Of a DNA stretch of 64,000 nt, positions 1-64,000 are shown one piece after another. The stretch comes from a virus. Within the stretch, counting starts at the first letter, position 1. The number at the start of each line of letters is the position of its first letter. Below the pieces are notes generated by a model. The model searched no databases. It worked only from the letters and a program-made list of their open reading frames with translations, and was not told the DNA's origin. The position numbers and the translations under genes are program-made. The DNA is taken from the IMG/VR virus record IMGVR_UViG_3300034104_004745, positions 126,001 through 190,000 of that record, one strand, 5' to 3'.

Positions 1-601
1 CATATGGTTGAAATTCGCCGGTTAAACCGTTCACAACCGTGTTATTAACCCCAGTTGATACTTTGTATAATCTATCGTTTTTATCCTTTATAATAAAGCC
101 TAAACCCATTAATCTCACTACGTTAAGCCTATCAAAGTTCGCGTCAAACCCAAAATACATTTGAGTTTTTTTAGGTTCCAGGGTATAAATCGTGTCTTTA
201 ACTACTTTTTGTTTAACTTTTGCATCAAAACTCCTAGACAAAACTTTATTTTCGCTAATGGTTTCTGTTAATTCAATAACACCTAAACCATTAGGTAAAT
301 TTAAATTCTCTTTGGTTTCAATTTTTGCATAGAAATTCTTAAGAATTACCGCTGTGTCTACCGGCATTAATACGGTATCATGTACAGCATATGGTATTTG
401 AACTTCATACGGTACATCGACTTCAACCTCAACCAGTGAATCAACAGTAATTGTATCATACACTGGGTAAGGTATTGAATCGATTTTGTGGTGATACTTA
501 GTTCTATTGGGCATTATACCTTTCGGGTTAATTGCTATTATAGCCGTTGTTGCTAGTAATAGTAAAATAATAATATTCCTAATATCTAAGTATTTTTTCA
601 T
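1..601 (-). CDS. Membrane-anchored periplasmic protein, partial (runs off window)
   Basis: I translated this by hand: it opens at ATG 601-599 and stays open for 200 codons to the window edge, so the C-terminus is missing. Residues 8-22 form a hydrophobic helix after MKKYLDIRN, which suggests an N-terminal inner-membrane anchor. The rest is polar and valine/proline-rich, with runs such as IPYPVYDTITVDS and VPYEVQIPYAVHDTV. The start lies one base past the stop of the 603-1019 gene, so the two are probably translated together. No family recognised. Its place beside two other small membrane proteins suggests an envelope or lysis role, which is inference only. Confidence 0.75.
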   Translation of the reverse strand, partial: MKKYLDIRNIIILLLLATTAIIAINPKGIMPNRTKYHHKIDSIPYPVYDTITVDSLVEVEVDVPYEVQIPYAVHDTVLMPVDTAVILKNFYAKIETKENLNLPNGLGVIELTETISENKVLSRSFDAKVKQKVVKDTIYTLEPKKTQMYFGFDANFDRLNVVRLMGLGFIIKDKNDRLYKVSTGVNNTVVNGLTGEFQPY

Positions 602-602
602 T

Positions 603-1019
603 TTATTTAACTAATAAAAAAGATGTAGCAATTATACCAACAAAAGAAGCCACCTTGTAAAGGAAAGTTTTTCTTCTCTGTCCTTTAAGTTCTTTTAATA
701 AACTTTCAGACTTAGCTCGTTCCAAATCAAATTGTTGGTCTTTTTTGGTAATGATCAATTCAAGATTTGAAATCTTTTGATCTTTAAGTGTGTCTTTTTG
801 TTTGAACAAGCTTATTTGTTCATCTTTAAGGCCAATAACTTTATTTAATTCCTTGATTTCTTCAACCGCGCCATCACCTTTTATTAAATCTTTAATAACC
901 AATTTCGCAACTGGAACCTTTAAAGGGACTAAAGTATCAATATTGGTCTTTGTAACGGTCTGTGAAAAACTTTTCAAGGTCACTAAAGTTATAATTGTTA
1001 ACAGAATCAATTTTTTCAT
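603..1019 (-). CDS. Signal peptide, coiled coil and C-terminal TM protein (spanin-like architecture)
   Basis: 138 aa. Residues 1-19 look like a Sec signal peptide ending in SFSQ, a common Bacteroidetes signal-peptidase I context; there is no lipobox cysteine. Residues 48-110 are charged and heptad-like (EEIKELNKVIGLKDEQ, then KDQQFDLERAKSESLLKELK), predicting a coiled coil. Residues 119-137 form a C-terminal hydrophobic helix. An exported coiled coil joining two membranes is what spanins look like, but a unimolecular spanin would normally have a lipoprotein signal, so the lysis role is tentative. The start lies inside the 937-1281 gene in another frame (83-base overlap). Confidence 0.7.
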   Translation of the reverse strand: MKKLILLTIITLVTLKSFSQTVTKTNIDTLVPLKVPVAKLVIKDLIKGDGAVEEIKELNKVIGLKDEQISLFKQKDTLKDQKISNLELIITKKDQQFDLERAKSESLLKELKGQRRKTFLYKVASFVGIIATSFLLVK

Positions 1020-1281
1020 GTGTTTGTGTTTTAATAATTGTTATGTTTTTACTAACGTTATTGATGTCTCCATCAATATTATCGATTTCCTTATCGATAG
1101 TCAAAATTTGTTGAGTTAATGCTGTGTTAACGTCTTGGATAGAATCAATTTCGGTTTGAATTGAGTCTATTTTAGCATTATATCCAGCGACATCGGTTCT
1201 TATTCCGTGACTTTGAAAAATACTATAAGCCGCCAAACAAGCAATAATAACCAATAAAACTGTTTGTTTATTTACTTTCAT
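937..1281 (-). CDS. N-terminal TM, coiled-coil small protein (i-spanin-like)
   Basis: 114 aa. Residues 7-22 (TVLLVIIACLAAYSIF) form a single N-terminal membrane helix. Residues 30-90 are regular heptads of I/L with D/E/K/N (AKIDSIQTEIDSIQDVN, then IDKEIDNIDGDINNVSKNI), a strong coiled-coil signature. The 3' end overlaps the next gene by 83 bases in a different frame, the embedded arrangement typical of Rz/Rz1 spanin pairs. The start follows a TATTTATA box at 1304-1297 and the terminator hairpin at 1309-1329, so it probably heads its own transcript. No sequence family recognised. Confidence 0.7.
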   Translation of the reverse strand: MKVNKQTVLLVIIACLAAYSIFQSHGIRTDVAGYNAKIDSIQTEIDSIQDVNTALTQQILTIDKEIDNIDGDINNVSKNITIIKTQTHEKIDSVNNYNFSDLEKFFTDRYKDQY

Positions 1282-1296
1282 AGTTTATGTTTTATA

Positions 1297-1304
1297 TATA
1301 AATA
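1297..1304 (-). promoter_or_regulatory. TATTTATA box upstream of the 1281 gene
   Basis: Exact TATTTATA on the minus strand, 15 bases before the ATG at 1281, directly after the terminator of the preceding unit and preceded by TTTG. The same octamer recurs before many first genes here. Candidate phage promoter element. Confidence 0.4.
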
Positions 1305-1308
1305 CAAA

Positions 1309-1329
1309 GAGGTCGCAAAAAGCGACCTC
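1309..1329 (-). terminator. Intrinsic terminator after the zinc-ribbon gene
   Basis: Perfect 8-bp stem GAGGTCGC / GCGACCTC with a 5-base loop, followed on the minus strand by the T-rich TTTGTATTTATA. It lies 26 bases after the stop of the 1356-2162 gene. Confidence 0.8.
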
Positions 1330-1355
1330 AAAGTAAGACCTTGTGATTAGTTTAT

Positions 1356-2162
1356 TTAGTATTTTGTTCCGCAGTGTGGGCAGAACTTATGATTATCTTT
1401 TTTGCGTTTTGAACCACATTCTGTGCAGTAAACAACTAAATCCTCAGCTACCAATGGTTTAGTGGACTGTGGCTTTAATTTCCACCAATTTGTTTGAAAT
1501 GGAAAGTTATAAAATGACGAATTATCATATGTGAATGATTGATCCGAATTTGATCCCTTTTCAACCCTACCAGTCTCAAGTTGTCTTGTTGATTTTTTAG
1601 GTTTGTCTGAGTTATTAAAAAACGAATTGGTACTAATCGTTCCACTTGTTAAAGATGTGTTGTTGTAAAGCATATTTGTTGAACTAGTGGATGTTGTGGT
1701 AAAGATGTTACCATAATATGGTGATCCTGTTGTTGTGGTCCAACCAATATTTGGGTTATTAATTGTTAAAGTTGAGCCACTACCTACTGTAAAAGTAGCC
1801 GGTGTTTCGTTATAAAACTTAACAGTTACGTCCCCGTTTTCTGCAATAGCTTGCTTTACTTCTTCATTTTTCCCATCTACAGTGTAGGTTTCGAACAAAA
1901 ACTTTTTGGCTTCATTCAAGTATCTTTCCAAGAATACTCGTTCACCAGGACGAAGTATAATACCATTACCAATGGAATTACCATTCATCTCAATTTTTGC
2001 TAAAACTTTATTTTGTGTGGGATTGTAAAGTTCGATTTCGAACTCATCACCGTTGTTAAGATATACGGTGTCTACATGCTGTTTTAATCTTTGTTTACCT
2101 TTGGTAATGAAAGATTGTGGTACAGCGAAACCAGTTGTGTTAACTGAAATTCTTCTGTTCAT
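1356..2162 (-). CDS. Virion-type protein with C-terminal zinc ribbon
   Basis: 268 aa. Residues 30-95 make a compact beta-rich domain (GDEFEIELYNPTQNKVLAKI, GIILRPGERVFLERY, KFLFETYTV). I recall this type from proteins of large phages, where its function is unknown. Residues 120-225 are Ser/Thr/Asn-rich and low in complexity. The last 25 residues hold two CxxC pairs (CTEC...CPHC) in a treble-clef or zinc-ribbon spacing, so a bound zinc ion is likely. ATG at 2162 is preceded by AAGGAAA, one of the few Shine-Dalgarno-like leaders in the window. It forms a single-gene unit between two terminators. Confidence 0.7.
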   Translation of the reverse strand: MNRRISVNTTGFAVPQSFITKGKQRLKQHVDTVYLNNGDEFEIELYNPTQNKVLAKIEMNGNSIGNGIILRPGERVFLERYLNEAKKFLFETYTVDGKNEEVKQAIAENGDVTVKFYNETPATFTVGSGSTLTINNPNIGWTTTTGSPYYGNIFTTTSTSSTNMLYNNTSLTSGTISTNSFFNNSDKPKKSTRQLETGRVEKGSNSDQSFTYDNSSFYNFPFQTNWWKLKPQSTKPLVAEDLVVYCTECGSKRKKDNHKFCPHCGTKY

Positions 2163-2287
2163 TTTCCTTATATTTTTTTGTATTTGAACCCGAATTCGCT
2201 GGTATCAATTCCAACTCAAATGCCACAAGGACACTTCCGATTCAACCACAAGGTCTGATAATAAGTATAAGAAAAAGATAAAAAAAA
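2163..2287. other. Intergenic leader with a GC-richer segment
   Basis: Non-coding stretch between the clpP-like gene's terminator and the zinc-ribbon gene. Bases 2180-2259 hold 35 G/C in 80 (about 44%), clearly above the surrounding AT-rich DNA, and contain CCACAAGG twice, at 2223-2230 and 2246-2253. No tRNA cloverleaf could be drawn. It may be the 5' untranslated leader of the zinc-ribbon gene. Confidence 0.4.
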
Positions 2288-2306
2288 GGGAAGTTAAAAA
2301 CTTCCC
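2288..2306 (-). terminator. Intrinsic terminator after the ClpP-like gene
   Basis: Stem GGGAAGTT / AACTTCCC with a 3-base loop, followed on the minus strand by a run of eight to nine T and a second T-rich stretch. It lies 33 bases after the stop at 2339. Confidence 0.9.
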
Positions 2307-2338
2307 CTTTTAATAAATAACAATAATAATTAACCACT

Positions 2339-3013
2339 TTAATTTTTCTTCTTAACAATCTCATCGATTATACCGTATGCTAATGCATCTTCAGCGGATA
2401 ACCATAAATCTCTCGACGCGTCTTGCATTACTTGTTTGCCGTCTTTACCACAGAAGCCACCTAATAAATCAAAAAGTAAATTATTAAGTTTTTCCCACTC
2501 AACCATATCGATCTTTGCATCTTGGATATTTCCATGAAATCCACCACTAGATTGGTGTAGCATTGTTCTAGAGAATCTAAGCGATCCTCTTTTACCTTTC
2601 GTACCTGCACCCAAAAGGATTGACCCCATTGATGCCGCCATTCCGGTATTGATTGTTCTAATATCAGATGAGATATATTCCATAACATCAACCATAGACA
2701 AACCAGATTTTACTGAACCACCTGGGCTATCAATATGCATAGTAATATCGTTATTATCTAAACTATCCAAAAACATCAACTGTGCTTGAACAACAGTAGA
2801 CATGTGATCATTCACTTCACCAGCTACCCAGATAATTCTTTCCATCATTAATCTACTGAATACATCCATAACAGTCACATTCAATGATCTTTCTTCAAGA
2901 ATATATGGTGTTAAACTGTTCTCAACGTTTTTATTAAAATAATGTAAATTAAGAGAGCTAATCCCTCTGTCTTTGGCATATAGTCCAAAACTTTGTAAGT
3001 CTTTTGGGGTCAT
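2339..3013 (-). CDS. clpP: ClpP-family serine protease
   Basis: A self-compartmentalising serine peptidase of the ClpP/crotonase fold. With the start at 3013 (MTPKDLQSF) it is 224 aa, normal for ClpP. A longer frame from 3118 adds 35 hydrophobic residues and would overlap the divergent exonuclease gene, so I reject it. Catalytic residues are Ser128 in GMAASMGS, His153 in MLHQSSGG and Asp202 in SRDLWLSAEDA, with the HIDSPGGS oxyanion-strand motif at 93-100. No ClpX/ClpA ATPase is encoded here. It could act with a host unfoldase or as a prohead/maturation protease; the window gives no evidence to choose. It is followed by a strong terminator. Confidence 0.9.
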   Translation of the reverse strand: MTPKDLQSFGLYAKDRGISSLNLHYFNKNVENSLTPYILEERSLNVTVMDVFSRLMMERIIWVAGEVNDHMSTVVQAQLMFLDSLDNNDITMHIDSPGGSVKSGLSMVDVMEYISSDIRTINTGMAASMGSILLGAGTKGKRGSLRFSRTMLHQSSGGFHGNIQDAKIDMVEWEKLNNLLFDLLGGFCGKDGKQVMQDASRDLWLSAEDALAYGIIDEIVKKKN

Positions 3014-3039
3014 ATTATTTAAAATTTTAACTGTTTTAA

Positions 3040-3047
3040 CAAATATA
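3040..3047 (-). promoter_or_regulatory. Bacteroidetes-type promoter for the clpP-like gene
   Basis: Minus-strand TATATTTG matches the Bacteroidetes -7 consensus TAnnTTTG exactly. A TTTT (consensus TTTG) lies 19 bases upstream at 3067-3070, the expected spacing. It lies 26 bases before the ATG at 3013, in the divergent intergenic region. Confidence 0.5.
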
Positions 3048-3084
3048 GGTAAAAAAACTCTATTAAAAAAATAAGGGATTATAA

Positions 3085-3092
3085 TATTTATA
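3085..3092 (+). promoter_or_regulatory. TATTTATA box directly before the exonuclease start
   Basis: Exact TATTTATA on the plus strand, three bases before the ATG at 3096. It is the same octamer found before minus-strand genes, here in the correct orientation for the only plus-strand gene. Its closeness to the ATG would imply a very short leader or none. Confidence 0.4.
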
Positions 3093-3095
3093 AAC

Positions 3096-3911
3096 ATGCT
3101 TAAATTTAAAAATGTCATTCATGAAATGATGGTTAGTTCATTACCAAGCCAAAAACTATTAAGATGGTTTTTAGACAGGGTTGACCATACTTTTGTGTTT
3201 TTTGACACTGAAACAACTGGTTTAGACAGAACCCCTGCAGATAAACCCATAAATCAACTAACCCAAATTGGGGCAATTGCAACACATATAAATGGGGAAA
3301 CCTTACGATTTTTTGAAATAGATAGATTTAATATTAAAATTAAATTAAATGATGATTTGAGAGGTCAAGTTGATAATGATCCTGATGAACCTGAAGATCA
3401 AGAAAGTCCAGAATATAAAAAATGGTTATTTGGTACCAAAAAAGGTATATTAAAATACAACCATTATGATTTAGAAAATTCTGAATCTTTTGAAGAAGAA
3501 AGAAACGCCTTAGGACAATTTGAATCTTTCTTAAAGAACTTTGATAATGTTATTTTAATTGCACACAACGCACCATTTGATTTAAAATGGATTGAATTTC
3601 ATGAAACATTTAAAGACAGCACTGATGAGATTATTGATAGTATTGATTTCTTCAGAAATTTCTTTTTCCCAACATTAGAAATGTTAGCAAGGGACAAAGC
3701 AAAATATCAATACAAATATGATCAATTTAGTTCTAGTAATAGTGGAAAAAAATCTGCAGCACTAGGTAATCTCGCAACCGGATTTTCTGATGAGGTTAAC
3801 CAATTAAAACAAAAATTAAAAGGCGCCCATAATGCAGTTGTTGATTGCGAGATTACAATGGAAGTGATGGAAAGAGGTTTGTTGATGATATATCAACATT
3901 TAAATGACTAA
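3096..3911 (+). CDS. DEDDh 3'-5' exonuclease (DnaQ/DexA-like)
   Basis: 271 aa and the only plus-strand gene in the window. ExoI motif FFDTETTGLD carries Asp37 and Glu39, ExoII motif IAHNAPFDL carries Asp162, and ExoIII motif HNAVVD carries His245 and Asp250. This is the full DEDDh set of proofreading-type exonucleases, two metal ions with a general-base histidine. An acidic insert at about 85-135 is unusual. No polymerase domain is attached, so it resembles free-standing phage exonucleases such as T4 DexA or a DnaQ subunit. It is divergent from the clpP-like gene. Its stop overlaps that of the convergent gp46 gene by four bases (3908-3911). Confidence 0.9.
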   Translation: MLKFKNVIHEMMVSSLPSQKLLRWFLDRVDHTFVFFDTETTGLDRTPADKPINQLTQIGAIATHINGETLRFFEIDRFNIKIKLNDDLRGQVDNDPDEPEDQESPEYKKWLFGTKKGILKYNHYDLENSESFEEERNALGQFESFLKNFDNVILIAHNAPFDLKWIEFHETFKDSTDEIIDSIDFFRNFFFPTLEMLARDKAKYQYKYDQFSSSNSGKKSAALGNLATGFSDEVNQLKQKLKGAHNAVVDCEITMEVMERGLLMIYQHLND

Positions 3912-6241
3912 CTAACCCCCTTCGAAATGTAATCAATTGATGATACATTTTCTTCTTTCTTAATCATAATCAGATTATCTGACCAGTTTCTAATCAATGG
4001 ATTATGTGAGATAACAAAGATGTGCTCGAAGTAATTTTTAATCTTTTTAAAGAACTCACCAACCATTTCTAAATTCTCGTCAGCAATCTTACCAAACACC
4101 TCATCCATAACAACAATATTAGGTTTAGGTAAAGATGATACTTTAGTTAGAACACTCCTTAATGCTAATGATGAAATTGTTCTCTCGTAACCAGATCCAG
4201 AAGTCAATGGTTTTACAACTCTTGTTTCAGAATCAATCATAAGGAATTCTAATTCATTCTTATCATTAATATTTAATTCTAAATTGAAGTAACAACTATC
4301 TGAAAGCAATCTACTTAATTCTTGATTGATAAGTGGTATCATGTTTTTCAAGATAGTTTTTGAAATACCATTTTTACCATAGGTCATTAAATAAATTTTA
4401 AACACACCTTGAAGTTCTTCTTCAGCTTTAATCTTTGTGATTAATTCATTACAAAGTTTTATCTTCTCCTCCATTGCTGTGATATTCATTTTGTTTCTCT
4501 CAATAGTATTGTTTGAAACACGAATATCAGCATTAACAGTTTCTAACTTTGTTCTAAGAGATAATAGCTCAGCATCAATTTTTTGATTTTCATCTAGCTT
4601 CTTTCTATTATTCTCGTAGTTATCTAACTTAGCTTGTTTAAGATTGATCTCTAAATCCTTTTGATCTACTTCAAGTTCATAACGAGCTTTTCTAAGTTTA
4701 TTTCTCTCGTAGTTGTCAAATTCAGATTTAAGTGATTCAAACCCATCAGATTGATTTTTTAATATATCAAGTTCTTTTTGTTGTTCATCCGCACCAGATG
4801 TTGATTCCTCGATTTCTTTTTTTAATTTCTCAATCTCATCGGTATGATCAACCTCGTCTAATGCTCTTTTACAAGTAGGGCAAATTTTACCTTCTTCTAA
4901 TTGCTTTACAAGTTTTTCTTTCTCGCTTTTTGTATGTTTAAACGCAACAATTAACGAATACACATCACCCATTTTCTCTTTCAATACTTTGTGATCATCT
5001 TCACTATAATATTGAGAAGGTTCTTTAACATCAATCGCATCAGCATTTCGTTTGCTGGTTGCTTTTTGTGTATTTAAATCTTCAATTTCACGCTGTAGTG
5101 ATGTTGGGTTAGTTCTAATCAATTCTTGATCAATATCGTTTGATCTTAGTCCAAGGATTAATTCTTTTCTGTCTTCTAAATCTTTTAACTTAATTGCATA
5201 ATCACCCAATAGATTAGTATGCTCAAAAATATCATCTTTTGAATTTTCAATACTGTTATTACTTGATTCTATATCTGTTTCAAGCTGAGCAATATTATTA
5301 GTATTGCTGATTAATTTTCTAGACCAGTCATTATAGATCTCTTTACAGATTTCTTCTTTTTGTTTTAGACTCTCCAAACCTAAAAACTTGGTAAGGATTT
5401 GTCCTCTAGCTGTTGGTTTAGATTCAATCAGTTCTTCTAGGTTGTAACCTGTAGTTAGAATTGTTGATAAGAAATCTTCTTGAGTTCCAATTGCTGAAGC
5501 AATAAACGTTTCAGTTTCTCTTCTTTGCTCTCCAGTTAGATTTTCTAATTCTCCATCTTCTTTCTCTTTATAAAATTCTAAATCACTCTTAACTGTATAT
5601 TCGCCCGATCTAGATTTCTTTCTGGTTAGTGTTCTAGATATAACATAGTTTTCACCATCAATAGTGATATAACCTTTTACAATTACCTCATCGTCATCAG
5701 TAAATTTATTAAAGATCTCACCATTGGTTTTTGTTTTAGTTGTTGCATTAAAAAACAAAAACATTAATAGGTCAACACTAGATGTTGACTTACCACCGAA
5801 GTTTCTAGGGTTAGATTCAATAACTGTGATACCATTTAATTCGGTAAAATCAATTGAATTATCTTTACCAAAAGAAAGGAAATTAGAGAACTCTACCTTT
5901 TTGATAAACCACTTATTGTATCTTACTTTGTTCTCATTGATTTTATCAATTTGAGAATTGACGCGATTATCAAGTCTATCTAGTAATTCCCACTTAATAT
6001 TGACTTTGTTCTCAGTTAAGAAATCCTTCATCAATGTTTTTTGGTACTGGTGATCCAATATATTATCTGTAACCTCTAAAGTCTTAAGCTTTGTGTTCTG
6101 CTTTTGACTAAGTGTTTTTGTTATCACCTGTACATGCGTTGCATTATACTTGTTTTGGAAGTATGTTTTAACACGTTTAATTCTTTCTGGGGTGAAGTTT
6201 TCTGCAACGTCTTCCCATTCTACTTTAATAAAAGGATTCAT
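3908..6241 (-). CDS. 46: Recombination endonuclease subunit, Rad50/SbcC-like ATPase (gp46)
   Basis: SMC-type ABC ATPase that works with gp47 to resect DNA ends for recombination-dependent replication. With ATG 6241 (MNPFIKVEWED) it is 777 aa. The longer frame to 6364 would overlap the membrane-protein gene. ATPase N-lobe starts near residue 111 (WFIKKVEFSNFLSFG). The P-loop NPRNFGGKS is at about 144-152. Long coiled coils flank a zinc hook CPTC. The signature region is SGSGYERTISSLALR, Walker B is NIVVMDEVFG, and the H-switch is VISHNP. About 110 residues precede the ATPase lobe, and the P-loop lacks the usual first Gly/Ala; both are unusual. T4 gp46 is shorter (about 560 aa). Confidence 0.93.
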   Translation of the reverse strand: MNPFIKVEWEDVAENFTPERIKRVKTYFQNKYNATHVQVITKTLSQKQNTKLKTLEVTDNILDHQYQKTLMKDFLTENKVNIKWELLDRLDNRVNSQIDKINENKVRYNKWFIKKVEFSNFLSFGKDNSIDFTELNGITVIESNPRNFGGKSTSSVDLLMFLFFNATTKTKTNGEIFNKFTDDDEVIVKGYITIDGENYVISRTLTRKKSRSGEYTVKSDLEFYKEKEDGELENLTGEQRRETETFIASAIGTQEDFLSTILTTGYNLEELIESKPTARGQILTKFLGLESLKQKEEICKEIYNDWSRKLISNTNNIAQLETDIESSNNSIENSKDDIFEHTNLLGDYAIKLKDLEDRKELILGLRSNDIDQELIRTNPTSLQREIEDLNTQKATSKRNADAIDVKEPSQYYSEDDHKVLKEKMGDVYSLIVAFKHTKSEKEKLVKQLEEGKICPTCKRALDEVDHTDEIEKLKKEIEESTSGADEQQKELDILKNQSDGFESLKSEFDNYERNKLRKARYELEVDQKDLEINLKQAKLDNYENNRKKLDENQKIDAELLSLRTKLETVNADIRVSNNTIERNKMNITAMEEKIKLCNELITKIKAEEELQGVFKIYLMTYGKNGISKTILKNMIPLINQELSRLLSDSCYFNLELNINDKNELEFLMIDSETRVVKPLTSGSGYERTISSLALRSVLTKVSSLPKPNIVVMDEVFGKIADENLEMVGEFFKKIKNYFEHIFVISHNPLIRNWSDNLIMIKKEENVSSIDYISKGVS

Positions 6242-6284
6242 ATCTGTTAAAGATAATTTTTTTGGTTTGATATTAAAAATTTTT

Positions 6285-6599
6285 TTACTTAATTCTACTC
6301 TCTTCAAAGAATTCAACAATGCCGTTAATTGCCCAAACAACACCGCAGGTGAACATCCCATCAAAGAATAAACTAACTGGCCAACTTACATCTAAAATTC
6401 TCGATGTTAGTCCACCAAGAACCAGTGACATGAAAAAGCCAACCCAAGTGGATGTGCACATCATACAACCGATTAGGTCTCCAAAAAACTTAGATTTTTT
6501 CTTGATCCAAGCTCGTTGATTATCAAAGATTGACCCGTATACTAGAATCGTGGTCATACCATATCCCATAAATGCCCATAAAATTAATGTTCCTATCAT
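6285..6599 (-). CDS. Small integral membrane protein with CxxC-W motif (DUF1360-like)
   Basis: 104 aa with three hydrophobic segments (about 3-22, 50-66 and 78-95). The motif GCMMCTSTW follows a short cytosolic basic loop (RAWIKKKSK). From memory this cysteine-pair plus tryptophan arrangement matches the DUF1360 family of small phage and bacterial membrane proteins; function unknown. It lies between gp46 and the repeat-rich 166 aa gene, with short spacers (43 and 10 bases), inside the recombination operon. A direct role in recombination is not implied. Confidence 0.7.
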   Translation of the reverse strand: MIGTLILWAFMGYGMTTILVYGSIFDNQRAWIKKKSKFFGDLIGCMMCTSTWVGFFMSLVLGGLTSRILDVSWPVSLFFDGMFTCGVVWAINGIVEFFEESRIK

Positions 6600-6609
6600 A
6601 GTTTAAAAT

Positions 6610-7110
6610 TTATTCGTCATATAGATTATTTAAGTCACTACCTTTTAGATACTTCGCTTTATTCATTTTTTCTAAAGCAACTGTTATTTTAGATAGTTCG
6701 TTTTTTAAGCTTTCGTTTTCTTCAGTTAATCTTTTAAGTTCCTCATCGTTAATGATTATTTTTTCAACTGGTACTTCTTTTATTACCTCTTTTACAATCA
6801 CTTGTTTTTCTCCCTTAACTTTAACTGGAACTTCTTTGATTACTTCCACAATCTTTTCAACCGGAACTTCCTTTATTATTTCAATCGTCTTAATAACTTC
6901 AACAATCTTTTCTACTGGGACTTCCTTTATAACCTCCTTGATCACTTCAACATCTCTACCCTTAGCTGTTGTTGGTGTCTCACCATATTTTTCAATAGTA
7001 AAACCTCTTTGAAATATTTTTTTAGCAGTTCCCTCAATATCAGTGATTTGATTTATCTCACAATATTTTATGAATTCATCATCCAGCGTTAACGAGTTCT
7101 TCTTTTTCAT
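6610..7110 (-). CDS. Protein with KEVPVEKIVEVI repeats and C-terminal coiled coil
   Basis: 166 aa. Residues 1-45 form a small helical domain (LTLDDEFIKYCEINQITDIEGTAKKIF). Residues 53-122 are imperfect tandem copies of a roughly 12-residue unit, [V/I]IKEVPVEKIVE, alternating hydrophobic and charged residues. Residues 123-155 form a leucine/glutamate coiled coil (EELKRLTEENESLKNELSKI). Such EVPVEKI repeats occur as extended stalks in many unrelated proteins, so the repeat does not assign a function. The start overlaps the end of the gp47 gene by 32 bases, implying translational coupling in the gp46/47 operon. Confidence 0.7.
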   Translation of the reverse strand: MKKKNSLTLDDEFIKYCEINQITDIEGTAKKIFQRGFTIEKYGETPTTAKGRDVEVIKEVIKEVPVEKIVEVIKTIEIIKEVPVEKIVEVIKEVPVKVKGEKQVIVKEVIKEVPVEKIIINDEELKRLTEENESLKNELSKITVALEKMNKAKYLKGSDLNNLYDE

Positions 7111-7894
7111 TTTGGATGTCGTTTATATCTGAAATTGTGAAATGCATGTATGGTTGATTGTTTGGTAAATCAAAAAAATCATATTTTTTGGTTTCAAAAT
7201 CATAAATTCCATAACCATGATGTTTAACTGTTTCACCAAAGTTCTGTTGAATCAATGATCCAACCATACTAGCTAAACCACCTCCAGGTAATTTAAATGT
7301 TTGTCTTTTATGAATATCACCACATAGAAGTAGATCTAAACCAACAAAATTCAAACGATCATATCCATCTTCAAATTTAAACCCAAGATCTGTTGACATA
7401 CCTTGAATAGCACCGTGAAATAATCCTACTTTGAATTTACCATCGGCTTTAAAGTCTGGTCTTTCATTATGTTGATACAATGAATAAACAACCCAATCAA
7501 TGTTATCATCTGAATAAACACCTTTATCTTTATAGTAAACAATATTCTTGTTATCTAACAAATCAACGACTGGTGAAATACTATCCAATCTTTGCATATT
7601 ATTTTCTAAGAAGTCATGATTACCTGGTATGATAATCACTTTACCATAACCTGACAACTTATTTAAAAACCAACTGGTTAGCATTAATTGTTCATTCGAA
7701 ATGTTGATTTTTTGGTGAGCAATATCACCAGCAACAACAATACGAATTTCGTCCAATTTAACACCTTCAGATGTCCATTTAATACTATGTTCGCGTATTT
7801 CTTCAATCAACTTTTCAAACTGTTCTTTATACAGCTCGTGTAATTGAATTGTTCTGATATGTAAATCAGCAATATGTACAATTTTCTTTATCAT
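7079..7894 (-). CDS. 47: Recombination endonuclease subunit, Mre11/SbcD-like (gp47)
   Basis: 271 aa calcineurin-like phosphoesterase, partner of gp46. All five metal-binding motifs are present in order: D10-L-H12, GD57 in AGDIAHQ, GNHD at 91-94, H160 in GLFHGAI, and GDIH at 192-195. Length is a little below T4 gp47 (339 aa), with a reduced C-terminal capping region. It processes DNA ends with the ATPase encoded about 840 bases downstream; two small genes separate the pair, whereas in T4 they are nearly adjacent. The start at 7894 is one base after the stop of the nuclease gene. Confidence 0.93.
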   Translation of the reverse strand: MIKKIVHIADLHIRTIQLHELYKEQFEKLIEEIREHSIKWTSEGVKLDEIRIVVAGDIAHQKINISNEQLMLTSWFLNKLSGYGKVIIIPGNHDFLENNMQRLDSISPVVDLLDNKNIVYYKDKGVYSDDNIDWVVYSLYQHNERPDFKADGKFKVGLFHGAIQGMSTDLGFKFEDGYDRLNFVGLDLLLCGDIHKRQTFKLPGGGLASMVGSLIQQNFGETVKHHGYGIYDFETKKYDFFDLPNNQPYMHFTISDINDIQNEKEELVNAG

Positions 7895-7895
7895 T

Positions 7896-8657
7896 TTATG
7901 CGGCTTTTAACATGTCTTCAATTTCTTTACGCATATCAGCACACTTAAAAACTCTATAAGTGTCATTACCTTCAAACAACCAAACAAAATATAAATCGCC
8001 GATTTTTAAATTTGTATTTTTCTCGATAATATATTTGTACAAACTGGTTTGAAGACTATACGTATTAAATTCACACTCATCTAAATGTGAAATCGGTCTT
8101 TTAAATCTATTACCAAAATCACTCTTTGTATGTATAGCTTTGTTTGTTTTCCAATCCCAAATTTGAATTTGATTTGTTTTTTTATTCCAGAACAATTGGT
8201 CAATCATTCCACAAATACCTAATTCTTCATCACCAATAACAAATTCACTTTTTAATGGTATTAAATTTGCTTTACTGTCGTTATAAAAACTATCAAATAG
8301 TTTTACACACTTATCATAAGCTGGTTTAACGATGTCTTCACCAAATCGATTTACCGCGATAGACGGATCATACGGGAATATTTTATTATTCCAGTGGTTC
8401 TCAGCATAATCGTGAACAGCACTACCTTTAATGGTACTGTAATCTCTTTTGTGATCCCATTCTGCTAACACTTCTTCTTTAATCAAGCCGTGTTTGTTTG
8501 CATACTTTTCAGCTTGTGCATTACTGTCAAATTTGTTTTTAAATTTTCCAATAAATGTTGTTGCCGATGTCAAAAGTTTGTCACCAATATAATAATGGTG
8601 TGGTTCATCATGATACTTGATGTGGTCAAACTTGTTTAATTCTAATAGTAAATCCAT
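7896..8657 (-). CDS. PD-(D/E)XK nuclease (RecB/Cas4-like)
   Basis: 253 aa. The RecB-nuclease motif series is visible: His82 in GSAVHDYAENHW, Glu138 in LKSEFVI, Asp153 in GMIDQLFW, Asp168-x-Lys170 in IWDWKTNK, and the QxxxY motif with Gln203 and Tyr207 in YSLQTSLYKY. No four-cysteine Fe-S cluster like that of true Cas4/AddB is seen. A DNA exonuclease or nicking role in replication or recombination is likely, given its position between primase and gp47. Both neighbours are one base away, so the genes are in one operon. Confidence 0.88.
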   Translation of the reverse strand: MDLLLELNKFDHIKYHDEPHHYYIGDKLLTSATTFIGKFKNKFDSNAQAEKYANKHGLIKEEVLAEWDHKRDYSTIKGSAVHDYAENHWNNKIFPYDPSIAVNRFGEDIVKPAYDKCVKLFDSFYNDSKANLIPLKSEFVIGDEELGICGMIDQLFWNKKTNQIQIWDWKTNKAIHTKSDFGNRFKRPISHLDECEFNTYSLQTSLYKYIIEKNTNLKIGDLYFVWLFEGNDTYRVFKCADMRKEIEDMLKAA

Positions 8658-8658
8658 A

Positions 8659-9597
8659 TTAATCTAATTGTATTTTTTCTAAGCCTTGAAAATCACCTTT
8701 TAAATCTGCGATGTCTTTATCCATTGGCATTTTAACAACCCAAACTTTTAAGAACAACTTACCAGTATTTAACTTGTGAAATAATTTTTGTGCGTCTCCC
8801 CAAGCATCACCATCTAAAACAATTACAATTTCTTTTGCGTTTGCATATAATTTAGAGTAAAGAAATTCACCCATAACTTTACCGAGCATTGCAATTGAGT
8901 TGTCAACAAAAATACTATCAAAAGCACCTTCAACCAAATAAACCGTTTTATTCCAATCTATTAATTGTTCGTTAAAGATAATAGTTTCTTTTTGTACATC
9001 TGGGTTTTTGTACTTCATCTTTGTCTTGGTTAAGTAAGATCTAGCAATGAAGTAATTTAATTTACCATTTATGTCATAAGATGGTATAATAATTCTATTA
9101 GCAAACAATCCATCGAATGCAAAACCAATATTATATTTTTTCAACATATCATCAGTTATGTTTCGACTTTTTACATATGAATATGCCTGTCTGTAGTGAT
9201 GTGTTAGTTTCAAACCCATACTAGCGTTTGTAAATGGGATGAATTCTTTAGGAAGTTGAGCAATTTTTGTCACTTTTTGTGTTTGCTCAACATCTTCTGG
9301 GCGCATCAGTTCGTAAAATTGTAACTGTTTTTTTGTCCCATATCTTTTTACAAGTCTGTGTAAATTGCCGTGAGTATCGTGCGTTTCACCACAAGACCAG
9401 CATTTATAAACACCTATTCTGTAATTGATTTCAAGGTTTCCTTTACCGTCTCCTTCATCTAAACCCTTGATTTCGTGGGAACAAACGGGACAATCAAAGG
9501 ATATTTGACCCTTATAGTCGTTGTGCATCTTGTAATTACCTAGAATGTCCTCTAGTAATTCAACAATTTGTTCGAAATCGGTGTTTATTGTAGTCAT
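8659..9597 (-). CDS. DnaG-like DNA primase (gp61 analogue)
   Basis: 312 aa from ATG 9597 (MTTINTDFEQ). Frame-open sequence to 9675 adds a hydrophobic leader over the terminator and is rejected. Zinc-binding domain: CPVC at 36-39 and CWSC at 66-69. TOPRIM domain: Glu223 in VYLVEGAFDS, and Asp262 and Asp264 in VLDGDAWGD. The catalytic-core strand IIIPSYDINGKLNYFIARSY sits between them. It lays RNA primers for the helicase encoded at 40122-41513; the two genes are 30 kb apart here. It is the first gene of the recombination operon and follows a strong terminator. Confidence 0.92.
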   Translation of the reverse strand: MTTINTDFEQIVELLEDILGNYKMHNDYKGQISFDCPVCSHEIKGLDEGDGKGNLEINYRIGVYKCWSCGETHDTHGNLHRLVKRYGTKKQLQFYELMRPEDVEQTQKVTKIAQLPKEFIPFTNASMGLKLTHHYRQAYSYVKSRNITDDMLKKYNIGFAFDGLFANRIIIPSYDINGKLNYFIARSYLTKTKMKYKNPDVQKETIIFNEQLIDWNKTVYLVEGAFDSIFVDNSIAMLGKVMGEFLYSKLYANAKEIVIVLDGDAWGDAQKLFHKLNTGKLFLKVWVVKMPMDKDIADLKGDFQGLEKIQLD

Positions 9598-9633
9598 ATG
9601 GTAAATATAGATAAAAAAAACCATAAAAAAAAA

Positions 9634-9659
9634 TCCCCAGAGACACCACTCTCCGGGGA
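9634..9659 (-). terminator. Intrinsic terminator between the 68 aa gene and primase
   Basis: Stem CCCC-GG-AGAG / CTCTGGGG (two-base bulge), then nine T and a second run of eight T on the minus strand. It closes the adhesin-ruvC unit before the primase operon. Confidence 0.85.
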
Positions 9660-9726
9660 ACCAACCAAAATGCAAATAAATTTACATTCCCGCCTACAAT
9701 ATTAAATATAACACAAAAAAAGTTCT

Positions 9727-9933
9727 TTATGAAATATTAGTTGCCATTTTTTCTTTAGTCTTCTTTTCTTTTACAATACCAATTGGATAATAAGCAACAT
9801 TATCAATTGAAATTGAGCTTATTTTGTTACCTGTATTTTGATTTGTAACATTAATTCTTTTAGTAATACTTGTATCATAGATTACACCTTCTAATACAAC
9901 TTTTCCGTCAGCCATTCTTTTAACTTTTTCCAT
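9727..9933 (-). CDS. Small conserved-looking protein, unknown
   Basis: 68 aa with charged ends (MEKVKRMADGKVV, then EKKTKEKMATNIS) and a central beta-like stretch (VLEGVIYDTSITKRINVT, SSISIDNVAYYPIGIV). No motif or membrane segment. It is four bases downstream of the ruvC-like gene and the last gene before the terminator at 9634-9659, so it is co-transcribed with the resolvase. The coupling argues that it is a real gene. Confidence 0.6.
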   Translation of the reverse strand: MEKVKRMADGKVVLEGVIYDTSITKRINVTNQNTGNKISSISIDNVAYYPIGIVKEKKTKEKMATNIS

Positions 9934-9937
9934 TTTT

Positions 9938-10540
9938 TTAATCGTTTTCTTTTAACATGTTTATATAACCAATAACAGCTGTCGCAGCATCTGCCATATC
10001 ATAGTTCTCTTTTCTTAAATTTCCTGTTTTACCATATAACCAAGTGACTTCAGTACAAACCGCATTAACATGTTCCCATATAACATGTTTCTTATCAATG
10101 TCTTTTGGATAACCACCAAATAAAACATTTTTACCCTTACCATTATCACCAACTAAATCTGGAAATGCGAATTTTCTTGCATTGTATGTTGAAATAAAAG
10201 TAGGTACAATACCTAACACATCATAAACAGCCTTACAAATCATTGTATTATAACGAAGTAGGGTGCCAACAGTGTAAACATTATTAGAGTTTAATAAAGG
10301 CTCTTCAATAATGACTTTAACAATACCAAGATTTTTGTATTCTTCTAATTGTTTTTTGAAGGCATCGGCCTTTTTCATCAATTCCTCTAATTTATCTTCT
10401 GGTTGAGGTTTTACCTTTGGTGAAAAATGAGTTAATTCCAATAATTTTTTACCAGTTAGGTCAAATATAGCCCAACCAATTGTCTTGGTTGAAATATCTA
10501 AACCAAGAATTTTCGATTTGTTTTTGAATTTAAGATCCAT
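9938..10540 (-). CDS. RuvC-like Holliday junction resolvase
   Basis: 200 aa with an RNase H-fold acidic tetrad in RuvC order: Asp15 in ILGLDISTKTIGWAIFD, Glu79/Glu80 in KVIIEEP, then Asp181 and Asp184 in NYDMADAATA. It is similar in layout to RuvC-type resolvases of bacteria, poxviruses and some phages. It would cleave four-way junctions and trim branched replicative DNA before packaging, the role T4 gives to the unrelated endonuclease VII. It stands 40 bases after the 704 aa virion gene. Confidence 0.85.
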   Translation of the reverse strand: MDLKFKNKSKILGLDISTKTIGWAIFDLTGKKLLELTHFSPKVKPQPEDKLEELMKKADAFKKQLEEYKNLGIVKVIIEEPLLNSNNVYTVGTLLRYNTMICKAVYDVLGIVPTFISTYNARKFAFPDLVGDNGKGKNVLFGGYPKDIDKKHVIWEHVNAVCTEVTWLYGKTGNLRKENYDMADAATAVIGYINMLKEND

Positions 10541-10580
10541 AAAACAAATTATAAGGAAAAATAAAATTATTGTAAACCCT

Positions 10581-12695
10581 TTAGAAGTCTATTCTAACAG
10601 AAAACACCTGATTACCTGTTCTTTCTAGTGGTTTTGCCAATTTAGCGCTAACTAGAGGTTCTTTATTTTCATTTAATAAAGCAATCTCTGTTATTCTTTT
10701 TGGTAAACCAGTAACGTAAGTTGGGTTTTGTGTTGTTAAAAACTGAGTCCCTGGTAAATTTACCATGAAGTTCATAACCTCCACATCAGTAGCTCTTGTT
10801 AATTGAACCGCACCAGGAAATGGTTGTGAATCACCAAACTGAGGTAATGTTGGTTGATCTACATTAGGTAATACCCCAAGATATGTTTCAATATCATATG
10901 GTAAAGCTGAATTATACATATCACCAGTTATAACAAATTGATAACCACACATATTTGTTTTAGATATTAAATTACCTACCGTATGTCCGGATATTTGAGA
11001 TGTTAAATCTATTATCTTCCATCCATCAGAAGATGGTTGATTTCCTGTTTGTACAACTTGTACTAATGCGTAGAATTTATTTGCAGTAAATCCTGTGAAA
11101 TATGATGAGTTACTTAAAAATCTGAAATCACCCGTTTCAAATCTAAAACCAATATTTGAATTTGTTGTTCCGGTAATTTCACCATAGTAATTGCAATGCA
11201 TGCCATTTCTATATGTGTCCCCAGTAAATTGGAACATATATGTAACCCAAGCTGTTTGACCTGTTAATACAACCGGATCTAAATCGTAAAACGTTGGTAG
11301 ATCAACAGGTACTGTATTGAATCTTGGTGCTGGTAATGTATATTTTCTATTGCTTTTATATTCTAATACCGCAACTAATTCTTGATCATCAAACACAACA
11401 ATTTTTTTATCAACAAAAACTTTACCTACACGAATACCTTGCTCATCTAATAAGAATCTAAATTTAAGATTGTTTGTGCTTGGCTTAGTGTTCTTTGAAG
11501 ATGATACGTAATAGTCTGTTGTATCCATTACGAACTTTGCACCGATTGTTGTGCCAGTATTTCTATGATAGAAAATAAATGGAATATAAATTTCAAAATG
11601 ATTTACATCTGAAACTAATTCATCTGGATCATATGTGTAATATTCATCAGTTGTACTGCTTCCAATATAATCATCATATTTAAAAAATCTTTCAGGGTCG
11701 TTAACTATATCTCCCAATTCTGAATAATGAATTACAGCAATACATCTTTGGTTTTGAGGTTTTACATCAACTCTTTCACCAAACGAATTTGTATATGATG
11801 TTGGATTAGTAATAGTACCACCTGTTAAATTGGTAAATGTTTGACCTGAATTAGATGTATATCCTAGATATTCTTTTAATGATGCAAATTGAGTACCAGT
11901 ATAACCACTAAGTGTTTCATCTAATGTACCACCACCCACATCCATACCTGCCGGTCTTTGTGTCCATATTGTTTCTAATGTCCATGGATCATGTTGATCT
12001 AAATTATCAACTTGAATAGGTGAACAAACTGGAGAACCTGTTGGTGCATTTGGATATTCTAAACTACATTTATTACAAACAACTTGTGCATACCCAGATT
12101 GTGTAGATAAATTTGGCATTGGTCTATCGAAAGTTAATTCTGTTGCACCAACGTTTGTTATTTTGTATACTAAACTTTGTGAGCCACCGCTAATTACGTA
12201 ATTCTCACTTAAAAATTGATTTTTAAAAACAATAGTTACAAATTCACATTGTGAAAAACCTGTCGCGTTAGGTACTGATAAAATATTAGTACCATCAACC
12301 TCAGATAAAGCTATTTCTTTAACTAAACATTCAACTGTTGTTCCTGTACAAACACTATCATCATATTCTTTATAATTTGTAACAAATCCAGCTGGACCCA
12401 TTGCATTTTTTAAAGTTGTTGTGATAGATTGTTCTATTGCGTTTCCATAATTAATAGTATCATTTGACGCTAAAAGATATGGATACTTAATATGTTGATC
12501 ACCATCCATTGGTGATAGTATTCTTTGTCTAGGTGCTGAGCCTGCCCCAGTAAATCCACTGAAATTATAATCAAATTCAGAATCACCTACCTGAAAATAT
12601 TTTATAACAAAATCACCTTCAGCGATAGATTTTCTACCTTTTCTGGTGATCCTTGCGGATAAAAATTCTGAATTACTACTATCTAAAAAGCTCAT
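10581..12695 (-). CDS. Large virion structural protein (baseplate/fibre associated)
   Basis: 704 aa, beta-rich, with many Gly, Thr and aromatic residues and no membrane segment. The start MSFLDSSNSEFLSARITRKGR, with ARITRKGRKSIAEGDFVIKYFQVGDSEFD just inside it, looks like a conserved attachment domain. The C-terminus (GLPKRITEIALLNENKEPLVSAKLAKPLERT) resembles the ends of tail appendage proteins. Cysteine pairs occur at about 160-240. It is last in the fibre/adhesin series that begins at gp25. No precise family recognised; structural role inferred from context and composition. Confidence 0.65.
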   Translation of the reverse strand: MSFLDSSNSEFLSARITRKGRKSIAEGDFVIKYFQVGDSEFDYNFSGFTGAGSAPRQRILSPMDGDQHIKYPYLLASNDTINYGNAIEQSITTTLKNAMGPAGFVTNYKEYDDSVCTGTTVECLVKEIALSEVDGTNILSVPNATGFSQCEFVTIVFKNQFLSENYVISGGSQSLVYKITNVGATELTFDRPMPNLSTQSGYAQVVCNKCSLEYPNAPTGSPVCSPIQVDNLDQHDPWTLETIWTQRPAGMDVGGGTLDETLSGYTGTQFASLKEYLGYTSNSGQTFTNLTGGTITNPTSYTNSFGERVDVKPQNQRCIAVIHYSELGDIVNDPERFFKYDDYIGSSTTDEYYTYDPDELVSDVNHFEIYIPFIFYHRNTGTTIGAKFVMDTTDYYVSSSKNTKPSTNNLKFRFLLDEQGIRVGKVFVDKKIVVFDDQELVAVLEYKSNRKYTLPAPRFNTVPVDLPTFYDLDPVVLTGQTAWVTYMFQFTGDTYRNGMHCNYYGEITGTTNSNIGFRFETGDFRFLSNSSYFTGFTANKFYALVQVVQTGNQPSSDGWKIIDLTSQISGHTVGNLISKTNMCGYQFVITGDMYNSALPYDIETYLGVLPNVDQPTLPQFGDSQPFPGAVQLTRATDVEVMNFMVNLPGTQFLTTQNPTYVTGLPKRITEIALLNENKEPLVSAKLAKPLERTGNQVFSVRIDF

Positions 12696-12718
12696 TTATA
12701 TTTATTTATTTTAATTTT

Positions 12719-13936
12719 TTATGCTTCAGCCGGCCCACCTGGTCCACCTGTGCAACTATCTGTACCTATGGATATTATAAGACCATTTGAATCTACTCTC
12801 ATGAATTTATATGTTCCACCATCATATAATAAATCCCCATTAGGGTTAGTTGTAGTTGGGGTATTTTGAGCTTGTTGATTTTCAAATTCTGTTATATATG
12901 CCATTCTTGTTACATTACCTAATGACCAAGAACCCTGAACTGTATTTTGTAAATTAGAATCACTGTAAATTGTGGTTACACCAGCCGTTAACATTGTGTC
13001 AGTCGTGTAAAATGGTGAATTAATAAGATAACCTTGTCCACCCGATCCGATACCGTTACAATATGTTGTTGATAAACTACTATCCATCACTTCACCCGCT
13101 CTGTAGTATACGTAAACTGTTGTTGGTGTTACTGTTGGTGTTAACGTCGGTACACCAAGACACTGTATACTTACCTCCCAATAATCGTTCACTTCGTTAG
13201 GTGCTGCTAAAGCCGGCGCTGTTAATGCGTCTATATAATATGTTTTAGTATTATCATACGTGATTGATAATGTTATAGGACCAGTTCCTTCGGTTGGGTA
13301 CCAATAGTCTTGTGAATCATATCCTGAAGAATTACCAAACCATCCTGTACTTTCAAGTACAGTTAACGCTGTTCTAATTGAAATATTATTTGGTCTATCA
13401 TTTGCTGTACAAGTAAAGTTAATTGTTGAGCCATTAGGGACTCCCGTAAAATCTAATTGATTATCAGGGTAGTTATATAAACCTGAACCACTATACTCAC
13501 CCGTTACAGTAGAACTACATCCAGGTAATTGAACTGTTGATGTTGGTGTTGCGGTTAACGTCGGTGTAATGGTTGGTGTTGATGTACCTGTTGGCGTGCT
13601 TGTTGATGTACCTGTTGGTGTTGGTGTTGCACCAATAGTAGACGTTGGTGTTGCTGTACCTGTTGAGGTCGGTGTCGGCGTTGCTCCTGGTAATCCGGTT
13701 ACTGATATACATTGATTGGTACCAGAACAATCACCTCCATCAACTTTAACAAATAAACTAACAGTTCCATCTGGAATCCCAGATAATGTTTTTGGGAAAC
13801 TAGATACTGCTTGTGATGTAGCTAAGCTGGTACAACCACTTCCACAAGAAGATCCTGTACATCCTGATATTGAAACGGTTTGTCCTGTTATCCCATTTCC
13901 TACTGTTCCTAAATTTACTGAAGCGTTAAATGCCAT
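12719..13936 (-). CDS. TPT-linked fibre/adhesin protein, 405 aa
   Basis: Four parts are visible. Residues 1-82 form a Cys-rich beta domain (GCTGSSCGSGCTS). Residues 83-132 are a Thr/Pro/Ser linker built of TPTST-like units. Residues 133-265 are a second domain (PNGSTINFTCTANDRPNNIS...) that could be Ig-like. Residues 270-405 are a C-terminal module ending in CTGGPGG. That module aligns by eye with the end of the 191 aa protein: FYTT...TTIYSDSN against FYST...TTVYDGNQ. It follows an exact TATTTATA box. Probable receptor-binding or virion-decoration protein. Confidence 0.6.
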   Translation of the reverse strand: MAFNASVNLGTVGNGITGQTVSISGCTGSSCGSGCTSLATSQAVSSFPKTLSGIPDGTVSLFVKVDGGDCSGTNQCISVTGLPGATPTPTSTGTATPTSTIGATPTPTGTSTSTPTGTSTPTITPTLTATPTSTVQLPGCSSTVTGEYSGSGLYNYPDNQLDFTGVPNGSTINFTCTANDRPNNISIRTALTVLESTGWFGNSSGYDSQDYWYPTEGTGPITLSITYDNTKTYYIDALTAPALAAPNEVNDYWEVSIQCLGVPTLTPTVTPTTVYVYYRAGEVMDSSLSTTYCNGIGSGGQGYLINSPFYTTDTMLTAGVTTIYSDSNLQNTVQGSWSLGNVTRMAYITEFENQQAQNTPTTTNPNGDLLYDGGTYKFMRVDSNGLIISIGTDSCTGGPGGPAEA

Positions 13937-13940
13937 ATGT

Positions 13941-13948
13941 TATAAATA
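13941..13948 (-). promoter_or_regulatory. TATTTATA box upstream of the 405 aa gene
   Basis: Exact minus-strand TATTTATA four bases before the ATG at 13936. Same octamer and same close spacing as at 3085-3092. Confidence 0.4.
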
Positions 13949-13967
13949 CTTATTTTATTCTTTTTAA

Positions 13968-15197
13968 TTAATTTGGTTGTTCAAATTCAGTACATACAAT
14001 TTGGTTACCTGTACAAGGTCCTACTTGCGCAGTACATGGTGAAAATTCATTTTCTCTACAATAATATGTAACTGATTGGCAATTTGCTTGACAAGCTAGC
14101 AACGTTGTGTATAAACCACCTTCGCCCTCAACTATTTCACACGAACCATTATTACAGTTATATGTGTATATAACTTCCGATGTTGATGTTGATGTTGGTG
14201 TTATTGTTGGTGTTGCTGCCCCACATATACCATAATTTGGTGTTTGTGATGTATAACTATCAATTGATACTGTTTCAGCTACACAACTACCTTGACCACA
14301 ATCGACGACTGAATATGTTGTTATATCAACATAATTTGATAAGCTACCTGCTGTTATCGTTATATCATACGTTTGACCGCCACTTGTACCATAACAATAA
14401 TTAATTGTTCCATTTACTCTAACTGTAACATTAACGGATGAAATCGTAGCTAATGTTGCGGTAACTCTTGTTGTGGTAACATTATATGGGCCTTGACCTA
14501 AACAATTTATTTGTGTATAACTTTCAGATTCGGTCATTGTCACACAACCACTAGTTCCACCTTCTGTTGTGGTTGGTGTTGCCGTTACCGTAGGTGTAAT
14601 TGTCGGTGTCGATGTACCAGTTGGTGTTGAAGTTGTTGTTGGGGTACCAGTACTAGTTGGTGTTACCTCGTCAGTACTTGTTGGCGTCGCAGTACTTGTT
14701 GGTGTTGGTGTTACCCCATCAGTACTTGTTGGCGTCGCTGTACTAGTTGGTGTCGCTGTACTAGTTGATGTACCTGTTGGTGTAGGTGTTGGTGTAGATG
14801 TTATAACTTGATCACTAACAGCCGATCCACCACTAAATCTACAATCAACATAACTAGACGTACCACCAGTAAATAAGCAACAGTTTATGCAATTATCATA
14901 AATTTCTTCATGATTTGTGAAGATATTTTCTATCACATAACCTCCAGTAACTGTATCTAAAATTTTAAACCAATATTGTGTGCTATATTGTGCATTAGTA
15001 AAAACAATTGGTGTTGTATTGTAATATGAACCATCAGAACTTGCTTGATATGTCCCATTTGGTAATGTAGATCCCACAGAATATTGCGTATAACCTGTTG
15101 TAACAAAAGGTTCATTACCTGCTGTGGCCCCAATTTTAAAATACAATTTAAATGGGTTTGTAGAAACAATACCTTTTAATTTTAGATTTAATCCCAT
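13968..15197 (-). CDS. TPT-linked Cys-rich fibre/adhesin protein, 409 aa
   Basis: Residues 1-126 form an N-terminal beta domain with a Cys cluster (YDNCINCCLF). Residues 127-210 are TPTST repeats. Residues 211-325 form a domain with Cys-Gly pairs (CLGQGPYNVTTTRV, CYGTSGGQTYDITI). The end carries a short Cys motif, C-NNGSC-EIVEGEGG-LYTTLLACQANC split here, of the CxxGxC...YxTLxxCQxxC kind seen in marine viral proteins. The second half closes with CRENEFSPC and CTGNQIVC. Disulphides are possible only after release from the cytoplasm. Likely a virion surface protein; family unknown. Confidence 0.6.
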   Translation of the reverse strand: MGLNLKLKGIVSTNPFKLYFKIGATAGNEPFVTTGYTQYSVGSTLPNGTYQASSDGSYYNTTPIVFTNAQYSTQYWFKILDTVTGGYVIENIFTNHEEIYDNCINCCLFTGGTSSYVDCRFSGGSAVSDQVITSTPTPTPTGTSTSTATPTSTATPTSTDGVTPTPTSTATPTSTDEVTPTSTGTPTTTSTPTGTSTPTITPTVTATPTTTEGGTSGCVTMTESESYTQINCLGQGPYNVTTTRVTATLATISSVNVTVRVNGTINYCYGTSGGQTYDITITAGSLSNYVDITTYSVVDCGQGSCVAETVSIDSYTSQTPNYGICGAATPTITPTSTSTSEVIYTYNCNNGSCEIVEGEGGLYTTLLACQANCQSVTYYCRENEFSPCTAQVGPCTGNQIVCTEFEQPN

Positions 15198-15201
15198 ACT
15201 A

Positions 15202-15209
15202 CATAAATA
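15202..15209 (-). promoter_or_regulatory. TATTTATG box upstream of the 409 aa gene
   Basis: Minus-strand TATTTATG (7 of 8 to TATTTATA), four bases before the ATG at 15197 and downstream of a terminator, so a new start is expected here. Confidence 0.35.
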
Positions 15210-15245
15210 TAATATCCTTTTTTTTATTAAAAATAAACCATTAAA

Positions 15246-15269
15246 AAACCCCTTTCTATGAAGGGGTTT
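15246..15269 (-). terminator. Intrinsic terminator after the 191 aa gene
   Basis: Stem AAACCCCTT / AAGGGGTTT with a 6-base loop, extended by a T run on the minus strand. It lies about 30 bases after the stop at 15298. Confidence 0.85.
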
Positions 15270-15297
15270 AATTTAATTTATTTTAAAATGTTTTATT

Positions 15298-15873
15298 TTA
15301 TGCTATTGCTCCACCTCCACTACAATTTGAGATATATTGGACATCAGTTACTTCTCCGAAATTGTTAACTTTGATAACTTGATATGGTGGATTATTGGTA
15401 TTATATGTGTCGTCAGAAGAAACAGCATAATATCCATCACCCCCTACCCAAGGGTCTTGGTTACCATCATATACTGTAGTGCCTAACATACCTGAAATTG
15501 TCGTTGAGGTACTATAGAATAATGCGCTCGTTATTTGGTTTTGACCACAATGACCGTCAGCTGTTATTGAGCCGTTACTACGGAAAAATCCATATAATGG
15601 TGGTGTTGTTGTACTGGAAGTAGGTGTTGGTGTCGGAGATGGGTATGCTTGCCATTGTTGTGTTGTTGTACAAACACCAGTACTAGCAATTGTACCACCT
15701 GTTGTCATATCGCTTACACCAGTTATTGTATGCCCAGTTAATAATTGGGTTTTTGTCACACCTGTTGCTAATTGTGTGGTAACATTACCACTAGTGGTTC
15801 CTGATATGTTAAAGGGACCCGCCACATATGTTGCGCCTGAGTATTGATTTTGTAATGTGAAAGTAACTACCAT
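15298..15873 (-). CDS. Short TPT-linked fibre protein, 191 aa
   Basis: Residues 1-75 form a beta-rich N-terminal domain (FTLQNQYSGATYVAGPFNIS). Residues 76-95 are a very short Pro/Thr linker (PSPTPTPTSS). Residues 96-191 make a C-terminal module (LYGFFRSNG...FYSTSTTISGMLGTTVYDGN...GEVTDVQYISNC) ending in CSGGGAIA. This end matches that of the 405 aa protein, so the two share an interchangeable tip. It has a TATTTATA box upstream and a terminator downstream, so it can be its own unit. Confidence 0.6.
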   Translation of the reverse strand: MVVTFTLQNQYSGATYVAGPFNISGTTSGNVTTQLATGVTKTQLLTGHTITGVSDMTTGGTIASTGVCTTTQQWQAYPSPTPTPTSSTTTPPLYGFFRSNGSITADGHCGQNQITSALFYSTSTTISGMLGTTVYDGNQDPWVGGDGYYAVSSDDTYNTNNPPYQVIKVNNFGEVTDVQYISNCSGGGAIA

Positions 15874-15889
15874 TGTTTTTTCTTTTTAA

Positions 15890-15897
15890 TATAAATA
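15890..15897 (-). promoter_or_regulatory. TATTTATA box upstream of the 191 aa gene
   Basis: Exact minus-strand TATTTATA, 16 bases before the ATG at 15873, followed by an A-rich leader (TTAAAAAGAAAAAACA) typical of Bacteroidetes initiation regions. Confidence 0.4.
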
Positions 15898-15919
15898 TCT
15901 GTTTATTTTAATTTATTTT

Positions 15920-18900
15920 TTAAATTTGATTACCTGGACCACCACCGGTACAATTTGCACAATTAGAATAGATTGACGCATATTGTCCATCTGTTAAATG
16001 AAGAGGATATTGCTCACATGTCGTGCCAACAAAATAATCTATTTGATAACAAACGTTGTTAATCTTAACAGCGTTAAGTCCTGAAGTAAATTGTGACGGT
16101 AATAGATCAGGTGAACTCATTAAAACAGGCGTACCATTATCACATACCAACCCTTGATATGTGTAATAGACTGGCGCATCTGCTAACACTACAATTCCGC
16201 TATTAGTTACACAACCATTAGCATCTGTAACTTCAAGACAATAACCACCAGATGATAATCCCGTAACATCTCTACTAACATTACCAGATACAACATTTGT
16301 ATATGTGGCTATTAATGTACCACCACATGTAGTATATGGCGCTGATTCATCTTCATATAAACGATATGTTTTAGGCCATACCCCACCTGTTGATGAAATG
16401 GTTAAGCTACCACCAGTTGGGTTAGAACATGTTGGTCCTACTTCATTAGTAATTGACGCTGTTTGTGCTGTTGGTTCACTTACATATTCAGCATAAGTTT
16501 GAACACAACCAGCACTATCTTTAACATATATTGTATATGTTCCAGTTGTTAAACTACTAAATGTTTTAGGGAATGCATGATAATTTATACCATCTATTGA
16601 AACTGTATACACACCACTATTACCACCTAATGGTGAAGATGTTGCAATAGAACCATTTGACCCACCATTACATGAAACATTAGAAACGCTTCTTGTACAG
16701 TTTGGTGCTGTTTTACTCATATCAACAGTTATAATACTTGATTCACAACCCGCAGTATCTCTTGATTGGAAAGTATACGATGTAGCCCCTAAGCTGCTGA
16801 ATGTTGCGCTGTTAACCCAAGTACCAGAGTTAATTCTATATTGATACGAACCGTTACCGCCACCAGCAGTTAATGTAACTGAACCATTACTTCCATTATA
16901 ACATGTGGTATATGCTATAGATGTTGTACCTACCGTTACCGCAGATGGTTGTGTCACACTTACTGAATATGTGTTTTCACAACCCGCAGTATCTTTAACA
17001 TAAATTGTATATGCTCCTGCAGATAATGAAGAATATGTTCTAGATGTTGATAATACTTGATATGTACCACCAGCATTTAATTTAGTTGAATATGGTCCAC
17101 CTTGACCACCAGATAAACTAGACACTACGATTGAACCATCACTACCACCATTACATGTTACACTATTTTGTGATACTGTTGCTGTTACTTGTGTTCTGTC
17201 TAAACCAGTTGTACTTGTTATAATACAACCAGCACTATCTTTAATGTAAATTGTATAAACACCATTACTTAAATTACTAAATGTTGTTCCAGCTTGATAG
17301 TTTGTTCCATCTTTTGAATATGTATAAGATCCACTACCACCAGTAGCATTTGATACCGTTATTGAACCATCTGTGCTAGCAACGCAAGTTGGATTAGTTC
17401 TTAATAATGAAGCACCAATATTCGCTGGTTGAGTTACGGTTACAGATGCGCTACCTACTTCATTGTATGAATCTTTAGCATAAATTGTATATGTTCCGGC
17501 TGTTAAACTACCAAATACATTGCTTGCTTGGTAATTTGTGCCATCTTTTGAATATGTGTAATTTGCTGTACCGCCACTAGCATCTGATACTGTAATCGCA
17601 CCATTTGTTCCACCATTACATGTAACGTTAGTTGTTGCGGATGCTGTTACCGAAATTGTTACGTTTGTAATTGTTATTGTTAATGTTTTGTCATATGTTA
17701 ATCCACCAGCATCTGTTGTTCTTACTCTAATTGAGTATGACGATTTGCTTTCGAAATTGAAAACAACAGCAGATCTTAATGATGAACCAGATATACTAAA
17801 GCTAGCATTATCTGGATATGATCCACCATCAACTAATGAATATGTGAATGTGTCACCAGAATCAGGATCAGTACTAGATAATGTACCAATTGTTGTTCCT
17901 GTTGGAACGTTTTCAGATATTGATGATGAGCTTAATGCTAGATTTGTTGGTGCTTCATTAACATTTGTTACAGATACAGTTAATACCCCATCAAATGTTA
18001 ATCCACCAGCATCTGTTGTTCTTACTTTTATTGAGTAAGAAGATTTTGATTCAAAATTAAATACTGCTGCAGATTTTAATACACCACCACTTGTTATTGT
18101 GAAGCTATTATTATCTGGATAATTTGCGGTATCTACTAATGAATATGTGAATGTATCACCAGAATCAACATCTAATGTTGTTACAGTTCCAACAGTTGTT
18201 CCTGTTGCTGAATTTTCTGGTATTGAACCACTAAAGTTTAATCCATAAGGTGTTTCATTAACGTTATTTACATTAATTGTAAATGTTTTGTCATAGAATA
18301 AACCACCATTGTCAGTTGATCTAATTGTAACAGTATAAGAAGTTGCAGATTCATAATTGAATGATTGTGACGTTCTTAAGTTAGCCCCAGAAATATTAAA
18401 TAAGTTACCATTACCTCCAGCTTGAATTGTATATGTGTGTGTGTTTCCTGCATCAGGATCAACACTACTTAATGTACCCACAATTGTATTAATTGCGCTA
18501 TTTTCATTTACGCTATTATTACTTAGTGTAATGTCAGTTGGCGCCGAATTTGTTGGTGTGCTTGTTGATGTCGATGTTGGTGTAAAAGTAGGTGTCGCTG
18601 TAGACGTACTTGTTGGTGTCGTTGTTGGTGTTGGTGTAGCAATTACCGCCACAGTATTAATTACAAATTCACAATTAGGTGTGTAAGTTGAAGTAGGTGT
18701 CGACGTTGTTGTTGGCGTCGCAGTAGGAGTGCCAGTCGATGTTGGTGTACTAGTTGGTGTTTCTGTATTAGTTGGTGTATTGGTTGGTGTTTCTGTTGGT
18801 GTATTAGTCGGCGTATTGGTAGGTGTACCAGTCGGTGTTTCTGTACTAGTTGGTGTTTCTGTTGATGTATTTGTACTTGTAGGTGTACCAGTCGATGTTG

Positions 18901-19531
18901 GTGTCGGTGTTGCAATTATAGCCACAGCAGTGATCACAAATTCACAATTTGGTGTATAAGTTGAAGTCGGTGTTTCTGTGCTAGTTGGTGTTGACGTAGG
19001 GGTATTAGTAGGTGTACCAGTACTAGTCGGTGTTGTAGTTGGTGTTTCTGTTGGTGTATTGGTTGGCGTTTCTGTTGATGTACTAGTTGGTGTTTCTGTT
19101 GGTGTACTAGTTATTGTACTTGTAGGGGTTGGTGTTGCAATTACAGCAATTGTTTCAATTACAAATTCGCAATTTGGTGTATATGTCGATGTTGGCGTTT
19201 CTGTACTAGTTGGTGTATCAGTAGATGTACTAGTAGGTGTCCCAGTCGATGTTGGTGTACTAGTAGGTGTTGTGGTTGGTGTTATAATAGGTATTGAGTA
19301 ATTTATGTCAATAGCACATAAATCATTTCTTAAAATTAATAGATTGGCTAAATCTGGTGTGGATACTAAAACTCCCGGCGCTACACTTAATTCACTAAAA
19401 GTTAAATTTGTTGCTGGATTTCCATTATTAATATTTGTTGCGATTTTTAAAGGATCAACACTGTCATAATAAACTGTATACGGTCCTGGTGATGTACCTC
19501 CTGTAATCTCTATGTAAAAATATCTAGCCAT
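15920..19531 (-). CDS. Giant phage adhesin: TPT linker, cadherin and SprB repeats
   Basis: 1203 aa. Residues 1-80 form an N-terminal domain. Residues 80-329 are TPTST linkers interrupted by three copies of NCEFVI-xx-[V/I]A[V/I]IATPTP. Residues 330-630 are three cadherin-type repeats with NEN, DPD[A/S]G and RTTDAGG calcium-site patterns. Residues 632-1130 are about six SprB-type repeats (CNGGSDGSI...[11 protein letters not shown]...VTQP). The end is a Cys-rich tail finishing CTGGGPG. SprB repeats are known from the Flavobacterium surface gliding adhesin; cadherin repeats mediate Ca-dependent adhesion. No signal peptide, so it is probably a virion fibre rather than a secreted protein. It was probably acquired from a host adhesin. 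Confidence 0.75.
18545..19290 (-). repeat. TPTST-coding repeat tract in the 1203 aa adhesin
   Basis: Degenerate tandem repeats that on the plus strand read as variants of GTTGGTGTTTCTGTACTAGT. They encode TPTSTETPT units and three C-E-FVI cassettes. The antisense strand is also open and Val/Gly-rich. Confidence 0.85.
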
Positions 19532-19544
19532 ATACTATTATATA

Positions 19545-22500
19545 TTAAGGACAAATGTTTTGTATTGCTGTTATTATGTTTGCCCCACTAAATCCAGTTG
19601 TAACCAATCCGTTTGTTCCAGTTGCTAAAGTGTATAAAGCATTATTACTAGTAGTTGTCATTAATAATACTCTAATATTTTGATTATATAAAGGTGTTAT
19701 TAGACTGTTTACAAACGTAACGTCAGTTGAGTTATAAGCATCATCATTACCACTTGGTGTTGCATCAGTTATTAAAATTATTAATTTAGATACCCTAGTT
19801 CTAAATGTTCCAGCAAAATATTCATAACCTGAAATATTATTAGTTGCAACTAAATTGACCCCCATATCACTTGGTTCTGGTATACTTTCACCACTACCTA
19901 AAGGAACCGCACTATTTAATTTATTTAATTGAGTTGTAAATGAGGAAATATTATTTGTACCCATTTTCTCCCAAGCAGTTATCCATTGATATTTGCTATT
20001 AAGACCCGTATTAATAAATCTTTGTGATGATGGTAAAGTTGTATAATTACTATTGTTCCAATAGTTTGAGTTGATTCCGCTAGAATATTCATCAAATGTT
20101 ACTAAACCTAATCTATAATTGTTATTAGATTCTGTTTGTATTGTGTTTGCAATAGACGCAATAGATGATTTTACACCATTAATCGCACTACCCATACTAC
20201 CTGTATAATCAACTAAAAATACAACATCCATACCAGCGTCACACGATGCAGGTTCACCTGGAATTTCACCAATAGTTTCGGTAAATTTAGCCTCAAATGA
20301 ACAATCTGGGGTAATTGTTGAAGTTGGTGTTTCTGTGCTAGTTGGTGTTTCTGTGATGGTCGAAGTACTTGTTGGTGTTGGCGTAGCAATTACAGCTACG
20401 GTATCGATCACGAATTCACAATTAGGTGTTTCTGTACTAGTAGGTGTAATGGTACTAGTTGGTGTTTCCGTACTAGTTGAAGTTGGCGTTGAAGTAATTG
20501 TTGATGTCGGTGTAGGTGTCGCAATTACAGCCACTGTATCGATTACGAAATCACAATTTGGTGTATATGTTGATGTTGGTGTTTCTGTACTAGTTGGTGT
20601 TTCTGTGCTAGTTGGTGTACCAGTAATTGTAGATGTTGATGTCGGTGTAGGTGTTGCTATTACCGCAACAGTGTCAATCACAAATTCACAATTTGGTGTA
20701 TATGTTGATGTTGGTGTTTCTGTACTAGTTGGTGTTTCTGTGCTAGTTGGTGTTTCTGTAATTGTTGAAGTGCTTGTTGGTGTTGGTGTAGCAATTACAG
20801 CCACAGTATCAATAACGAAATCACAATTAAGTGTTTCTGTTGAAGTTGGTGTCGATGTTATTGTCGATGTTGGTGTCGGTGTTGCTATTACGGCTACCAC
20901 ATCAATAACGAAATCACAATTAAGTGTTTCTGTTGAAGTTGGTGTTGTTGTAATAGTAGGTGTTGGTGTAGGTGTCGCAATTACTGCTACTACATCAATA
21001 ACAAAATCGCAACTAGGCGTTTCTGTTGATGTTGGTGTTATTGTTACACTAGGTGTTGGCGTAGCAATTACAGCTACGGTATCAATCACGAAATCACAAT
21101 TAGATGTAATTGTAGATGTTGGTGTTGATGTGCTTGTTGGTGTTGGTGTTGCAATTACTGCCACCGTATCAATTACAAAATCACAACTAGTTGTTTGTGT
21201 TGGTGTTGCTGTACTAGTACTAGTTGGTGTCGGCGTTTCAGTCAACGTCGAAGTGCTACTTGGTGTTGGTGTACTAGTAGGCGTTCCCGTTGGTGTCGAT
21301 GTAATTGTTGGTGTTCCCGTGCTAGTTGGTGTGTTTGTAGGTGTGTTAGTTGGTGATGGTGTTACCACTGGATAATAATCTCCACACACAACTGCAGGGG
21401 TAATTGAACCACACTCAGTTGTATAATTTCTAATAGGATCTTCAATCGCAGTATCACAACACACATCATCAATATAATATTGACTTAAATTAGTGTTAAG
21501 TCTATTAAATTTAGTATATGTATGTTGAGCCAATACTTGAACATTATCGTTACCGTTAAATAAAATTAAATTCTCTGGTTGTGTGCCAGTAACATTAATA
21601 TTATAATAAAGATTGTTCTCACAGTAATTTAAATTAACAGCAACAACTTCTAATAATTCACCCTTTTCTGTAATTAAAAAATCACCAGTATCATAATAAT
21701 CTGATGGATAATAACAACATGGTTCTTCTTGTGTTTCCGGTTTTAATTGTAGAAACTCAGGAGATCTAGAATCAAAGAAATATCCATCTACTTTTGATAC
21801 CCTATATGTGGCCTCATCAATTTCTTTGTTTGTATAGACACGTAATTTTGTTGTAGGTAAAACATCGATAACTACTTGCTGACCATTTGCAGTCATACCA
21901 GTTATTTCACTCTTTTTTACCGAACCTAAACAATCAATATCGTTAATTGTATGTGTTGAATAGTCATATGAAAAAGAATAATCGTTATTTTCACTAGCAT
22001 ATTCAAACATGCTTGATGAAAGTACGGTACATGGTAGATAACTTGCACTTAATATAACATTCCCATTAACCAAATCTTTGGCATCTTTTCTAACAAGAGT
22101 TCCAGCTGCTAAATAGCTAGTAATATTTGCCGGTGTTGTAGATGAATTAATTGTAGCACCACTCACAACAATTACTTTAGTATTGTGTTTTAAACCGTAA
22201 TTGTATGTGTTTCTATATTGTACTTTTGGTACTAATGTATAACCAGTATTAACTACCAAAGGTAAATCCGGAATTTCGGATGGATACTCTATATATCTTA
22301 ATGCCAATCCTTCAATTTTTACTTTTTTATCACAGTTTGCTGCGTCAGTAAAAATTAAATCAATAACCTCATCTTCTCTTACTTTAGTTAATTTAAACTT
22401 ACAATTTTCTCCAACAATTTGGAAGAAACTTGTGTCTGTATATGTTGGGTGATAACCTGTACTAATATTATTACCTGGTGTGCAATTTCTTTGAACATAA

Positions 22501-25500
22501 ACACCCCATCCGCTATCGTTACCAGATTGAACTGTTACACCAGTTACACTGACAATAATATCAGTAGATACTTTGCAAGTTGGGTAACCAGAATAAACAT
22601 CACAAGAAGCATCAAATGATAAATCTAAATGACATTTAGGTTCAGTATATTTGTAATCAACATCAAAATAGAAATCTAAATTATCTTTTACCAAACATTC
22701 ACCAGATGAGTTTGTGTGGGCGATAAACTTAACTTTTTCAATACCATCACTATCTGTGAAAAATTCATGTGATATTAATTGTGTATAACCACTAGTAATT
22801 GCTGTAGTTGGAACATAACTTGGTGCATTAAATGCACTATATTGTACTTCTGTTTGATTAATTTGGTTAACCAATGAAGTTATTGCACTTTTCCAAGCAG
22901 CTTTAATTGTTGTTAAATTTAAATTGATCCAATTTTTATATTCACATATAAGTGGAATCTTTGTTGATGAAGATGTTAGTATAGTACAACTTTCATTTGC
23001 AGTGAAGCCACCACCAAATAAAGTACTACCAGTTAAAATAACTTGCGTTGTTCCACTATAATCAACACCATCAATATCAATATGTAAACTAAATGTTACA
23101 CCGCTAAATTCTATTAATCCTCTTAAATTATCTGGATCACCAACTATTGTCTCAATATCTTCTTCAATAATTGTTTCAAACTCAGGGTATAGGTTTTCAA
23201 CTATTTCTAATGGTTTACATGGTTTTCTATATGAAAACTTAGGTCTACCAAAAATATTATTTTCTATTAAATTTCCACCCATCCATAAGGTTGTTGATGG
23301 AATAATTTGTTCTAAAACATTAGACCAATATGGGCTCATCTGATTAACGAAATCAGATGTTGAAATCATATCATATGTTGTATATCCAGAAGCTGTTAAT
23401 TGATTTAAATAATCTTGATATACATCTTCTAATGTGATATAATTTTTCTTATATTTTATTAAGTTTGAATTAGTAATTTGATTAGAAAAAGTATTTTGTA
23501 GGTATTCAGCAAATGTAAAACCAGTTTGTGGTTCAAGACTATTTGTACCAAAAGTAACTTCTAATTCTCTGGATTTTCTCCAAATATCATAGTTGATTGC
23601 ATTGGCAGCAGAAACAAATACGTTTATATTTTTTCTATTAAGAGTTAAATTAGATAAATTTTCATCTTCTAATATTTGCCCTTGTACGTTATCAATTTCA
23701 CTTTTAATTGTGAAACCATAATCTAATCCAGGTAATGTTCTATAAACATCAAAATAATCCTCACCATATGAATATGGTTTAGATTTTGTTAATAATGTTT
23801 TTGTTCTACCCGTTAAAACTGAACTTTCAGTATCTAACATATCAGACGATCTATGATCTAATGATACATTTGACCAACCAGAACCCATTTGGAAAAATAT
23901 ATTTTCCTGATTAGTTGTTGGCGATTTTGGTAATAATGAAATGTCATTTACAGGGTAATCAGTTAACTGTCTATTTGTTGTTAAACCAGTTAATGATGAT
24001 AATGTGTATGTATATGTGCCACTATTAAATGTCACATTATTATTTACTTCAATATTGTTTAATGTGTTTGTGATATCATCTAAAGTTGATGGTGGCAATG
24101 CACTATTAACTTTATACACAAACTCATCAATTTTAACCATTGGTTCAGGAGCACCTATGAACTTTAAGAAAAATTCAATACTACTTCTGGTTCCCTTTGA
24201 TTTATAAATGAAAGCTAAATTAACTAAAAGTCGTCTATAGAATTCTAATTCAGCATCAACTAAATTCTTACCAATAGATTGTCCATCATAGGTAACTGAA
24301 GATGCATTATAAATTTGTTCTTCTAAAGATTTTTGATCGAATAAATTGATTGTATTTAAACCAAGAGTGTTTGCTAGATTTTTAAGAAAAACATCTGGGA
24401 TGTTATCTATTGCATCATAACTTACATTTCTCATATATGCAATATTGTCAATATATGATTTTACTTTATCAAAGCTTTGTCCATATAATTGAAATATTTT
24501 ATCTATTTTTTGATCTTCGGTGTCAAATTCAAATAACTGAGGAGCAACTAAAAATCTTGTTACTAAGTTAGATTTATAATTGTCAATCTCTGTCGCTAAA
24601 TCATTTAATCTAGTAAGATATTCATCAAACTTTAATCCTGTGATCTGTATGTTGTACCCGTCAGATGATGCTGGCCAATTTACTAATACCGAAACTAACT
24701 CTGTTTTTGTTTCATCTAGACTTGTTTTTGGTACAGTAAATCCTGCTTGATATATTGGGAATGTCTCTCTGTTTAATAATGTTTGCTCAAGATCATCTAA
24801 ACCTAGATAAAACTCTTCAACAACATTATCATTAGGTCTTAAAATAAAACTATCTGAATATGTTGAACCAGTAAACGGTTTTCCGGTAACTGATAATGTA
24901 ATTTGATTGAAACTATTTGGTTCAGTATAATTGCTTACAGAATATTTCTTATCATCAACAATTATAATGTATTTTTTATATGAGGAAAATAAATTTCTGA
25001 TTTTATTTTCAGCATTTAATTCCTCATTTGAGGTAGGTTGTATTAAAGCAACGTCAAACGGATTAAAAAATCTACCCGTTTGAACTGTAAATGTTGTTCT
25101 ATTTGTTGTTGGGTTGTAAGTAATACTTTCTGCAGTATTAGATGTAACCACCGAAAGTGCGTCTTTATCAACTAAAATTCCACCTGGGAAGTTTTTGATA
25201 ATTCTAGCAATCGAAACCCTAATTCTTTCTCTTAAAGAACCAAATAAAGATTTTGATGCGTCTTTTTTATTACTATTAAATCTTACTGGTCTTTTCTTAC
25301 CGTCAGACTGTACAACTGTTGTTGGTACATCTTCTTCTATCTTAAGGTTTTCAAGAGTTATAAAATCTGAAAATGGCGCAGTTTGGAATTTTTTAGAGTC
25401 TTTTTCTGGTATGGTCCTATCTATCGCAAAGTTCGTATTAGTCAATTGACTAGTACCGTCAGTAATTTGTCTTCCAACAATACTGTCGCTAAACGTTTCA

Positions 25501-25541
25501 AAACCACTAGCTGCTTGACTCGGAACTTTTCTTTTTGCCAT
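19545..25541 (-). CDS. Baseplate-type protein with TPT repeats and C-terminal vWA domain
   Basis: 1998 aa. Residues 1 to about 1385 look like a baseplate or tail structural protein, with an N-terminal Q/S/T-rich start and helical regions such as EQIYNASSVTYDGQSIGKN. Residues 1390-1745 are TPTST linkers with eight copies of C[D/E]FVID[T/V]VAVIATPTP. Residues 1764-1998 form a von Willebrand A domain with the MIDAS motif DYTGSMG, the downstream LVTFDEYSSG and ILITDATPSG, and the helices expected around them. vWA domains bind ligands through a divalent metal. It shares a TAATG stop-start overlap with the upstream 305 aa gene, hence coupled translation. Confidence 0.75.
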   Translation of the reverse strand: MAKRKVPSQAASGFETFSDSIVGRQITDGTSQLTNTNFAIDRTIPEKDSKKFQTAPFSDFITLENLKIEEDVPTTVVQSDGKKRPVRFNSNKKDASKSLFGSLRERIRVSIARIIKNFPGGILVDKDALSVVTSNTAESITYNPTTNRTTFTVQTGRFFNPFDVALIQPTSNEELNAENKIRNLFSSYKKYIIIVDDKKYSVSNYTEPNSFNQITLSVTGKPFTGSTYSDSFILRPNDNVVEEFYLGLDDLEQTLLNRETFPIYQAGFTVPKTSLDETKTELVSVLVNWPASSDGYNIQITGLKFDEYLTRLNDLATEIDNYKSNLVTRFLVAPQLFEFDTEDQKIDKIFQLYGQSFDKVKSYIDNIAYMRNVSYDAIDNIPDVFLKNLANTLGLNTINLFDQKSLEEQIYNASSVTYDGQSIGKNLVDAELEFYRRLLVNLAFIYKSKGTRSSIEFFLKFIGAPEPMVKIDEFVYKVNSALPPSTLDDITNTLNNIEVNNNVTFNSGTYTYTLSSLTGLTTNRQLTDYPVNDISLLPKSPTTNQENIFFQMGSGWSNVSLDHRSSDMLDTESSVLTGRTKTLLTKSKPYSYGEDYFDVYRTLPGLDYGFTIKSEIDNVQGQILEDENLSNLTLNRKNINVFVSAANAINYDIWRKSRELEVTFGTNSLEPQTGFTFAEYLQNTFSNQITNSNLIKYKKNYITLEDVYQDYLNQLTASGYTTYDMISTSDFVNQMSPYWSNVLEQIIPSTTLWMGGNLIENNIFGRPKFSYRKPCKPLEIVENLYPEFETIIEEDIETIVGDPDNLRGLIEFSGVTFSLHIDIDGVDYSGTTQVILTGSTLFGGGFTANESCTILTSSSTKIPLICEYKNWINLNLTTIKAAWKSAITSLVNQINQTEVQYSAFNAPSYVPTTAITSGYTQLISHEFFTDSDGIEKVKFIAHTNSSGECLVKDNLDFYFDVDYKYTEPKCHLDLSFDASCDVYSGYPTCKVSTDIIVSVTGVTVQSGNDSGWGVYVQRNCTPGNNISTGYHPTYTDTSFFQIVGENCKFKLTKVREDEVIDLIFTDAANCDKKVKIEGLALRYIEYPSEIPDLPLVVNTGYTLVPKVQYRNTYNYGLKHNTKVIVVSGATINSSTTPANITSYLAAGTLVRKDAKDLVNGNVILSASYLPCTVLSSSMFEYASENNDYSFSYDYSTHTINDIDCLGSVKKSEITGMTANGQQVVIDVLPTTKLRVYTNKEIDEATYRVSKVDGYFFDSRSPEFLQLKPETQEEPCCYYPSDYYDTGDFLITEKGELLEVVAVNLNYCENNLYYNINVTGTQPENLILFNGNDNVQVLAQHTYTKFNRLNTNLSQYYIDDVCCDTAIEDPIRNYTTECGSITPAVVCGDYYPVVTPSPTNTPTNTPTSTGTPTITSTPTGTPTSTPTPSSTSTLTETPTPTSTSTATPTQTTSCDFVIDTVAVIATPTPTSTSTPTSTITSNCDFVIDTVAVIATPTPSVTITPTSTETPSCDFVIDVVAVIATPTPTPTITTTPTSTETLNCDFVIDVVAVIATPTPTSTITSTPTSTETLNCDFVIDTVAVIATPTPTSTSTITETPTSTETPTSTETPTSTYTPNCEFVIDTVAVIATPTPTSTSTITGTPTSTETPTSTETPTSTYTPNCDFVIDTVAVIATPTPTSTITSTPTSTSTETPTSTITPTSTETPNCEFVIDTVAVIATPTPTSTSTITETPTSTETPTSTITPDCSFEAKFTETIGEIPGEPASCDAGMDVVFLVDYTGSMGSAINGVKSSIASIANTIQTESNNNYRLGLVTFDEYSSGINSNYWNNSNYTTLPSSQRFINTGLNSKYQWITAWEKMGTNNISSFTTQLNKLNSAVPLGSGESIPEPSDMGVNLVATNNISGYEYFAGTFRTRVSKLIILITDATPSGNDDAYNSTDVTFVNSLITPLYNQNIRVLLMTTTSNNALYTLATGTNGLVTTGFSGANIITAIQNICP
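20305..21375 (-). repeat. TPTST / C[DE]FVI cassette repeat array
   Basis: Eight successive units of roughly 29-46 codons. Each begins with Cys-[Asp/Glu]-Phe-Val-Ile and AVIATPTP and then has a variable TPTST spacer. A ninth, degenerate start (DCSFEAKF) borders the vWA domain. Nucleotide units diverge mainly at third positions. Confidence 0.9.
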
Positions 25542-26458
25542 TATTCAGTAATATCGTCAAAGTTTAACGTTTGGTCTATATCAGTCCTACCTTCACGAAT
25601 TTCATATAACGTCTCATTAAATTCGTCTTTAACTTCATATAGGTTAAACTGTTTATAAATGTTATTAGCGCCATCATAAATGGTATAGATACCTGAAGAT
25701 ATCGCCTTACTTTGATTACCATAAAGAGCAAGAGCAAGTGTTGAAGCATCATGTTCAACCATTTCTACTTCAATGGTTGTTGGGTTAAAATAGCTATTTG
25801 TTAGAATAATCTTTTGTAATGGTTGACCAATAAAAGGAACCGTATTTGGTTTATTTGTTGGCGCAGAAGATGGTGTAACAGTTAAGAACATCAAATTCGT
25901 AGGTGAATCTGAATATCTGTATCTAACAGTTTTCTGTGTAGTATTTGTTAGATTTGTTGTTATTGGCTCACAATAAAAAGAAGATGTTACTATTTTGTAA
26001 AAATTAGGTACTTTCTTATTATCACTTACACTTATATATTCAACTCTATATCCTACCAATCCTTGAGGAATAAATTTTGATCTGTCTTCAGTATTAAGAT
26101 TACCTAAATCTATAACAATCCCTCTAACAGATGGTAAAGACGCAAGAACACCACAATCTGTAATAGATGTTCTAATTTGTTTTGGTCTCACATGTAACGT
26201 ATATACCCCAATTTCAGAGAAAGCTGAACTTTCTAGTCTTAAATTGTACATACCACCTAAAACTTCTACATTTGGTGCATTTGTATCATCCGTAGTATTT
26301 GAATTATGATATAGGGGAGATAAAATACTAGCCGAATCCAACTTTGATAACGTTGAATCGGTTGTCGCCCCTCTATCAGCAGCATAATGAAGTAGTATTT
26401 CTACATCCTCTGGTGACACATCTGCTGGTCTTATTGTTCCGTAACTTCCTACTGCCAT
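25541..26458 (-). CDS. Virion structural protein, 305 aa, unknown
   Basis: A soluble beta-rich protein starting MAVGSYGTIRPADVSPEDVEILLHY. That opening is short, helical and negatively charged, as in baseplate connector proteins. Middle segments (GVYTLHVRPKQIRTSITDCGVL, LQKIILTNSYFNPTTIEVEMVEHD) suggest a jelly-roll or wedge-type fold. It sits between two other wedge-region genes and is coupled to the vWA protein by a 1-base stop-start overlap, so its product probably docks that protein. Family not recognised. Confidence 0.6.
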   Translation of the reverse strand: MAVGSYGTIRPADVSPEDVEILLHYAADRGATTDSTLSKLDSASILSPLYHNSNTTDDTNAPNVEVLGGMYNLRLESSAFSEIGVYTLHVRPKQIRTSITDCGVLASLPSVRGIVIDLGNLNTEDRSKFIPQGLVGYRVEYISVSDNKKVPNFYKIVTSSFYCEPITTNLTNTTQKTVRYRYSDSPTNLMFLTVTPSSAPTNKPNTVPFIGQPLQKIILTNSYFNPTTIEVEMVEHDASTLALALYGNQSKAISSGIYTIYDGANNIYKQFNLYEVKDEFNETLYEIREGRTDIDQTLNFDDITE

Positions 26459-26469
26459 AGTATTTTATT

Positions 26470-26477
26470 AATAAATA
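26470..26477 (-). promoter_or_regulatory. TATTTATT box upstream of the 305 aa gene
   Basis: Minus-strand TATTTATT, 11 bases before the ATG at 26458, in a 24-base gap between virion genes. Confidence 0.3.
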
Positions 26478-26482
26478 TAATT

Positions 26483-27742
26483 TTATTGTTTTTTCACCAC
26501 AAAAAAACCGTTTCCGTAGATATCTAATTCACCAATATTATCAATTTCTCCCAATCTTAAATTAAATTCTGAAACCCCCATCTTACCTCTTTCAACAAAT
26601 ATGTCAGAATAAACTTGTGGTTCAGAAATAAAACCTAAAAAATGTTCATTTCTGGTTAACATTTTATTAGTCACATATTCCACCGCAAAATCAGTATTTG
26701 AGTTGTAAGATGTGAATCCGGTTGTTCCATTTATGATATGATTTGGCACTTTCCCTGTTATATAAGTAACACCATCAGAACAATCATAGTAATCTAAGCC
26801 ATCAACCGTATATTTTGAACAAGTTAAAGTTGTACCTGGTAATGACGTTGAAGTTACCCCACTGTATGTGTTACCCCCATATAATTTTTTCTCTATTATT
26901 CTACTTTTACCTGCCGCCACAAATGTGAGTGCTGTTGGTGTTTTTGTAGATCCTGATAATGCAACCCCGTAGTCAGTGTATGGAAATGTGAATGACAATG
27001 TTCCTAAACTAGTAGGATTACCGATCGCTAATGGTAAATTTACTGTTCTGGATAGTGTTTGTACCGTCCATGGGCTATTCATAGTAATTGAAATAGTTTT
27101 ATTTCCGGGTGTTGAATATGTTTTTGTTACATTACCTAATATACTAATTGAAGAAGTTGTACTATCCCCCCAATTAATTTGAAAAGTAGCATCAACTACT
27201 CTTTTTAATGTATTTGTATTTGTTGTATTGTAAACTGTAATTGTGTTACCACTAGCTTTATAAGTAAAATTACAAAGTTGTTCTACTTGATCTACTTCCC
27301 CATCAAAGCCAACCATTATACCTAATTCATCGGCTTTTGCGTCTAATGTTATTGGTATTTCATAATCTGGGTGTGCCGCTGATTTATTTTTACCAATGTT
27401 TACCCATAAATTTCCATTCCATCTATAATAATATCCTTTATCTACCCAAGTAACAGCTTCAGGTTGTTCAACCCAAAACGTAGTTTGTGATGATGGGATT
27501 TTATTTAAATTAGAATCAGTCAGTGACTTATAAATTTTTCCATTGTAATAAATTGTATCACCAGCCTCATATGTAATATCACTATACCACTTAACATCCA
27601 TTATTGTGGTTCCACTAACAGGTGCTGTTGTTGCTGACCAAGGAATTAATTCTAAATTACGATCATACCAATACTGACCAGCGTTGTATAAAACAACTGA
27701 TAAGATATTTTTTTGTAATATTTCGTACTTATATTTTTTCAT
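26483..27742 (-). CDS. Virion structural protein with carbohydrate-binding-like segment, 419 aa
   Basis: Residues 45-105 read like a short chitin/carbohydrate-binding module of the ChiC/CBM5-12 sort: tryptophan-rich YEAGDTIYYNGKIYKSL, then PSSQTTFWVEQPEAVTWV. Residues 150-270 form a beta sandwich (FQINWGDSTTSSISILGNVTKTYSTPGNKTISIT), PKD-like with the GD...Y..PG..TI pattern. The C-terminus (RGKMGVSEFNLRLGEIDNIGELDIYGNGFF) resembles conserved baseplate protein ends. A sugar-binding tail component is plausible. Function is inferred from these motifs only. Confidence 0.6.
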   Translation of the reverse strand: MKKYKYEILQKNILSVVLYNAGQYWYDRNLELIPWSATTAPVSGTTIMDVKWYSDITYEAGDTIYYNGKIYKSLTDSNLNKIPSSQTTFWVEQPEAVTWVDKGYYYRWNGNLWVNIGKNKSAAHPDYEIPITLDAKADELGIMVGFDGEVDQVEQLCNFTYKASGNTITVYNTTNTNTLKRVVDATFQINWGDSTTSSISILGNVTKTYSTPGNKTISITMNSPWTVQTLSRTVNLPLAIGNPTSLGTLSFTFPYTDYGVALSGSTKTPTALTFVAAGKSRIIEKKLYGGNTYSGVTSTSLPGTTLTCSKYTVDGLDYYDCSDGVTYITGKVPNHIINGTTGFTSYNSNTDFAVEYVTNKMLTRNEHFLGFISEPQVYSDIFVERGKMGVSEFNLRLGEIDNIGELDIYGNGFFVVKKQ

Positions 27743-27744
27743 TT

Positions 27745-28578
27745 TTATAAATTAATTGCAGTTCCGTCTGCAAAATCACAATTATTTGTCTGTCCTCTTG
27801 TTATTTTATAACTATGATCACTTCTTTTAAATAAAACCTGAAAATAAAAATCATTAACATCGTCAACATTATCACTAAAATTCATCTCATAAAATTTAAC
27901 GGGATTTGCTTTTGTACCCACCCTTTCTCCATTAACTAATCCAGAATTATTAATTGTTAAATCTTTATTTAAAAATCTTGTTGTAGTGCCATCTTCAGCA
28001 TTAAAAAATCTAGCAGTCATATAAAATGTTAAACCACTAAAAACAGTATCATCGCCAAACCAAAACAAATACATGTTTTCGGTATTTTTATAGTTGTTAC
28101 CAGTAAAAACCGGTATACTAATTCTATCTTTTAAATTAACATCAAAAACTTTTTGACCTAATGGAATTGATAAATTTTTAGCAAAAACTAATTTTTGTGT
28201 TTCTCTTTCTCTAGTTGTATAAAATTCTAACCTAAAAAAACTATTAACGCTATGTTTTAATAAATTAGCATTCTCTCTTGGACTAATCCCTATTAAATCA
28301 TAATCTAACCCATTATCATAATCTCTAGGTGATTGGTTATTTAAAAAATAAAAATAATACCAAATGTCACATTGAGTATCACCGGTATTAACTGTTATTC
28401 CACTATATGGTTCATGAATATATCTTACGGTTTCATAATTTTCAACCGGATTAATAATAGATCTTAAAACATCCTCTTGATATTCCAAAAAATTTTCCTC
28501 CCAGCCTGCATTTGTTCTAAAATCAGTTTCTGAGTTAAAAATTAATGATTTATCTGTGTTGTTAAATAATATATTCAT
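27745..28578 (-). CDS. Virion structural protein, 277 aa, unknown
   Basis: Beta-rich soluble protein with many aromatic residues (TVRYIHEPYSGITVNTGD, NMYLFWFGDDTVFSGLTFYMTARFF). The C-terminal CDFADGTAINL is short and hydrophilic. It is tightly packed between the 589 aa and 419 aa genes (1-2 base gaps), thus one operon. No family identified. By position in the wedge-gene series it would be a baseplate or fibre-connector component. Confidence 0.55.
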   Translation of the reverse strand: MNILFNNTDKSLIFNSETDFRTNAGWEENFLEYQEDVLRSIINPVENYETVRYIHEPYSGITVNTGDTQCDIWYYFYFLNNQSPRDYDNGLDYDLIGISPRENANLLKHSVNSFFRLEFYTTRERETQKLVFAKNLSIPLGQKVFDVNLKDRISIPVFTGNNYKNTENMYLFWFGDDTVFSGLTFYMTARFFNAEDGTTTRFLNKDLTINNSGLVNGERVGTKANPVKFYEMNFSDNVDDVNDFYFQVLFKRSDHSYKITRGQTNNCDFADGTAINL

Positions 28579-28579
28579 T

Positions 28580-30349
28580 TTAACAATTTATATCTTTGAA
28601 TCCTTTAAATCCATTATTTTTATTATTGTATTCTTTTTCATTTATGAAATAAAAATTAAAATCAGTTTTAACATAATGTTGTCCATTCACAAACGGATAG
28701 TCAGTTCCATTTCCCTCGTCGTCAATAAATCCATGATCATATAAATCTCTCCACTTCCACAATTTTTCATCTGGAAAATATCTAGCATTATCTGGTAAAT
28801 CTAAAATGTTGTTAGTGTTAAATGTTTCAACATATTGAGACATCTGTCTTAATTTAACTCTATAATGTGGCTGATATAATAATCCCATTTTATTATTTGC
28901 TGAAATCGTACCACCGAATGTACTACTTGGTAAATTTTGATCATGATCAAAAACCGTTAATGGGTGTACAATTTTATGTAGAGATTCTGATATTATCCTT
29001 TCTTTTATTTCAGACGGATTATATTCAACAAACGCACCAGTTAAAATAGTATCAACTGGAACTGTGGTGCCAGATGTAAATGTGATACTATCTTTTGTAA
29101 ATGTAGAACCACTTAAATTAGTCTCTAATGCTGTTGTTCCACTAAAATGATTATCTATCCAACCATCGTGTAAATGAAATTTATAACCAACTTTTGGTGG
29201 GTATTCAAAATAACCTGAACCGTTTTTAAATAAAACCGTAACATAGATTTCTGAAGGTGTATAGCCAAGGTTATTTGTTAACCCAGTTAAAATAAAACTA
29301 TTTCTAAAATCATATATTAATGATTCTGGTCTATTCCTTTCAACAAGAACATCGTTGTTACCTGCGCTATCTTCAAATAATAATTTTTTTTCATCTTCAA
29401 AAATTGGCGACTCGAAACCGGCCTTATCTAAAATTAAATCATTTGATTTAGTTAATATTTTATGTTTATGTACATAATATGTAGAAGTGGTACCGGTAAT
29501 ATTTTTATCATTAATACATCTTTTAATTGTTATTAATTTAGGTATGGTAGTACCACTAAACTGTTGTTTGTTTAAATTTATAACATATTTTTCAGAATCA
29601 TACTTATCATCACCTAAACTAGATACGGAATAAGTAATACCACTAATACTTGAGATTGATGATATTATAACAAATTCATCTTCACCAATTCCATGAGGTA
29701 CTGGTGTTGTTAATTTATAATTTGTTGCTGATTCCTCAACTCTACAAGGTATTCCACTACCAGCACTAAATTGTATGTGTGTTACTTTATCATTATTAAA
29801 TGCTGTAGACCCACTAAGAGTATATGATATGTTAAAATTAGCATCATGGGCATAAACATAACTTAAATGAAAATTCCAGTTATGATACGGCGCATTCATG
29901 TTAGTGATAACTTGATGCTTATTTCTTGGTTTTGTTGGTTGTGAAAATGTTGGTGAATATGTGCCATATGTACTTCCACTAACCGCTGGAATATTCGTAT
30001 CTTCTCTGTATGTGTCACGTCTTATAAACGCAAACTCATCATATGGTAAATAACCTGTATTGTCACCACTAGCACCGTCACCAAATAAATAAAGATATTC
30101 AGCTAGATTACCGTATGGTGTTGTACCACTATACATGTTTCTGAAAATCATTTTCATTTTACCATAAATTTTGTACTTCTTGCTTTGAGCTCTTTCGTAA
30201 CTAAAATGTTCTTCAAGATCTAATACAATTGAACGATCACCCTCTCTTAATAATTCCTCACTACTTTCTAACCCAATTCTAGTTGTTAAATCAGCAGATG
30301 GCGATTTATGGTACCTTAGTTCTGGTAATATGATTGTTTTCTTTTCCAT
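28580..30349 (-). CDS. Baseplate-region structural protein, 589 aa
   Basis: Starts MEKKTIILPELRYHKSPSADLTTRIG. It contains long mixed alpha/beta stretches and the aromatic segment PYHNWNFHLSYVYAHDANFNI (YVYAHDANFN inside). It lies between the 1271 aa and 277 aa genes and shares a TAATG overlap with the former, so the two are translationally coupled. By order after gp25 and gp6 it occupies the place T4 gives to wedge protein gp8, but I see no sequence motif that proves homology. Confidence 0.55.
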   Translation of the reverse strand: MEKKTIILPELRYHKSPSADLTTRIGLESSEELLREGDRSIVLDLEEHFSYERAQSKKYKIYGKMKMIFRNMYSGTTPYGNLAEYLYLFGDGASGDNTGYLPYDEFAFIRRDTYREDTNIPAVSGSTYGTYSPTFSQPTKPRNKHQVITNMNAPYHNWNFHLSYVYAHDANFNISYTLSGSTAFNNDKVTHIQFSAGSGIPCRVEESATNYKLTTPVPHGIGEDEFVIISSISSISGITYSVSSLGDDKYDSEKYVINLNKQQFSGTTIPKLITIKRCINDKNITGTTSTYYVHKHKILTKSNDLILDKAGFESPIFEDEKKLLFEDSAGNNDVLVERNRPESLIYDFRNSFILTGLTNNLGYTPSEIYVTVLFKNGSGYFEYPPKVGYKFHLHDGWIDNHFSGTTALETNLSGSTFTKDSITFTSGTTVPVDTILTGAFVEYNPSEIKERIISESLHKIVHPLTVFDHDQNLPSSTFGGTISANNKMGLLYQPHYRVKLRQMSQYVETFNTNNILDLPDNARYFPDEKLWKWRDLYDHGFIDDEGNGTDYPFVNGQHYVKTDFNFYFINEKEYNNKNNGFKGFKDINC

Positions 30350-33300
30350 TATTCAGCACTTGTAAAGGCGCCCTTATCGCCAAAATATTCTATAAATTTA
30401 TCTACACCAGTTTTTCCAACTCTCAAACCAAAATAAAACATAAACGGTGTTGATAATATTTGTTTATTTCCCGTATAATAGTCTTGTGTTTTTCTGATTA
30501 TAAAATCATCAGTAAAGTCCCAAGCCTGTGAATGCCACGTACCACCATTACCATATCTAGTATACATAGTACCTGTTAAAGGTTCAGTCACAGTTCCACT
30601 GGTTACATATAAATAAGTAAATCCTGGATATTCTGAATCAAAGTTAGTATGCGCGTCTACTGTTGAAATTTGATCAAATTCAATATCATTTGTTGCATTT
30701 CCTGTACTAACTGTTAAACCACTAAATGTATATGTAATCGGTAATAAAAGATATTTGTCCGATGGGTCGCTAGTTGAACCAGTTAAATTATACGCATATG
30801 TCATCCCCTGTAATGGTTGAACCTGAACATTACTATAATCCCAAGATTGTTTATCTACTTTGTTGGTTTCATATGAACCAAATCCGGTACCTTTTTTATC
30901 CCATAAATAAAATGGTACTTTTTGTGATGATTCTGTTAATCTGCCAGGTTCATTTAAACAAGCTCTAACTCTTTCACCATCATCATCAAGGTACAATGTA
31001 ACAGGTAACGGACCATAATTTGCATTTCCGTTTTTGAAAACATTTGGATAAACATCCGGATCTAATACTTGGTATGAATACCCAAGATATCTAGGATTTT
31101 GTAAATCGAATTCTTCAATACCAGCTTCGTTATTAATAGAAATAAGTTGTAGAATATCACCATCTAAAATTTCATTTGTATATGTAAATCCAGTATTGTC
31201 AAAGAATTGTTCTAATTGAAAGTCGTTATTACTAACATCCATTCTATAGTTAATAGCCAACCCTAGAAGCTCGCCAAAGCTTTGAAAAGATGATGACCCT
31301 ATTGATCTAGTAACTGAACAGTTTGGATCTAAAGATGGGTCCGTACATATTTCTTTTATGAATTCATCTCTAGGGCCTAAATCAACAATAGTTGTTGGCC
31401 TACCAAGTCTTTTAAATAAACCTTTAGTTTCACCCCAACTACTTTCAGAAACATATGGTGCAGATCTATAATAAAATTTTTCTTGTCCTGGAACATATCT
31501 AATAACATCACCACAATATTTTCCTTTTTTACCTTTAAATAAAAAGAAATATAATGATCCAGATAACCAGTTGTCAACAAAAGAATAATTTACAATACCA
31601 CCACAAAATAATTTACCTACTCTTTTTCTTCTATAATATTCTCTTAATATTTCCCACACTCTTGTGGTTCTTTGTGCTCCCGGAACTATTGTGAATACGC
31701 CATTTTGAAACTCGGACATACCACTTCTGGTGAATTTGTCATATTGTTCACCCTCCCAAAATGGAATTAATGGTACACCACTACTATTATAATATTTTAT
31801 ATCATCAGACAATGTTGATCCATATGTACTAAGCCCCTCGCCGTATGCAGTTCCACTAATATTTGTTGCAACAACACTTGTTGTTCCAGCCACATAACTA
31901 GAAGGAGAAATTGTGCCCGCCCAACCATAACTAGTATATCCAGTATTAGGGTAATACCAACTAACTAAACCTTCATCATATGGGGTGTCGTATATATCAC
32001 AACCTTCTTCCACCGAATCTGTTATTGGTTGATCAATTGATTCCTTATCTGTTATACTTCTTATTGTTAATGTATATGAACCAGGTTCACTAAAAAGTAC
32101 ACCATCATCTTGAAATTTTATGGATGTGTAACTTATTGTATTTCCACTACTATCCACTACTGCAGTTCCAGAAAATTGATTACTTAAAGAAGTATTACCA
32201 TATGTTACACTACTAAGTTGATAATCGGATTGATTATTAATAAAATAAAGTATACCATCTCCACCAGATATTAAAGCAGCACCTAATGCTTCTAAATCTT
32301 CACCAGGACAATCACCAGTTGTGTCTGGTGCAAATGTTAATGAGGTTACAGATAATGTTCTACTATTTTCAAGGTAATCACCGGTAATTGTTACACTACC
32401 AACAGAGCAATAGGCACTAGAACTTCCACTATTTTGAAGTTCACTACCCAAAGTATTTTCTCCATTACATTCTTCACATTCTGGATAGTTTATCAAGTAT
32501 AACCTCCTTTGTCCGTTTTCTTGAGCCCTGAATGCCGCTTTTTTTATACTTCTCGCTAATTGTCTAATAGGTCTAAAATCTGCAGCATCACCAATTGTGA
32601 ACAATAAACGTACTAAAGAGTTTGTAAATGTTAATGTTAATAGATTTATTAAATGTTCAATAAATAATAATACCGAAGAAATTAATAAAGAAAATGTTCT
32701 ATTTCTTTTTCCAAAATTTACTGGCGGTGTTACTATCTCACTAGAACAATCTTCTTCTTCTGGTGGTACAATTTCTTTAATACCAACATATCTGTCATTT
32801 GTAAAAAATGTGCTATTGTAATGAATATTTTGAAAAGAAGAGACTGTATATACTTTATTGTATGTTACCCTATAAAAATAATCTCTTGGGTAAAATTGAC
32901 CAAAGTCATTATACAATATACCTTTGTTTTCGTCAGTTGAAACAGCGCTTGTAGGATAATCACTCCAACTAGTTGAGAAGGCATATGATTTATCTTTTTC
33001 TCCAGAATGTTCTCTAATGTTTGGAACTAAAAAGTTAGCAGTTTTTCTTACTCTTTCATTTCCACTATCATCTAAACTAAAACGAAATCTATAACACGCC
33101 GCTGTTGCTACACCTTTATTTGGATCATTGGTTATTTCATTTTCACCAAATTCATTTGTGTATATAAATTCGGAATTCATTGGAAGTGGTAAAACAAATC
33201 CACCGTCCTCTGGAATATCCTCATCGATTTCGTATGTTTCTAATATTGGTCTATTTTGTGAATCTTTTTCAGCCCTGAATCTAATTGCTTCAATCTTACC

Positions 33301-34164
33301 ACTCTTTGTTGTTAAATCACACTTTCTACCCATTTTTCGTCTGGGTTGGCAATTTTTATTAAGTGAGTTACTTCCTTTATCGGTATACGTTCCTCCAATT
33401 AAAAATGCTTTAGGCTCTATGTTAACCCCCTGATCAGATAAATCAAAATCAGTTCTAGTTATACCAATTTGACACAAATCTAGGTTACCCCAAAAAGGAT
33501 AAACATCTATTGTTCTATCAAAAGAAACAATTTGTGGTAAGGAATCTAAATCTTTTGAAGCTTTATATGAATAGGTGTTTTTAAATGAATCTACACCCAT
33601 ACCTTGTCTAATAAAATCGTAAGGTCTTAACGAAAAACACCCTATATCAGACAAATCAACATCAACATGTATGGTTTGTTCACCTAATGGGACCCCCCAA
33701 ATCATGAAATCCCCAGAACTGTTAGTTTTTACTGTATATTTGTAATATTTTTCAAAAACCTCAAGATATTCTTCTCTAGAAAGAATGTCTGTCTGATCTG
33801 GGAATGTTCCGGTTGGTTCATGACCACCGTGTTGTTTTCTAGATGGTAATAAGTTATATCTATAACCATCTTCGTTTTTGTCTTGTGCTACTTTATATGG
33901 ATATAATGATGATATAACTGGATCATTTTCATCACTTTCTTGTAACGGGATGAATATAGAAACTCTAGCATTCGGGACCCCTAATCCATTATTAACACTA
34001 ATTCTACCACAAACAACACCATAGTCAGCACATAAAGAAGTATATACATCCTGTTGAGTAAATTTTAAAGATAGGATCTCTAAAAGATCATAATCTTGTT
34101 TTAACTCTACAGTTACCTTCTTATCCCCATTTAAACTGGTATTGATCCTGTGTTTTTGTATCAT
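30349..34164 (-). CDS. Large baseplate wedge-region protein, 1271 aa
   Basis: By order after gp25 and gp6 it sits in the T4 gp7 position (T4 gp7 is about 1030 aa); homology is not shown. The N-terminus holds a carboxypeptidase-regulatory-like (transthyretin-fold) repeat: GRISVNNGLGVPNARVSIFIP, then about 80 residues on YTVKTNSSGDFMIWGVPLG. A hydrophobic stretch near 480-515 (FSLLISSVLLFIEHLINLLT) resembles a membrane helix, followed by a CEEC cysteine pair. The start at 34164 is six bases after a TATTTATA box. Confidence 0.6.
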   Translation of the reverse strand: MIQKHRINTSLNGDKKVTVELKQDYDLLEILSLKFTQQDVYTSLCADYGVVCGRISVNNGLGVPNARVSIFIPLQESDENDPVISSLYPYKVAQDKNEDGYRYNLLPSRKQHGGHEPTGTFPDQTDILSREEYLEVFEKYYKYTVKTNSSGDFMIWGVPLGEQTIHVDVDLSDIGCFSLRPYDFIRQGMGVDSFKNTYSYKASKDLDSLPQIVSFDRTIDVYPFWGNLDLCQIGITRTDFDLSDQGVNIEPKAFLIGGTYTDKGSNSLNKNCQPRRKMGRKCDLTTKSGKIEAIRFRAEKDSQNRPILETYEIDEDIPEDGGFVLPLPMNSEFIYTNEFGENEITNDPNKGVATAACYRFRFSLDDSGNERVRKTANFLVPNIREHSGEKDKSYAFSTSWSDYPTSAVSTDENKGILYNDFGQFYPRDYFYRVTYNKVYTVSSFQNIHYNSTFFTNDRYVGIKEIVPPEEEDCSSEIVTPPVNFGKRNRTFSLLISSVLLFIEHLINLLTLTFTNSLVRLLFTIGDAADFRPIRQLARSIKKAAFRAQENGQRRLYLINYPECEECNGENTLGSELQNSGSSSAYCSVGSVTITGDYLENSRTLSVTSLTFAPDTTGDCPGEDLEALGAALISGGDGILYFINNQSDYQLSSVTYGNTSLSNQFSGTAVVDSSGNTISYTSIKFQDDGVLFSEPGSYTLTIRSITDKESIDQPITDSVEEGCDIYDTPYDEGLVSWYYPNTGYTSYGWAGTISPSSYVAGTTSVVATNISGTAYGEGLSTYGSTLSDDIKYYNSSGVPLIPFWEGEQYDKFTRSGMSEFQNGVFTIVPGAQRTTRVWEILREYYRRKRVGKLFCGGIVNYSFVDNWLSGSLYFFLFKGKKGKYCGDVIRYVPGQEKFYYRSAPYVSESSWGETKGLFKRLGRPTTIVDLGPRDEFIKEICTDPSLDPNCSVTRSIGSSSFQSFGELLGLAINYRMDVSNNDFQLEQFFDNTGFTYTNEILDGDILQLISINNEAGIEEFDLQNPRYLGYSYQVLDPDVYPNVFKNGNANYGPLPVTLYLDDDGERVRACLNEPGRLTESSQKVPFYLWDKKGTGFGSYETNKVDKQSWDYSNVQVQPLQGMTYAYNLTGSTSDPSDKYLLLPITYTFSGLTVSTGNATNDIEFDQISTVDAHTNFDSEYPGFTYLYVTSGTVTEPLTGTMYTRYGNGGTWHSQAWDFTDDFIIRKTQDYYTGNKQILSTPFMFYFGLRVGKTGVDKFIEYFGDKGAFTSAE

Positions 34165-34170
34165 ATTAAC

Positions 34171-34178
34171 TATAAATA
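34171..34178 (-). promoter_or_regulatory. TATTTATA box upstream of the 1271 aa gene
   Basis: Exact minus-strand TATTTATA, six bases before ATG 34164, in the 60-base gap after the gp6-like gene and inside the near-palindrome CTATTTATAG. Confidence 0.4.
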
Positions 34179-34224
34179 GAAACTCATCAATTTTCCTATA
34201 GAAAAAAGATAAGTAAAAAAGACG

Positions 34225-36057
34225 TTAATATGTAGTCGTGCCTAATGTTTTTACCCTTATTTTTATATCTTTCTGAGGGAACCTGATTTGAAATATTTGG
34301 TTAGCCTTCATAAACACTGTCATATCGCTTTGTAGAATCTCTTTTGTGGCTGTATCTTTATATGATTGTGACACTTGTGAAGATGAATATTCACCACCGA
34401 TCTTGTTATAAGCTCTAACTTCTATCACGTTAACAACACCAGGAACGTTATTTACATCTTTCATTAACTCACCAACAAATAATGGATCACCCATTTTTCT
34501 TTTATCAATTGAAAAATACTCTGTTGTTGCTGTAATTACATCTCTAATAACTTCTCCTTGATTTTGATTTTTATCTAAAAGCAAGTCAATCTCCAATCCT
34601 AAATCGATAACCTCACCACTAACAATATCAATATAGTCGTTAATCATTCTATATTGTGAAAGATAATTCAAAATGTTTTGTTTTAATGTGTTAGATACTA
34701 CACTTGTTAAATTACCGCTTTGGTCATATGAAAGTAATTTAACTCTTACTTTATTGTCTTCCTCCATTACGTTTACTTTAGCCGGCGCACCATATGTAGC
34801 TGGCATTGTTTCAATCATCGATTTGTAATCATTTAATGTTACAGCTCTGTTTTGTGCAGCAAAATTGTACGATACCATCGCTCTAAGTTCTTCTACTGTT
34901 GGTTGATCTGAACCACCAACTGCAGGTGTAATGTTTGTCACATTTAAAGATTGTGAAACTTGACTATTTGTATTTGAATTTGGGCCTGTTATAATAAAAT
35001 CAGAGTTTTCTACGTTACTAATAACACCAACCCCTACATTACTTTCTTTACCGCCGCCAATTCTATATTTTATAAACAACGTACTATCTTGTTTTGGTAT
35101 TGAACCTAATGATAGATTGTTCAAATATGAAGATAAATTTACTTTTAACTTATCTGTAATGTAATTATCCAAATTATCTAATGGGTCTACATTACCAGAA
35201 CCAAAAGTCAAAAAGAAATATCCTTCTGGTGTATATTCAGTGATAAATTTATTTTGTACTGGCACATATTCACCAGCTTTAAAATTAGCCCTATCAGAAA
35301 CTGAAGTTGTACTTGACACAAATACTTTATCTTGTACTAATGATTGAACTTCATACCATTTATTTGGATCGCCAATAAATTCACTGTATGCTGGATTACC
35401 AACAAATGATGTACCTTCTTTGTGAATTACTGCTGAAACACCTAAAACGTTTCTTTCTGGTAAAAATATCTTTAAGAATGGTCTTTGTTCTTGTTGTGTA
35501 ATAACCTTTCTAAATATTTTTGTTACCCCATTAACAACCGCTTCTCTTTTTACTATTGTATATGAAATTAAGTTGTTATTGTTATCAGTATTAGGTAATT
35601 TAAGTCTATTAGGCTCACCTTTACTATTAAATGGGTTTGAAAAATCAATATCTTCTATTGTTTCAAAAATCTGACCTCCACCCGAAACTTGAGCACCTGC
35701 TCTTAAAATACCTTCGTATCTATCATCATCTTTATCCCCCTTAACCGGAACATTAATACTAAAATCACATAAAGCAACTGAAGGTCTTTGACCTGGAATT
35801 CTTATACCATATGTTTTTGCAATATGAAATAAAGATTGTCTTTTTTGAGCAAAATCTAACATGGTTTCTTGCCAAACCCTATCAATATGAAAATGAAGGT
35901 TATCTGAAACCGCCGCATTTAAATCTAATAATACAGAATAAATTGACGCATCATTTGTATTCTGTATAATATCTGGATAATATTCTTTGGTTAAATTTAC
36001 TAGGTCTTGTCTTAACCCAGCAAAATCTCTATTAGTATATGCTATCTTTTTGCTCAT
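34225..36057 (-). CDS. 6: Baseplate wedge protein, gp6/J-like
   Basis: 610 aa. The N-terminus MSKKIAYTNRDFAGLRQDLV, with LTKEYYPDIIQNTNDASIYSVLLDLNAAVSDNLHFHIDR following, is the typical opening of T4 gp6 / baseplate_J-type wedge proteins. These form the ring of the baseplate around the hub. Later parts include LNDYKSMIETMPATYGAPAKVNVM and EVIDLGLEIDLLL, also typical of that family's C-terminal half. T4 gp6 is about 660 aa, so the length fits. It directly follows the gp25-like gene (1-base gap), the order seen in many contractile tails. Confidence 0.88.
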   Translation of the reverse strand: MSKKIAYTNRDFAGLRQDLVNLTKEYYPDIIQNTNDASIYSVLLDLNAAVSDNLHFHIDRVWQETMLDFAQKRQSLFHIAKTYGIRIPGQRPSVALCDFSINVPVKGDKDDDRYEGILRAGAQVSGGGQIFETIEDIDFSNPFNSKGEPNRLKLPNTDNNNNLISYTIVKREAVVNGVTKIFRKVITQQEQRPFLKIFLPERNVLGVSAVIHKEGTSFVGNPAYSEFIGDPNKWYEVQSLVQDKVFVSSTTSVSDRANFKAGEYVPVQNKFITEYTPEGYFFLTFGSGNVDPLDNLDNYITDKLKVNLSSYLNNLSLGSIPKQDSTLFIKYRIGGGKESNVGVGVISNVENSDFIITGPNSNTNSQVSQSLNVTNITPAVGGSDQPTVEELRAMVSYNFAAQNRAVTLNDYKSMIETMPATYGAPAKVNVMEEDNKVRVKLLSYDQSGNLTSVVSNTLKQNILNYLSQYRMINDYIDIVSGEVIDLGLEIDLLLDKNQNQGEVIRDVITATTEYFSIDKRKMGDPLFVGELMKDVNNVPGVVNVIEVRAYNKIGGEYSSSQVSQSYKDTATKEILQSDMTVFMKANQIFQIRFPQKDIKIRVKTLGTTTY

Positions 36058-36058
36058 A

Positions 36059-36514
36059 TTATATGTTAATAATTACAAAGTCAGAACTAGAAAAAGTTCC
36101 ATTATTTGTTGTGTAATCAATTCTTATTTTTGCTGTGTATGGCTTTGTTGACCCATCACCAGTTCTAAATAATCTGATGTCCTCATCCTCACTAATACTT
36201 GACGCTCCGTCTTCCGGATCAATATCGGGATTCGTTATTTTTATTGAGTTTATTTCTAAATTAGGTATGTATATTTTTACTGTTTCTCTGATCTCATCTT
36301 CAATACTAGAATATGTAATTGAATCATTTAAATCAAAAATAAATTCGTATAGTCTAGTTCCAAAATCTGGTAAAAAATATCTACTACCCTTTCTTGTCAA
36401 TAATAAATGAATAAGATTAGCTCTAATCTCTTCATCCTTATCAAGGGTCATTCTAGTATAATCACCTAGGGTGCTATTTCTAAAAGGAAAATCTATGCCA
36501 TATTTAGTAACCAT
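36059..36514 (-). CDS. 25: Baseplate wedge protein gp25 (GPW_gp25 family)
   Basis: 151 aa from ATG 36514 (MVTKYGIDFPFRNSTLG). An upstream ATG at 36565 would add a hydrophobic leader lying in the terminator and is rejected. The family core is clear: DKDEEIRANLIHLLLTRKGS, YFLPDFGTRLYEFIFDLND, IEDEIRETVKIYIPNLEI. gp25-like proteins form the conserved sheath-initiating rim of the wedge in T4, P2 and contractile injection systems. It is the first gene after the nrdA terminator, with TATTTAT boxes in the leader, so it starts the virion operon. Confidence 0.9.
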   Translation of the reverse strand: MVTKYGIDFPFRNSTLGDYTRMTLDKDEEIRANLIHLLLTRKGSRYFLPDFGTRLYEFIFDLNDSITYSSIEDEIRETVKIYIPNLEINSIKITNPDIDPEDGASSISEDEDIRLFRTGDGSTKPYTAKIRIDYTTNNGTFSSSDFVIINI

Positions 36515-36544
36515 AACAATAAATATAAACAATACTAAAATGGA

Positions 36545-36552
36545 TATAAATA
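36545..36552 (-). promoter_or_regulatory. TATTTATA box upstream of gp25
   Basis: Exact minus-strand TATTTATA, 30 bases before ATG 36514, just after the T run of the terminator. A second near match (TATTTATT) lies three bases before the ATG. Confidence 0.4.
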
Positions 36553-36558
36553 AAAAAA

Positions 36559-36581
36559 GCGACACTTTTTAAAAGTGCCGC
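36559..36581 (-). terminator. Intrinsic terminator after nrdA
   Basis: Stem GCGGCAC.TTTT / AAAA.GTGTCGC with one mismatch, followed by seven T on the minus strand. It closes the SSB-to-nrdA unit. Confidence 0.8.
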
Positions 36582-36679
36582 AATTTAGTGACTTGATATT
36601 CGCCCCCTGTATTCACAAGTCCTGGATGCTTAAGGTACGCCTCAACGACAGCTATGCTTTGAGGGAGCCATCCATTAAC
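36572..36679 (-). other. GC-richer foldable element after nrdA (ncRNA, or nrdA in-frame extension)
   Basis: I counted 47 G/C in 100 bases (36580-36679). The minus strand can pair GGATG with CATCC around an inner CCTCAA / TTGAGG hairpin, then GACTTG with CAAGTC, and runs into the terminator. The same strand is open in nrdA's frame for 36 codons after nrdA's TAA, ending with TAA at 36571-36569 inside the terminator stem. It has no ATG in that frame. So it is either a structured RNA or 3'-UTR, or a small coding remnant. I cannot decide between them. Confidence 0.4.
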
Positions 36680-39118
36680 TTATGACCCGCATCCTTCGCA
36701 CTCAAATGGCGAATCACTAGGTCTGCTTGCCACCATAACAACTTCGGGAGTTTCCTCACTTATAATTGTATTTTGTGGTGCATCATATGTTACTGGATGT
36801 TGTTTTTGTTGTGTGTCAGCTACCGGTTTAACGGCGCCCACATCTAATCCCAATCCTTTAATTGGGTCAACCGCAGATCTTGTTCTTAGATAGTACATAC
36901 CTGTTTTTAAACCTAACTTCCAACCAAATAGATGAGCTGCTAAAACTTTGGCTTTGGTAGCATTATCGATAAATAAGTTCATTGATTGAGATTGATCAAT
37001 AAAGATACTTCTATTTGCTGCCATTTGTAAAACCCTCTTTTGAGACATTTCCCAAACAGTTTTATAAACTTCTTTTATTTGTGTTGGTATTTCTGGAATA
37101 TTTTGAACTGATCCATTTTCTAAAATTAATTTATTTTTTAAATCTTCATTCCAAAGTCCAAGATTCATTAAATCTTTTACTAAGTGTTTGTTTACTACAA
37201 TAAATTCACCGCCTAGTGTTCTTCTTGAATAAAGGTTTGTTGTAAATGGTTCAAAAGCTTCGTTATTACCTAGGATTTGTGCTGTTGATGCTGTTGGCAT
37301 TGGTGCAACTAGTAATGAATTACGAACACCGTATTTAACAACTTCTTTTCTTAACGATTTCCAATCCCATCTACCTGACATATCTTTATCAGTCTTACCC
37401 CACATCTCATATTGGAAAATTCCTTTTTCGATTGGTGACCCTGATATTGATTCATAAGCACCAACTTCTTTAGCAATATCCTTTGATGATGTTAATGCTG
37501 CAAAGTAAATTGTTTCAAAAATATCACTTTGTAATTTATCGGCATCATCACTTTCAAATGGTAATGATAACATACAGAATACATCTGCTAATCCTTGTAC
37601 ACCTAAACCAATTGGTCTATGTCTAAAGTTAGATCTTTTAGTTTCTTCAGTTGGATAGAAATTTAAATCAATTACATTGTTTAAGTTTTTAACAACTTGA
37701 TATGTGTATTCGAATAATAGTTGATGATTGAATTCACCATCTAAAATATATTTTGGTAATGCAATCGATGCTAGGTTACACACAGCTTGCTCTGTTGGTG
37801 AACTATACTCAATAATTTCAGTACATAAGTTTGATGACTTAATTGTGCCTAGATTTTTTTGATTTGATTTATAATTCGCAGCATCCTTATATAGCATATA
37901 AGGTGTACCCGTTTCAATTTGAGCGGTTAAAATAGCATCCATAAGCTTTCTAGCTTTCATTACTTTTCTAGCTCTTCCTTCTTGCTCATATTGTTCATAT
38001 AATCTAGTAAATGCTTTATCTTCTGGTGTGTCATAAGCATCAGATAATCCTGGTGCTTCGTCTGGAGAAAATAATGACCAGTCACCATCAGTCTCGACAC
38101 GTTGCATAAATAAATCAGGTGTCCACATTGCTAAGAACAAATCTCTTGCTCTCATTTCTTCTTTACCGTGATTTTTTCTAAGGTCAATAAATTCAAGAAC
38201 ATCTGAATGCCAAGGTTCTAGATAAACAGCAAAAGAACCTTTACGCTTACCCCCTTGATTAATCCAACGAGCAACCTCATTATAAGTTTTCATCATTGGT
38301 AATAAACCATCCGACATACCACCAGTTCCTTTAATATAGGCGCCTTTAGCTCTTACATCATGAACATGTAGACCAATACCACCTGCCCACTTAGAAATCT
38401 TTGCTACATCTTTAATAGTATCAAATAATCCATCAATATCATCACCCTTATTTCCAATTAAAAAACAAGAAGACATTTGAGGTCTACGTGTTCCGGCATT
38501 AAACAATGTTGGTGTTGCATGTGTATAGAAGTGTTGTGATAAATCATCATAAATTCTTAATGCCATTTGGACATCTCCATTACAAATACCAACAGCAACT
38601 CTCATATACATATATTGAGGTCTTTCTACTGTTCTTTCACCAATCTTTAAAAGATAAGATCTTTCTAAAGTTTTGAAACCAAAATAATCGAAGTCAAAAT
38701 CTCTAGTTAGATTAATTGCCCCATCAATTATTTCTTTATTCTCCATCACAAAGTCATAAACCTCATCAGCGATTAAGCTAGATTGAACACCAGTTTTAGG
38801 CTCAATAAATGAATGTAATTCTTTAATTGCTTGTGAAAATTTCTTTGGTGTAGTTTTATGTGATAACGTAACAGCAATTCTACCAGCTAATTTTGCATAG
38901 TCTGGATGTGTTGTTGTCATAGAGGCTGCAGTTTCTGCTGCCAATATATCTAATTCTTTGGTGGTGATGCCGTCATAAATCCCTTGTGTAACTTTTAATG
39001 TAATAAATGTTGGATCAACATAATCCATATTTAAATCATTACATAGAGCACTAATTCTTTTAGTGATCTTGTCATATCTCATTTCTTCTAACGTTCCGTC
39101 TCTTTTTAGTACTTTCAT
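36680..39118 (-). CDS. nrdA: Class Ia ribonucleotide reductase large subunit
   Basis: 812 aa. Reduces ribonucleoside diphosphates to deoxy forms with NrdB. An N-terminal ATP-cone begins VLKRDGTLEEMRYDKITKRI. Catalytic residues are Asn430, Cys432 and Glu434 in SSNLCTEI, the redox pair Cys218 (SSCFLI) and Cys447 (AVCNLASIALP), the radical-transfer tyrosines in GMYYLRTR, and the C-terminal re-reducing pair Cys807/Cys810 in CEGCGS. The NLCTEIIEYSS / AVCNLASIALP wording is the eukaryotic-type branch of class Ia. No intron or intein is seen. It is the last gene of the replication unit. Confidence 0.97.
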   Translation of the reverse strand: MKVLKRDGTLEEMRYDKITKRISALCNDLNMDYVDPTFITLKVTQGIYDGITTKELDILAAETAASMTTTHPDYAKLAGRIAVTLSHKTTPKKFSQAIKELHSFIEPKTGVQSSLIADEVYDFVMENKEIIDGAINLTRDFDFDYFGFKTLERSYLLKIGERTVERPQYMYMRVAVGICNGDVQMALRIYDDLSQHFYTHATPTLFNAGTRRPQMSSCFLIGNKGDDIDGLFDTIKDVAKISKWAGGIGLHVHDVRAKGAYIKGTGGMSDGLLPMMKTYNEVARWINQGGKRKGSFAVYLEPWHSDVLEFIDLRKNHGKEEMRARDLFLAMWTPDLFMQRVETDGDWSLFSPDEAPGLSDAYDTPEDKAFTRLYEQYEQEGRARKVMKARKLMDAILTAQIETGTPYMLYKDAANYKSNQKNLGTIKSSNLCTEIIEYSSPTEQAVCNLASIALPKYILDGEFNHQLLFEYTYQVVKNLNNVIDLNFYPTEETKRSNFRHRPIGLGVQGLADVFCMLSLPFESDDADKLQSDIFETIYFAALTSSKDIAKEVGAYESISGSPIEKGIFQYEMWGKTDKDMSGRWDWKSLRKEVVKYGVRNSLLVAPMPTASTAQILGNNEAFEPFTTNLYSRRTLGGEFIVVNKHLVKDLMNLGLWNEDLKNKLILENGSVQNIPEIPTQIKEVYKTVWEMSQKRVLQMAANRSIFIDQSQSMNLFIDNATKAKVLAAHLFGWKLGLKTGMYYLRTRSAVDPIKGLGLDVGAVKPVADTQQKQHPVTYDAPQNTIISEETPEVVMVASRPSDSPFECEGCGS

Positions 39119-39133
39119 CTCTTATTAAAAATT

Positions 39134-40111
39134 TTAAAATTCTAAATCACCAAATGCTGATTCAAGATCTTCAGATTCTGAAGTTTTATTGACACCCGCT
39201 TTTTGATATTCTGCAACTCTTTTTTCAAAGAAGTTTGTCTTTCCTTGTAATGCAATATTTTGCATGAAATCAAATGGATTTTCTACATTATAAACTTTAG
39301 GAACACCTAATGCAACTAATAATCTATCTGTAACAAATTCTAAATATTGCGACATTAAATCTGAATTCATACCAATTAAACGAACTGGTAATGCTTCAAG
39401 AATAAATTCTTTCTCAATTTCTAAAGCACCACAAACAATATCTTTAATTTCTTGTTGTGACAATTTATTTTGAATATGGTGATTAAACAAATGACATGCA
39501 AAATCACAGTGCATACCTTCATCACGAGAAATCAATTCATTAGAAAATGTAAGCCCAGGCATTAGTCCTCTTTTCTTTAACCAGAAAATCGAACAGAAAG
39601 AACCAGAGAAGAAAATACCCTCAACAGCAGCAAACGCAATCAAACGCTCTACAAAAGTGCCTTTATCAATATATCTCAAAGCCCATTCAGCTTTTCTTTT
39701 AATTGCTGGTATGGTATCGATAGCATTAAATAATTTATTCTGTTCTTCTTTATCTTTAATGTATGAGTCAATCAATAATGAATATGTTTCACTATGAATG
39801 TTTTCCATCATAATCTGAAAACCGTAAAACATTTTTGCCTCAGTATATTGTACAGCATTAACAAAATTCATTGCAATGTTTTCATTAACAATACCGTCAG
39901 ATGCTGCGAAAAAAGCTAACACATGTTTAACAAAATGTTGCTCATCTGCATTTAATTTGTTTTCCCAATCATAGATATCTTGACCTAAATCAATTTCTTC
40001 AGCAGTCCAAAAACATGCTTCTTGTTGTTTATAGAGTTTCCATAAGTCATGGTGCTCGATTGGGAAAAGGACGAAACGTCCGGGATTGTCGACTAAAATC
40101 TTCTCGGTCAT
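39134..40111 (-). CDS. nrdB: Ribonucleotide reductase small subunit (diiron/tyrosyl radical)
   Basis: 325 aa. Diiron ligands by motif are Asp41 (EEIDLGQD), Glu103 and His106 with radical Tyr110 in ENIHSETY, Glu164 (AAVEGIF), and Glu198 and His201 in RDEGMHCDF. The C-terminal tail [11 protein letters not shown] is the acidic, aromatic peptide that docks into NrdA. The motif wording again fits the eukaryotic-type class Ia branch. It lies 15 bases upstream of nrdA and ten bases after the helicase gene, so dNTP synthesis is co-transcribed with the replisome. Confidence 0.96.
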
Positions 40112-40121
40112 GTTATTTGTT

Positions 40122-41513
40122 TTATTTATTGATTAATTCTTTTCTTTCTAGATACTCATTGTAAGCTTTGTTCTTACGTTGTTTTGCTTCTTCTTGTTGG
40201 TCTACTTTGAAGCCAAGTAGTGTGTTCTGATGATCTACATCGATTTCTAGGAATTCATTATTGAATTTACAATTATTGAATACCACACCGTCTCTACCAA
40301 TTCTAGATTTTAATAAAGTAAGTGTAGCTAAATTCATTTCCTTTTGTTCAAGTGTTTTACCAATTGATAATACAACGTGACCAATTTGAGCCTTCTTGAT
40401 AGAACCACCCATTTGATCTGTTGTAACTACTTCACTCTTAATAGACTCTCTATTACCTTGTGTTGCAGTCCATATCGCAATATCAAATTCAGATGTCATA
40501 GATTCAAGTTGTCTCATGATTGCACCATCTCCTTTCCATTCTTCATTATAGTTTGTCTTTTCTGGAGAGATACAGTCAACATAATCCAAAGTTACTAAAT
40601 CTATTCGAAAACCATCAGCTTGCATCTTCCTTAATTTAGATTTTATTTCAGAAACAGTAACTGAATCACTTGGGATCTTCAATAATCTTAACTCGCCGGT
40701 TGATGAATTTTTTCTTTCTGTAACCATTCTTTCAACCTCTTCTGCCTGAAGTGGTTGTTCTTTTGGTGTAATTCCAGTCCAAATTGTAAAATGTTTTCGT
40801 TTAATGTTATTCACATTATCCTCAAAGAAAATTTGAACAACATTATAGCCTTGGTTAAACGCTTCATTTGAGAATTTAGTTAATAATGTTGTTTTACCAG
40901 TACCTGTTGGTGCTAAAACAACCCCTAATTCACCTCTACCCAAGCCGCCATCTAATAAATTATCAATACCTACAACACCTGTTGGTATTGGTCTTCTATT
41001 ATCTGCTTGTAAAGCTAAACTAATACTTTCAAAGATATCAACAACATCATTATCAGTTGCCCCAACTTGTAGAGCATCTTGAATTAATTTCTCGATTTTG
41101 TGATATTCTTCAAATTCACCCTTAGAAGTGATCTCCTCTATCTTTTTAATGGTTTTTTTTAGAACTTGTTGTTTACAAAAGTTCATTGCCTTATCCTTAA
41201 TAAGAGGAACACCGCCCAGATCAATAACATGATCTTGTATGTTCTTTATAGTGTCAATAAATGCCGTTCTAGCGGTATCTGAAACACTCTCAGAAAGGAT
41301 TTTTTGTTCTAAAGCAGAGTAAGAAGGTAATGTGTTATATTTTTCATAACACTCCTTAATATTCTGCATAATGAACTTAAATCCATTATTATCAAAGTAG
41401 CTTTGATCCATGACCTCAACTATACTTTCACCGAATTTTCGGTCTTCTATAATAGTTTTTAGTAGTTCTATTTGATACGTTTGCCCTAAATGGCCAAAGT
41501 TTTTTTCGGTCAT
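40122..41513 (-). CDS. 41: Replicative DNA helicase, DnaB/gp41 family
   Basis: 463 aa. A helical N-terminal domain (1-150) is followed by a RecA-type core. Walker [10 protein letters not shown] lies at 201-209, Walker B at Asp310 in LVTLDYVD, and the downstream [10 protein letters not shown] and [18 protein letters not shown] are typical of the DnaB C-lobe. It unwinds DNA at the fork, 5' to 3' on the lagging strand, with the primase encoded at 8659-9597. Length fits T4 gp41 (475 aa). It is between the 147 aa unknown gene and nrdB with short spacers. Confidence 0.93.
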
Positions 41514-41541
41514 AATATAAAATTATTATATATAAAATAAA

Positions 41542-41985
41542 TTAAAGTTGGTACTGAAGATATGTCGTTTCTGGATTACCATATGACAAAACTTCAGTTA
41601 AATCTGCCAAAATTCTTCTCAATTTTGGTCGAATATCTACAGCATATCTAACTTTTGGATGGTAGTAATGTGCTGCGAATATTCTTTGAATAAATACATC
41701 GTCTCCTTGCTTAATTTCTAGCAAAAAGTATTGTTCTTCTGCTTCTTTTGGATCTTCCACAAAGTCATTATTCATAAAAAATCCTTGATTTTCGATAAGG
41801 TATTCGGAACTTTTTATTTTCAAATCTTCCGATATTTCTTCACAAATATTTTTTACTTCATAATGCAATTCCATAGATTTTCTGGTTGTAGGATTGTAAT
41901 CCCTAACGTTAAAGAATCTTTGGCAGATGATATTGCCATCTAGTGTAAGTAAAAATTCAAACTTGTTTTGTTCTTGAATGTTCAT
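41542..41985 (-). CDS. Unknown protein with two copies of one domain, 147 aa
   Basis: Two halves align by eye: FLLTLDGNIICQRFFNVRDY (9-30) with a following NPTTR, against FLLEIKQGDDVFIQRIFAAHY (about 85-108) with a following HPKVR. Each is followed by about 25 residues of helix (VKNICEEISEDL against PKLRRILADLTE). This is an internal duplication of a roughly 60-residue alpha/beta unit. No catalytic motif. It lies in the replication operon between the flap nuclease and helicase, so a replication-associated accessory role is inferred. Family not recognised. Confidence 0.65.
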   Translation of the reverse strand: MNIQEQNKFEFLLTLDGNIICQRFFNVRDYNPTTRKSMELHYEVKNICEEISEDLKIKSSEYLIENQGFFMNNDFVEDPKEAEEQYFLLEIKQGDDVFIQRIFAAHYYHPKVRYAVDIRPKLRRILADLTEVLSYGNPETTYLQYQL

Positions 41986-41997
41986 AAGTCTTAGTTT

Positions 41998-43017
41998 TTA
42001 TTTAATTTTAAATTTAATTATGTTTTTATTTTTTTCTTTTGTTGTTAATCTCATGAATGGGTTTAAGAATTTAATCCAGGCATCATCACTTTTAGGTAAA
42101 ACTGTGAAAAGACCATCTTCTGTCATCATTTTCATGACATTTTTATAAGAACGACCGTCTGAATCAAGTTTTTCGGTGATTAAAGAAGTAACACCCTCTT
42201 TAGCCTCATAGGTCAATATTGGATCATCGAGACATACCATTCTATTATTAATATCAAAAAACTCATCCCCATATACACCTAACTTAGTTACCCCAGTAAG
42301 AAAATTAGCGATTAACTTGTTATGTTTATCAGCCTCAAATATTAAATTACCTTGATTCCTAACTTCACTTAAACTTAAATGACGAGTCTGCATTTCTGGG
42401 AAAAATGAGATTAATCTTTTAATGCCTAAGTTTTTAATTCCGTAAATATTATCTGACGGGTCTCCACAAAGTATTTTAACTAGTTTTACATTTTCAATAA
42501 GAATGTTTTCATGATCATATTCAATCATGTCATTCTTTTTGTATACTTTTTTGTGAGCTGGGTTGTAAATGCTTACATTTTCATTTACTAACTGTGCTAG
42601 ATCTCTATCTGAAGAATAGATTATCTTTTTTTCATTAGGGGAGTTTTGTGTGTAATAAGCGATGCAATCATCTGATTCACAATATTCGAATTCTCCTTGT
42701 CTAACATAGATTTCTTCTAAATATTGTTTAATTCTTGATCTTTGTCTTTGATACGAGTAAATTTCTTCGTCTGTCTTAATTCTTGTTTTTCTATTTTCCT
42801 TATATAGACTATATATTTTTTTTCTAGACTGACTACCATCTTTACCGTCCCAGAAGACCACGATCTTATCAAGCTGATAATTTTCAAATGATCTTCTGAG
42901 AGTATCGATAAAGTGGTATAAGCCACCAAAATGCTGTCCTTTATAAAAATGGTTTTTTAAACCGTAGAAACCAATGGTTAATAAGTTGTCCCCATCAACC
43001 AATAATGTGTTAGACAT
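41998..43017 (-). CDS. 5'-3' exonuclease / flap endonuclease (T4 RNase H-like)
   Basis: 339 aa. PIN/FEN metal-binding acids are visible: Asp8 and Asp10 in LLVDGDNL, Asp57 in VVFWDG, Glu114, Asp116 and Asp117 in CESDDC, Asp137 and Asp139 in SSDRDL, and Asp186 and Asp189 in GDPSDNI. The last is followed by the helix-three-turn-helix IKNLGIKR. It would remove RNA primers and flaps on the lagging strand. T4 RNase H (305 aa) is similar in size and role. It lies between uvsX and the 147 aa gene in the replication operon. Confidence 0.92.
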   Translation of the reverse strand: MSNTLLVDGDNLLTIGFYGLKNHFYKGQHFGGLYHFIDTLRRSFENYQLDKIVVFWDGKDGSQSRKKIYSLYKENRKTRIKTDEEIYSYQRQRSRIKQYLEEIYVRQGEFEYCESDDCIAYYTQNSPNEKKIIYSSDRDLAQLVNENVSIYNPAHKKVYKKNDMIEYDHENILIENVKLVKILCGDPSDNIYGIKNLGIKRLISFFPEMQTRHLSLSEVRNQGNLIFEADKHNKLIANFLTGVTKLGVYGDEFFDINNRMVCLDDPILTYEAKEGVTSLITEKLDSDGRSYKNVMKMMTEDGLFTVLPKSDDAWIKFLNPFMRLTTKEKNKNIIKFKIK

Positions 43018-43044
43018 GTAGTCTATTCTTTAATAGTTAAACAA

Positions 43045-44076
43045 TTAATCCTCGTTGACTTCTTCTGGTATTGGTTCGAATTTAATCTCATCAACATTAT
43101 CTACCTTCTCATCAAATAATGAGCTGATATATACCAAATTGTCTTTTACATAATCCTCTCTAGATTTTTTCTCTTCTGCTGCTTCTTTTGCTCTCATAAA
43201 TCCATGAGGTGTTACCATAATCTTACCATCACCAAATTGAATACCATTAACGTGGTTCTTCATAACTGTAATCTTACTTCTTGTTGCGATAGTAACAGTT
43301 CTTTTATTCTTTGTGATAGAAATTTTTGTTGTTCCAGCATTCTTTTCGTTACCAAATCTGAATACTAATGTTGAATTTAACCAAATAGATTCACCACCTT
43401 TCGCTTTGATTTTAGGTTGACCAAATGGATTATCTGGTAATTCAACCCAAGGCTGATTAACAATAATCAAAGTGTTTGTGTGATCTTTATCTGCTCTTCT
43501 TGAACCAGATATTCTTTGGTTAATTCCCATACCGATCTTGTCTGATAATACAGAAGCATTGTGTTGCTTACCGCCTTTACCTTCCCAAGTCATTTTACAT
43601 GGTACAGAACCAACAGAATCCCAAAGGAATAGTAAATCATACGGTAACTCACCTTTTTCTTGTAAATCAAGCATTTCATTGATAAAATCAGTGATTTGTT
43701 CAATGTACTCGAAATCATTTTTAAAAATGAAATCTCCTGAATATGTGATTTCTCCAGTTGAATGGTCAATATCCTTTGTTACGGGAATACCCATAATAGA
43801 AGCATGGTCAAAATCAAATTTTTGTTCTGTGATAATAAAAATTGGTAGCATACCTTTTTTAATAGCATCAGCTGCTGCACCAAGTAAAGCTGTTGTTTTA
43901 CCCGTATCTGAGTGACCTAAAAACATATTGATGTGTCCTAGTGCAGGACCTGGTAATCCAGTAGCATCTAGAAAAGCATCACCCAAATCCAAGAAACGGT
44001 CTGGTTTATATGTTGTCTTGCTTGAATATTTCGAAGCAAGTTGTGAAATTGAGAAATTTTGTTTCTTTATAGCCAT
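43045..44076 (-). CDS. uvsX: Recombinase UvsX/RecA-like
   Basis: 343 aa. Strand-exchange ATPase. Walker A is GHSDTGKTT at 54-62, Walker B is LLFLWDS with Asp153, and the L2-like region and NTLIIVNQPWVELP follow. The N-terminus (ISQLASKYSSKTTYKPDRFLDLG) and the acidic C-terminus (EFEPIPEEVNED-like) are typical of UvsX. With gp46/47 and the SSB it makes the set needed for recombination-dependent replication. It is 52 bases after the SSB gene, with a hairpin between them. Confidence 0.93.
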   Translation of the reverse strand: MAIKKQNFSISQLASKYSSKTTYKPDRFLDLGDAFLDATGLPGPALGHINMFLGHSDTGKTTALLGAAADAIKKGMLPIFIITEQKFDFDHASIMGIPVTKDIDHSTGEITYSGDFIFKNDFEYIEQITDFINEMLDLQEKGELPYDLLFLWDSVGSVPCKMTWEGKGGKQHNASVLSDKIGMGINQRISGSRRADKDHTNTLIIVNQPWVELPDNPFGQPKIKAKGGESIWLNSTLVFRFGNEKNAGTTKISITKNKRTVTIATRSKITVMKNHVNGIQFGDGKIMVTPHGFMRAKEAAEEKKSREDYVKDNLVYISSLFDEKVDNVDEIKFEPIPEEVNED

Positions 44077-44097
44077 ATTAATAATTTTTTAAAAAAG

Positions 44098-44124
44098 TGG
44101 GCTTTTGACGTTATCTCCAGCCCA
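44098..44124 (-). terminator. Hairpin between SSB and uvsX (terminator or attenuator)
   Basis: Stem TGGGCT / AGCCCA with a 15-base loop, then CTTTTTT on the minus strand. Short stem and long loop suggest partial termination, which would give more SSB than UvsX transcript. Confidence 0.5.
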
Positions 44125-44129
44125 TTGGA

Positions 44130-44978
44130 TTAGAACGGCAGATTTTCGTCTGCTTCTTCGTCTTCTTGAGGATCTTCAATCGGTGCAGCAACTGTTTGTG
44201 CTTTACCTACAATCACTTCTTCACCACTAGCACCTGAGGACCATTTTTTGTTCTCAGAATCCCAAATTGGTGTTTCTCCTTTCGCAACCATTTCTAGATA
44301 TTCTTCTGGCTTCTTAGAGTATACATCTGACCAAGATAACTCATCATTAACCCAACCTTTTGCTACAGAATCATCTGTATGAAGTGGAGACGGGTCTTCA
44401 GGAATAATTGAATTGATTGTTGTATATTCCTTACCATTACCTGATTTTGTCAAGCTTAGGAATAATGTCAAATCTCTACCAGTTTGTAGATCGGTGATGT
44501 CACCTTTCTTTTGGAAAAGAGGGAAAATCTTATCTAAGATACCATCTTGCTTTCCGTTGTGCTTAAATCTCCAGAATTTAGGACCATCTTGTTCGTTATC
44601 ACGATCAATAACTTTAACAATATAGAACTTCTTAGAACGATATTGACGGGCGTATTCTTTGTCCGCCTCAACACCGGTATTCATCAATACCTGATATACT
44701 TCATTCAATGGAGAACGCTTACCTTCTTGTTTTGGATCAAAAAGCTTTACCCATTTACCATCTACTTGGATTTCATGGAAATAAGCCTCTTTAAACGGTG
44801 TTGTGCCGTCAGCTGTAGGTAGGATTCGAATTCTACGTTCTTCTCCTCTAGAACCTTTCGGTAAAACCGTTGTAAAATACTTTTTTAATCTGTCTTCGCT
44901 CGATACTTTGTTACCGTTTCCGCTTGCGGATTGCTTGTTTTTTTCGTACTGTGCAAGTACTGCGTCTACTGTGCTCAT
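44130..44978 (-). CDS. 32: Single-stranded DNA-binding protein, gp32-like
   Basis: 282 aa. Residues 25-130 carry the gp32-like OB core (RRIRILPTADGTTPFKEAYFHEI, KFYIVKVIDRDNEQDGPKFWRF). No zinc-finger cysteines as in T4 gp32, a difference shared by several distant T4 relatives. The tail is acidic and ends DENLPF, the tip used by SSBs to recruit replication proteins. It heads the SSB-uvsX-flap-helicase-nrd unit. Start 44978 is preceded by an A-rich leader and by a TATTTATA box. Confidence 0.85.
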   Translation of the reverse strand: MSTVDAVLAQYEKNKQSASGNGNKVSSEDRLKKYFTTVLPKGSRGEERRIRILPTADGTTPFKEAYFHEIQVDGKWVKLFDPKQEGKRSPLNEVYQVLMNTGVEADKEYARQYRSKKFYIVKVIDRDNEQDGPKFWRFKHNGKQDGILDKIFPLFQKKGDITDLQTGRDLTLFLSLTKSGNGKEYTTINSIIPEDPSPLHTDDSVAKGWVNDELSWSDVYSKKPEEYLEMVAKGETPIWDSENKKWSSGASGEEVIVGKAQTVAAPIEDPQEDEEADENLPF

Positions 44979-45008
44979 AATTTTTGTTTTAAATTGACAA
45001 TAGTAAAA

Positions 45009-45016
45009 TATAAATA
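45009..45016 (-). promoter_or_regulatory. TATTTATA box upstream of the SSB gene
   Basis: Exact minus-strand TATTTATA, 30 bases before ATG 44978, immediately after the T run of the previous unit's terminator. Likely start of the replication transcript. Confidence 0.45.
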
Positions 45017-45022
45017 AAAAAA

Positions 45023-45042
45023 CCCAGATTACAAAATCTGGG
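45023..45042 (-). terminator. Intrinsic terminator after the ferritin-like gene
   Basis: Perfect stem CCCAGATT / AATCTGGG with a 4-base loop, followed by seven T on the minus strand. It closes the 46278-45074 operon. Confidence 0.9.
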
Positions 45043-45073
45043 CTAAAAATAATTTTAAAAAGTATGTAAAAAG

Positions 45074-45454
45074 TTACTCTAGGGTCAATAGATATGCTAA
45101 TTTGTTGATTGAACCTAACATTTCATCTCTAAGGTTTAAAAGGTCGGTATCTTTTTCTTTTGACAATTCCCCACTTAATCCTATAAGTCCGTTTTTAGCG
45201 GCTTGTAGAAATTCAACAATATTAAGATCTGTAAGATTCTTCATTTGAATGGTGTCGGTAGAGTTATCTAAAGTAAATCTACCATGTTTCCCCATACAAA
45301 CTTCAACATATTCGTCAATAAGACCACCTAAGGTACTATAAATTTCACCAAAAGCAATATGTCTAGCATAACCTTTGGTTTGCCAATGTAATATTTTAAA
45401 TTGTAGCTGTAAACTTAAAAAAAAGTTTACATTAGAACTCAGGTTGTTGTTCAT
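45074..45454 (-). CDS. Ferritin/Dps-like small protein (DUF5856-like)
   Basis: 126 aa, all-helical. The opening NFFLSLQLQFKILHWQTKGYARHIAFGEIY, split here as LQLQFKILHWQTKGYARH and AFGEIYSTLGGLIDEYVEV, recalls the Dps/ferritin first helix pair (HW..KG..., E..Y..L..L.DE). From memory this is the DUF5856 family found in phages and large viruses, of unknown function. The Dps iron ligands are only partly present, so DNA protection or iron storage is not shown. It overlaps the preceding gene by 23 bases and ends the operon. Confidence 0.65.
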   Translation of the reverse strand: MNNNLSSNVNFFLSLQLQFKILHWQTKGYARHIAFGEIYSTLGGLIDEYVEVCMGKHGRFTLDNSTDTIQMKNLTDLNIVEFLQAAKNGLIGLSGELSKEKDTDLLNLRDEMLGSINKLAYLLTLE

Positions 45455-46076
45455 CTTGATATGGATTAAAGCTCTTCACTAAATGCTCTTTTGAATAGTT
45501 TTCAACTTCATTTTTTGTTAAAACGTATTCATTTTTACCACTAGCTCTCATTTCTTCTTGTTTATGGGTAAAAAACTCTTGGGGTTTCTGGCTAAAAGGA
45601 TATGAATCCAATGAGCGCATTTCTAATTTTTCTTCTGGGGTTGGTGGCTTCATACCTTCAACTTTTGAACCCAACTGATCAATTTTAGTTAAAATCGCAT
45701 CCATATTACCTAATTTAGATTCTAGATCATCTAGTTTACTAAACACGGTATCCATTTTTTGAATTACACCGTCATGTTCCATTTTAGAACTTTCTAATTC
45801 ATTCTTGATGTTTTTAGTCATATTAACTAAATCTGTAACATCAACTTCTTCAGTTTCACTCATTTCTGGGCTGTCTGGTAATGGTGCTGCTGGTGCGTCC
45901 ATTCCTGGTGCATCTACTGGTGGCATATCTCCTGCAGGTGCAGGTGGCATATCTCCTGCAGGTGCAGGTGGTAGTGGTGCAGGTTCAGCTTGCTCATTAA
46001 TTAGATAATGCTTAGCAGCATTTCTGTTGATTTCTCTAAATCTGTTTACTTCCTGTATAAGTTTTTGTTCTAACAT
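45432..46076 (-). CDS. Pro/Ala-linker coiled-coil protein, 214 aa
   Basis: I take ATG 46076 (MLEQKLIQEVNRFREINRN), four bases after the previous stop. The frame extends to 46139 but would overlap the 65 aa gene. Residues 30-75 are Pro/Ala-rich (PAPAGDMPPAPAGDMPP tandem units). Residues 80-150 form a coiled coil (SKLDDLESKLGNMDAILTKIDQL). The basic-acidic C-terminus contains SLDSYPFSQKPQEFF. No family recognised. It resembles an internal virion or scaffolding-type protein by composition only. Confidence 0.6.
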   Translation of the reverse strand: MLEQKLIQEVNRFREINRNAAKHYLINEQAEPAPLPPAPAGDMPPAPAGDMPPVDAPGMDAPAAPLPDSPEMSETEEVDVTDLVNMTKNIKNELESSKMEHDGVIQKMDTVFSKLDDLESKLGNMDAILTKIDQLGSKVEGMKPPTPEEKLEMRSLDSYPFSQKPQEFFTHKQEEMRASGKNEYVLTKNEVENYSKEHLVKSFNPYQDEQQPEF

Positions 46077-46080
46077 AGTA

Positions 46081-46278
46081 TTAGTCTTGTAATAATTGTC
46101 TACCGTCTTCGGTAATGTATTTTTTATTAATTCTTTCAACGATTCCGTCTTTGGATCTGATTACATAACATTCTCCAGTTTGTAAATCACATTCTTCTCT
46201 TTCCATTTTATCATTTGATACCGTTCTTGTCATTTTGGGTTCTAAGAATTGATCAACTGCTCTGTTTAACTTTTCCAT
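46081..46278 (-). CDS. Small protein, 65 aa, unknown
   Basis: Charged, soluble, with two cysteines eight residues apart (ECDLQTGEC) and a beta hairpin-like middle (CYVIRSKDGIVERINKKYITEDG). It is the first gene of the operon, directly after the 1946 aa virion gene, with a TATTTATA box 18 bases before the ATG. The four-base gap to the next gene suggests coupling. Unknown function. Confidence 0.6.
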   Translation of the reverse strand: MEKLNRAVDQFLEPKMTRTVSNDKMEREECDLQTGECYVIRSKDGIVERINKKYITEDGRQLLQD

Positions 46279-46296
46279 AGTGTTAAATTATATACC

Positions 46297-46304
46297 TATA
46301 AATA
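46297..46304 (-). promoter_or_regulatory. TATTTATA box upstream of the 65 aa gene
   Basis: Exact minus-strand TATTTATA, 18 bases before ATG 46278, in the 51-base gap after the 1946 aa gene. Confidence 0.4.
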
Positions 46305-46329
46305 CATCAATATTTATCTTTTTCTTTAT

Positions 46330-49300
46330 TTATATCTTAATATACTTGATATATACCACATCCCCTTCTACTAATTTTAATTTTCTCATCAATGTTGGGC
46401 TAAGCGCAACACCAAACTTACCATATGTTGCATCAGTAATACTTGGTCCATTATGAATTGGACCCTCAAACAATCCAGCATTAGGGTCTACACGTGTTTC
46501 TAATTTATATTCAGTACCAGATTTTGGTGAATAGAAAACCGTATCATACCCAAAAATAGTTTCTTTATTTTTGTTTGTTACATTTGCTCTGATTGAATAG
46601 TTCTCATACAGTTCATTAATATTAGAAAGTTTAATAATCTTATTAGGATATGCTTTCCAAGAACTTACAAGTGATAAATCAGCTGGTGAACTATCTTTTA
46701 TTGGGGTGTATTTACCTGCACCAAGAACACAAACTTTAGTTCTTAACCATTCTTCATTCTTATGTGTAATTAATTGAATATATTGTTCAGGTTTACCATC
46801 TATTTGTTGACCATTGTATGGAATTAAATCTGTAAACAAGAAACCGGATTTCTTAATTATATTATTTAAATCTTCCCCTCTTTCAGGTGCCCCAGGATCT
46901 ATTGTAAATGATTTATTGTCTGGTGTTGTTAGTGTTTTAACGGTTGTCTGTGCTTGATTTGCTTGTTGCTTTTTCTTAACCGCAGCAGAAAGTATTCTAC
47001 TAAATAACGGTCTATAACTAGACATAAAGCTATTTTCAAGTGTAGGTAATGAACTACTTGAAATCCTAACCCCCGTAAATGTGGTTTCAAAGGTACCTTG
47101 TTTTATCGAGTGACTAACATCGAATACAAGGTATGTGCCCATAAACATAGGCACATTCGCCAAATAAAAATACATGGTTGGTTGTATCATTGCATTACCC
47201 ATACACGTAACAGTACATTGATATGATGCTGTCTTATAAATGTCAAATAACCCAATATCTACCGAATGGCTACCACCACCACCTTGTGATCTAGCCAATC
47301 TTTCTTGTGCTAAAGCACTTTCGGTTGTGTTTTTATATGTGCTTTGATCTAATGAAATGTTTTTAAATATGTTTTGTGCTTGATCACCAAAATTTATCTC
47401 AAATGAAACAACCCTATTAGATTTAGATAAATCTGCTTCCATGAATATTTTTGGTTCAATAAGAAGCGGATTGTTATTTGGATTTTTAATATCAAATCCA
47501 TCATTTTTAAATTTATATTCCTTGCTGACTCTAGTCATATCTAGGTACTGAGATGTTTTGTTAATATATTGAAGAATAATCTTTGGTGAAGATTCTTGAT
47601 AATCAACATCTAAGTGTGTTCCAAATAATGTTTTAGCAATATTCTTTGATGGTAATATTTTCTTTTTGTTTCCAGAATTAGTCCCATAGAAATTAACATA
47701 AGCCGGTAAAGGTCTTAGATCAAAATTAGTCCCCTGAATTAACAATGAAATAGCGCTATATAAATCTATTTTAATATTTTTCTCGTCCGCTAATGAAATT
47801 AAACGTTCTAAACTAATATACGCTTCATCACCAATATCTCTATTGGCTCTATCTAAAAATAGAAATTCATCCATTAAACTTCTTTGACCAATAGCATTAC
47901 CTGATATCCACTTGTCATTAAATGATTTAAAAAATTGATACAAGTCTAGTAAAGTTGTTTTTACTTCATTAAATCCGTGATATATTGTTACTTTACCTTG
48001 ATTTGTTTCTTCTTTTAGTTCTGAGAATTTCCTAATTAAATTACCTAAATAAATTTCTAATCTATTAATTTGTGGTAAAACCAATTTAGATTCTAGATAA
48101 TTTTTAAAATCAGTATAGTTAGGGAAGAAGCCTGGGCTATCTTGTTTTTGAGATTTAACCCATCCAGCATATATTCTAGCTAATTCTCTATGTTCATATA
48201 TGTTTTCTGGTGTTACTTCAATATCACTTATTTGGAAAAAATGATGATATAAATTACTACTAATACCACTATAAGTTGCTCCTGTAATATTTTGACCAAT
48301 ATATAATTCAATTAGTTTTTGATTAGCTGTTGTTAATTGTGATACATTGTATGGATTTACAACATACGTTTTTGTTCTACCAACATACCCAAATAAGACA
48401 TAGTTATCGATTTGTCTTGGGTTACCAATCGTTACTTTATCTAATGCTCTAGTACTTAAAAGTTGATTTGTTAACTCTTCTAGTTTTTTAGTTTGGTTTT
48501 CTTTTATTTTAAGCTCATAACTATCAGTATTGAAATCAATCCCATCTTTAGATATACTAGTTATTTCTTTTAATAAACTTTGAAAAGAACTATAATCAAT
48601 TGTTTCTCTTTTTGTGTCTAAGTCTAAATCAAGTGACGCAAACTCAATAAACATTTTTTCAAATTCATCTAAGATGTCTGGGCTGAAAACAGCAATTAAA
48701 TCCATTACACGTTTTTTATTACCGTTTAATGAAAATTCACCATTAATATTTTCAAACTTCTCACCATAGTTAGGAAAGTATGCCGTAGAGTACGAAGGAT
48801 TTGTTTTTAAATTATTAGTATCATATACAATTCTAAAAGAATCTTGTGTTAAACTATTAAAATTATTAACAATATCGTCAATTTGATTTGCATTAAACGA
48901 TGGTAATACCGTATAACGATTGTCTTTTGATGAAAACTTAGAATTATCAACTAAACAAGTAAATGTGTTACCAGAATTATTGGTTGGTTTTGATATTACA
49001 AATTTAGTTATTCCGGAAGTTACAGATGCAGAATATTGAGCAGCCGAAATTACCGCTAAAGGTAAATTAAATAACCCAAGACTTTCTGTTTTTGTAAAAC
49101 CTTCAGGATTATAAAAACTATAACCATTAACAATTTGTGAATATAGCCCATGATAATAAGGGTATAATCCAGTATATAAATTACTATTATATGTTGCCCC
49201 TGTTATTGTGTTTGTTATTCCGGTTTGATTTGGTGTTGTGTTTCCAGTTAAATTAAATAAAACGTTTTTACCGTTATCAAAAAATGTCGAACCACTAATA

Positions 49301-52170
49301 GGAATAGTCGCACCACTTATTATATCAACATTATCAACTAGATATCTTTTATATCTATGATATTGAGCTCCCCATTTTAAAACTAAATGGTGAGGAATAT
49401 AATGTGTTGCACCCACTTCTTTAAGTAATGCGAACATAAATGTTTTTTTACCATCAAATTCTATAACATCTTGTAGGTCTTTATATGGTAATGAATTTAA
49501 TAAAATATATGCAGAACCAACATATCTACCTTCAGAACCACCCTTTAAAAAATCATCATATAATTGTTTGTGAAAATATGGTGTGTTTAATAAATTTCTA
49601 CTGAAAGTATCATACTTTATTTGGTTAGTAAATAAGTTTTTTTCATATTCTTTCTTAATCCAAGCTTTTGCATTAATTGGTGAACTAATAAAATTATCAT
49701 CTTGATTAACACTAAAAATTCCTTTATAACCAATAGCTGAACCACCACCAAACACATTTGCAATTAAATTACGGGAAACATATGAACCATATAAATCAGA
49801 ATTAAAAGGAAACTCTTTTACTCTATATTCTGGTATAACATATGAATCTAAAGCAGACTGTAATTTTTCAAACTCATTATCTTTTAACCCATTTGATTGT
49901 GGTATTGAAGTGTAGTTTTCAATTTTAAAATCGCTATCTGTAATGTTTTTAATATATTCAACCGTCGATAATTGATCTTGGAAATATGGAAATCTTTCCT
50001 TTTCTGCAAAATCTTTTAATGCTTTAGTTAAATTTGCAGTGCTTGTAATTTTAGTGTTTAATAAAGCCCTAATATCTGGATCATTTTTTGTTGACCCACT
50101 AATATTTTTAAACTCATTTTTTACTATCTCATCTAAACCTTTACCATATTCAAAAGTATCAAAAGATGTTATTAGTTTAGCTCTCTCAAATATTTCATAC
50201 AAAACATTTGAAATAGATTTATCTATATATGGTGTTAATAATGTAGTTTTTAATGCTGAGCTAACATTATATGTTTGTTTTGTTTCTTCATCTTTATCAA
50301 AAACATAAAGAATTTCAGATGGTGATATTTCTTTAGCTGTTCCAGGATCTATTCTTTTAACAGCGACACTGTTATATGTTTCAACAAATTCAACCTCTGG
50401 CCAAACATTATAATCATTACCTTTTGTTAATCCAATAATATCAGGATCTGCTGGGTAAAAAAATGTTGGCTTATCGTCTTTTCCATTCTTCTTAACTTCT
50501 GGCCAAGGATAAATAACTTCTTTTCGATCATCCGATGCTTTGAATTTTATTTCTGATTCCCTTAAATTAGATTTTTGTATTGCTTTATTATGTACATCTT
50601 TCATTAATCTGATGTACGTATCAGCGTTTGCTAAAATAACAGCAAATACATTCCTTATTGTTGGTTTAAATCCAAATCCAAGACTATCTGTTTGAATTAC
50701 TTGGTTCATTTTTGCTTCAACAGCATTTTCAACTTCGTCTCTTTGAGTAATAAAGGTGTTTTGAATTATTTTAATTTTATTAACAAGCTTTTCATTTGAA
50801 ACAATTATTTGCCCGTTACTTATTTTATAAAAATCACCAATATTTTTTACTGAGTCAATTGCAATTGTTTTTGTTTCAATACCATTTTTTAACTTTTCTT
50901 TTGGTTTTGCTCCAAATGCTAAATTTTTTTCTAGTTCATTAGTATAATATTTTACTATTGAAGCTAACGAATTACTGGTTGTTGCCCCTGTAATAATATC
51001 AAGATTTAATGGCCCCTTTGTTACTTTTGTACTGTCATTGGTTACCTTATTTAATCTATAATAATTTACTGTTGCACCAGTTTCTGATCCAAAAAATGGT
51101 ATCACTTCAAAATCAGGTGCTGGATCTTCTTTTGTAAGGTATCTAGAACCCCATGAAATAATTGATTTTTCAAACTTATCTAATGTTTTATCGAATTGTG
51201 CAACGTCACTTAAAACAGTTGGTTCTATTGTTTGTGAAAATAACTCTTTTTCAATTATTGTGTCCAGCGCAGTTGCTGTCATTAATAAATCTCTGAGTGT
51301 TTTTACTGGGAAATTTTTGTCTATATAACCTTTAGCAATATATTCATCATAAACTGATTTTAATATCGAATATCCTTTAGTTGATTTAGAAACCTTTTTT
51401 TCTACAAATCCTGTTTTTTCATTTAACTTAAGATTTTCAGGTTTTTCAACCATATACATAAAAGGTGCATTTATAATATTCTGTAATAGAATATCATTTA
51501 AAAACGCGTAACTTGAACCTGTGAATTTTGTGGTTATTTCAAAATTACCAGTGTTGCCATTAAATTTAGATTTAAAATCAATTAATTGAAGTCTATATCT
51601 AATTGCTTTACCATAAAACCCTTTAACCGTTAAATAAAATATTGGCCAAGGTTGGTGAAAAAAAGCTTTATATGGTGAATTGTCCGGTGCATCAAATAAT
51701 GTCTTTCCTCTAACATCAATAAAATTAATACCAACTTGAGGGATATTATTAGCCCCCTTAACAGTAATATTAATTGATTCTATACCAAAGGTTTGTGCAG
51801 AAGGATCATATGTAACACCTTCACCGGTTGTTCTACTTGTTGCTATATTATTATTAGAAACAAATGTTTCAGTCCAATTGGTATCAAAATTATTTTCAAA
51901 TTCGTTTGCTGAATTTTGATTTCTTAATAAATTAAAACTACCCTCAGCAATAGATGTTAATGTATTTGTTTGAGACTCAGAATATAGTACGCTTCTTGGT
52001 ACCAAATCGGCTTCAAGATTAACATACATTACAAGGTTTTCGTGATCAATAAATCTAGGCTGTAAATCTCCAGATGAGGACACTACGGTATTAGGATCAA
52101 TATGTACAATGTTTTGTTGATCTACTAATACTAATATGTTTTCATTCTGATTAAGTTGATTATTCGCCAT
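46330..52170 (-). CDS. Giant baseplate hub-type protein, 1946 aa
   Basis: Largely beta, no membrane segment. The N-terminal third (RYRLQLIDFKSKFNGNTGNF, FLNDILLQNIINAPFMY) and the region near 1700 (SYQCTVTCMGNAMIQPTMYF, VFDVSHSIKQGTFETTF) resemble the hub/late-control proteins at the tail tip (gp27/gpD-like ends). Segments around 200-1500 are large insertions with no recognised domain; no lysozyme motif seen. The last 60 residues (SITDATYGKFGVALSPTLM, VEGDVVYIKYI) look like a double-psi beta-barrel or 3D-type domain. It overlaps the gp53-like gene by 11 bases. Confidence 0.6.
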   Translation of the reverse strand: MANNQLNQNENILVLVDQQNIVHIDPNTVVSSSGDLQPRFIDHENLVMYVNLEADLVPRSVLYSESQTNTLTSIAEGSFNLLRNQNSANEFENNFDTNWTETFVSNNNIATSRTTGEGVTYDPSAQTFGIESINITVKGANNIPQVGINFIDVRGKTLFDAPDNSPYKAFFHQPWPIFYLTVKGFYGKAIRYRLQLIDFKSKFNGNTGNFEITTKFTGSSYAFLNDILLQNIINAPFMYMVEKPENLKLNEKTGFVEKKVSKSTKGYSILKSVYDEYIAKGYIDKNFPVKTLRDLLMTATALDTIIEKELFSQTIEPTVLSDVAQFDKTLDKFEKSIISWGSRYLTKEDPAPDFEVIPFFGSETGATVNYYRLNKVTNDSTKVTKGPLNLDIITGATTSNSLASIVKYYTNELEKNLAFGAKPKEKLKNGIETKTIAIDSVKNIGDFYKISNGQIIVSNEKLVNKIKIIQNTFITQRDEVENAVEAKMNQVIQTDSLGFGFKPTIRNVFAVILANADTYIRLMKDVHNKAIQKSNLRESEIKFKASDDRKEVIYPWPEVKKNGKDDKPTFFYPADPDIIGLTKGNDYNVWPEVEFVETYNSVAVKRIDPGTAKEISPSEILYVFDKDEETKQTYNVSSALKTTLLTPYIDKSISNVLYEIFERAKLITSFDTFEYGKGLDEIVKNEFKNISGSTKNDPDIRALLNTKITSTANLTKALKDFAEKERFPYFQDQLSTVEYIKNITDSDFKIENYTSIPQSNGLKDNEFEKLQSALDSYVIPEYRVKEFPFNSDLYGSYVSRNLIANVFGGGSAIGYKGIFSVNQDDNFISSPINAKAWIKKEYEKNLFTNQIKYDTFSRNLLNTPYFHKQLYDDFLKGGSEGRYVGSAYILLNSLPYKDLQDVIEFDGKKTFMFALLKEVGATHYIPHHLVLKWGAQYHRYKRYLVDNVDIISGATIPISGSTFFDNGKNVLFNLTGNTTPNQTGITNTITGATYNSNLYTGLYPYYHGLYSQIVNGYSFYNPEGFTKTESLGLFNLPLAVISAAQYSASVTSGITKFVISKPTNNSGNTFTCLVDNSKFSSKDNRYTVLPSFNANQIDDIVNNFNSLTQDSFRIVYDTNNLKTNPSYSTAYFPNYGEKFENINGEFSLNGNKKRVMDLIAVFSPDILDEFEKMFIEFASLDLDLDTKRETIDYSSFQSLLKEITSISKDGIDFNTDSYELKIKENQTKKLEELTNQLLSTRALDKVTIGNPRQIDNYVLFGYVGRTKTYVVNPYNVSQLTTANQKLIELYIGQNITGATYSGISSNLYHHFFQISDIEVTPENIYEHRELARIYAGWVKSQKQDSPGFFPNYTDFKNYLESKLVLPQINRLEIYLGNLIRKFSELKEETNQGKVTIYHGFNEVKTTLLDLYQFFKSFNDKWISGNAIGQRSLMDEFLFLDRANRDIGDEAYISLERLISLADEKNIKIDLYSAISLLIQGTNFDLRPLPAYVNFYGTNSGNKKKILPSKNIAKTLFGTHLDVDYQESSPKIILQYINKTSQYLDMTRVSKEYKFKNDGFDIKNPNNNPLLIEPKIFMEADLSKSNRVVSFEINFGDQAQNIFKNISLDQSTYKNTTESALAQERLARSQGGGGSHSVDIGLFDIYKTASYQCTVTCMGNAMIQPTMYFYLANVPMFMGTYLVFDVSHSIKQGTFETTFTGVRISSSSLPTLENSFMSSYRPLFSRILSAAVKKKQQANQAQTTVKTLTTPDNKSFTIDPGAPERGEDLNNIIKKSGFLFTDLIPYNGQQIDGKPEQYIQLITHKNEEWLRTKVCVLGAGKYTPIKDSSPADLSLVSSWKAYPNKIIKLSNINELYENYSIRANVTNKNKETIFGYDTVFYSPKSGTEYKLETRVDPNAGLFEGPIHNGPSITDATYGKFGVALSPTLMRKLKLVEGDVVYIKYIKI

Positions 52171-52480
52171 AATATAGTCTATACAATTCTACGCCCTTTT
52201 TATAATCTTGTAAAGAATTAACCAAAGGAAAAGGTATTCTAACAATCGAATTATCAGGAATTTCAAATTCTACTGAACCTAATTTAGGATTTGCTGTCAT
52301 TATTAACCAACTGAATAATGGTGTACCATAATATTCTTGTGATATTTTATCCAAACGGTCTTTCCCCTTTTTGTACTTAAAGAATTTGTCCGTTGACTTT
52401 TGTGGAATTTCTATACCAGGAACGATTTTATGTTCGCCGTCCTCCAAAAAATAGTCATATCTATTAAAATATTGATTCAT
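52160..52480 (-). CDS. LysM-containing baseplate protein, gp53-like
   Basis: 106 aa. A LysM-like core, KYKKGKDRLDKISQEYYG followed by SWLIMTANP and SIVRIPFPL, has the W.I..aNp......i..G..l.IP pattern of tail LysM proteins. In T4, gp53 is a baseplate wedge protein with such a fold; other myoviruses use LysM proteins at the hub. A role in joining baseplate parts or contacting peptidoglycan is likely. It overlaps the 1946 aa gene by 11 bases and has a TAATG overlap with the 1599 aa gene, so the three are coupled. Confidence 0.78.
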   Translation of the reverse strand: MNQYFNRYDYFLEDGEHKIVPGIEIPQKSTDKFFKYKKGKDRLDKISQEYYGTPLFSWLIMTANPKLGSVEFEIPDNSIVRIPFPLVNSLQDYKKGVELYRLYYGE

Positions 52481-55400
52481 TATTTACTTGGTTTTAAAAA
52501 GTTTAATTTAACACCATCGAATTTGCTACTGGTTGCGTGTACCTTATCAAGTATTTCACTTTCTTGTGAGGTTAAAGTTCCAGATATAACAATATCTACT
52601 GGTTTTACTTCTTTTTTAAGTTTTACTTCTTTGTATTTAAATTTATTCTTATCTGTATCTGATTTGTTGTCTTTAATAAATTTCTCTACTCTATTTTCAA
52701 TCTTATTTATTGTATTTTTATCAAAAAATTTATCATCTGCAGAATCCTCATATAATTTTTTAATATCCTTAACATTATCTTTTATAATGAAAGCCAATAC
52801 TTTTTTATATGTGGTATCGTCGAAAGAAGGTGAATTAAAATTAATCGTTGTATCTAAATCAGTTGTAAAAATTGAATGTTTTTCACTTATCAACTTTACA
52901 GCCTCATCATATTGATCATAAAACTTAGAAGCATCAAAATTTGATATTGTCGCTACCGTTGTTTCTTTTTTGTCAAATCTACCATCTTTACCTGTTGTTT
53001 TAATTATAAAATTAACCCTATCAATTAAATCAATTAATTTGTTTCTATTTTGTTCTAATTGGGTAATAGATTTTTCATCTCTAATTTTATTTAAGAAATC
53101 AGTAACCTTAGTTTTAATATAAGCGTCAATAATCTCTCTTGATCTTTGATATTTTTCTTGTGAATTAGAATTAATATCCAAGTTTAAAATAGAATTATGG
53201 TCAGAAGAATTAGCCTTCTCTAATAATGGTTTTTCAAACTTTTGAAATAGGTTAGCAAAATCTATAAATTTCGTATACTCACCTAAAAGATTAACTTGTA
53301 TTGTTCCAGAAGGTGTGCTTTGTATATCTACTTGATTAATTGTTCTGTATGTTGGTGAAATGTATATTGGTAAAATTTCTTTTCCATAAGCATTAATTAA
53401 TGTTGTGTATGTACTTTTGAATGTATTAAAATATTCATTAGTAGATTTTATTAAACCACCAATAACTTCTTTATAATCCATTTTGGTTCCGGTTTGTGAA
53501 CCAATAAATTTACCCTCAGCTTTAACTTTATCTTCAGTTGGTATTCCAGCTATGTCTGGTGTTTTTTTACCACCAGTTAATTTTTCTAAAAAGTCTATGT
53601 TGAATTTTTGTAAACTTTCTTGATCAACAGTTGAGTCGGCTCTATAATCATATACCTCAGTATTAGCAAAGAAGTTTGAACTTAATGCATTTTGAAGTTT
53701 AGCAACAGGTTCTTTAATTCCTTGACCACCAATAAAATTAACCTGTAATGTAACATCCGCAACCATTGGTTGTACACCGATACCTTCTGGGTTTAAATCC
53801 CAAGTACTATTTTCATATGTTATGTTCATGTTTGTGATGATTACTTTTGAATGGTAAAAATCACCAATTCTCAAAACACAAACAGGTGGCGGGCCGAATG
53901 TTGTATTTCTAGCGTCAACAACAGTACCATTAATATCTGTACCTAATTTTTTAACCGGTATAGTATCACCTGGACGAATACATTGATGTAAGAATGTTAA
54001 TCTAGCATTCAATCCTTCAGGTGTCATAGAATGAAACGCTGGGTGGAAATATCTTAATTTTTCTTTTAAACTACCAAAAACAATTGGGTCTGTCTCTTCT
54101 AATTTTTTAAAATAGAAACATTCAGAAAGAGCTTTCATTATAAGTTTCTTAACAACATCTAATGGTGGCCTTTTTTTCTTGACTGTTGTATTTTCAGTAA
54201 TAACAGTTTTACCCGGGGTAATAGTTGTTGTTCCAGGTATGAATGTTGTTTTATTTTCTGTACTTCCTTCTGTTACTGTTTTTTGCTCATATGTCATCTT
54301 AAGACTAGCAGATCTACAATAAAAAGTAATAGGTGCGAATTTTTTTAACCCAGTTTTATTTTTAATTTCTTTAGTGTGACAATCAAATTTTTCTGGACCA
54401 GTAGTTGTTGATTTTTCTCCCTTGTTAACAAATGTTACAACTAAACCACCTTCAATATCTTCACCATATCCAAGTTTTTTAAGATCAATTGTTACTGTTT
54501 GCGTTGTTTGTTCTGGATTTCTATTTAATTCTTCAATTGTTTTATCCCATTTGTAATCAGCAACTTTATTAGGATCTTTCGAAATGGATTTTAAAATATA
54601 TTTTATTAAACTATCCGATCTTCTGTGTGATAATTTTATATTATAATTAACATCTGCAACAAATGATGTTGAAGATTCTATTGTTAACGATATTTGTTTT
54701 ACATTATTTTTTTCTAATTCAGATTTAAGTGTTGCTGTCGCTCCACTGATAACACCAAAATTAGTTTGTAATTCAGTAAATGCTTTTTCTATTTGTGTTT
54801 TTTTATCATTAACTAATGTTGATGTAGTAATAGTACCACCATTTGTTGGGTCTTCTGAACCAAATATAATAGCCCTATCATGCTTGTTATCTTTAGTATT
54901 TGTTGCTAATATGGTATTCAAACCACTAGCTAAATTGTTTTTGAAATCTTCTTTATCCCCGTAATATTTTTTATAAACAATATCATATGGTGTATCAGCA
55001 TATAAACTAGTTGATTGACCAGGAACGTCATTTGGAAAATAAATAATATTATCTTGTATAAGATCAACCAAATTACTACCAGTTGAACCTGGTGTTGTAC
55101 TTTGACTTGGTATCTCTGTTGGTTGAGTTGTTACAACATCTCCAGCTGTATAATTAAATTCTAAAGCTGTTGTAATATCTTCTCTTTTATTATCTCTATA
55201 ATATTCGAGATAAGCGATAATTAATTCAATATCTGATGGATCTAATGTTATGTATTTTCTAACTAATGTATAAAAATCAACATCATAACATCCAGCAAAG
55301 AAAGAATTTAAAAAATTCTCAGCTTCTTCATCTGTTATTTCTTTAACTAAAAGATTTAAAATACTTGGATGATCTACAATAACTTTAAATGATATTGTAC

Positions 55401-57279
55401 CAGATCTTTCTGTATTTTGATATGTGTATATTGGTTCAGGTCTTCCTAAGAAACTATTTTTATCCCAGTTAGCACTATTGTTTTCATTTACCTTTAAATC
55501 ATAAGGAGGAAACCACATAACTCTACCACCATTTTGACCTCTTTCACATATTGGTAAATCATTAACAGTATATCCAAATTTGTTTGATGTTTTCCATGCT
55601 AAATTTTCAAGTGAAAACATATATTTTTTTGCTTTACCTTGTATACCATCAATGTTTGTTGAACCTACAAATGAACCATTACCATTTGACATTGGTGCTA
55701 TGTTTAGATTCCATGGTGTACTTAAAACACTATCTTCAATTTTTCTAATGGTACCAGTTTTCTTCATGGTATCTGAATAGTTCATATATGCCCTATCCTT
55801 AGTCCATACTCTACAATATTCAGAACCATCTTTTGCTCCTGTGTTTTTATTTACATAAACAACAGCAGAACCTCTAGACATCATTTTTGTACCTTCTCTA
55901 AAGATTCTAGATGTTTGATCAATAACATTTGCAACATGTGATCTACCTTCACCACCATTTTTAGGTAGTGAATCTAATAACTGTTGTGTTTTACCTAAAA
56001 TTGAATCTTCTCTAAAAGTAAATTTAGTAGATAAGCTGTCTTCAAGAACACCTCTTTCAGATGAATATTCAACATTATCTTTACCTAACTTATTTTGTGA
56101 ACTTCTACTATACCATGTAAGTTTTCCTGGAATAGGCCCTCTTTCTGATATGTTTTTTTCATTTGAAAATAACTCGGTTGCTATTGAATCAAATTTATAT
56201 GAAAGATAATATGGACTTAATACTTTATTTTGATTAAAGTCTTCTAAAATATTCTTAACGTTATCTCCTCTATCATCACCAATATATGCTTTACCTTCAG
56301 GAGCTTCTCTACCTAGTATTTTATTTATACCGCCAGCAACACTATCAACAAAATTGAATAGTTTACTTGTGTTTTGTGATCTAGCTCTTGTTGTATAATT
56401 TGGCGCGTATGTAGAAAATGATAAATTATCAAATAAAATATCTTTTTGACCATCACTTAAATATTCTAACATTAAGTCTGATGGCTTTCTACTTGCTGAT
56501 GGTCTTCTTTGTATACCTAATAATGAACCCAACACACCAGTAGCGTCTTGAAATAACTTACCTAATTCACTTTTTGGTACTGGTCTATTAACAACAGGGT
56601 TTGCTGGATTTGTTAAATAATCTCCAGGTATTTCAGACCAAGGAAATTCTACACCAGTTACTGTTTGTAAAAAATCAATAGCTTTACCAGGTAAAGTTCT
56701 TGCTACTGTAATTTTATAATTTTTTTCTATTAATCTTTCTCTACCTCTAACAATATTAATTGCAGATGATAAATTACCATTAGCAGCATCTAATATTCTT
56801 GCTCTACCCTCTGTAGCAGTTTTTAGGTTTTGTCTAATTCTTGATTGAACTGGCCCTTCTGGTGATTCTAATAAGTGGTAATTTGAAAACTTTGCTAATT
56901 GTGATTCAAATTCATAATTACCGGAATCTAATGCACCAATTAAACTTCTACCTAATATTCCACCTGAAATTGGGAAATATGGATATACACCGATATTACC
57001 AGCAGGGTCAATTAAAATCCTAGTATTCTCTAGAATTTCATATTCACTGTTTTCTGGACCAAATCTATTGTTGTTATCTGTTAATACTAATTGAGATGCT
57101 CTAGATGTTTGATCATTTAATGTAACATCCCCTTGATCTCTATTTGATTGATTTAAGGTATTTTGAATAGAATAGTTAGACGTGTTAAAAGTTTGTGGCC
57201 CATTTGCTTGTTGTAGGGTTTTAGCTAATAACGCATCTCTAAAGCTTTTTGTAGAATTAAAATCTAAGTAACTTGGCAT
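52480..57279 (-). CDS. Giant tail/baseplate protein with OmpA-like segment, 1599 aa
   Basis: N-terminal ~700 residues are extended and Asn/Ser-rich with no known domain. Around residues 830-930 the run KQISLTIESSTSFVADVNYN and LSHRRSDSLIKYIL resembles the OmpA/MotB peptidoglycan-binding fold (helix with LS..R...v..yl). Around 1120-1260 is a conserved tail-protein region (FGPPPVCVLRIGDFYHSKVI, WDLNPEGIGVQPMVADVTL, NFIGGQ), typical of baseplate tube-junction proteins. The C-terminus is coiled coil. It follows the tape measure gene, so it is probably a tail-tip or baseplate protein. Confidence 0.65.
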   Translation of the reverse strand: MPSYLDFNSTKSFRDALLAKTLQQANGPQTFNTSNYSIQNTLNQSNRDQGDVTLNDQTSRASQLVLTDNNNRFGPENSEYEILENTRILIDPAGNIGVYPYFPISGGILGRSLIGALDSGNYEFESQLAKFSNYHLLESPEGPVQSRIRQNLKTATEGRARILDAANGNLSSAINIVRGRERLIEKNYKITVARTLPGKAIDFLQTVTGVEFPWSEIPGDYLTNPANPVVNRPVPKSELGKLFQDATGVLGSLLGIQRRPSASRKPSDLMLEYLSDGQKDILFDNLSFSTYAPNYTTRARSQNTSKLFNFVDSVAGGINKILGREAPEGKAYIGDDRGDNVKNILEDFNQNKVLSPYYLSYKFDSIATELFSNEKNISERGPIPGKLTWYSRSSQNKLGKDNVEYSSERGVLEDSLSTKFTFREDSILGKTQQLLDSLPKNGGEGRSHVANVIDQTSRIFREGTKMMSRGSAVVYVNKNTGAKDGSEYCRVWTKDRAYMNYSDTMKKTGTIRKIEDSVLSTPWNLNIAPMSNGNGSFVGSTNIDGIQGKAKKYMFSLENLAWKTSNKFGYTVNDLPICERGQNGGRVMWFPPYDLKVNENNSANWDKNSFLGRPEPIYTYQNTERSGTISFKVIVDHPSILNLLVKEITDEEAENFLNSFFAGCYDVDFYTLVRKYITLDPSDIELIIAYLEYYRDNKREDITTALEFNYTAGDVVTTQPTEIPSQSTTPGSTGSNLVDLIQDNIIYFPNDVPGQSTSLYADTPYDIVYKKYYGDKEDFKNNLASGLNTILATNTKDNKHDRAIIFGSEDPTNGGTITTSTLVNDKKTQIEKAFTELQTNFGVISGATATLKSELEKNNVKQISLTIESSTSFVADVNYNIKLSHRRSDSLIKYILKSISKDPNKVADYKWDKTIEELNRNPEQTTQTVTIDLKKLGYGEDIEGGLVVTFVNKGEKSTTTGPEKFDCHTKEIKNKTGLKKFAPITFYCRSASLKMTYEQKTVTEGSTENKTTFIPGTTTITPGKTVITENTTVKKKRPPLDVVKKLIMKALSECFYFKKLEETDPIVFGSLKEKLRYFHPAFHSMTPEGLNARLTFLHQCIRPGDTIPVKKLGTDINGTVVDARNTTFGPPPVCVLRIGDFYHSKVIITNMNITYENSTWDLNPEGIGVQPMVADVTLQVNFIGGQGIKEPVAKLQNALSSNFFANTEVYDYRADSTVDQESLQKFNIDFLEKLTGGKKTPDIAGIPTEDKVKAEGKFIGSQTGTKMDYKEVIGGLIKSTNEYFNTFKSTYTTLINAYGKEILPIYISPTYRTINQVDIQSTPSGTIQVNLLGEYTKFIDFANLFQKFEKPLLEKANSSDHNSILNLDINSNSQEKYQRSREIIDAYIKTKVTDFLNKIRDEKSITQLEQNRNKLIDLIDRVNFIIKTTGKDGRFDKKETTVATISNFDASKFYDQYDEAVKLISEKHSIFTTDLDTTINFNSPSFDDTTYKKVLAFIIKDNVKDIKKLYEDSADDKFFDKNTINKIENRVEKFIKDNKSDTDKNKFKYKEVKLKKEVKPVDIVISGTLTSQESEILDKVHATSSKFDGVKLNFLKPSK

Positions 57280-57293
57280 CTATTCTTTTATCT

Positions 57294-57301
57294 AATAAAT
57301 A
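57294..57301 (-). promoter_or_regulatory. TATTTATT box inside an inverted repeat, upstream of the 1599 aa gene
   Basis: Minus-strand TATTTATT, 14 bases before ATG 57279. It overlaps the left arm of an 8-bp perfect inverted repeat (TAATAAAT 57293-57300 / ATTTATTA 57306-57313). Confidence 0.35.
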
Positions 57302-57318
57302 GATAATTTATTATTTTA

Positions 57319-59250
57319 CTATGCGTATGCTTTGGTGTTTTTAACAATATTAGAAACAAACTCAGCTCTTAATTGTGGATTTTTTGAAATTTCATCAACA
57401 ACAATTCCAGCTAATTGGCTACTATTACTATTAATATCAACTTTTATATCAATAGCACCAAAGAATTCTTTTGCTTCTTTAAACATTTCTTTACCCTTTT
57501 CCAGTCCCTTGTCCAATATCTCTTTTGCTTTAGGACCATATTCATCAATTGCCTCTTGGGTTTTTTTCATTCCTTGTTGAGCAGCATCAATAATACCATT
57601 ATCTTCCGCAAATTCTTTAAATTTATCTAAATATGGTTGAGCACTCGCTTTAATAGCATCCAATGCTTGATCTGCTGCTAAATCCTTTATTTGTTTCATG
57701 CTCATTTTTGAAGCATCAAATGTATCATATAAAAAGTCAGAACCGGCTTGAACCTTTTCTTTTGCTTTAACACCAATACCGCTCGTTCTTACATCATTTT
57801 GACCTCTTAAATATATTGCAGTTACAACAGACATAATTTGTGTTGTTGCATTTAATTGTTGTCTCGCTATATCTTTTGTTGAAAGTTTTTCGTTTTGTTC
57901 TTGAAGTTTTTGTAATTTTTCAACTTGATCAGATGATAAATCATCTATTGAAACAAATCCATCAACAAGATTGGTAATACCCATTTGAGCCGCCATATCT
58001 TTTGGTAAGTCAAATCCAACTTTACCATCTTTCATTGTTGCAAGATTTGAAACAAATTCTTTCTGTTCATCACTTAATTTAGGGAACATATCTAATTGAG
58101 ACATTGCTTCAAATTTAGCAGCCCCTTTAACAGCCATATTTGTCAGTTCACCCATTGATATACCTAAAGCATCAGACATTGCTTTAGCGCGTCTTAAATT
58201 AGCTCCTGATACTTCAAATCTACCTTGTTCAGCATTATATGTTGCTAAACTTCTAGCAGCACCTATAATACTTGTTTGTAATGATTCAACATTATTTGTT
58301 GCATCATACATTAATTTAATTGGATCGCCTAAATCACCAAAAGCACCACCAACAACTTGTAAATTAGCAGCTAATGTAATTGCACTTTCTGGATCATATA
58401 ATTTATCTGCAACTTTAAGCACATCGTCCATATTGATTTTAAGTGCTTGTGCTTCTTGAACCATTTTACCTAAACCTTTAATTCCGTTTTGGAAGCCATA
58501 AGCATTTAAACTACCTAAGTTTTTAATTAATGTTTCAGAAGTAGCTTTTGCACTAAGACCCATATTAATAGATCTTTTTCCAATATCTTCAATTGCTTTT
58601 GCAGCATCACTTAAACCTAATCCAACATTTCTAAATCCTTCAGCATTTTCTAAAAGTGTTCTAGAGTTTTTGGTGTATGCCATTGAAGCCTCCATACCAG
58701 CATAAATTGTGTTTTCGCTGTATAAAGCCATTCTCTCGGAATTGACCATTAAACTTTCAGTAGCATCAATAAATTCATTAACACTTACACCAAGTCTTGT
58801 TGTTGCAATCATCGCTTCATTAAGACCTTCCAGCATTGCTTTTCCAACTTCTCCAACATATCCAGCAGAACCTTTGGTGCTTTTAAGTAAGTCATCTTGT
58901 GTTTGTGCTAAATCAGTCATTAATGTTTTAGCACCATCTAAACCTAAAGCAAGAACATTTTTAACCAATGCAATTGGATTGATAGTCATAGATTTTCCTA
59001 GACTATCTATAATACCTGTTACTGTGTCAACACTAATTCTTGATTTTGTAGATGAAAATCTATCATAAAATCCGGCAGCCGCAGCATCCGCAACCTTTTT
59101 CATTAAGCCAACATCTGGACCAGTTACATTACTACTAGTTCTAGCAGCCTGATTCATCCTTTTGCTTAAATAATCGTTAATCTCTCCAGGGGTATAATTC
59201 CCTGAATCTTGTGCTAATTTCCTTACTGCGTCATCTGATAAATTTGGCAT
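57319..59250 (-). CDS. Tail tape measure protein
   Basis: 643 aa, helical, rich in Ala, Gly and Lys with alternating small-residue segments (AAAAGFYDRFSSTKSRISV, GLSDAAKAIEDIGKRSINMG, GIIDAAQQGMKKTQEAIDEY). No transmembrane cluster or lytic domain is obvious. Its place just after the tube and gp26-like genes and just before tail-tip proteins is the standard position for the tape measure, which sets tail length and is ejected first. T4 gp29 is about 590 aa, so a tail of similar length is expected. Confidence 0.8.
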   Translation of the reverse strand: MPNLSDDAVRKLAQDSGNYTPGEINDYLSKRMNQAARTSSNVTGPDVGLMKKVADAAAAGFYDRFSSTKSRISVDTVTGIIDSLGKSMTINPIALVKNVLALGLDGAKTLMTDLAQTQDDLLKSTKGSAGYVGEVGKAMLEGLNEAMIATTRLGVSVNEFIDATESLMVNSERMALYSENTIYAGMEASMAYTKNSRTLLENAEGFRNVGLGLSDAAKAIEDIGKRSINMGLSAKATSETLIKNLGSLNAYGFQNGIKGLGKMVQEAQALKINMDDVLKVADKLYDPESAITLAANLQVVGGAFGDLGDPIKLMYDATNNVESLQTSIIGAARSLATYNAEQGRFEVSGANLRRAKAMSDALGISMGELTNMAVKGAAKFEAMSQLDMFPKLSDEQKEFVSNLATMKDGKVGFDLPKDMAAQMGITNLVDGFVSIDDLSSDQVEKLQKLQEQNEKLSTKDIARQQLNATTQIMSVVTAIYLRGQNDVRTSGIGVKAKEKVQAGSDFLYDTFDASKMSMKQIKDLAADQALDAIKASAQPYLDKFKEFAEDNGIIDAAQQGMKKTQEAIDEYGPKAKEILDKGLEKGKEMFKEAKEFFGAIDIKVDINSNSSQLAGIVVDEISKNPQLRAEFVSNIVKNTKAYA

Positions 59251-59255
59251 TTTAT

Positions 59256-59285
59256 ATTAAACTATATAAGAATAAATAGTTTAAT
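59256..59285. repeat. 10-bp perfect inverted repeat before the tape measure start
   Basis: ATTAAACTAT (59256-59265) and ATAGTTTAAT (59276-59285) with a 10-base loop. It spans the stop codon of the 44 aa ORF and ends six bases from the tape-measure ATG at 59250. It contains a TATTTATT box (59271-59278). Could be an operator, a weak RNA hairpin or both. Confidence 0.5.
59271..59278 (-). promoter_or_regulatory. TATTTATT box upstream of the tape measure
   Basis: Minus-strand TATTTATT, 20 bases before ATG 59250, lying across the loop and right arm of the inverted repeat 59256-59285. Confidence 0.3.
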
Positions 59286-59415
59286 CATTCTTTTCCATGA
59301 AATAGTTAATTATAGTATTTCTTTCATGTACAGGAAGGATTAAAACATCGTGGTATGTGAAACCTTTTGTTAATAAAAAAAGTATAGATTCAATCTGATA
59401 CTTTTTATATGCCAT
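59281..59415 (-). CDS. Small overlapping ORF, 44 aa (possible frameshifted tail chaperone extension)
   Basis: Hand-translated: ATG 59415-59413, TAA at 59283-59281. It encodes MAYKKYQIESILFLLTKGF and continues YHDVLILPVHERNTIINYF. It overlaps the end of the 59405-60145 gene by 11 bases in the +1 frame and fills most of the gap to the tape measure. The +1 frame stays open upstream of the ATG for at least 13 codons, across CGT-CCC-TTC, where a CCC-T slip would join the two ORFs. Position just before the tape measure is where G/GT chaperone pairs are encoded. Separate translation from the ATG is also possible. Confidence 0.6.
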   Translation of the reverse strand: MAYKKYQIESILFLLTKGFTYHDVLILPVHERNTIINYFMEKND

Positions 59416-60145
59416 AGAAGGGACGAAAAAATTCCACCCCAAAGTCAACCAAAACAGGGACTTTTTCTCCAGACGGGGCGATTACTTCAACAATTAGGTC
59501 AAGACCTGGTTTATTTTCAGATACAAATTTTTTGAACTCTTGAGAATCCCTAATTGGTAAATTTTGTATAAATTGATAAATTGCCATTTGGTCTCTTGTA
59601 CCTTCGACAGATTTTATCATCATTTCTAATCTCTTTGTGTTTAATGGTGCAATAGTATCTTTACTTGATTCTTTAATTAGTTTTAATTCATTTTCTTGTA
59701 AATTACTTAAAAACTTGAATGTAATTTTTTTCTTAACACCATTTAAAAAGAATTCATATTCACCATTTGAGTCAGCAACTAATTTAAAATCCTTAGTTTT
59801 TAATATAGATAAATCAACAGTTCCCTCAAAAGACTGTTTGGTAATTGGATCAACTAAATCAATCTTATATTCAGTTCCAAAAGCTGTATTTCTTAAAAAG
59901 ATTAATATTGCCTGTCTATCTTCATCAACTAATTCTTCAATATTCAATTCTTTATCAAGAATTTTTCTTTTCAATAATTCTTCAATTACAGTATCTGACT
60001 GTAATAAATTTGGTGACATTAATATATTCTCATCTGCAGCAGTTAGGTATGCAACTCTTAATGATTTTTTACCATTTGTATAGTGTACACCTTGTGAAGG
60101 TAGTTGAACCACGTCATAGGCTACCATTGGATTTATATTTTCCAT
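59405..60145 (-). CDS. T4 gp26-family baseplate/tail assembly protein
   Basis: 246 aa. The start region VVQLPSQGVHYTNGKKSLRV with YLTAADENILMSPNLLQSD, then VIEELLKRKI, fits the T4 base plate (gp26-like, pfam12322-type) family: Pro-Ser-x-Gly, then a DE-x-L helix and a following alpha-helical domain. In T4 this is a hub/assembly protein (208 aa). Its place between tube and tape measure, with a frameshift-linked ORF after it, also fits a tail assembly chaperone. I cannot separate these by eye. The leader contains a palindrome at 60193-60227. Confidence 0.75.
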   Translation of the reverse strand: MENINPMVAYDVVQLPSQGVHYTNGKKSLRVAYLTAADENILMSPNLLQSDTVIEELLKRKILDKELNIEELVDEDRQAILIFLRNTAFGTEYKIDLVDPITKQSFEGTVDLSILKTKDFKLVADSNGEYEFFLNGVKKKITFKFLSNLQENELKLIKESSKDTIAPLNTKRLEMMIKSVEGTRDQMAIYQFIQNLPIRDSQEFKKFVSENKPGLDLIVEVIAPSGEKVPVLVDFGVEFFRPFYGI

Positions 60146-60192
60146 AATAATATTTTGTTCTTTTTATTAATATAACTATAAAACAAATAAAA

Positions 60193-60227
60193 ATCAATGA
60201 AACAACGTTCCATGTGGAACTATTGAT
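60193..60227. promoter_or_regulatory. Nested inverted repeats in the leader of the gp26-like gene
   Basis: Outer ATCAAT / ATTGAT encloses a central palindrome GTTCCA-TG-TGGAAC. On the minus strand it lies about 50 bases before ATG 60145. Possible operator or leader hairpin; no T run, so it is not a terminator. Confidence 0.4.
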
Positions 60228-60259
60228 ATAAATTATTGATTATCAATTAAATAAAAAAC

Positions 60260-60285
60260 CCCATACTCGTTTCCACGAATATGGG
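60260..60285 (-). terminator. Intrinsic terminator after the tail tube gene
   Basis: Stem CCCATATTCGT / ACGAGTATGGG (one mismatch), 4-base loop, then TTTTTT on the minus strand, 31 bases after the tube stop. Confidence 0.9.
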
Positions 60286-60315
60286 ATTATAAATAAAACT
60301 ATTTGAAATATAATA

Positions 60316-60804
60316 TTAGTATACTTGAATACATCTATCCATTCTCAATTCAGCATCAATTGTTGCTAACGCTTCTTCAGAATAACTTAAATCACCAAAG
60401 TTCAATGATGTTAAGAAACAACCTTCTAAAATCCACTTCTCAACAACAACACCTGTTGGATCTAACATTTCAAGTTCAACATTTTTCTTATACCCTGCTG
60501 CATAACCCATTCTACCGGTTACGGATTCAGCATGAAGACGGAACCATTCCATCAATGCTTGGGATGCTGAAGGACCAATAGGATCTTTAAAAGTAACCTT
60601 GATTGGGTCCCAGGTAAATCTACCTGCAACATATGTTGAAGTATTCAAGAACGGAATCTCTGTTGAACCTATTTTAGCACTAGGACGGGATGTAGATGTT
60701 ACATACCACTCATTAATACCCAAAGAAGATGGAAATCTAAGGATAAATCTATTTTTACGTTTCGGTTCGTATGGAACCGGCATTTTCATTAATAAATCTG
60801 CCAT
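60316..60804 (-). CDS. 19: Tail tube protein, gp19-like
   Basis: 162 aa, the same size as T4 gp19 (163 aa). Signature stretches are RKNRFILRFPSSLGINEWYV, STYVAGRFTWDPIKVTFKDP, and GCFLTSLNFGDLSYSEEAL. These match the beta-barrel tube subunits that stack inside the contractile sheath. It is placed directly after the sheath gene on the same strand with a terminator on both sides, allowing expression independent of the sheath. Start MADLLMKMPVPYEPKRKNRF. Confidence 0.95.
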   Translation of the reverse strand: MADLLMKMPVPYEPKRKNRFILRFPSSLGINEWYVTSTSRPSAKIGSTEIPFLNTSTYVAGRFTWDPIKVTFKDPIGPSASQALMEWFRLHAESVTGRMGYAAGYKKNVELEMLDPTGVVVEKWILEGCFLTSLNFGDLSYSEEALATIDAELRMDRCIQVY

Positions 60805-60839
60805 TGTTTTTGTGTTATATTGTTTTGTTTATTCTTTCT

Positions 60840-60847
60840 AATAAATA
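60840..60847 (-). promoter_or_regulatory. TATTTATT box upstream of the tail tube gene
   Basis: Minus-strand TATTTATT, 35 bases before ATG 60804, downstream of the sheath terminator where a new start is expected. Confidence 0.35.
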
Positions 60848-61075
60848 TATCAATGTTAGAAATAAAATTTATTTTCCCAAATACTTGATTTTCTGGAAAA
60901 AAATCGTTAGCTTTTTGCTACTACGTTACTAAAATACTAATGTACTAACTATACTAATATTTCAATGTACTATTATTTCTTACTTCTATATTCTAATATT
61001 TCTTATTTCTAATATTACTAATGTACTGATTTTCAATATACTAATGTTCTATTATTACTACTATATACTAATAAA
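60842..61075. repeat. AT-rich spacer with irregular CTAAT repeats between sheath and tube
   Basis: No ORF is supported in the 316-base gap between tube and sheath. It holds seven CTAAT pentamers (three within ACTAATGT) between about 60937 and 61073, mixed with TTCTAATATTTC and TACTAATGTACT near-repeats, plus a small hairpin TAGCTTTTTGCTA near 60908. It ends in the terminator of the sheath gene and, at its tube side, the TATTTATT box. Apart from these I see nothing else. Confidence 0.55.
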
Positions 61076-61100
61076 AAGGGGCGGTTAAGAACCACCCCTT
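61076..61100 (-). terminator. Intrinsic terminator after the tail sheath gene
   Basis: Stem AAGGGGTGGTT / AACCGCCCCTT (one mismatch), 3-base loop, then TTT-rich sequence on the minus strand, 21 bases after the sheath stop. Confidence 0.88.
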
Positions 61101-61120
61101 ACTTATTTTATCTTCATTTA

Positions 61121-63964
61121 TTAGATATTCTCAAAAGAAGCTCCTGTTGGTGTAATAACAAACTCAACATCAATAAATTCCAATGCTCTTGTAGGTTTGA
61201 TGTAAATCTTACCTCTCAATGTGTTAGCATCAATATCCTCTGGATCATTTGATACAGTTACACGGAAATCATATAAACCTCTTTCTTTCTTGATTGACTC
61301 AAGGATTGGATTAACCAATCTTAAGAATTCTTGTCTAACTTGATCATCATTTTGTTCAAACAATAATCTTACAGCTACTGCAGAAATTAACTTTCTTGCT
61401 CTTAATAACAATCTTCTTACGTTGATTCTATCAAGTGCTGATTCTCTAACTTGTAATGTTTTGTTACCCCAGATAATTGTACCTGTATCAGAGAATGTTG
61501 CAATTGGGTTAATTCTTGCTTTGTAAAGTTCATCTCTTTCATCAAGAGTTAACTTTTTAGTTGCTTTGATTGAGTTTACAAGACCTCTTGAATAACCAGC
61601 GACAGCGAACCAAGGATAAGAAACGTTATCAGTTAAAGCAATGTTCTTCAATACCTCACCTGTTGGTGGAATATAAAGTTGTGTAGCGTTATCTGTGTCT
61701 CTTACTTGAATCCAAGGCCAGTAAGTTGCTGAGTAGTTAGAATCAAATCCTAAATCATCTAATGCTCCGATAACCTCATCAGCACCAGTTGTACCGCTGA
61801 AATTAGGTGAGTTTACGATGTATAATGAATCTGCTCTGTCATTCTCAATAATATCTACAGCTTGGTTTACAAGTGAACTATGGTCATTCCAGTTAATACC
61901 TGGTGTTGCAAATATGTTAATATCAACAGCTTCAGGATTTTTGAATGTTTCAATACCTTGTAAGAAAGCATAGTAATCTGAGTTCCCTACCGCATTATTA
62001 AACACCCCACCATTAGTTGAGTGACCTGCAGCGTATGTGGTTTTACCAAAAATAAAACCATCGCCATTCGATTTAACATTTCTGTATATATCCCAACCAT
62101 CAAAACCACCAAATACTGGCATTGTGAATTTACGGAATCCGATTGCGTCTAATTTACCTTTATCTGTACCTTCTAAATCATAAGCGGTTGTTTTGTATAG
62201 ATATTCACCACTAGTACCAGTGATACTTGCAGCATTTGTAGATAAGTGGAAACCAAAAGTTGCGTCTGGCGCATTAGTACCTTTGAACTTAAACATATCT
62301 CTATCATAAACAAAGTGTTCATCTGTCGATAAACCTAAAGTTACTTTTTTAACTTTATCACCATTTGTTGTTACAGGTGTACCATTTGCTTCATAGTATA
62401 ATAAATCACCGGCATCGTAGTATTTTGTTTTGAAACGTATACCACCAACATCAGATTTTGTTGTTATACCTTTGAAACCTGCAGGTATTGCATCTGTTGG
62501 TGCATCATCTGCTAATACCAACATAATATATCTTGATCTTAATTCATATTCACTATCTGAAGTACCAATTTTTCTAGCAACATAACCAGGTAAATCTGGG
62601 TTCATAGTACATCTAGAATATTTTTCTAATACAACTTGATTAGCGTCAGTATCATTAAAATCACGAACTAATACATCAAATTCACCAGTATCTAAGTCAA
62701 TATTTTGAATGGTTACTTTTACTTCATAATTTGAAGCATCACCATCAGAAATTGTCAAGAAGCTGAATAAGTCAAATACTTTTCCACCTCTTACTTCAGA
62801 TACTACAGTTGATGAACCAGCCATATCCCACTGTGTCATAAAGTTATCACCTTCTGTAGTATTAACAACTGTTGTACTTAAACCTCTAATTAAACCTTGT
62901 TCAAAAAGATTTACAACTAAGTTAGGGTAAGCCTCATGAACATATAATGGATATTCAACTCTATCTTTATCAAAAACATCAGCACCTAATACTTTTGTTA
63001 AGTATTTTGTAGATGTTTGATCCATTGAACAATTGAATGTTGCTACATCTGAGTTAATATCTGTAACACTAATTGTGAAATCCGCCAATGGATTGCTAGC
63101 AAGACCAGTACCAGTTACAGTTACTGTATTTCCTGTAACTCTATGTACTAACACATTTTGAACATAATTACCTCTTGATCTCAATAAACAAACTTGTTTA
63201 TCATGATAATCGGTGTTTAATGATGCGTTATATTTAAATCTTGTTACAGTAAATTCTGATGTTCCAGTTGAATACACAAAAAGATAAGAGTAAACCCCAT
63301 CTATTGTAGCATCAGTCGATCCTGTTTTTGTAAAGAAGGTATTATACCAATCTTTATTATTGTTTGCTCCGATAGGTGATAATAATTCAGTACCAGTAAG
63401 TGAACTTGTTGCAGAATCTGGAACTTCACCAATTGTGAACCATTCGTTGTGTGCATAAGCACCACCTGAATTAGTTGCTGCAACTAGATAATCTGTTATA
63501 GAAGAACCTTCTGTTGAAGTTTTTCCTGATAATTCTGCATAAATTGTGCTACCTGTAATGCCACCTGAAGTCGGAACTAATGAAATACTTCCAGTAGATC
63601 CACTTAATGAACCTAGGGTCACGCCACCTAGAGCTTTAATGCTCCAAGTTTTGCCTGGTTTATATCCAGTAAGTCCTAATACACGGGTAACAAATAATTG
63701 GTTTGACTCTTGTAAATACGATTTCGCAACATATGGAAGTTCGTATTTTGGATTTCCAGCACCATCCTTTGCAGGACTTGTACCACCAAAATACGTTCTA
63801 AATTCATCGAAATTAGAAATTAATATCGGTTCAAATGCTGGACCCTTTAATGTCTCACCAACCAGACCCAATGTTGTTACGCCTACACTTTGAGCTACGA
63901 ATGTTAAATCTTTCTCTGATGTATAGACACCTGGAGAAACGAATACTCTGTTTGAATTTGCCAT
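61121..63964 (-). CDS. 18: Tail sheath protein, gp18-like
   Basis: 947 aa. The N-terminus VFVSPGVYTSEKDLTFVAQS with GVTTLGLVGETLKGPAFEP and FDEFRTYFGG is the classical sheath opening. The C-terminus NVRRLLLRARKLISAVAVRL, with FEQNDDQVRQEF and DNLRGKIYIKP-like wording (NTLRGKIYIKPTRALEFIDV), forms the conserved interlocking core. It polymerises around the tube and contracts at infection. It is much longer than T4 gp18 (659 aa); the extra sequence lies in the middle (about 120-560) and is probably surface-exposed insertion domains. Its promoter is beyond the window edge. Confidence 0.96.
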   Translation of the reverse strand: MANSNRVFVSPGVYTSEKDLTFVAQSVGVTTLGLVGETLKGPAFEPILISNFDEFRTYFGGTSPAKDGAGNPKYELPYVAKSYLQESNQLFVTRVLGLTGYKPGKTWSIKALGGVTLGSLSGSTGSISLVPTSGGITGSTIYAELSGKTSTEGSSITDYLVAATNSGGAYAHNEWFTIGEVPDSATSSLTGTELLSPIGANNNKDWYNTFFTKTGSTDATIDGVYSYLFVYSTGTSEFTVTRFKYNASLNTDYHDKQVCLLRSRGNYVQNVLVHRVTGNTVTVTGTGLASNPLADFTISVTDINSDVATFNCSMDQTSTKYLTKVLGADVFDKDRVEYPLYVHEAYPNLVVNLFEQGLIRGLSTTVVNTTEGDNFMTQWDMAGSSTVVSEVRGGKVFDLFSFLTISDGDASNYEVKVTIQNIDLDTGEFDVLVRDFNDTDANQVVLEKYSRCTMNPDLPGYVARKIGTSDSEYELRSRYIMLVLADDAPTDAIPAGFKGITTKSDVGGIRFKTKYYDAGDLLYYEANGTPVTTNGDKVKKVTLGLSTDEHFVYDRDMFKFKGTNAPDATFGFHLSTNAASITGTSGEYLYKTTAYDLEGTDKGKLDAIGFRKFTMPVFGGFDGWDIYRNVKSNGDGFIFGKTTYAAGHSTNGGVFNNAVGNSDYYAFLQGIETFKNPEAVDINIFATPGINWNDHSSLVNQAVDIIENDRADSLYIVNSPNFSGTTGADEVIGALDDLGFDSNYSATYWPWIQVRDTDNATQLYIPPTGEVLKNIALTDNVSYPWFAVAGYSRGLVNSIKATKKLTLDERDELYKARINPIATFSDTGTIIWGNKTLQVRESALDRINVRRLLLRARKLISAVAVRLLFEQNDDQVRQEFLRLVNPILESIKKERGLYDFRVTVSNDPEDIDANTLRGKIYIKPTRALEFIDVEFVITPTGASFENI

Positions 63965-64000
63965 TGATAAATGTTTGGTTAAATAATTTTATTCTTACCA

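Follow-up and report, generated by a model that had tools for sequence, protein, structure and literature searches.

A selectively constrained Cys-x-Phe strand motif recurs along Thr/Pro-rich stalks of two putative tail proteins in an uncultured T4-like phage

Two adjacent genes of an uncultured T4-like phage encode proteins with Thr/Pro-rich stalks that carry 11 copies of one short cassette, and the amino acid word of this cassette is conserved although the codons that spell it are not. Judged by sequence comparison, the word is one variant among several of a module found throughout a clade. We tentatively propose that the cassettes are β-strand "stickers" that, strung on flexible spacers, hold stalks together side by side, a reading that we consider quite possible but somewhat short of probable. 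All coordinates refer to a 64,000-nucleotide stretch (here called the window) from an uncultured virus whose record is 198,825 bases long.

RESULTS

Genomic setting and domain structure of the array proteins

The gene content of the window is T4-like and includes genes for a sheath, gp25-like and gp6-like baseplate wedge proteins, gp32, UvsX, and ribonucleotide reductase. The sheath gene, which lies near the genes for the array proteins, matches PHROG 23 (E = 1.2e-64), as expected of a T4-like myovirus baseplate/tail locus. The gp6-like gene (positions 34225 to 36057, minus strand; PHROG 219 and 6, E = 1.9e-19 and 2.3e-17) is upstream of the array proteins and places the cassettes in this locus, and it is adjoined by the gp25-like gene (36059 to 36565, minus strand; PHROG 261, E = 3.9e-16). 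The nearest named relatives of the gp6-like gene are in Flavobacterium phage immuto (28%) and Microcystis phage Mel-JY01 (25%). In these two phages and in an uncultured huge phage that is also among the nearest gp6-like relatives, no TPT proteins were found in that locus.

The larger array protein, of 1998 amino acids (19545 to 25541, minus strand), is encoded downstream of the two baseplate wedge genes and consists of an anchor (residues 1 to ~1384), a Thr/Pro stalk with eight cassettes (~1385 to 1742), and a von Willebrand A (vWA)-type head (~1744 to 1998). The head matches Pfam VWA (PF00092) at residues 1772 to 1819 with E = 1.3e-4 and 22.6 bits, which is just under the curated cut-off of 23.8, and contains DYTGSMGS, of the MIDAS form DxSGS/DxTGS. 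When the anchor (~1380 residues) was compared with the gpI-like family Tail_P2_I (PF09684), 1 of 11 members matched, at E = 0.057 only, and the AlphaFold2 model of the anchor is poor.

The smaller array protein, of 1203 amino acids (15920 to 19531, minus strand), begins with a short N-terminal domain, followed by a stalk that carries three cassettes and then by three cadherin stretches and SprB repeats. It alone of the two matches Pfam Cadherin (PF00028; E = 1.2e-29, 103 bits) and SprB (PF13573; E = 5e-29, 100 bits), both above the gathering score, and it also matches PHROG 26672, annotated "virion structural protein" (E = 1.5e-30). The domains that it shares with these families are in its cadherin/SprB part (residues 603 to 701 for PHROG 26672; residues 433 and beyond for Pfam) and do not include the cassette. 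Based on the tail/baseplate locus and the PHROG 26672 match, we infer that both array proteins are virion proteins. SprB repeats are typical of Bacteroidota gliding adhesins, and their presence together with cadherin domains in a phage protein (15920 to 18541, minus strand) suggests a Bacteroidota host for this phage.

Eleven cassettes on variable spacers

A preliminary description of this DNA had noted 11 copies of C[DE]FVIxx[VI]A[VI]IATPTP, eight in the larger protein and three in the smaller one, each with a single Cys, and our analysis confirmed this as 11 exact matches to C[DE]FVI...A[VI]IATPTP. By pattern match, cassettes 1 to 8 are at 21138 to 21185, 21051 to 21098, 20964 to 21011, 20871 to 20918, 20778 to 20825, 20643 to 20690, 20508 to 20555, and 20373 to 20420 and together span residues 1453 to 1723 of the 1998-amino-acid protein; cassettes 9 to 11 are at 19124 to 19171, 18899 to 18946, and 18626 to 18673 and span residues 121 to 302 of the 1203-amino-acid protein (all on the minus strand). 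A degenerate DNA pattern applied across the window recovered exactly these 11, with a mean of 0.00 in 100 dinucleotide shuffles. The same description gave the spacer as TPTST. A Thr/Pro linker is indeed present, but it is not a fixed TPTST; (Thr-X)n tracts that vary in length from 13 to 75 amino acids separate the strands. A 346-amino-acid open reading frame antisense to the array (20335 to 21375, plus strand) was rejected as a gene, since it is an open shadow of the repeats, whose Thr, Pro, Ser, and Val codons give no stops in the reverse complement.

Selection on the amino acid word

All 11 cassettes are distinct at the DNA level, and their amino acid identity is high (mean of 0.91 for pairs within the same protein). 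The identical-codon fraction among the eight copies of the larger protein is 0.52, compared with 0.513 ± 0.046 for independent draws from the phage's own codon usage (z = 0.4). The dN/dS over all 11 window cassettes is 0.073, and between copies in related phages it ranges from 0.04 to 0.24, with dS near saturation. The combination of near-fixed amino acids with chance-level codons means that selection at the protein level maintains the word. Cassettes 6 and 7 are a striking example: the 65 linker bases preceding them are identical, yet the strands themselves have only 18% synonymous-codon identity. Recent tandem DNA duplication was therefore rejected as the explanation for the identical window copies, since their codons agree only at chance level, although some DNA memory between copies remains in two related phages, L063 and G001 (z = 3.2 and 2.2). 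Random low complexity was likewise rejected, both by the shuffles and by the dN/dS values, which upholds the earlier view of the strand as a constrained unit. The neutral decay that would have told against that view, in the form of stop codons or frameshifts, is absent among close relatives, where the copies sit in open frames.

The cassette family in related phages

Searching IMG/VR with the anchor gave 29 relatives. Three of these phages (L010, L013, and L016) have the window word, while three others whose anchors are ~88 to 89% identical to that of the window (L029, L031, and L033) carry CTFDVDVDIIIPTPTP instead. The strand had been called nearly invariant; this holds within the window phage and its nearest kin and fails for the close relatives that use CTFDVDVDIIIPTPTP. 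The word is C[LT]FDVDVDV[IL][FY]PTPTP in L063 and CDFDVDLDIVIITPTP in another relative, and an SprB-like protein of L054 carries a strand of another kind, CELGG[SN]A[ET]Y[IV]AP.

In total, we collected 401 distinct copies from uncultured phages, and a 10-residue version of the pattern matched 49 stretches. The commonest form is C-D-F-D-[VI]-D-V-D-[IVL]-[VA]-TPTP, in which Asp at positions 2, 4, 6, and 8 alternates with hydrophobic residues, making the strand amphipathic. Nearly all copies have C1 and F3, with [VI] at position 5 and hydrophobic residues at positions 7 and 9; because C, F, and [VI] were required by the search pattern, the choice of loci is biased toward them, though not every copy counted within these loci is, and F3 is partly preselected. 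The core preceding TPTP is 10 residues long in 277 copies and 12 in 99 (together 376 of 401) and has an odd length in only 14 of the 401, and the Cys-to-Cys spacing is odd in 300 of 331 cases. Besides strand register, the even Cys-to-TPTP length could partly reflect gain and loss of dipeptide units. The spacing between cassettes ranges from 21 to more than 100 residues, most commonly 29, and second proteins with a single cassette are frequent.

The array occurs on most branches of the anchor tree, and it is missing from the anchor of the L042/L045/L055 group (L055 is truncated). Absence of the strand from close relatives that keep the TPT linkers had been named as a refuting outcome, and it did not occur: close relatives keep a strand in the same place. 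More distant relatives with ~48% identical anchors have huge TPT/TPS tracts of up to 1,424 residues with almost no strand. The longest of these, an uninterrupted T/P/S tract without any cassette, is in the gene next to the L042 anchor. Thus, the stalk can do without the strand in these distant relatives. The L042 protein that includes this 1,424-residue tract (positions 14333 to 22543 of L042's own sequence) has 2737 amino acids and 281 TPT-type motifs, followed by small Cys-rich domains.

Word matching between the two proteins of one phage

In ten nonredundant phages that have both proteins, cassettes of the second protein scored a mean of 0.725 against the array of their own phage and 0.503 against those of other phages. 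None of 20,000 permutations reached the observed value and the own array was the best match in 8 of 10 phages, by a statistic that ignores phylogeny. Codon identity between the cassettes of the two proteins is near chance in most phages and is clearly higher in L063, G001, and L097. In L010 and L013, within-phage coherence is no higher than similarity to the window. Next to the cassette, the window and L063 have conserved cadherin domains (64% overall and visibly higher directly past the cassette), yet the cassette word differs between these two phages. Word matching with mostly unshared codons is concerted evolution at the protein level. The matching may have been selected for, or it may stem from old co-inheritance and purifying selection, two origins that the permutation does not separate; part of the shared wording may come from old common descent plus purifying selection.

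Copy number change, block exchange, and different heads

A strain whose anchor DNA is 99.76% identical to that of the window (L015) lacks exactly the unit that carries cassette 6, a difference for which short-read assembly of repeats could be misleading. Along its first 2,400 bases, the anchor DNA of L029 mostly matches that of the window at ~90% identity; at base 3000 this identity is down to 77%, and that of L013 there climbs from ~80% to 90%. From this mosaic pattern, the array and the end of the anchor appear to travel as blocks. The window vWA head (VVFLVDYTGSMGS, 19548 to 20312) aligns poorly with the WFDDSGSMN head of L010, L013, L033, and L063, and heads thus seem to have been swapped at the array. 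PHROG 15511 (function unknown) matches the WFDDSGSMN vWA head region at the C termini of the L033 and L063 proteins (~residues 1680 to 2020) and has a weak match to one stretch of the L010 array. In the window, L033, and L063, a single chain includes both the anchor and the vWA head, and in L010 and L013 these are two separate chains, each with an array.

Database searches

Pfam, PHROGs, and NCBIfam have nothing over the cassette of the 1998-amino-acid protein, and a PDB search with the cassette gave a best E value of 0.88. In 50,697 phage records, searches for cultured relatives gave zero matches to the cassette, to the anchor, and to the head found in the relatives. A cellular origin was rejected, as a 12-residue pattern matched only twice, each time singly, in 84,980 species; one match (L072) is in a 61-amino-acid end fragment, and the other (L073) has no TPT-rich or matching frame. 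No description of the cassette was found in the open-access papers searched.

DISCUSSION

The arrangement of the cassettes is that of stickers and spacers, with conserved short motifs separated by variable tracts whose flexibility is indicated by their Thr/Pro content. In the mechanism that we tentatively favor, each cassette would be a short amphipathic β-strand sticker and each (Thr-X)n tract a flexible spacer, and the stalk would tether the vWA adhesin-type head to the anchor protein of the baseplate locus. Strands of parallel chains and of the neighboring cadherin/SprB protein would pair via the hydrophobic C1-F3-[VI]5-x7-x9 face, and the conserved Cys could lock a strand pair. Through many such weak contacts, several long stalks would be bundled and yet stay long and flexible. 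We infer the strand fold, the lateral pairing, the role of the Cys, and the presence of these proteins in the virion. Indirect support for association comes from the within-phage word matching and from the chains that are split in some phages and fused in others, in the manner of Rosetta-stone proteins. The strand-free T/P/S tracts of relatives with ~48% identical anchors count against this mechanism, as do two strand-free TPT-linker proteins encoded in the window. An AlphaFold2 model of the array renders every cassette as a strand and places hairpins in short linkers, at a pLDDT of ~50 to 57, which is too low to be relied upon, and Foldseek searches with the AlphaFold2 models gave no PDB match at E < 0.001.

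Instead of pairing with one another, the strands could each be held in a groove of another protein, as with dimeric hub proteins that bind short β-strand motifs or in donor-strand complementation, and the array would then be a multivalent landing strip. A shared, coevolving partner would fit the short motif, the strict register, and the covariation of the word equally well, and the related C-x-F strand found at head and domain termini (e.g., DCSFEAKF and CDCTFEGGATEFF) means that a matching groove could exist. However, we identified no such partner, and the acid face opposite the hydrophobic face in most copies also suits self-pairing; we regard docking as unlikely. It is also possible that the strands do no more than protect the Thr/Pro tract against collapse or proteolysis and that arrays persist since recombination lets heads be swapped and stalk length be tuned. 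This is consistent with the one unit by which the window exceeds its 99.8% identical strain, with the mosaic block exchange at the anchor C terminus, and with a window vWA head unlike that of its relatives. Nevertheless, a passive bead would not be expected to show dN/dS values as low as 0.04 to 0.24 and nearly fixed C, F, [VI], and D positions, and the strand DNA of cassettes 6 and 7 is far less alike than their linker DNA, indicating that strands are not recombination homology. We therefore think such a passive role unlikely.

Two further readings give the strand a stiffening function. The consecutive cassettes of one chain might stack as the sheet of an intrachain β-solenoid, a stiff rod in which the linkers are turns. 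Although the low-confidence AlphaFold2 strands and hairpins and the commonest spacing of 29 residues would suit a solenoid, it is made improbable by spacings that run from 21 to more than 100 residues, by the pLDDT of ~50 to 57, and by second proteins that often have a single cassette. That an Asp face binds Ca2+ and thereby stiffens the stalk is suggested by the commonest word, which has Asp at every even position from 2 to 8, but it is highly improbable given that the window word has Val at positions 4 and 8 and that Gly, Val, or Asn is found there elsewhere. D[ST]x is the Bacteroidetes O-glycosylation motif; it occurs in the window word (DTV) and is missing from DVDVD words, and O-glycosylation was dropped as an explanation.

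An extension of the sticker mechanism is that the word is a phage-specific address code, by which self-recognition would sort the fibre proteins of a phage during assembly, including in mixed infections. Each lineage would have one word across all of its stalk proteins, only strands with the same word would pair, and the proteins would switch words jointly, without DNA copying. We consider this extension distinctly doubtful.

If the sticker mechanism is true, a widespread group of uncultured T4-like phages makes very long, flexible adhesin stalks by combining β-strand stickers with Thr/Pro spacers, and such fibres would differ in design from the rigid trimeric ones investigated to date. In trimeric phage and adenovirus fibre shafts, such as those with a triple β-spiral and the T4 long tail fibre, the repeats are continuous and closely spaced. 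Like the cassettes, these are hydrophobic strands that recur along a viral stalk linking an anchor to a head; however, the cassette strands are islands in low-complexity linkers of 13 to 75 amino acids and have no sequence match to such shafts. LC8-type systems are associated with the idea of a rope ladder. Multivalent LC8-type motifs (PMC6607443) are, like the cassettes, short strands spaced along a disordered chain, but the cassette motif is unrelated to them, and we found no LC8-like partner. The general associative-polymer model of sticker-and-spacer proteins (e.g., PMC6822780) likewise has conserved short interaction motifs repeated along flexible low-complexity spacers; the cassettes differ from it in their location in a phage tail locus, in their phage-specific β-strand word, and in that their association is conjectural. 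The tandem repeats of Borg elements (PMC9879509) are fast-changing arrays that create disordered regions, as the cassette arrays do, but those repeats are described as recently formed and rapidly evolving, whereas the cassettes have randomized codons and a fixed amino acid word. The cassette is compact enough to lend itself to tests with synthetic peptides, and the fact that the genes of one genome have the word in common but mostly not the codons lets one ask whether the matching is selected or inherited.

The window also encodes, downstream of the array proteins, two proteins (12719 to 13936 and 13968 to 15197, minus strand) that have TPT linkers without the cassette. One of them contains DCRFSGGSAVSDQVITSTPTPTPTG, which resembles the CELGG-type strand of L054 and L068.

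Follow-up and report, generated by a model that had tools for sequence, protein, structure and literature searches.

The C-terminal von Willebrand A (vWA) domain of a 1998-aa viral protein is best explained as a member of a set of attachment tips that can replace one another on a baseplate-associated scaffold, where it would serve metal-site adsorption by contractile-tailed, probably Bacteroidota-infecting phages, a reading to which we assign a probability of roughly 60%. The protein is encoded by an ORF open from ATG to stop (19545..25541, minus strand) in the 64,000-nucleotide stretch of DNA analyzed here, hereafter the window, which is contained in a 198,825-base virus record that may itself be incomplete. 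It is composed of a scaffold (residues 1-1391; 21369..25541), a Thr/Pro/Ser linker (residues 1392-1746; 20304..21368), a short pre-tip element (residues 1747-1766; 20244..20303) and the vWA tip (residues 1767-1998; 19548..20243), all on the minus strand. What is new is this particular vWA family, with its integrin beta-like site, its spread over phages, eCIS and lipoproteins, and its proposed linker-based exchange.

Fold and putative metal site of the vWA tip

The original prediction had placed a DxTGSMG motif and a vWA fold at the end of this protein, and Pfam, AlphaFold2, Foldseek and the family alignment all bear this out. On the tip domain alone, the Pfam VWA profile (PF00092) matched at E 1.4e-6 and 29.0 bits, above its 23.8-bit cut-off; within the whole 1998-aa protein the match (residues 1772-1819; E 1.3e-4, 22.6 bits) fell slightly below it. 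As the sequence match covers only the first 48 of the 174 profile positions, the remainder of the assignment comes from structure. Across the vWA family, the same profile matched 32 of 36 members at E <= 0.01. The AlphaFold2 model of the tip, built from a 36-row alignment, has a pLDDT of 91.5 and a pTM of 0.89 and displays an alternating order of strands and helices. Queried against the PDB with Foldseek, it returned 225 matches at E <= 0.001, the top 50 of which were all integrin beta, so that the structure prediction and integrin comparison proposed earlier came out in favor of the assignment. The best of these had an E-value of 1.7e-9, at a TM-score to the query of only ~0.52-0.61. The likeness to the integrin beta I-like domain extends to a Glu in the PE loop and an Asp in the TDA loop, whereas sequence identity is 12-19% and no partner alpha subunit is known.

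The putative metal site has the composition of metal-binding (MIDAS) VWA domains, namely a DxS/TxS loop 1 together with acidic residues in loops 2 and 3. Loop 1 (D1778-Y-T1780-G-S1782; 20196..20210, minus strand) belongs to DYTGSMG (residues 1778-1784), the sole DxTGSMG in all six reading frames of the window; a less strict pattern, D.[ST].S, occurs 40 times in the same frames, and the bare MIDAS pattern therefore carries little weight by itself. The D, T and S of loop 1 are present in 36/36 sequences, an invariance that is partly biased because DYTGSMG was among the search patterns used to collect the vWA relatives. Free of that bias are the counts for the candidate MIDAS Glu, E1889 in the PE loop (19875..19877, minus strand; 34 of 36 sequences), and the candidate loop 3 Asp, D1926 in ITDA (19764..19766, minus strand; all 36), both absent from all search patterns. 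We take E1889 and D1926 to be equivalent to integrin beta MIDAS positions, and the five predicted ligands D1778, T1780, S1782, E1889 and D1926 fit a MIDAS of the integrin beta type. Two cysteines on the same strand, C1767 (20241-20243; 36/36) and C1997 (19551..19553; 34/36, the remaining two being gaps), are also kept, and a C1767-C1997 disulfide that joins the two ends of the predicted fold, and so closes it, is likely.

Comparison of the window vWA with those of loci L002, L003, L064 and L061 yielded dN/dS values of ~0.17-0.20, which demonstrate purifying selection. Homology, structure and selection together rule out a chance motif as the source of the vWA signal, and the observation is confirmed as lying well past chance level.

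The scaffold, its linker and the putative exchange of tips

The vWA domain had originally been described as tethered at the baseplate. The C-terminal tether and the contractile-tailed virus both stand, and the baseplate part follows from gene context. Upstream of the 1998-aa ORF, in one minus-strand run, lie genes for a baseplate J/gp6-like wedge protein (34225..36057; PHROG baseplate wedge E 1.9e-19; PF04865) and a gp25-like wedge protein (36059..36565; PF04965 E 4.3e-11), and a tail sheath gene (61121..63964, minus strand; PHROG tail sheath E 1.2e-64) identifies the virus as one with a contractile tail. Searches with the scaffold gave nothing consistent against PHROGs, no family name against Pfam and a chance match only by sequence against the PDB, and its structure model is poor (pLDDT 47.9). 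TIGR02242, a P2 gpI-type tail protein profile, was matched by seven of 11 scaffold records, always in the scaffold frame and always below the cut-off (E 2e-4 to 0.2); the window's own record gave no match to this profile. We therefore infer the baseplate association of the scaffold from gene order and context, not from homology. The same strand run continues upstream of gp25 with genes for a ribonucleotide reductase and for DnaB-like helicase, RecA/UvsX-like and gp32-like proteins (36680-44978), and a baseplate-region protein at 26483-27742 has a weak, sub-cut-off match to the carbohydrate-binding module CBM_5_12 (E 0.0013).

The first ~1390 residues, which constitute the scaffold, are shared by 54 viral loci, and some of these come from contigs of 245-311 kb. 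Every viral locus in our dataset is of metagenomic origin, and many of them are fragments only. The scaffold group is uncultured, and some of its phages are of jumbo size. On the 34 scaffold ORFs that reach a stop, ~14 tip types could be counted by eye from the listed similarity matches, vWA being one of them, and at least six are also found on other genes of related phages. Scaffolds ending in vWA occur in the window, L002/L004 and L064, the latter two lineages having scaffolds only ~46-52% identical to that of the window, and a different tip is found in the majority of relatives that have this scaffold. Phage receptor-binding tips are expected to be distal and variable among close relatives, and this C-terminal position has both properties.

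The linker preceding the tip, predicted at about 355 residues of TPT, proved to be exactly 355 residues long, 62% of them Thr, Pro or Ser. It is not plain TPT, as it contains eight copies of the element C[DE]FVID[TV]VAVIA, and three close copies of these elements are found in the next gene, with repeat DNA ~60-80% alike between the two genes. The pre-tip element, CSFEAKFTETIGEIPGEPAS, resembles the linker elements at its beginning and precedes the vWA tips of L002 and L064 as well. Antisense to the linker lies a 346-aa ORF (20335-21375), which mirrors the repeat and is probably a mechanical artefact.

A candidate case of exchange through such linkers was recovered in L010 and L006, which share 97.1% identity in 4.8 kb of DNA covering scaffold and linker up to mid-linker; past this point, L010 runs into the tip that is located two genes downstream in L006. 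The arrangement is as would be left by a deletion between two TPT linkers, which would have transferred a tip from one gene to another. The L010 fusion comes from a single 6.7-kb metagenome contig, and TPT repeats are prone to misassembly; the vWA fusion of the window is safer, since three lineages carry it. The tip type shared by L010 (5963-6640) and L011 (15673-18036) contains a DDSGSMN motif, and it was rejected as a second vWA because it is vWA-like by motif only, with no match in Pfam. Diversification of the tip by a DGR was likewise rejected, as no match to a reverse transcriptase (PF00078) was found in the 198,825-base, possibly incomplete record.

The genes that follow the scaffold have N-terminal anchors that reappear in the same order from locus to locus. 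In the window, this fiber cassette (all minus strand) begins with a 1203-aa protein (15920..19531) that has an N-terminal anchor, a TPT linker with three linker elements, three cadherin and five SprB repeats, and a tip of its own. It is followed by a 191-aa gene (15298..15873), whose L061 homolog carries a vWA domain, and by a 409-aa gene with a TPT linker (13968..15197), the end of whose tip resembles the end of the L040 scaffold tip. Where the scaffold ends in a short acidic tip (e.g. CDMTYEIVESSQGIILESGASFIVDENN), an adaptor gene and a second fiber gene always follow, an arrangement found in four lineages (L006; L011 and its identical copies; L016/L032; L061). The vWA-tipped scaffolds of the window, L002/L004 and L064 are without an adaptor or second fiber gene and have a cadherin/SprB-type gene directly next. 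On the simplest reading, the short acidic tip would be a docking peptide for a separate fiber, and the vWA its built-in alternative.

Distribution of the vWA family among phages and bacteria

The view that a vWA domain is unusual on a phage tail did not hold within this group of viruses, given that relatives of this domain were recovered in 50 viral loci, with over ten types of carrier, and that a phage precedent had been published. In the passages of the 2007 report that concern Bacillus thuringiensis phage 0305phi8-36, a large phage, gp164 is a virion protein of the baseplate/fiber region with a vWA domain that is swapped among relatives (PMC2147016). The vWA of gp164 is described there as central and its host as a Firmicute, whereas the window vWA is terminal, and those passages describe no TPT linker (PMC2147016). 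Also known before is that eCIS tail fibers have VWA among their acquired binding-protein domains (PMC12923769).

The viral carriers include ~745-aa proteins with an Fn3-like part and, in L069, a collagen fiber with an endosialidase chaperone. In L061 the vWA lies in a separate neighboring gene, the homolog of the 191-aa cassette gene of the window. A separate gene in a related phage, acquired by chance, had been named in the original prediction as the counter-case, and the separate gene does exist. Because the fusion is present in three divergent scaffold lineages, we do not regard L061 as overturning it, and the separate gene and the other carriers together argue for a mobile tip module over a chance fusion. 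In the domain tree, the scaffold-borne vWAs fall apart: that of the window pairs with L003, which is on another scaffold (support 99/92), and that of L064 pairs with L061, on another gene (100/93). Searches with tblastn against 50,697 phage records recovered no relative of the window vWA or scaffold, and those against named phage records none of the marine Fn3-vWA protein of L078 or the divergent vWA of L103.

Beyond viruses, the domain ends a 1080-aa Ig/cadherin-type protein (L126:220-3459) in the eCIS operon, with sheath, tube, gp25 and J genes, of one bacterial genome from the Bacteroidota sample, where it adjoins the baseplate genes; this vWA matches the family profile at E 6.4e-93. The two systems are alike in having a homologous terminal vWA on a protein of a contractile-tailed particle or its tail-like counterpart. 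They differ in that the eCIS domain sits behind Ig/cadherin-like domains, whereas that of the window sits on a TPT linker and an unrelated scaffold in a virus record.

A second bacterial form is a lipoprotein-like vWA protein of Bacteroidota (~280-350 aa; lipoprotein character judged by eye from the N-terminal sequence), whose gene is the next one downstream from an OmpA-family gene in 7/7 loci (L110, L111, L112, L113, L114, L115 and L120). Phage and bacterial vWAs share ~39-44% identity, and the bacterial lipoprotein vWAs form their own group in the domain tree (100/99), so that no recent transfer is seen. Matches to the vWA were found in two of 149 genomes of one Bacteroidota family and in three of 395 genomes sampled from the phylum, two of the latter three encoding the 1080-aa eCIS-type protein. 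SprB is a gliding adhesin of Bacteroidota, and the cadherin/SprB repeats of the 1203-aa neighbor hint at a host from this phylum; together with the Bacteroidota relatives, they lead us to regard Bacteroidota as the probable host.

Proposed role of the tip and competing explanations

Under the adsorption mechanism, the scaffold would anchor at the baseplate and the 355-residue linker would keep the tip at a distance from it. The tip would bind a divalent cation through D1778, T1780, S1782, E1889 and D1926, and the bound cation would grip an acidic group of a host-surface ligand, this being the adsorption step; a candidate for that ligand would be the OmpA-family outer-membrane protein encoded beside the homologous Bacteroidota vWA lipoprotein. 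The DNA repeats of the linker, common to neighboring fiber genes, would allow recombination to exchange tips. For a role in surface contact, the eCIS copy is the best independent argument, since there, too, the domain is terminal in a protein whose gene adjoins the baseplate genes of a contractile particle. The system would exemplify a way for uncultured phages to alter adhesion: the scaffold stays constant, the repetitive linker provides a place for recombination, and the available tips are common to neighboring genes and even to injection particles. It also makes a hypothesis of metal-dependent adsorption testable with a domain of 232 residues, and the adjacent OmpA-family protein gives a named candidate partner in place of a blind receptor search.

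Rapid replacement of tips is typical of receptor binding, and this weighs against an alternative that we consider unlikely, in which the tip would stick the particle to its environment, such as a polysaccharide matrix, particles or cell clumps, and would not engage a specific infection receptor. A comparable role has been proposed for Ig-like domains on phage virions. The best argument for such wider stickiness is a 307-aa protein of the same vWA family whose gene immediately follows that of the major head protein in L065 (7770-8690); the module may thus also decorate phage heads, and its position beside head genes means that the role of the family need not be adsorption. Cadherin, SprB and collagen modules also accompany the vWA family, and phages ascribed to Bacteroidota hosts have modular Ig-like proteins that mediate binding to surfaces (PMC13370021). 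The window vWA, however, is encoded behind baseplate genes, and the eCIS copy belongs to a tail-like particle that needs contact with its target cell.

A broader synthesis, in which one integrin beta-I-like vWA family is a plug-in tip for phage baseplates, heads, eCIS and Bacteroidota lipoproteins, with the phage form recognizing an OmpA-family partner and TPT-linker recombination acting as an RT-free tip exchanger, is decidedly doubtful. The proposal that the tip mimics the host vWA lipoprotein and docks on its OmpA-family partner as the receptor is improbable: the phage-bacterial identity and the invariant gene adjacency given above speak for it, but the bacterial pair is rare in the sampled genomes, the lipoproteins keep to their own tree group, and the lipoprotein-OmpA interaction is itself deduced from that adjacency. 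A structural or assembly role was also weighed, given that vWA domains serve generally in protein-protein interaction. That the domain is a subunit clasp or a virion-assembly cochaperone, comparable to the MoxR-vWA chaperone pairs described in jumbo phages (PMC7824862), is very improbable, because it is covalently held at the distal end of an extended linker and is dispensable in that most same-scaffold relatives carry other tips, and because the 198,825-base record contains no further VWA match.

For the favored reading of the vWA as an exchangeable adsorption tip, two further proteins provide points of comparison. Mfa5 of Porphyromonas gingivalis likewise has a vWA in the tip protein of a Bacteroidota surface fiber (PMC7835359), and its match to the profile is weak (E 0.31); it differs in belonging to a cellular fimbria, in having an isopeptide bond and in having no close sequence relation to the window protein. 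The closest predicted viral structure is the VWFA protein A0A7S9SU38 of virus NIOZ-UU157, with a TM-score of 0.83 and 32% identity, although its carrier is a different one of 986 residues.
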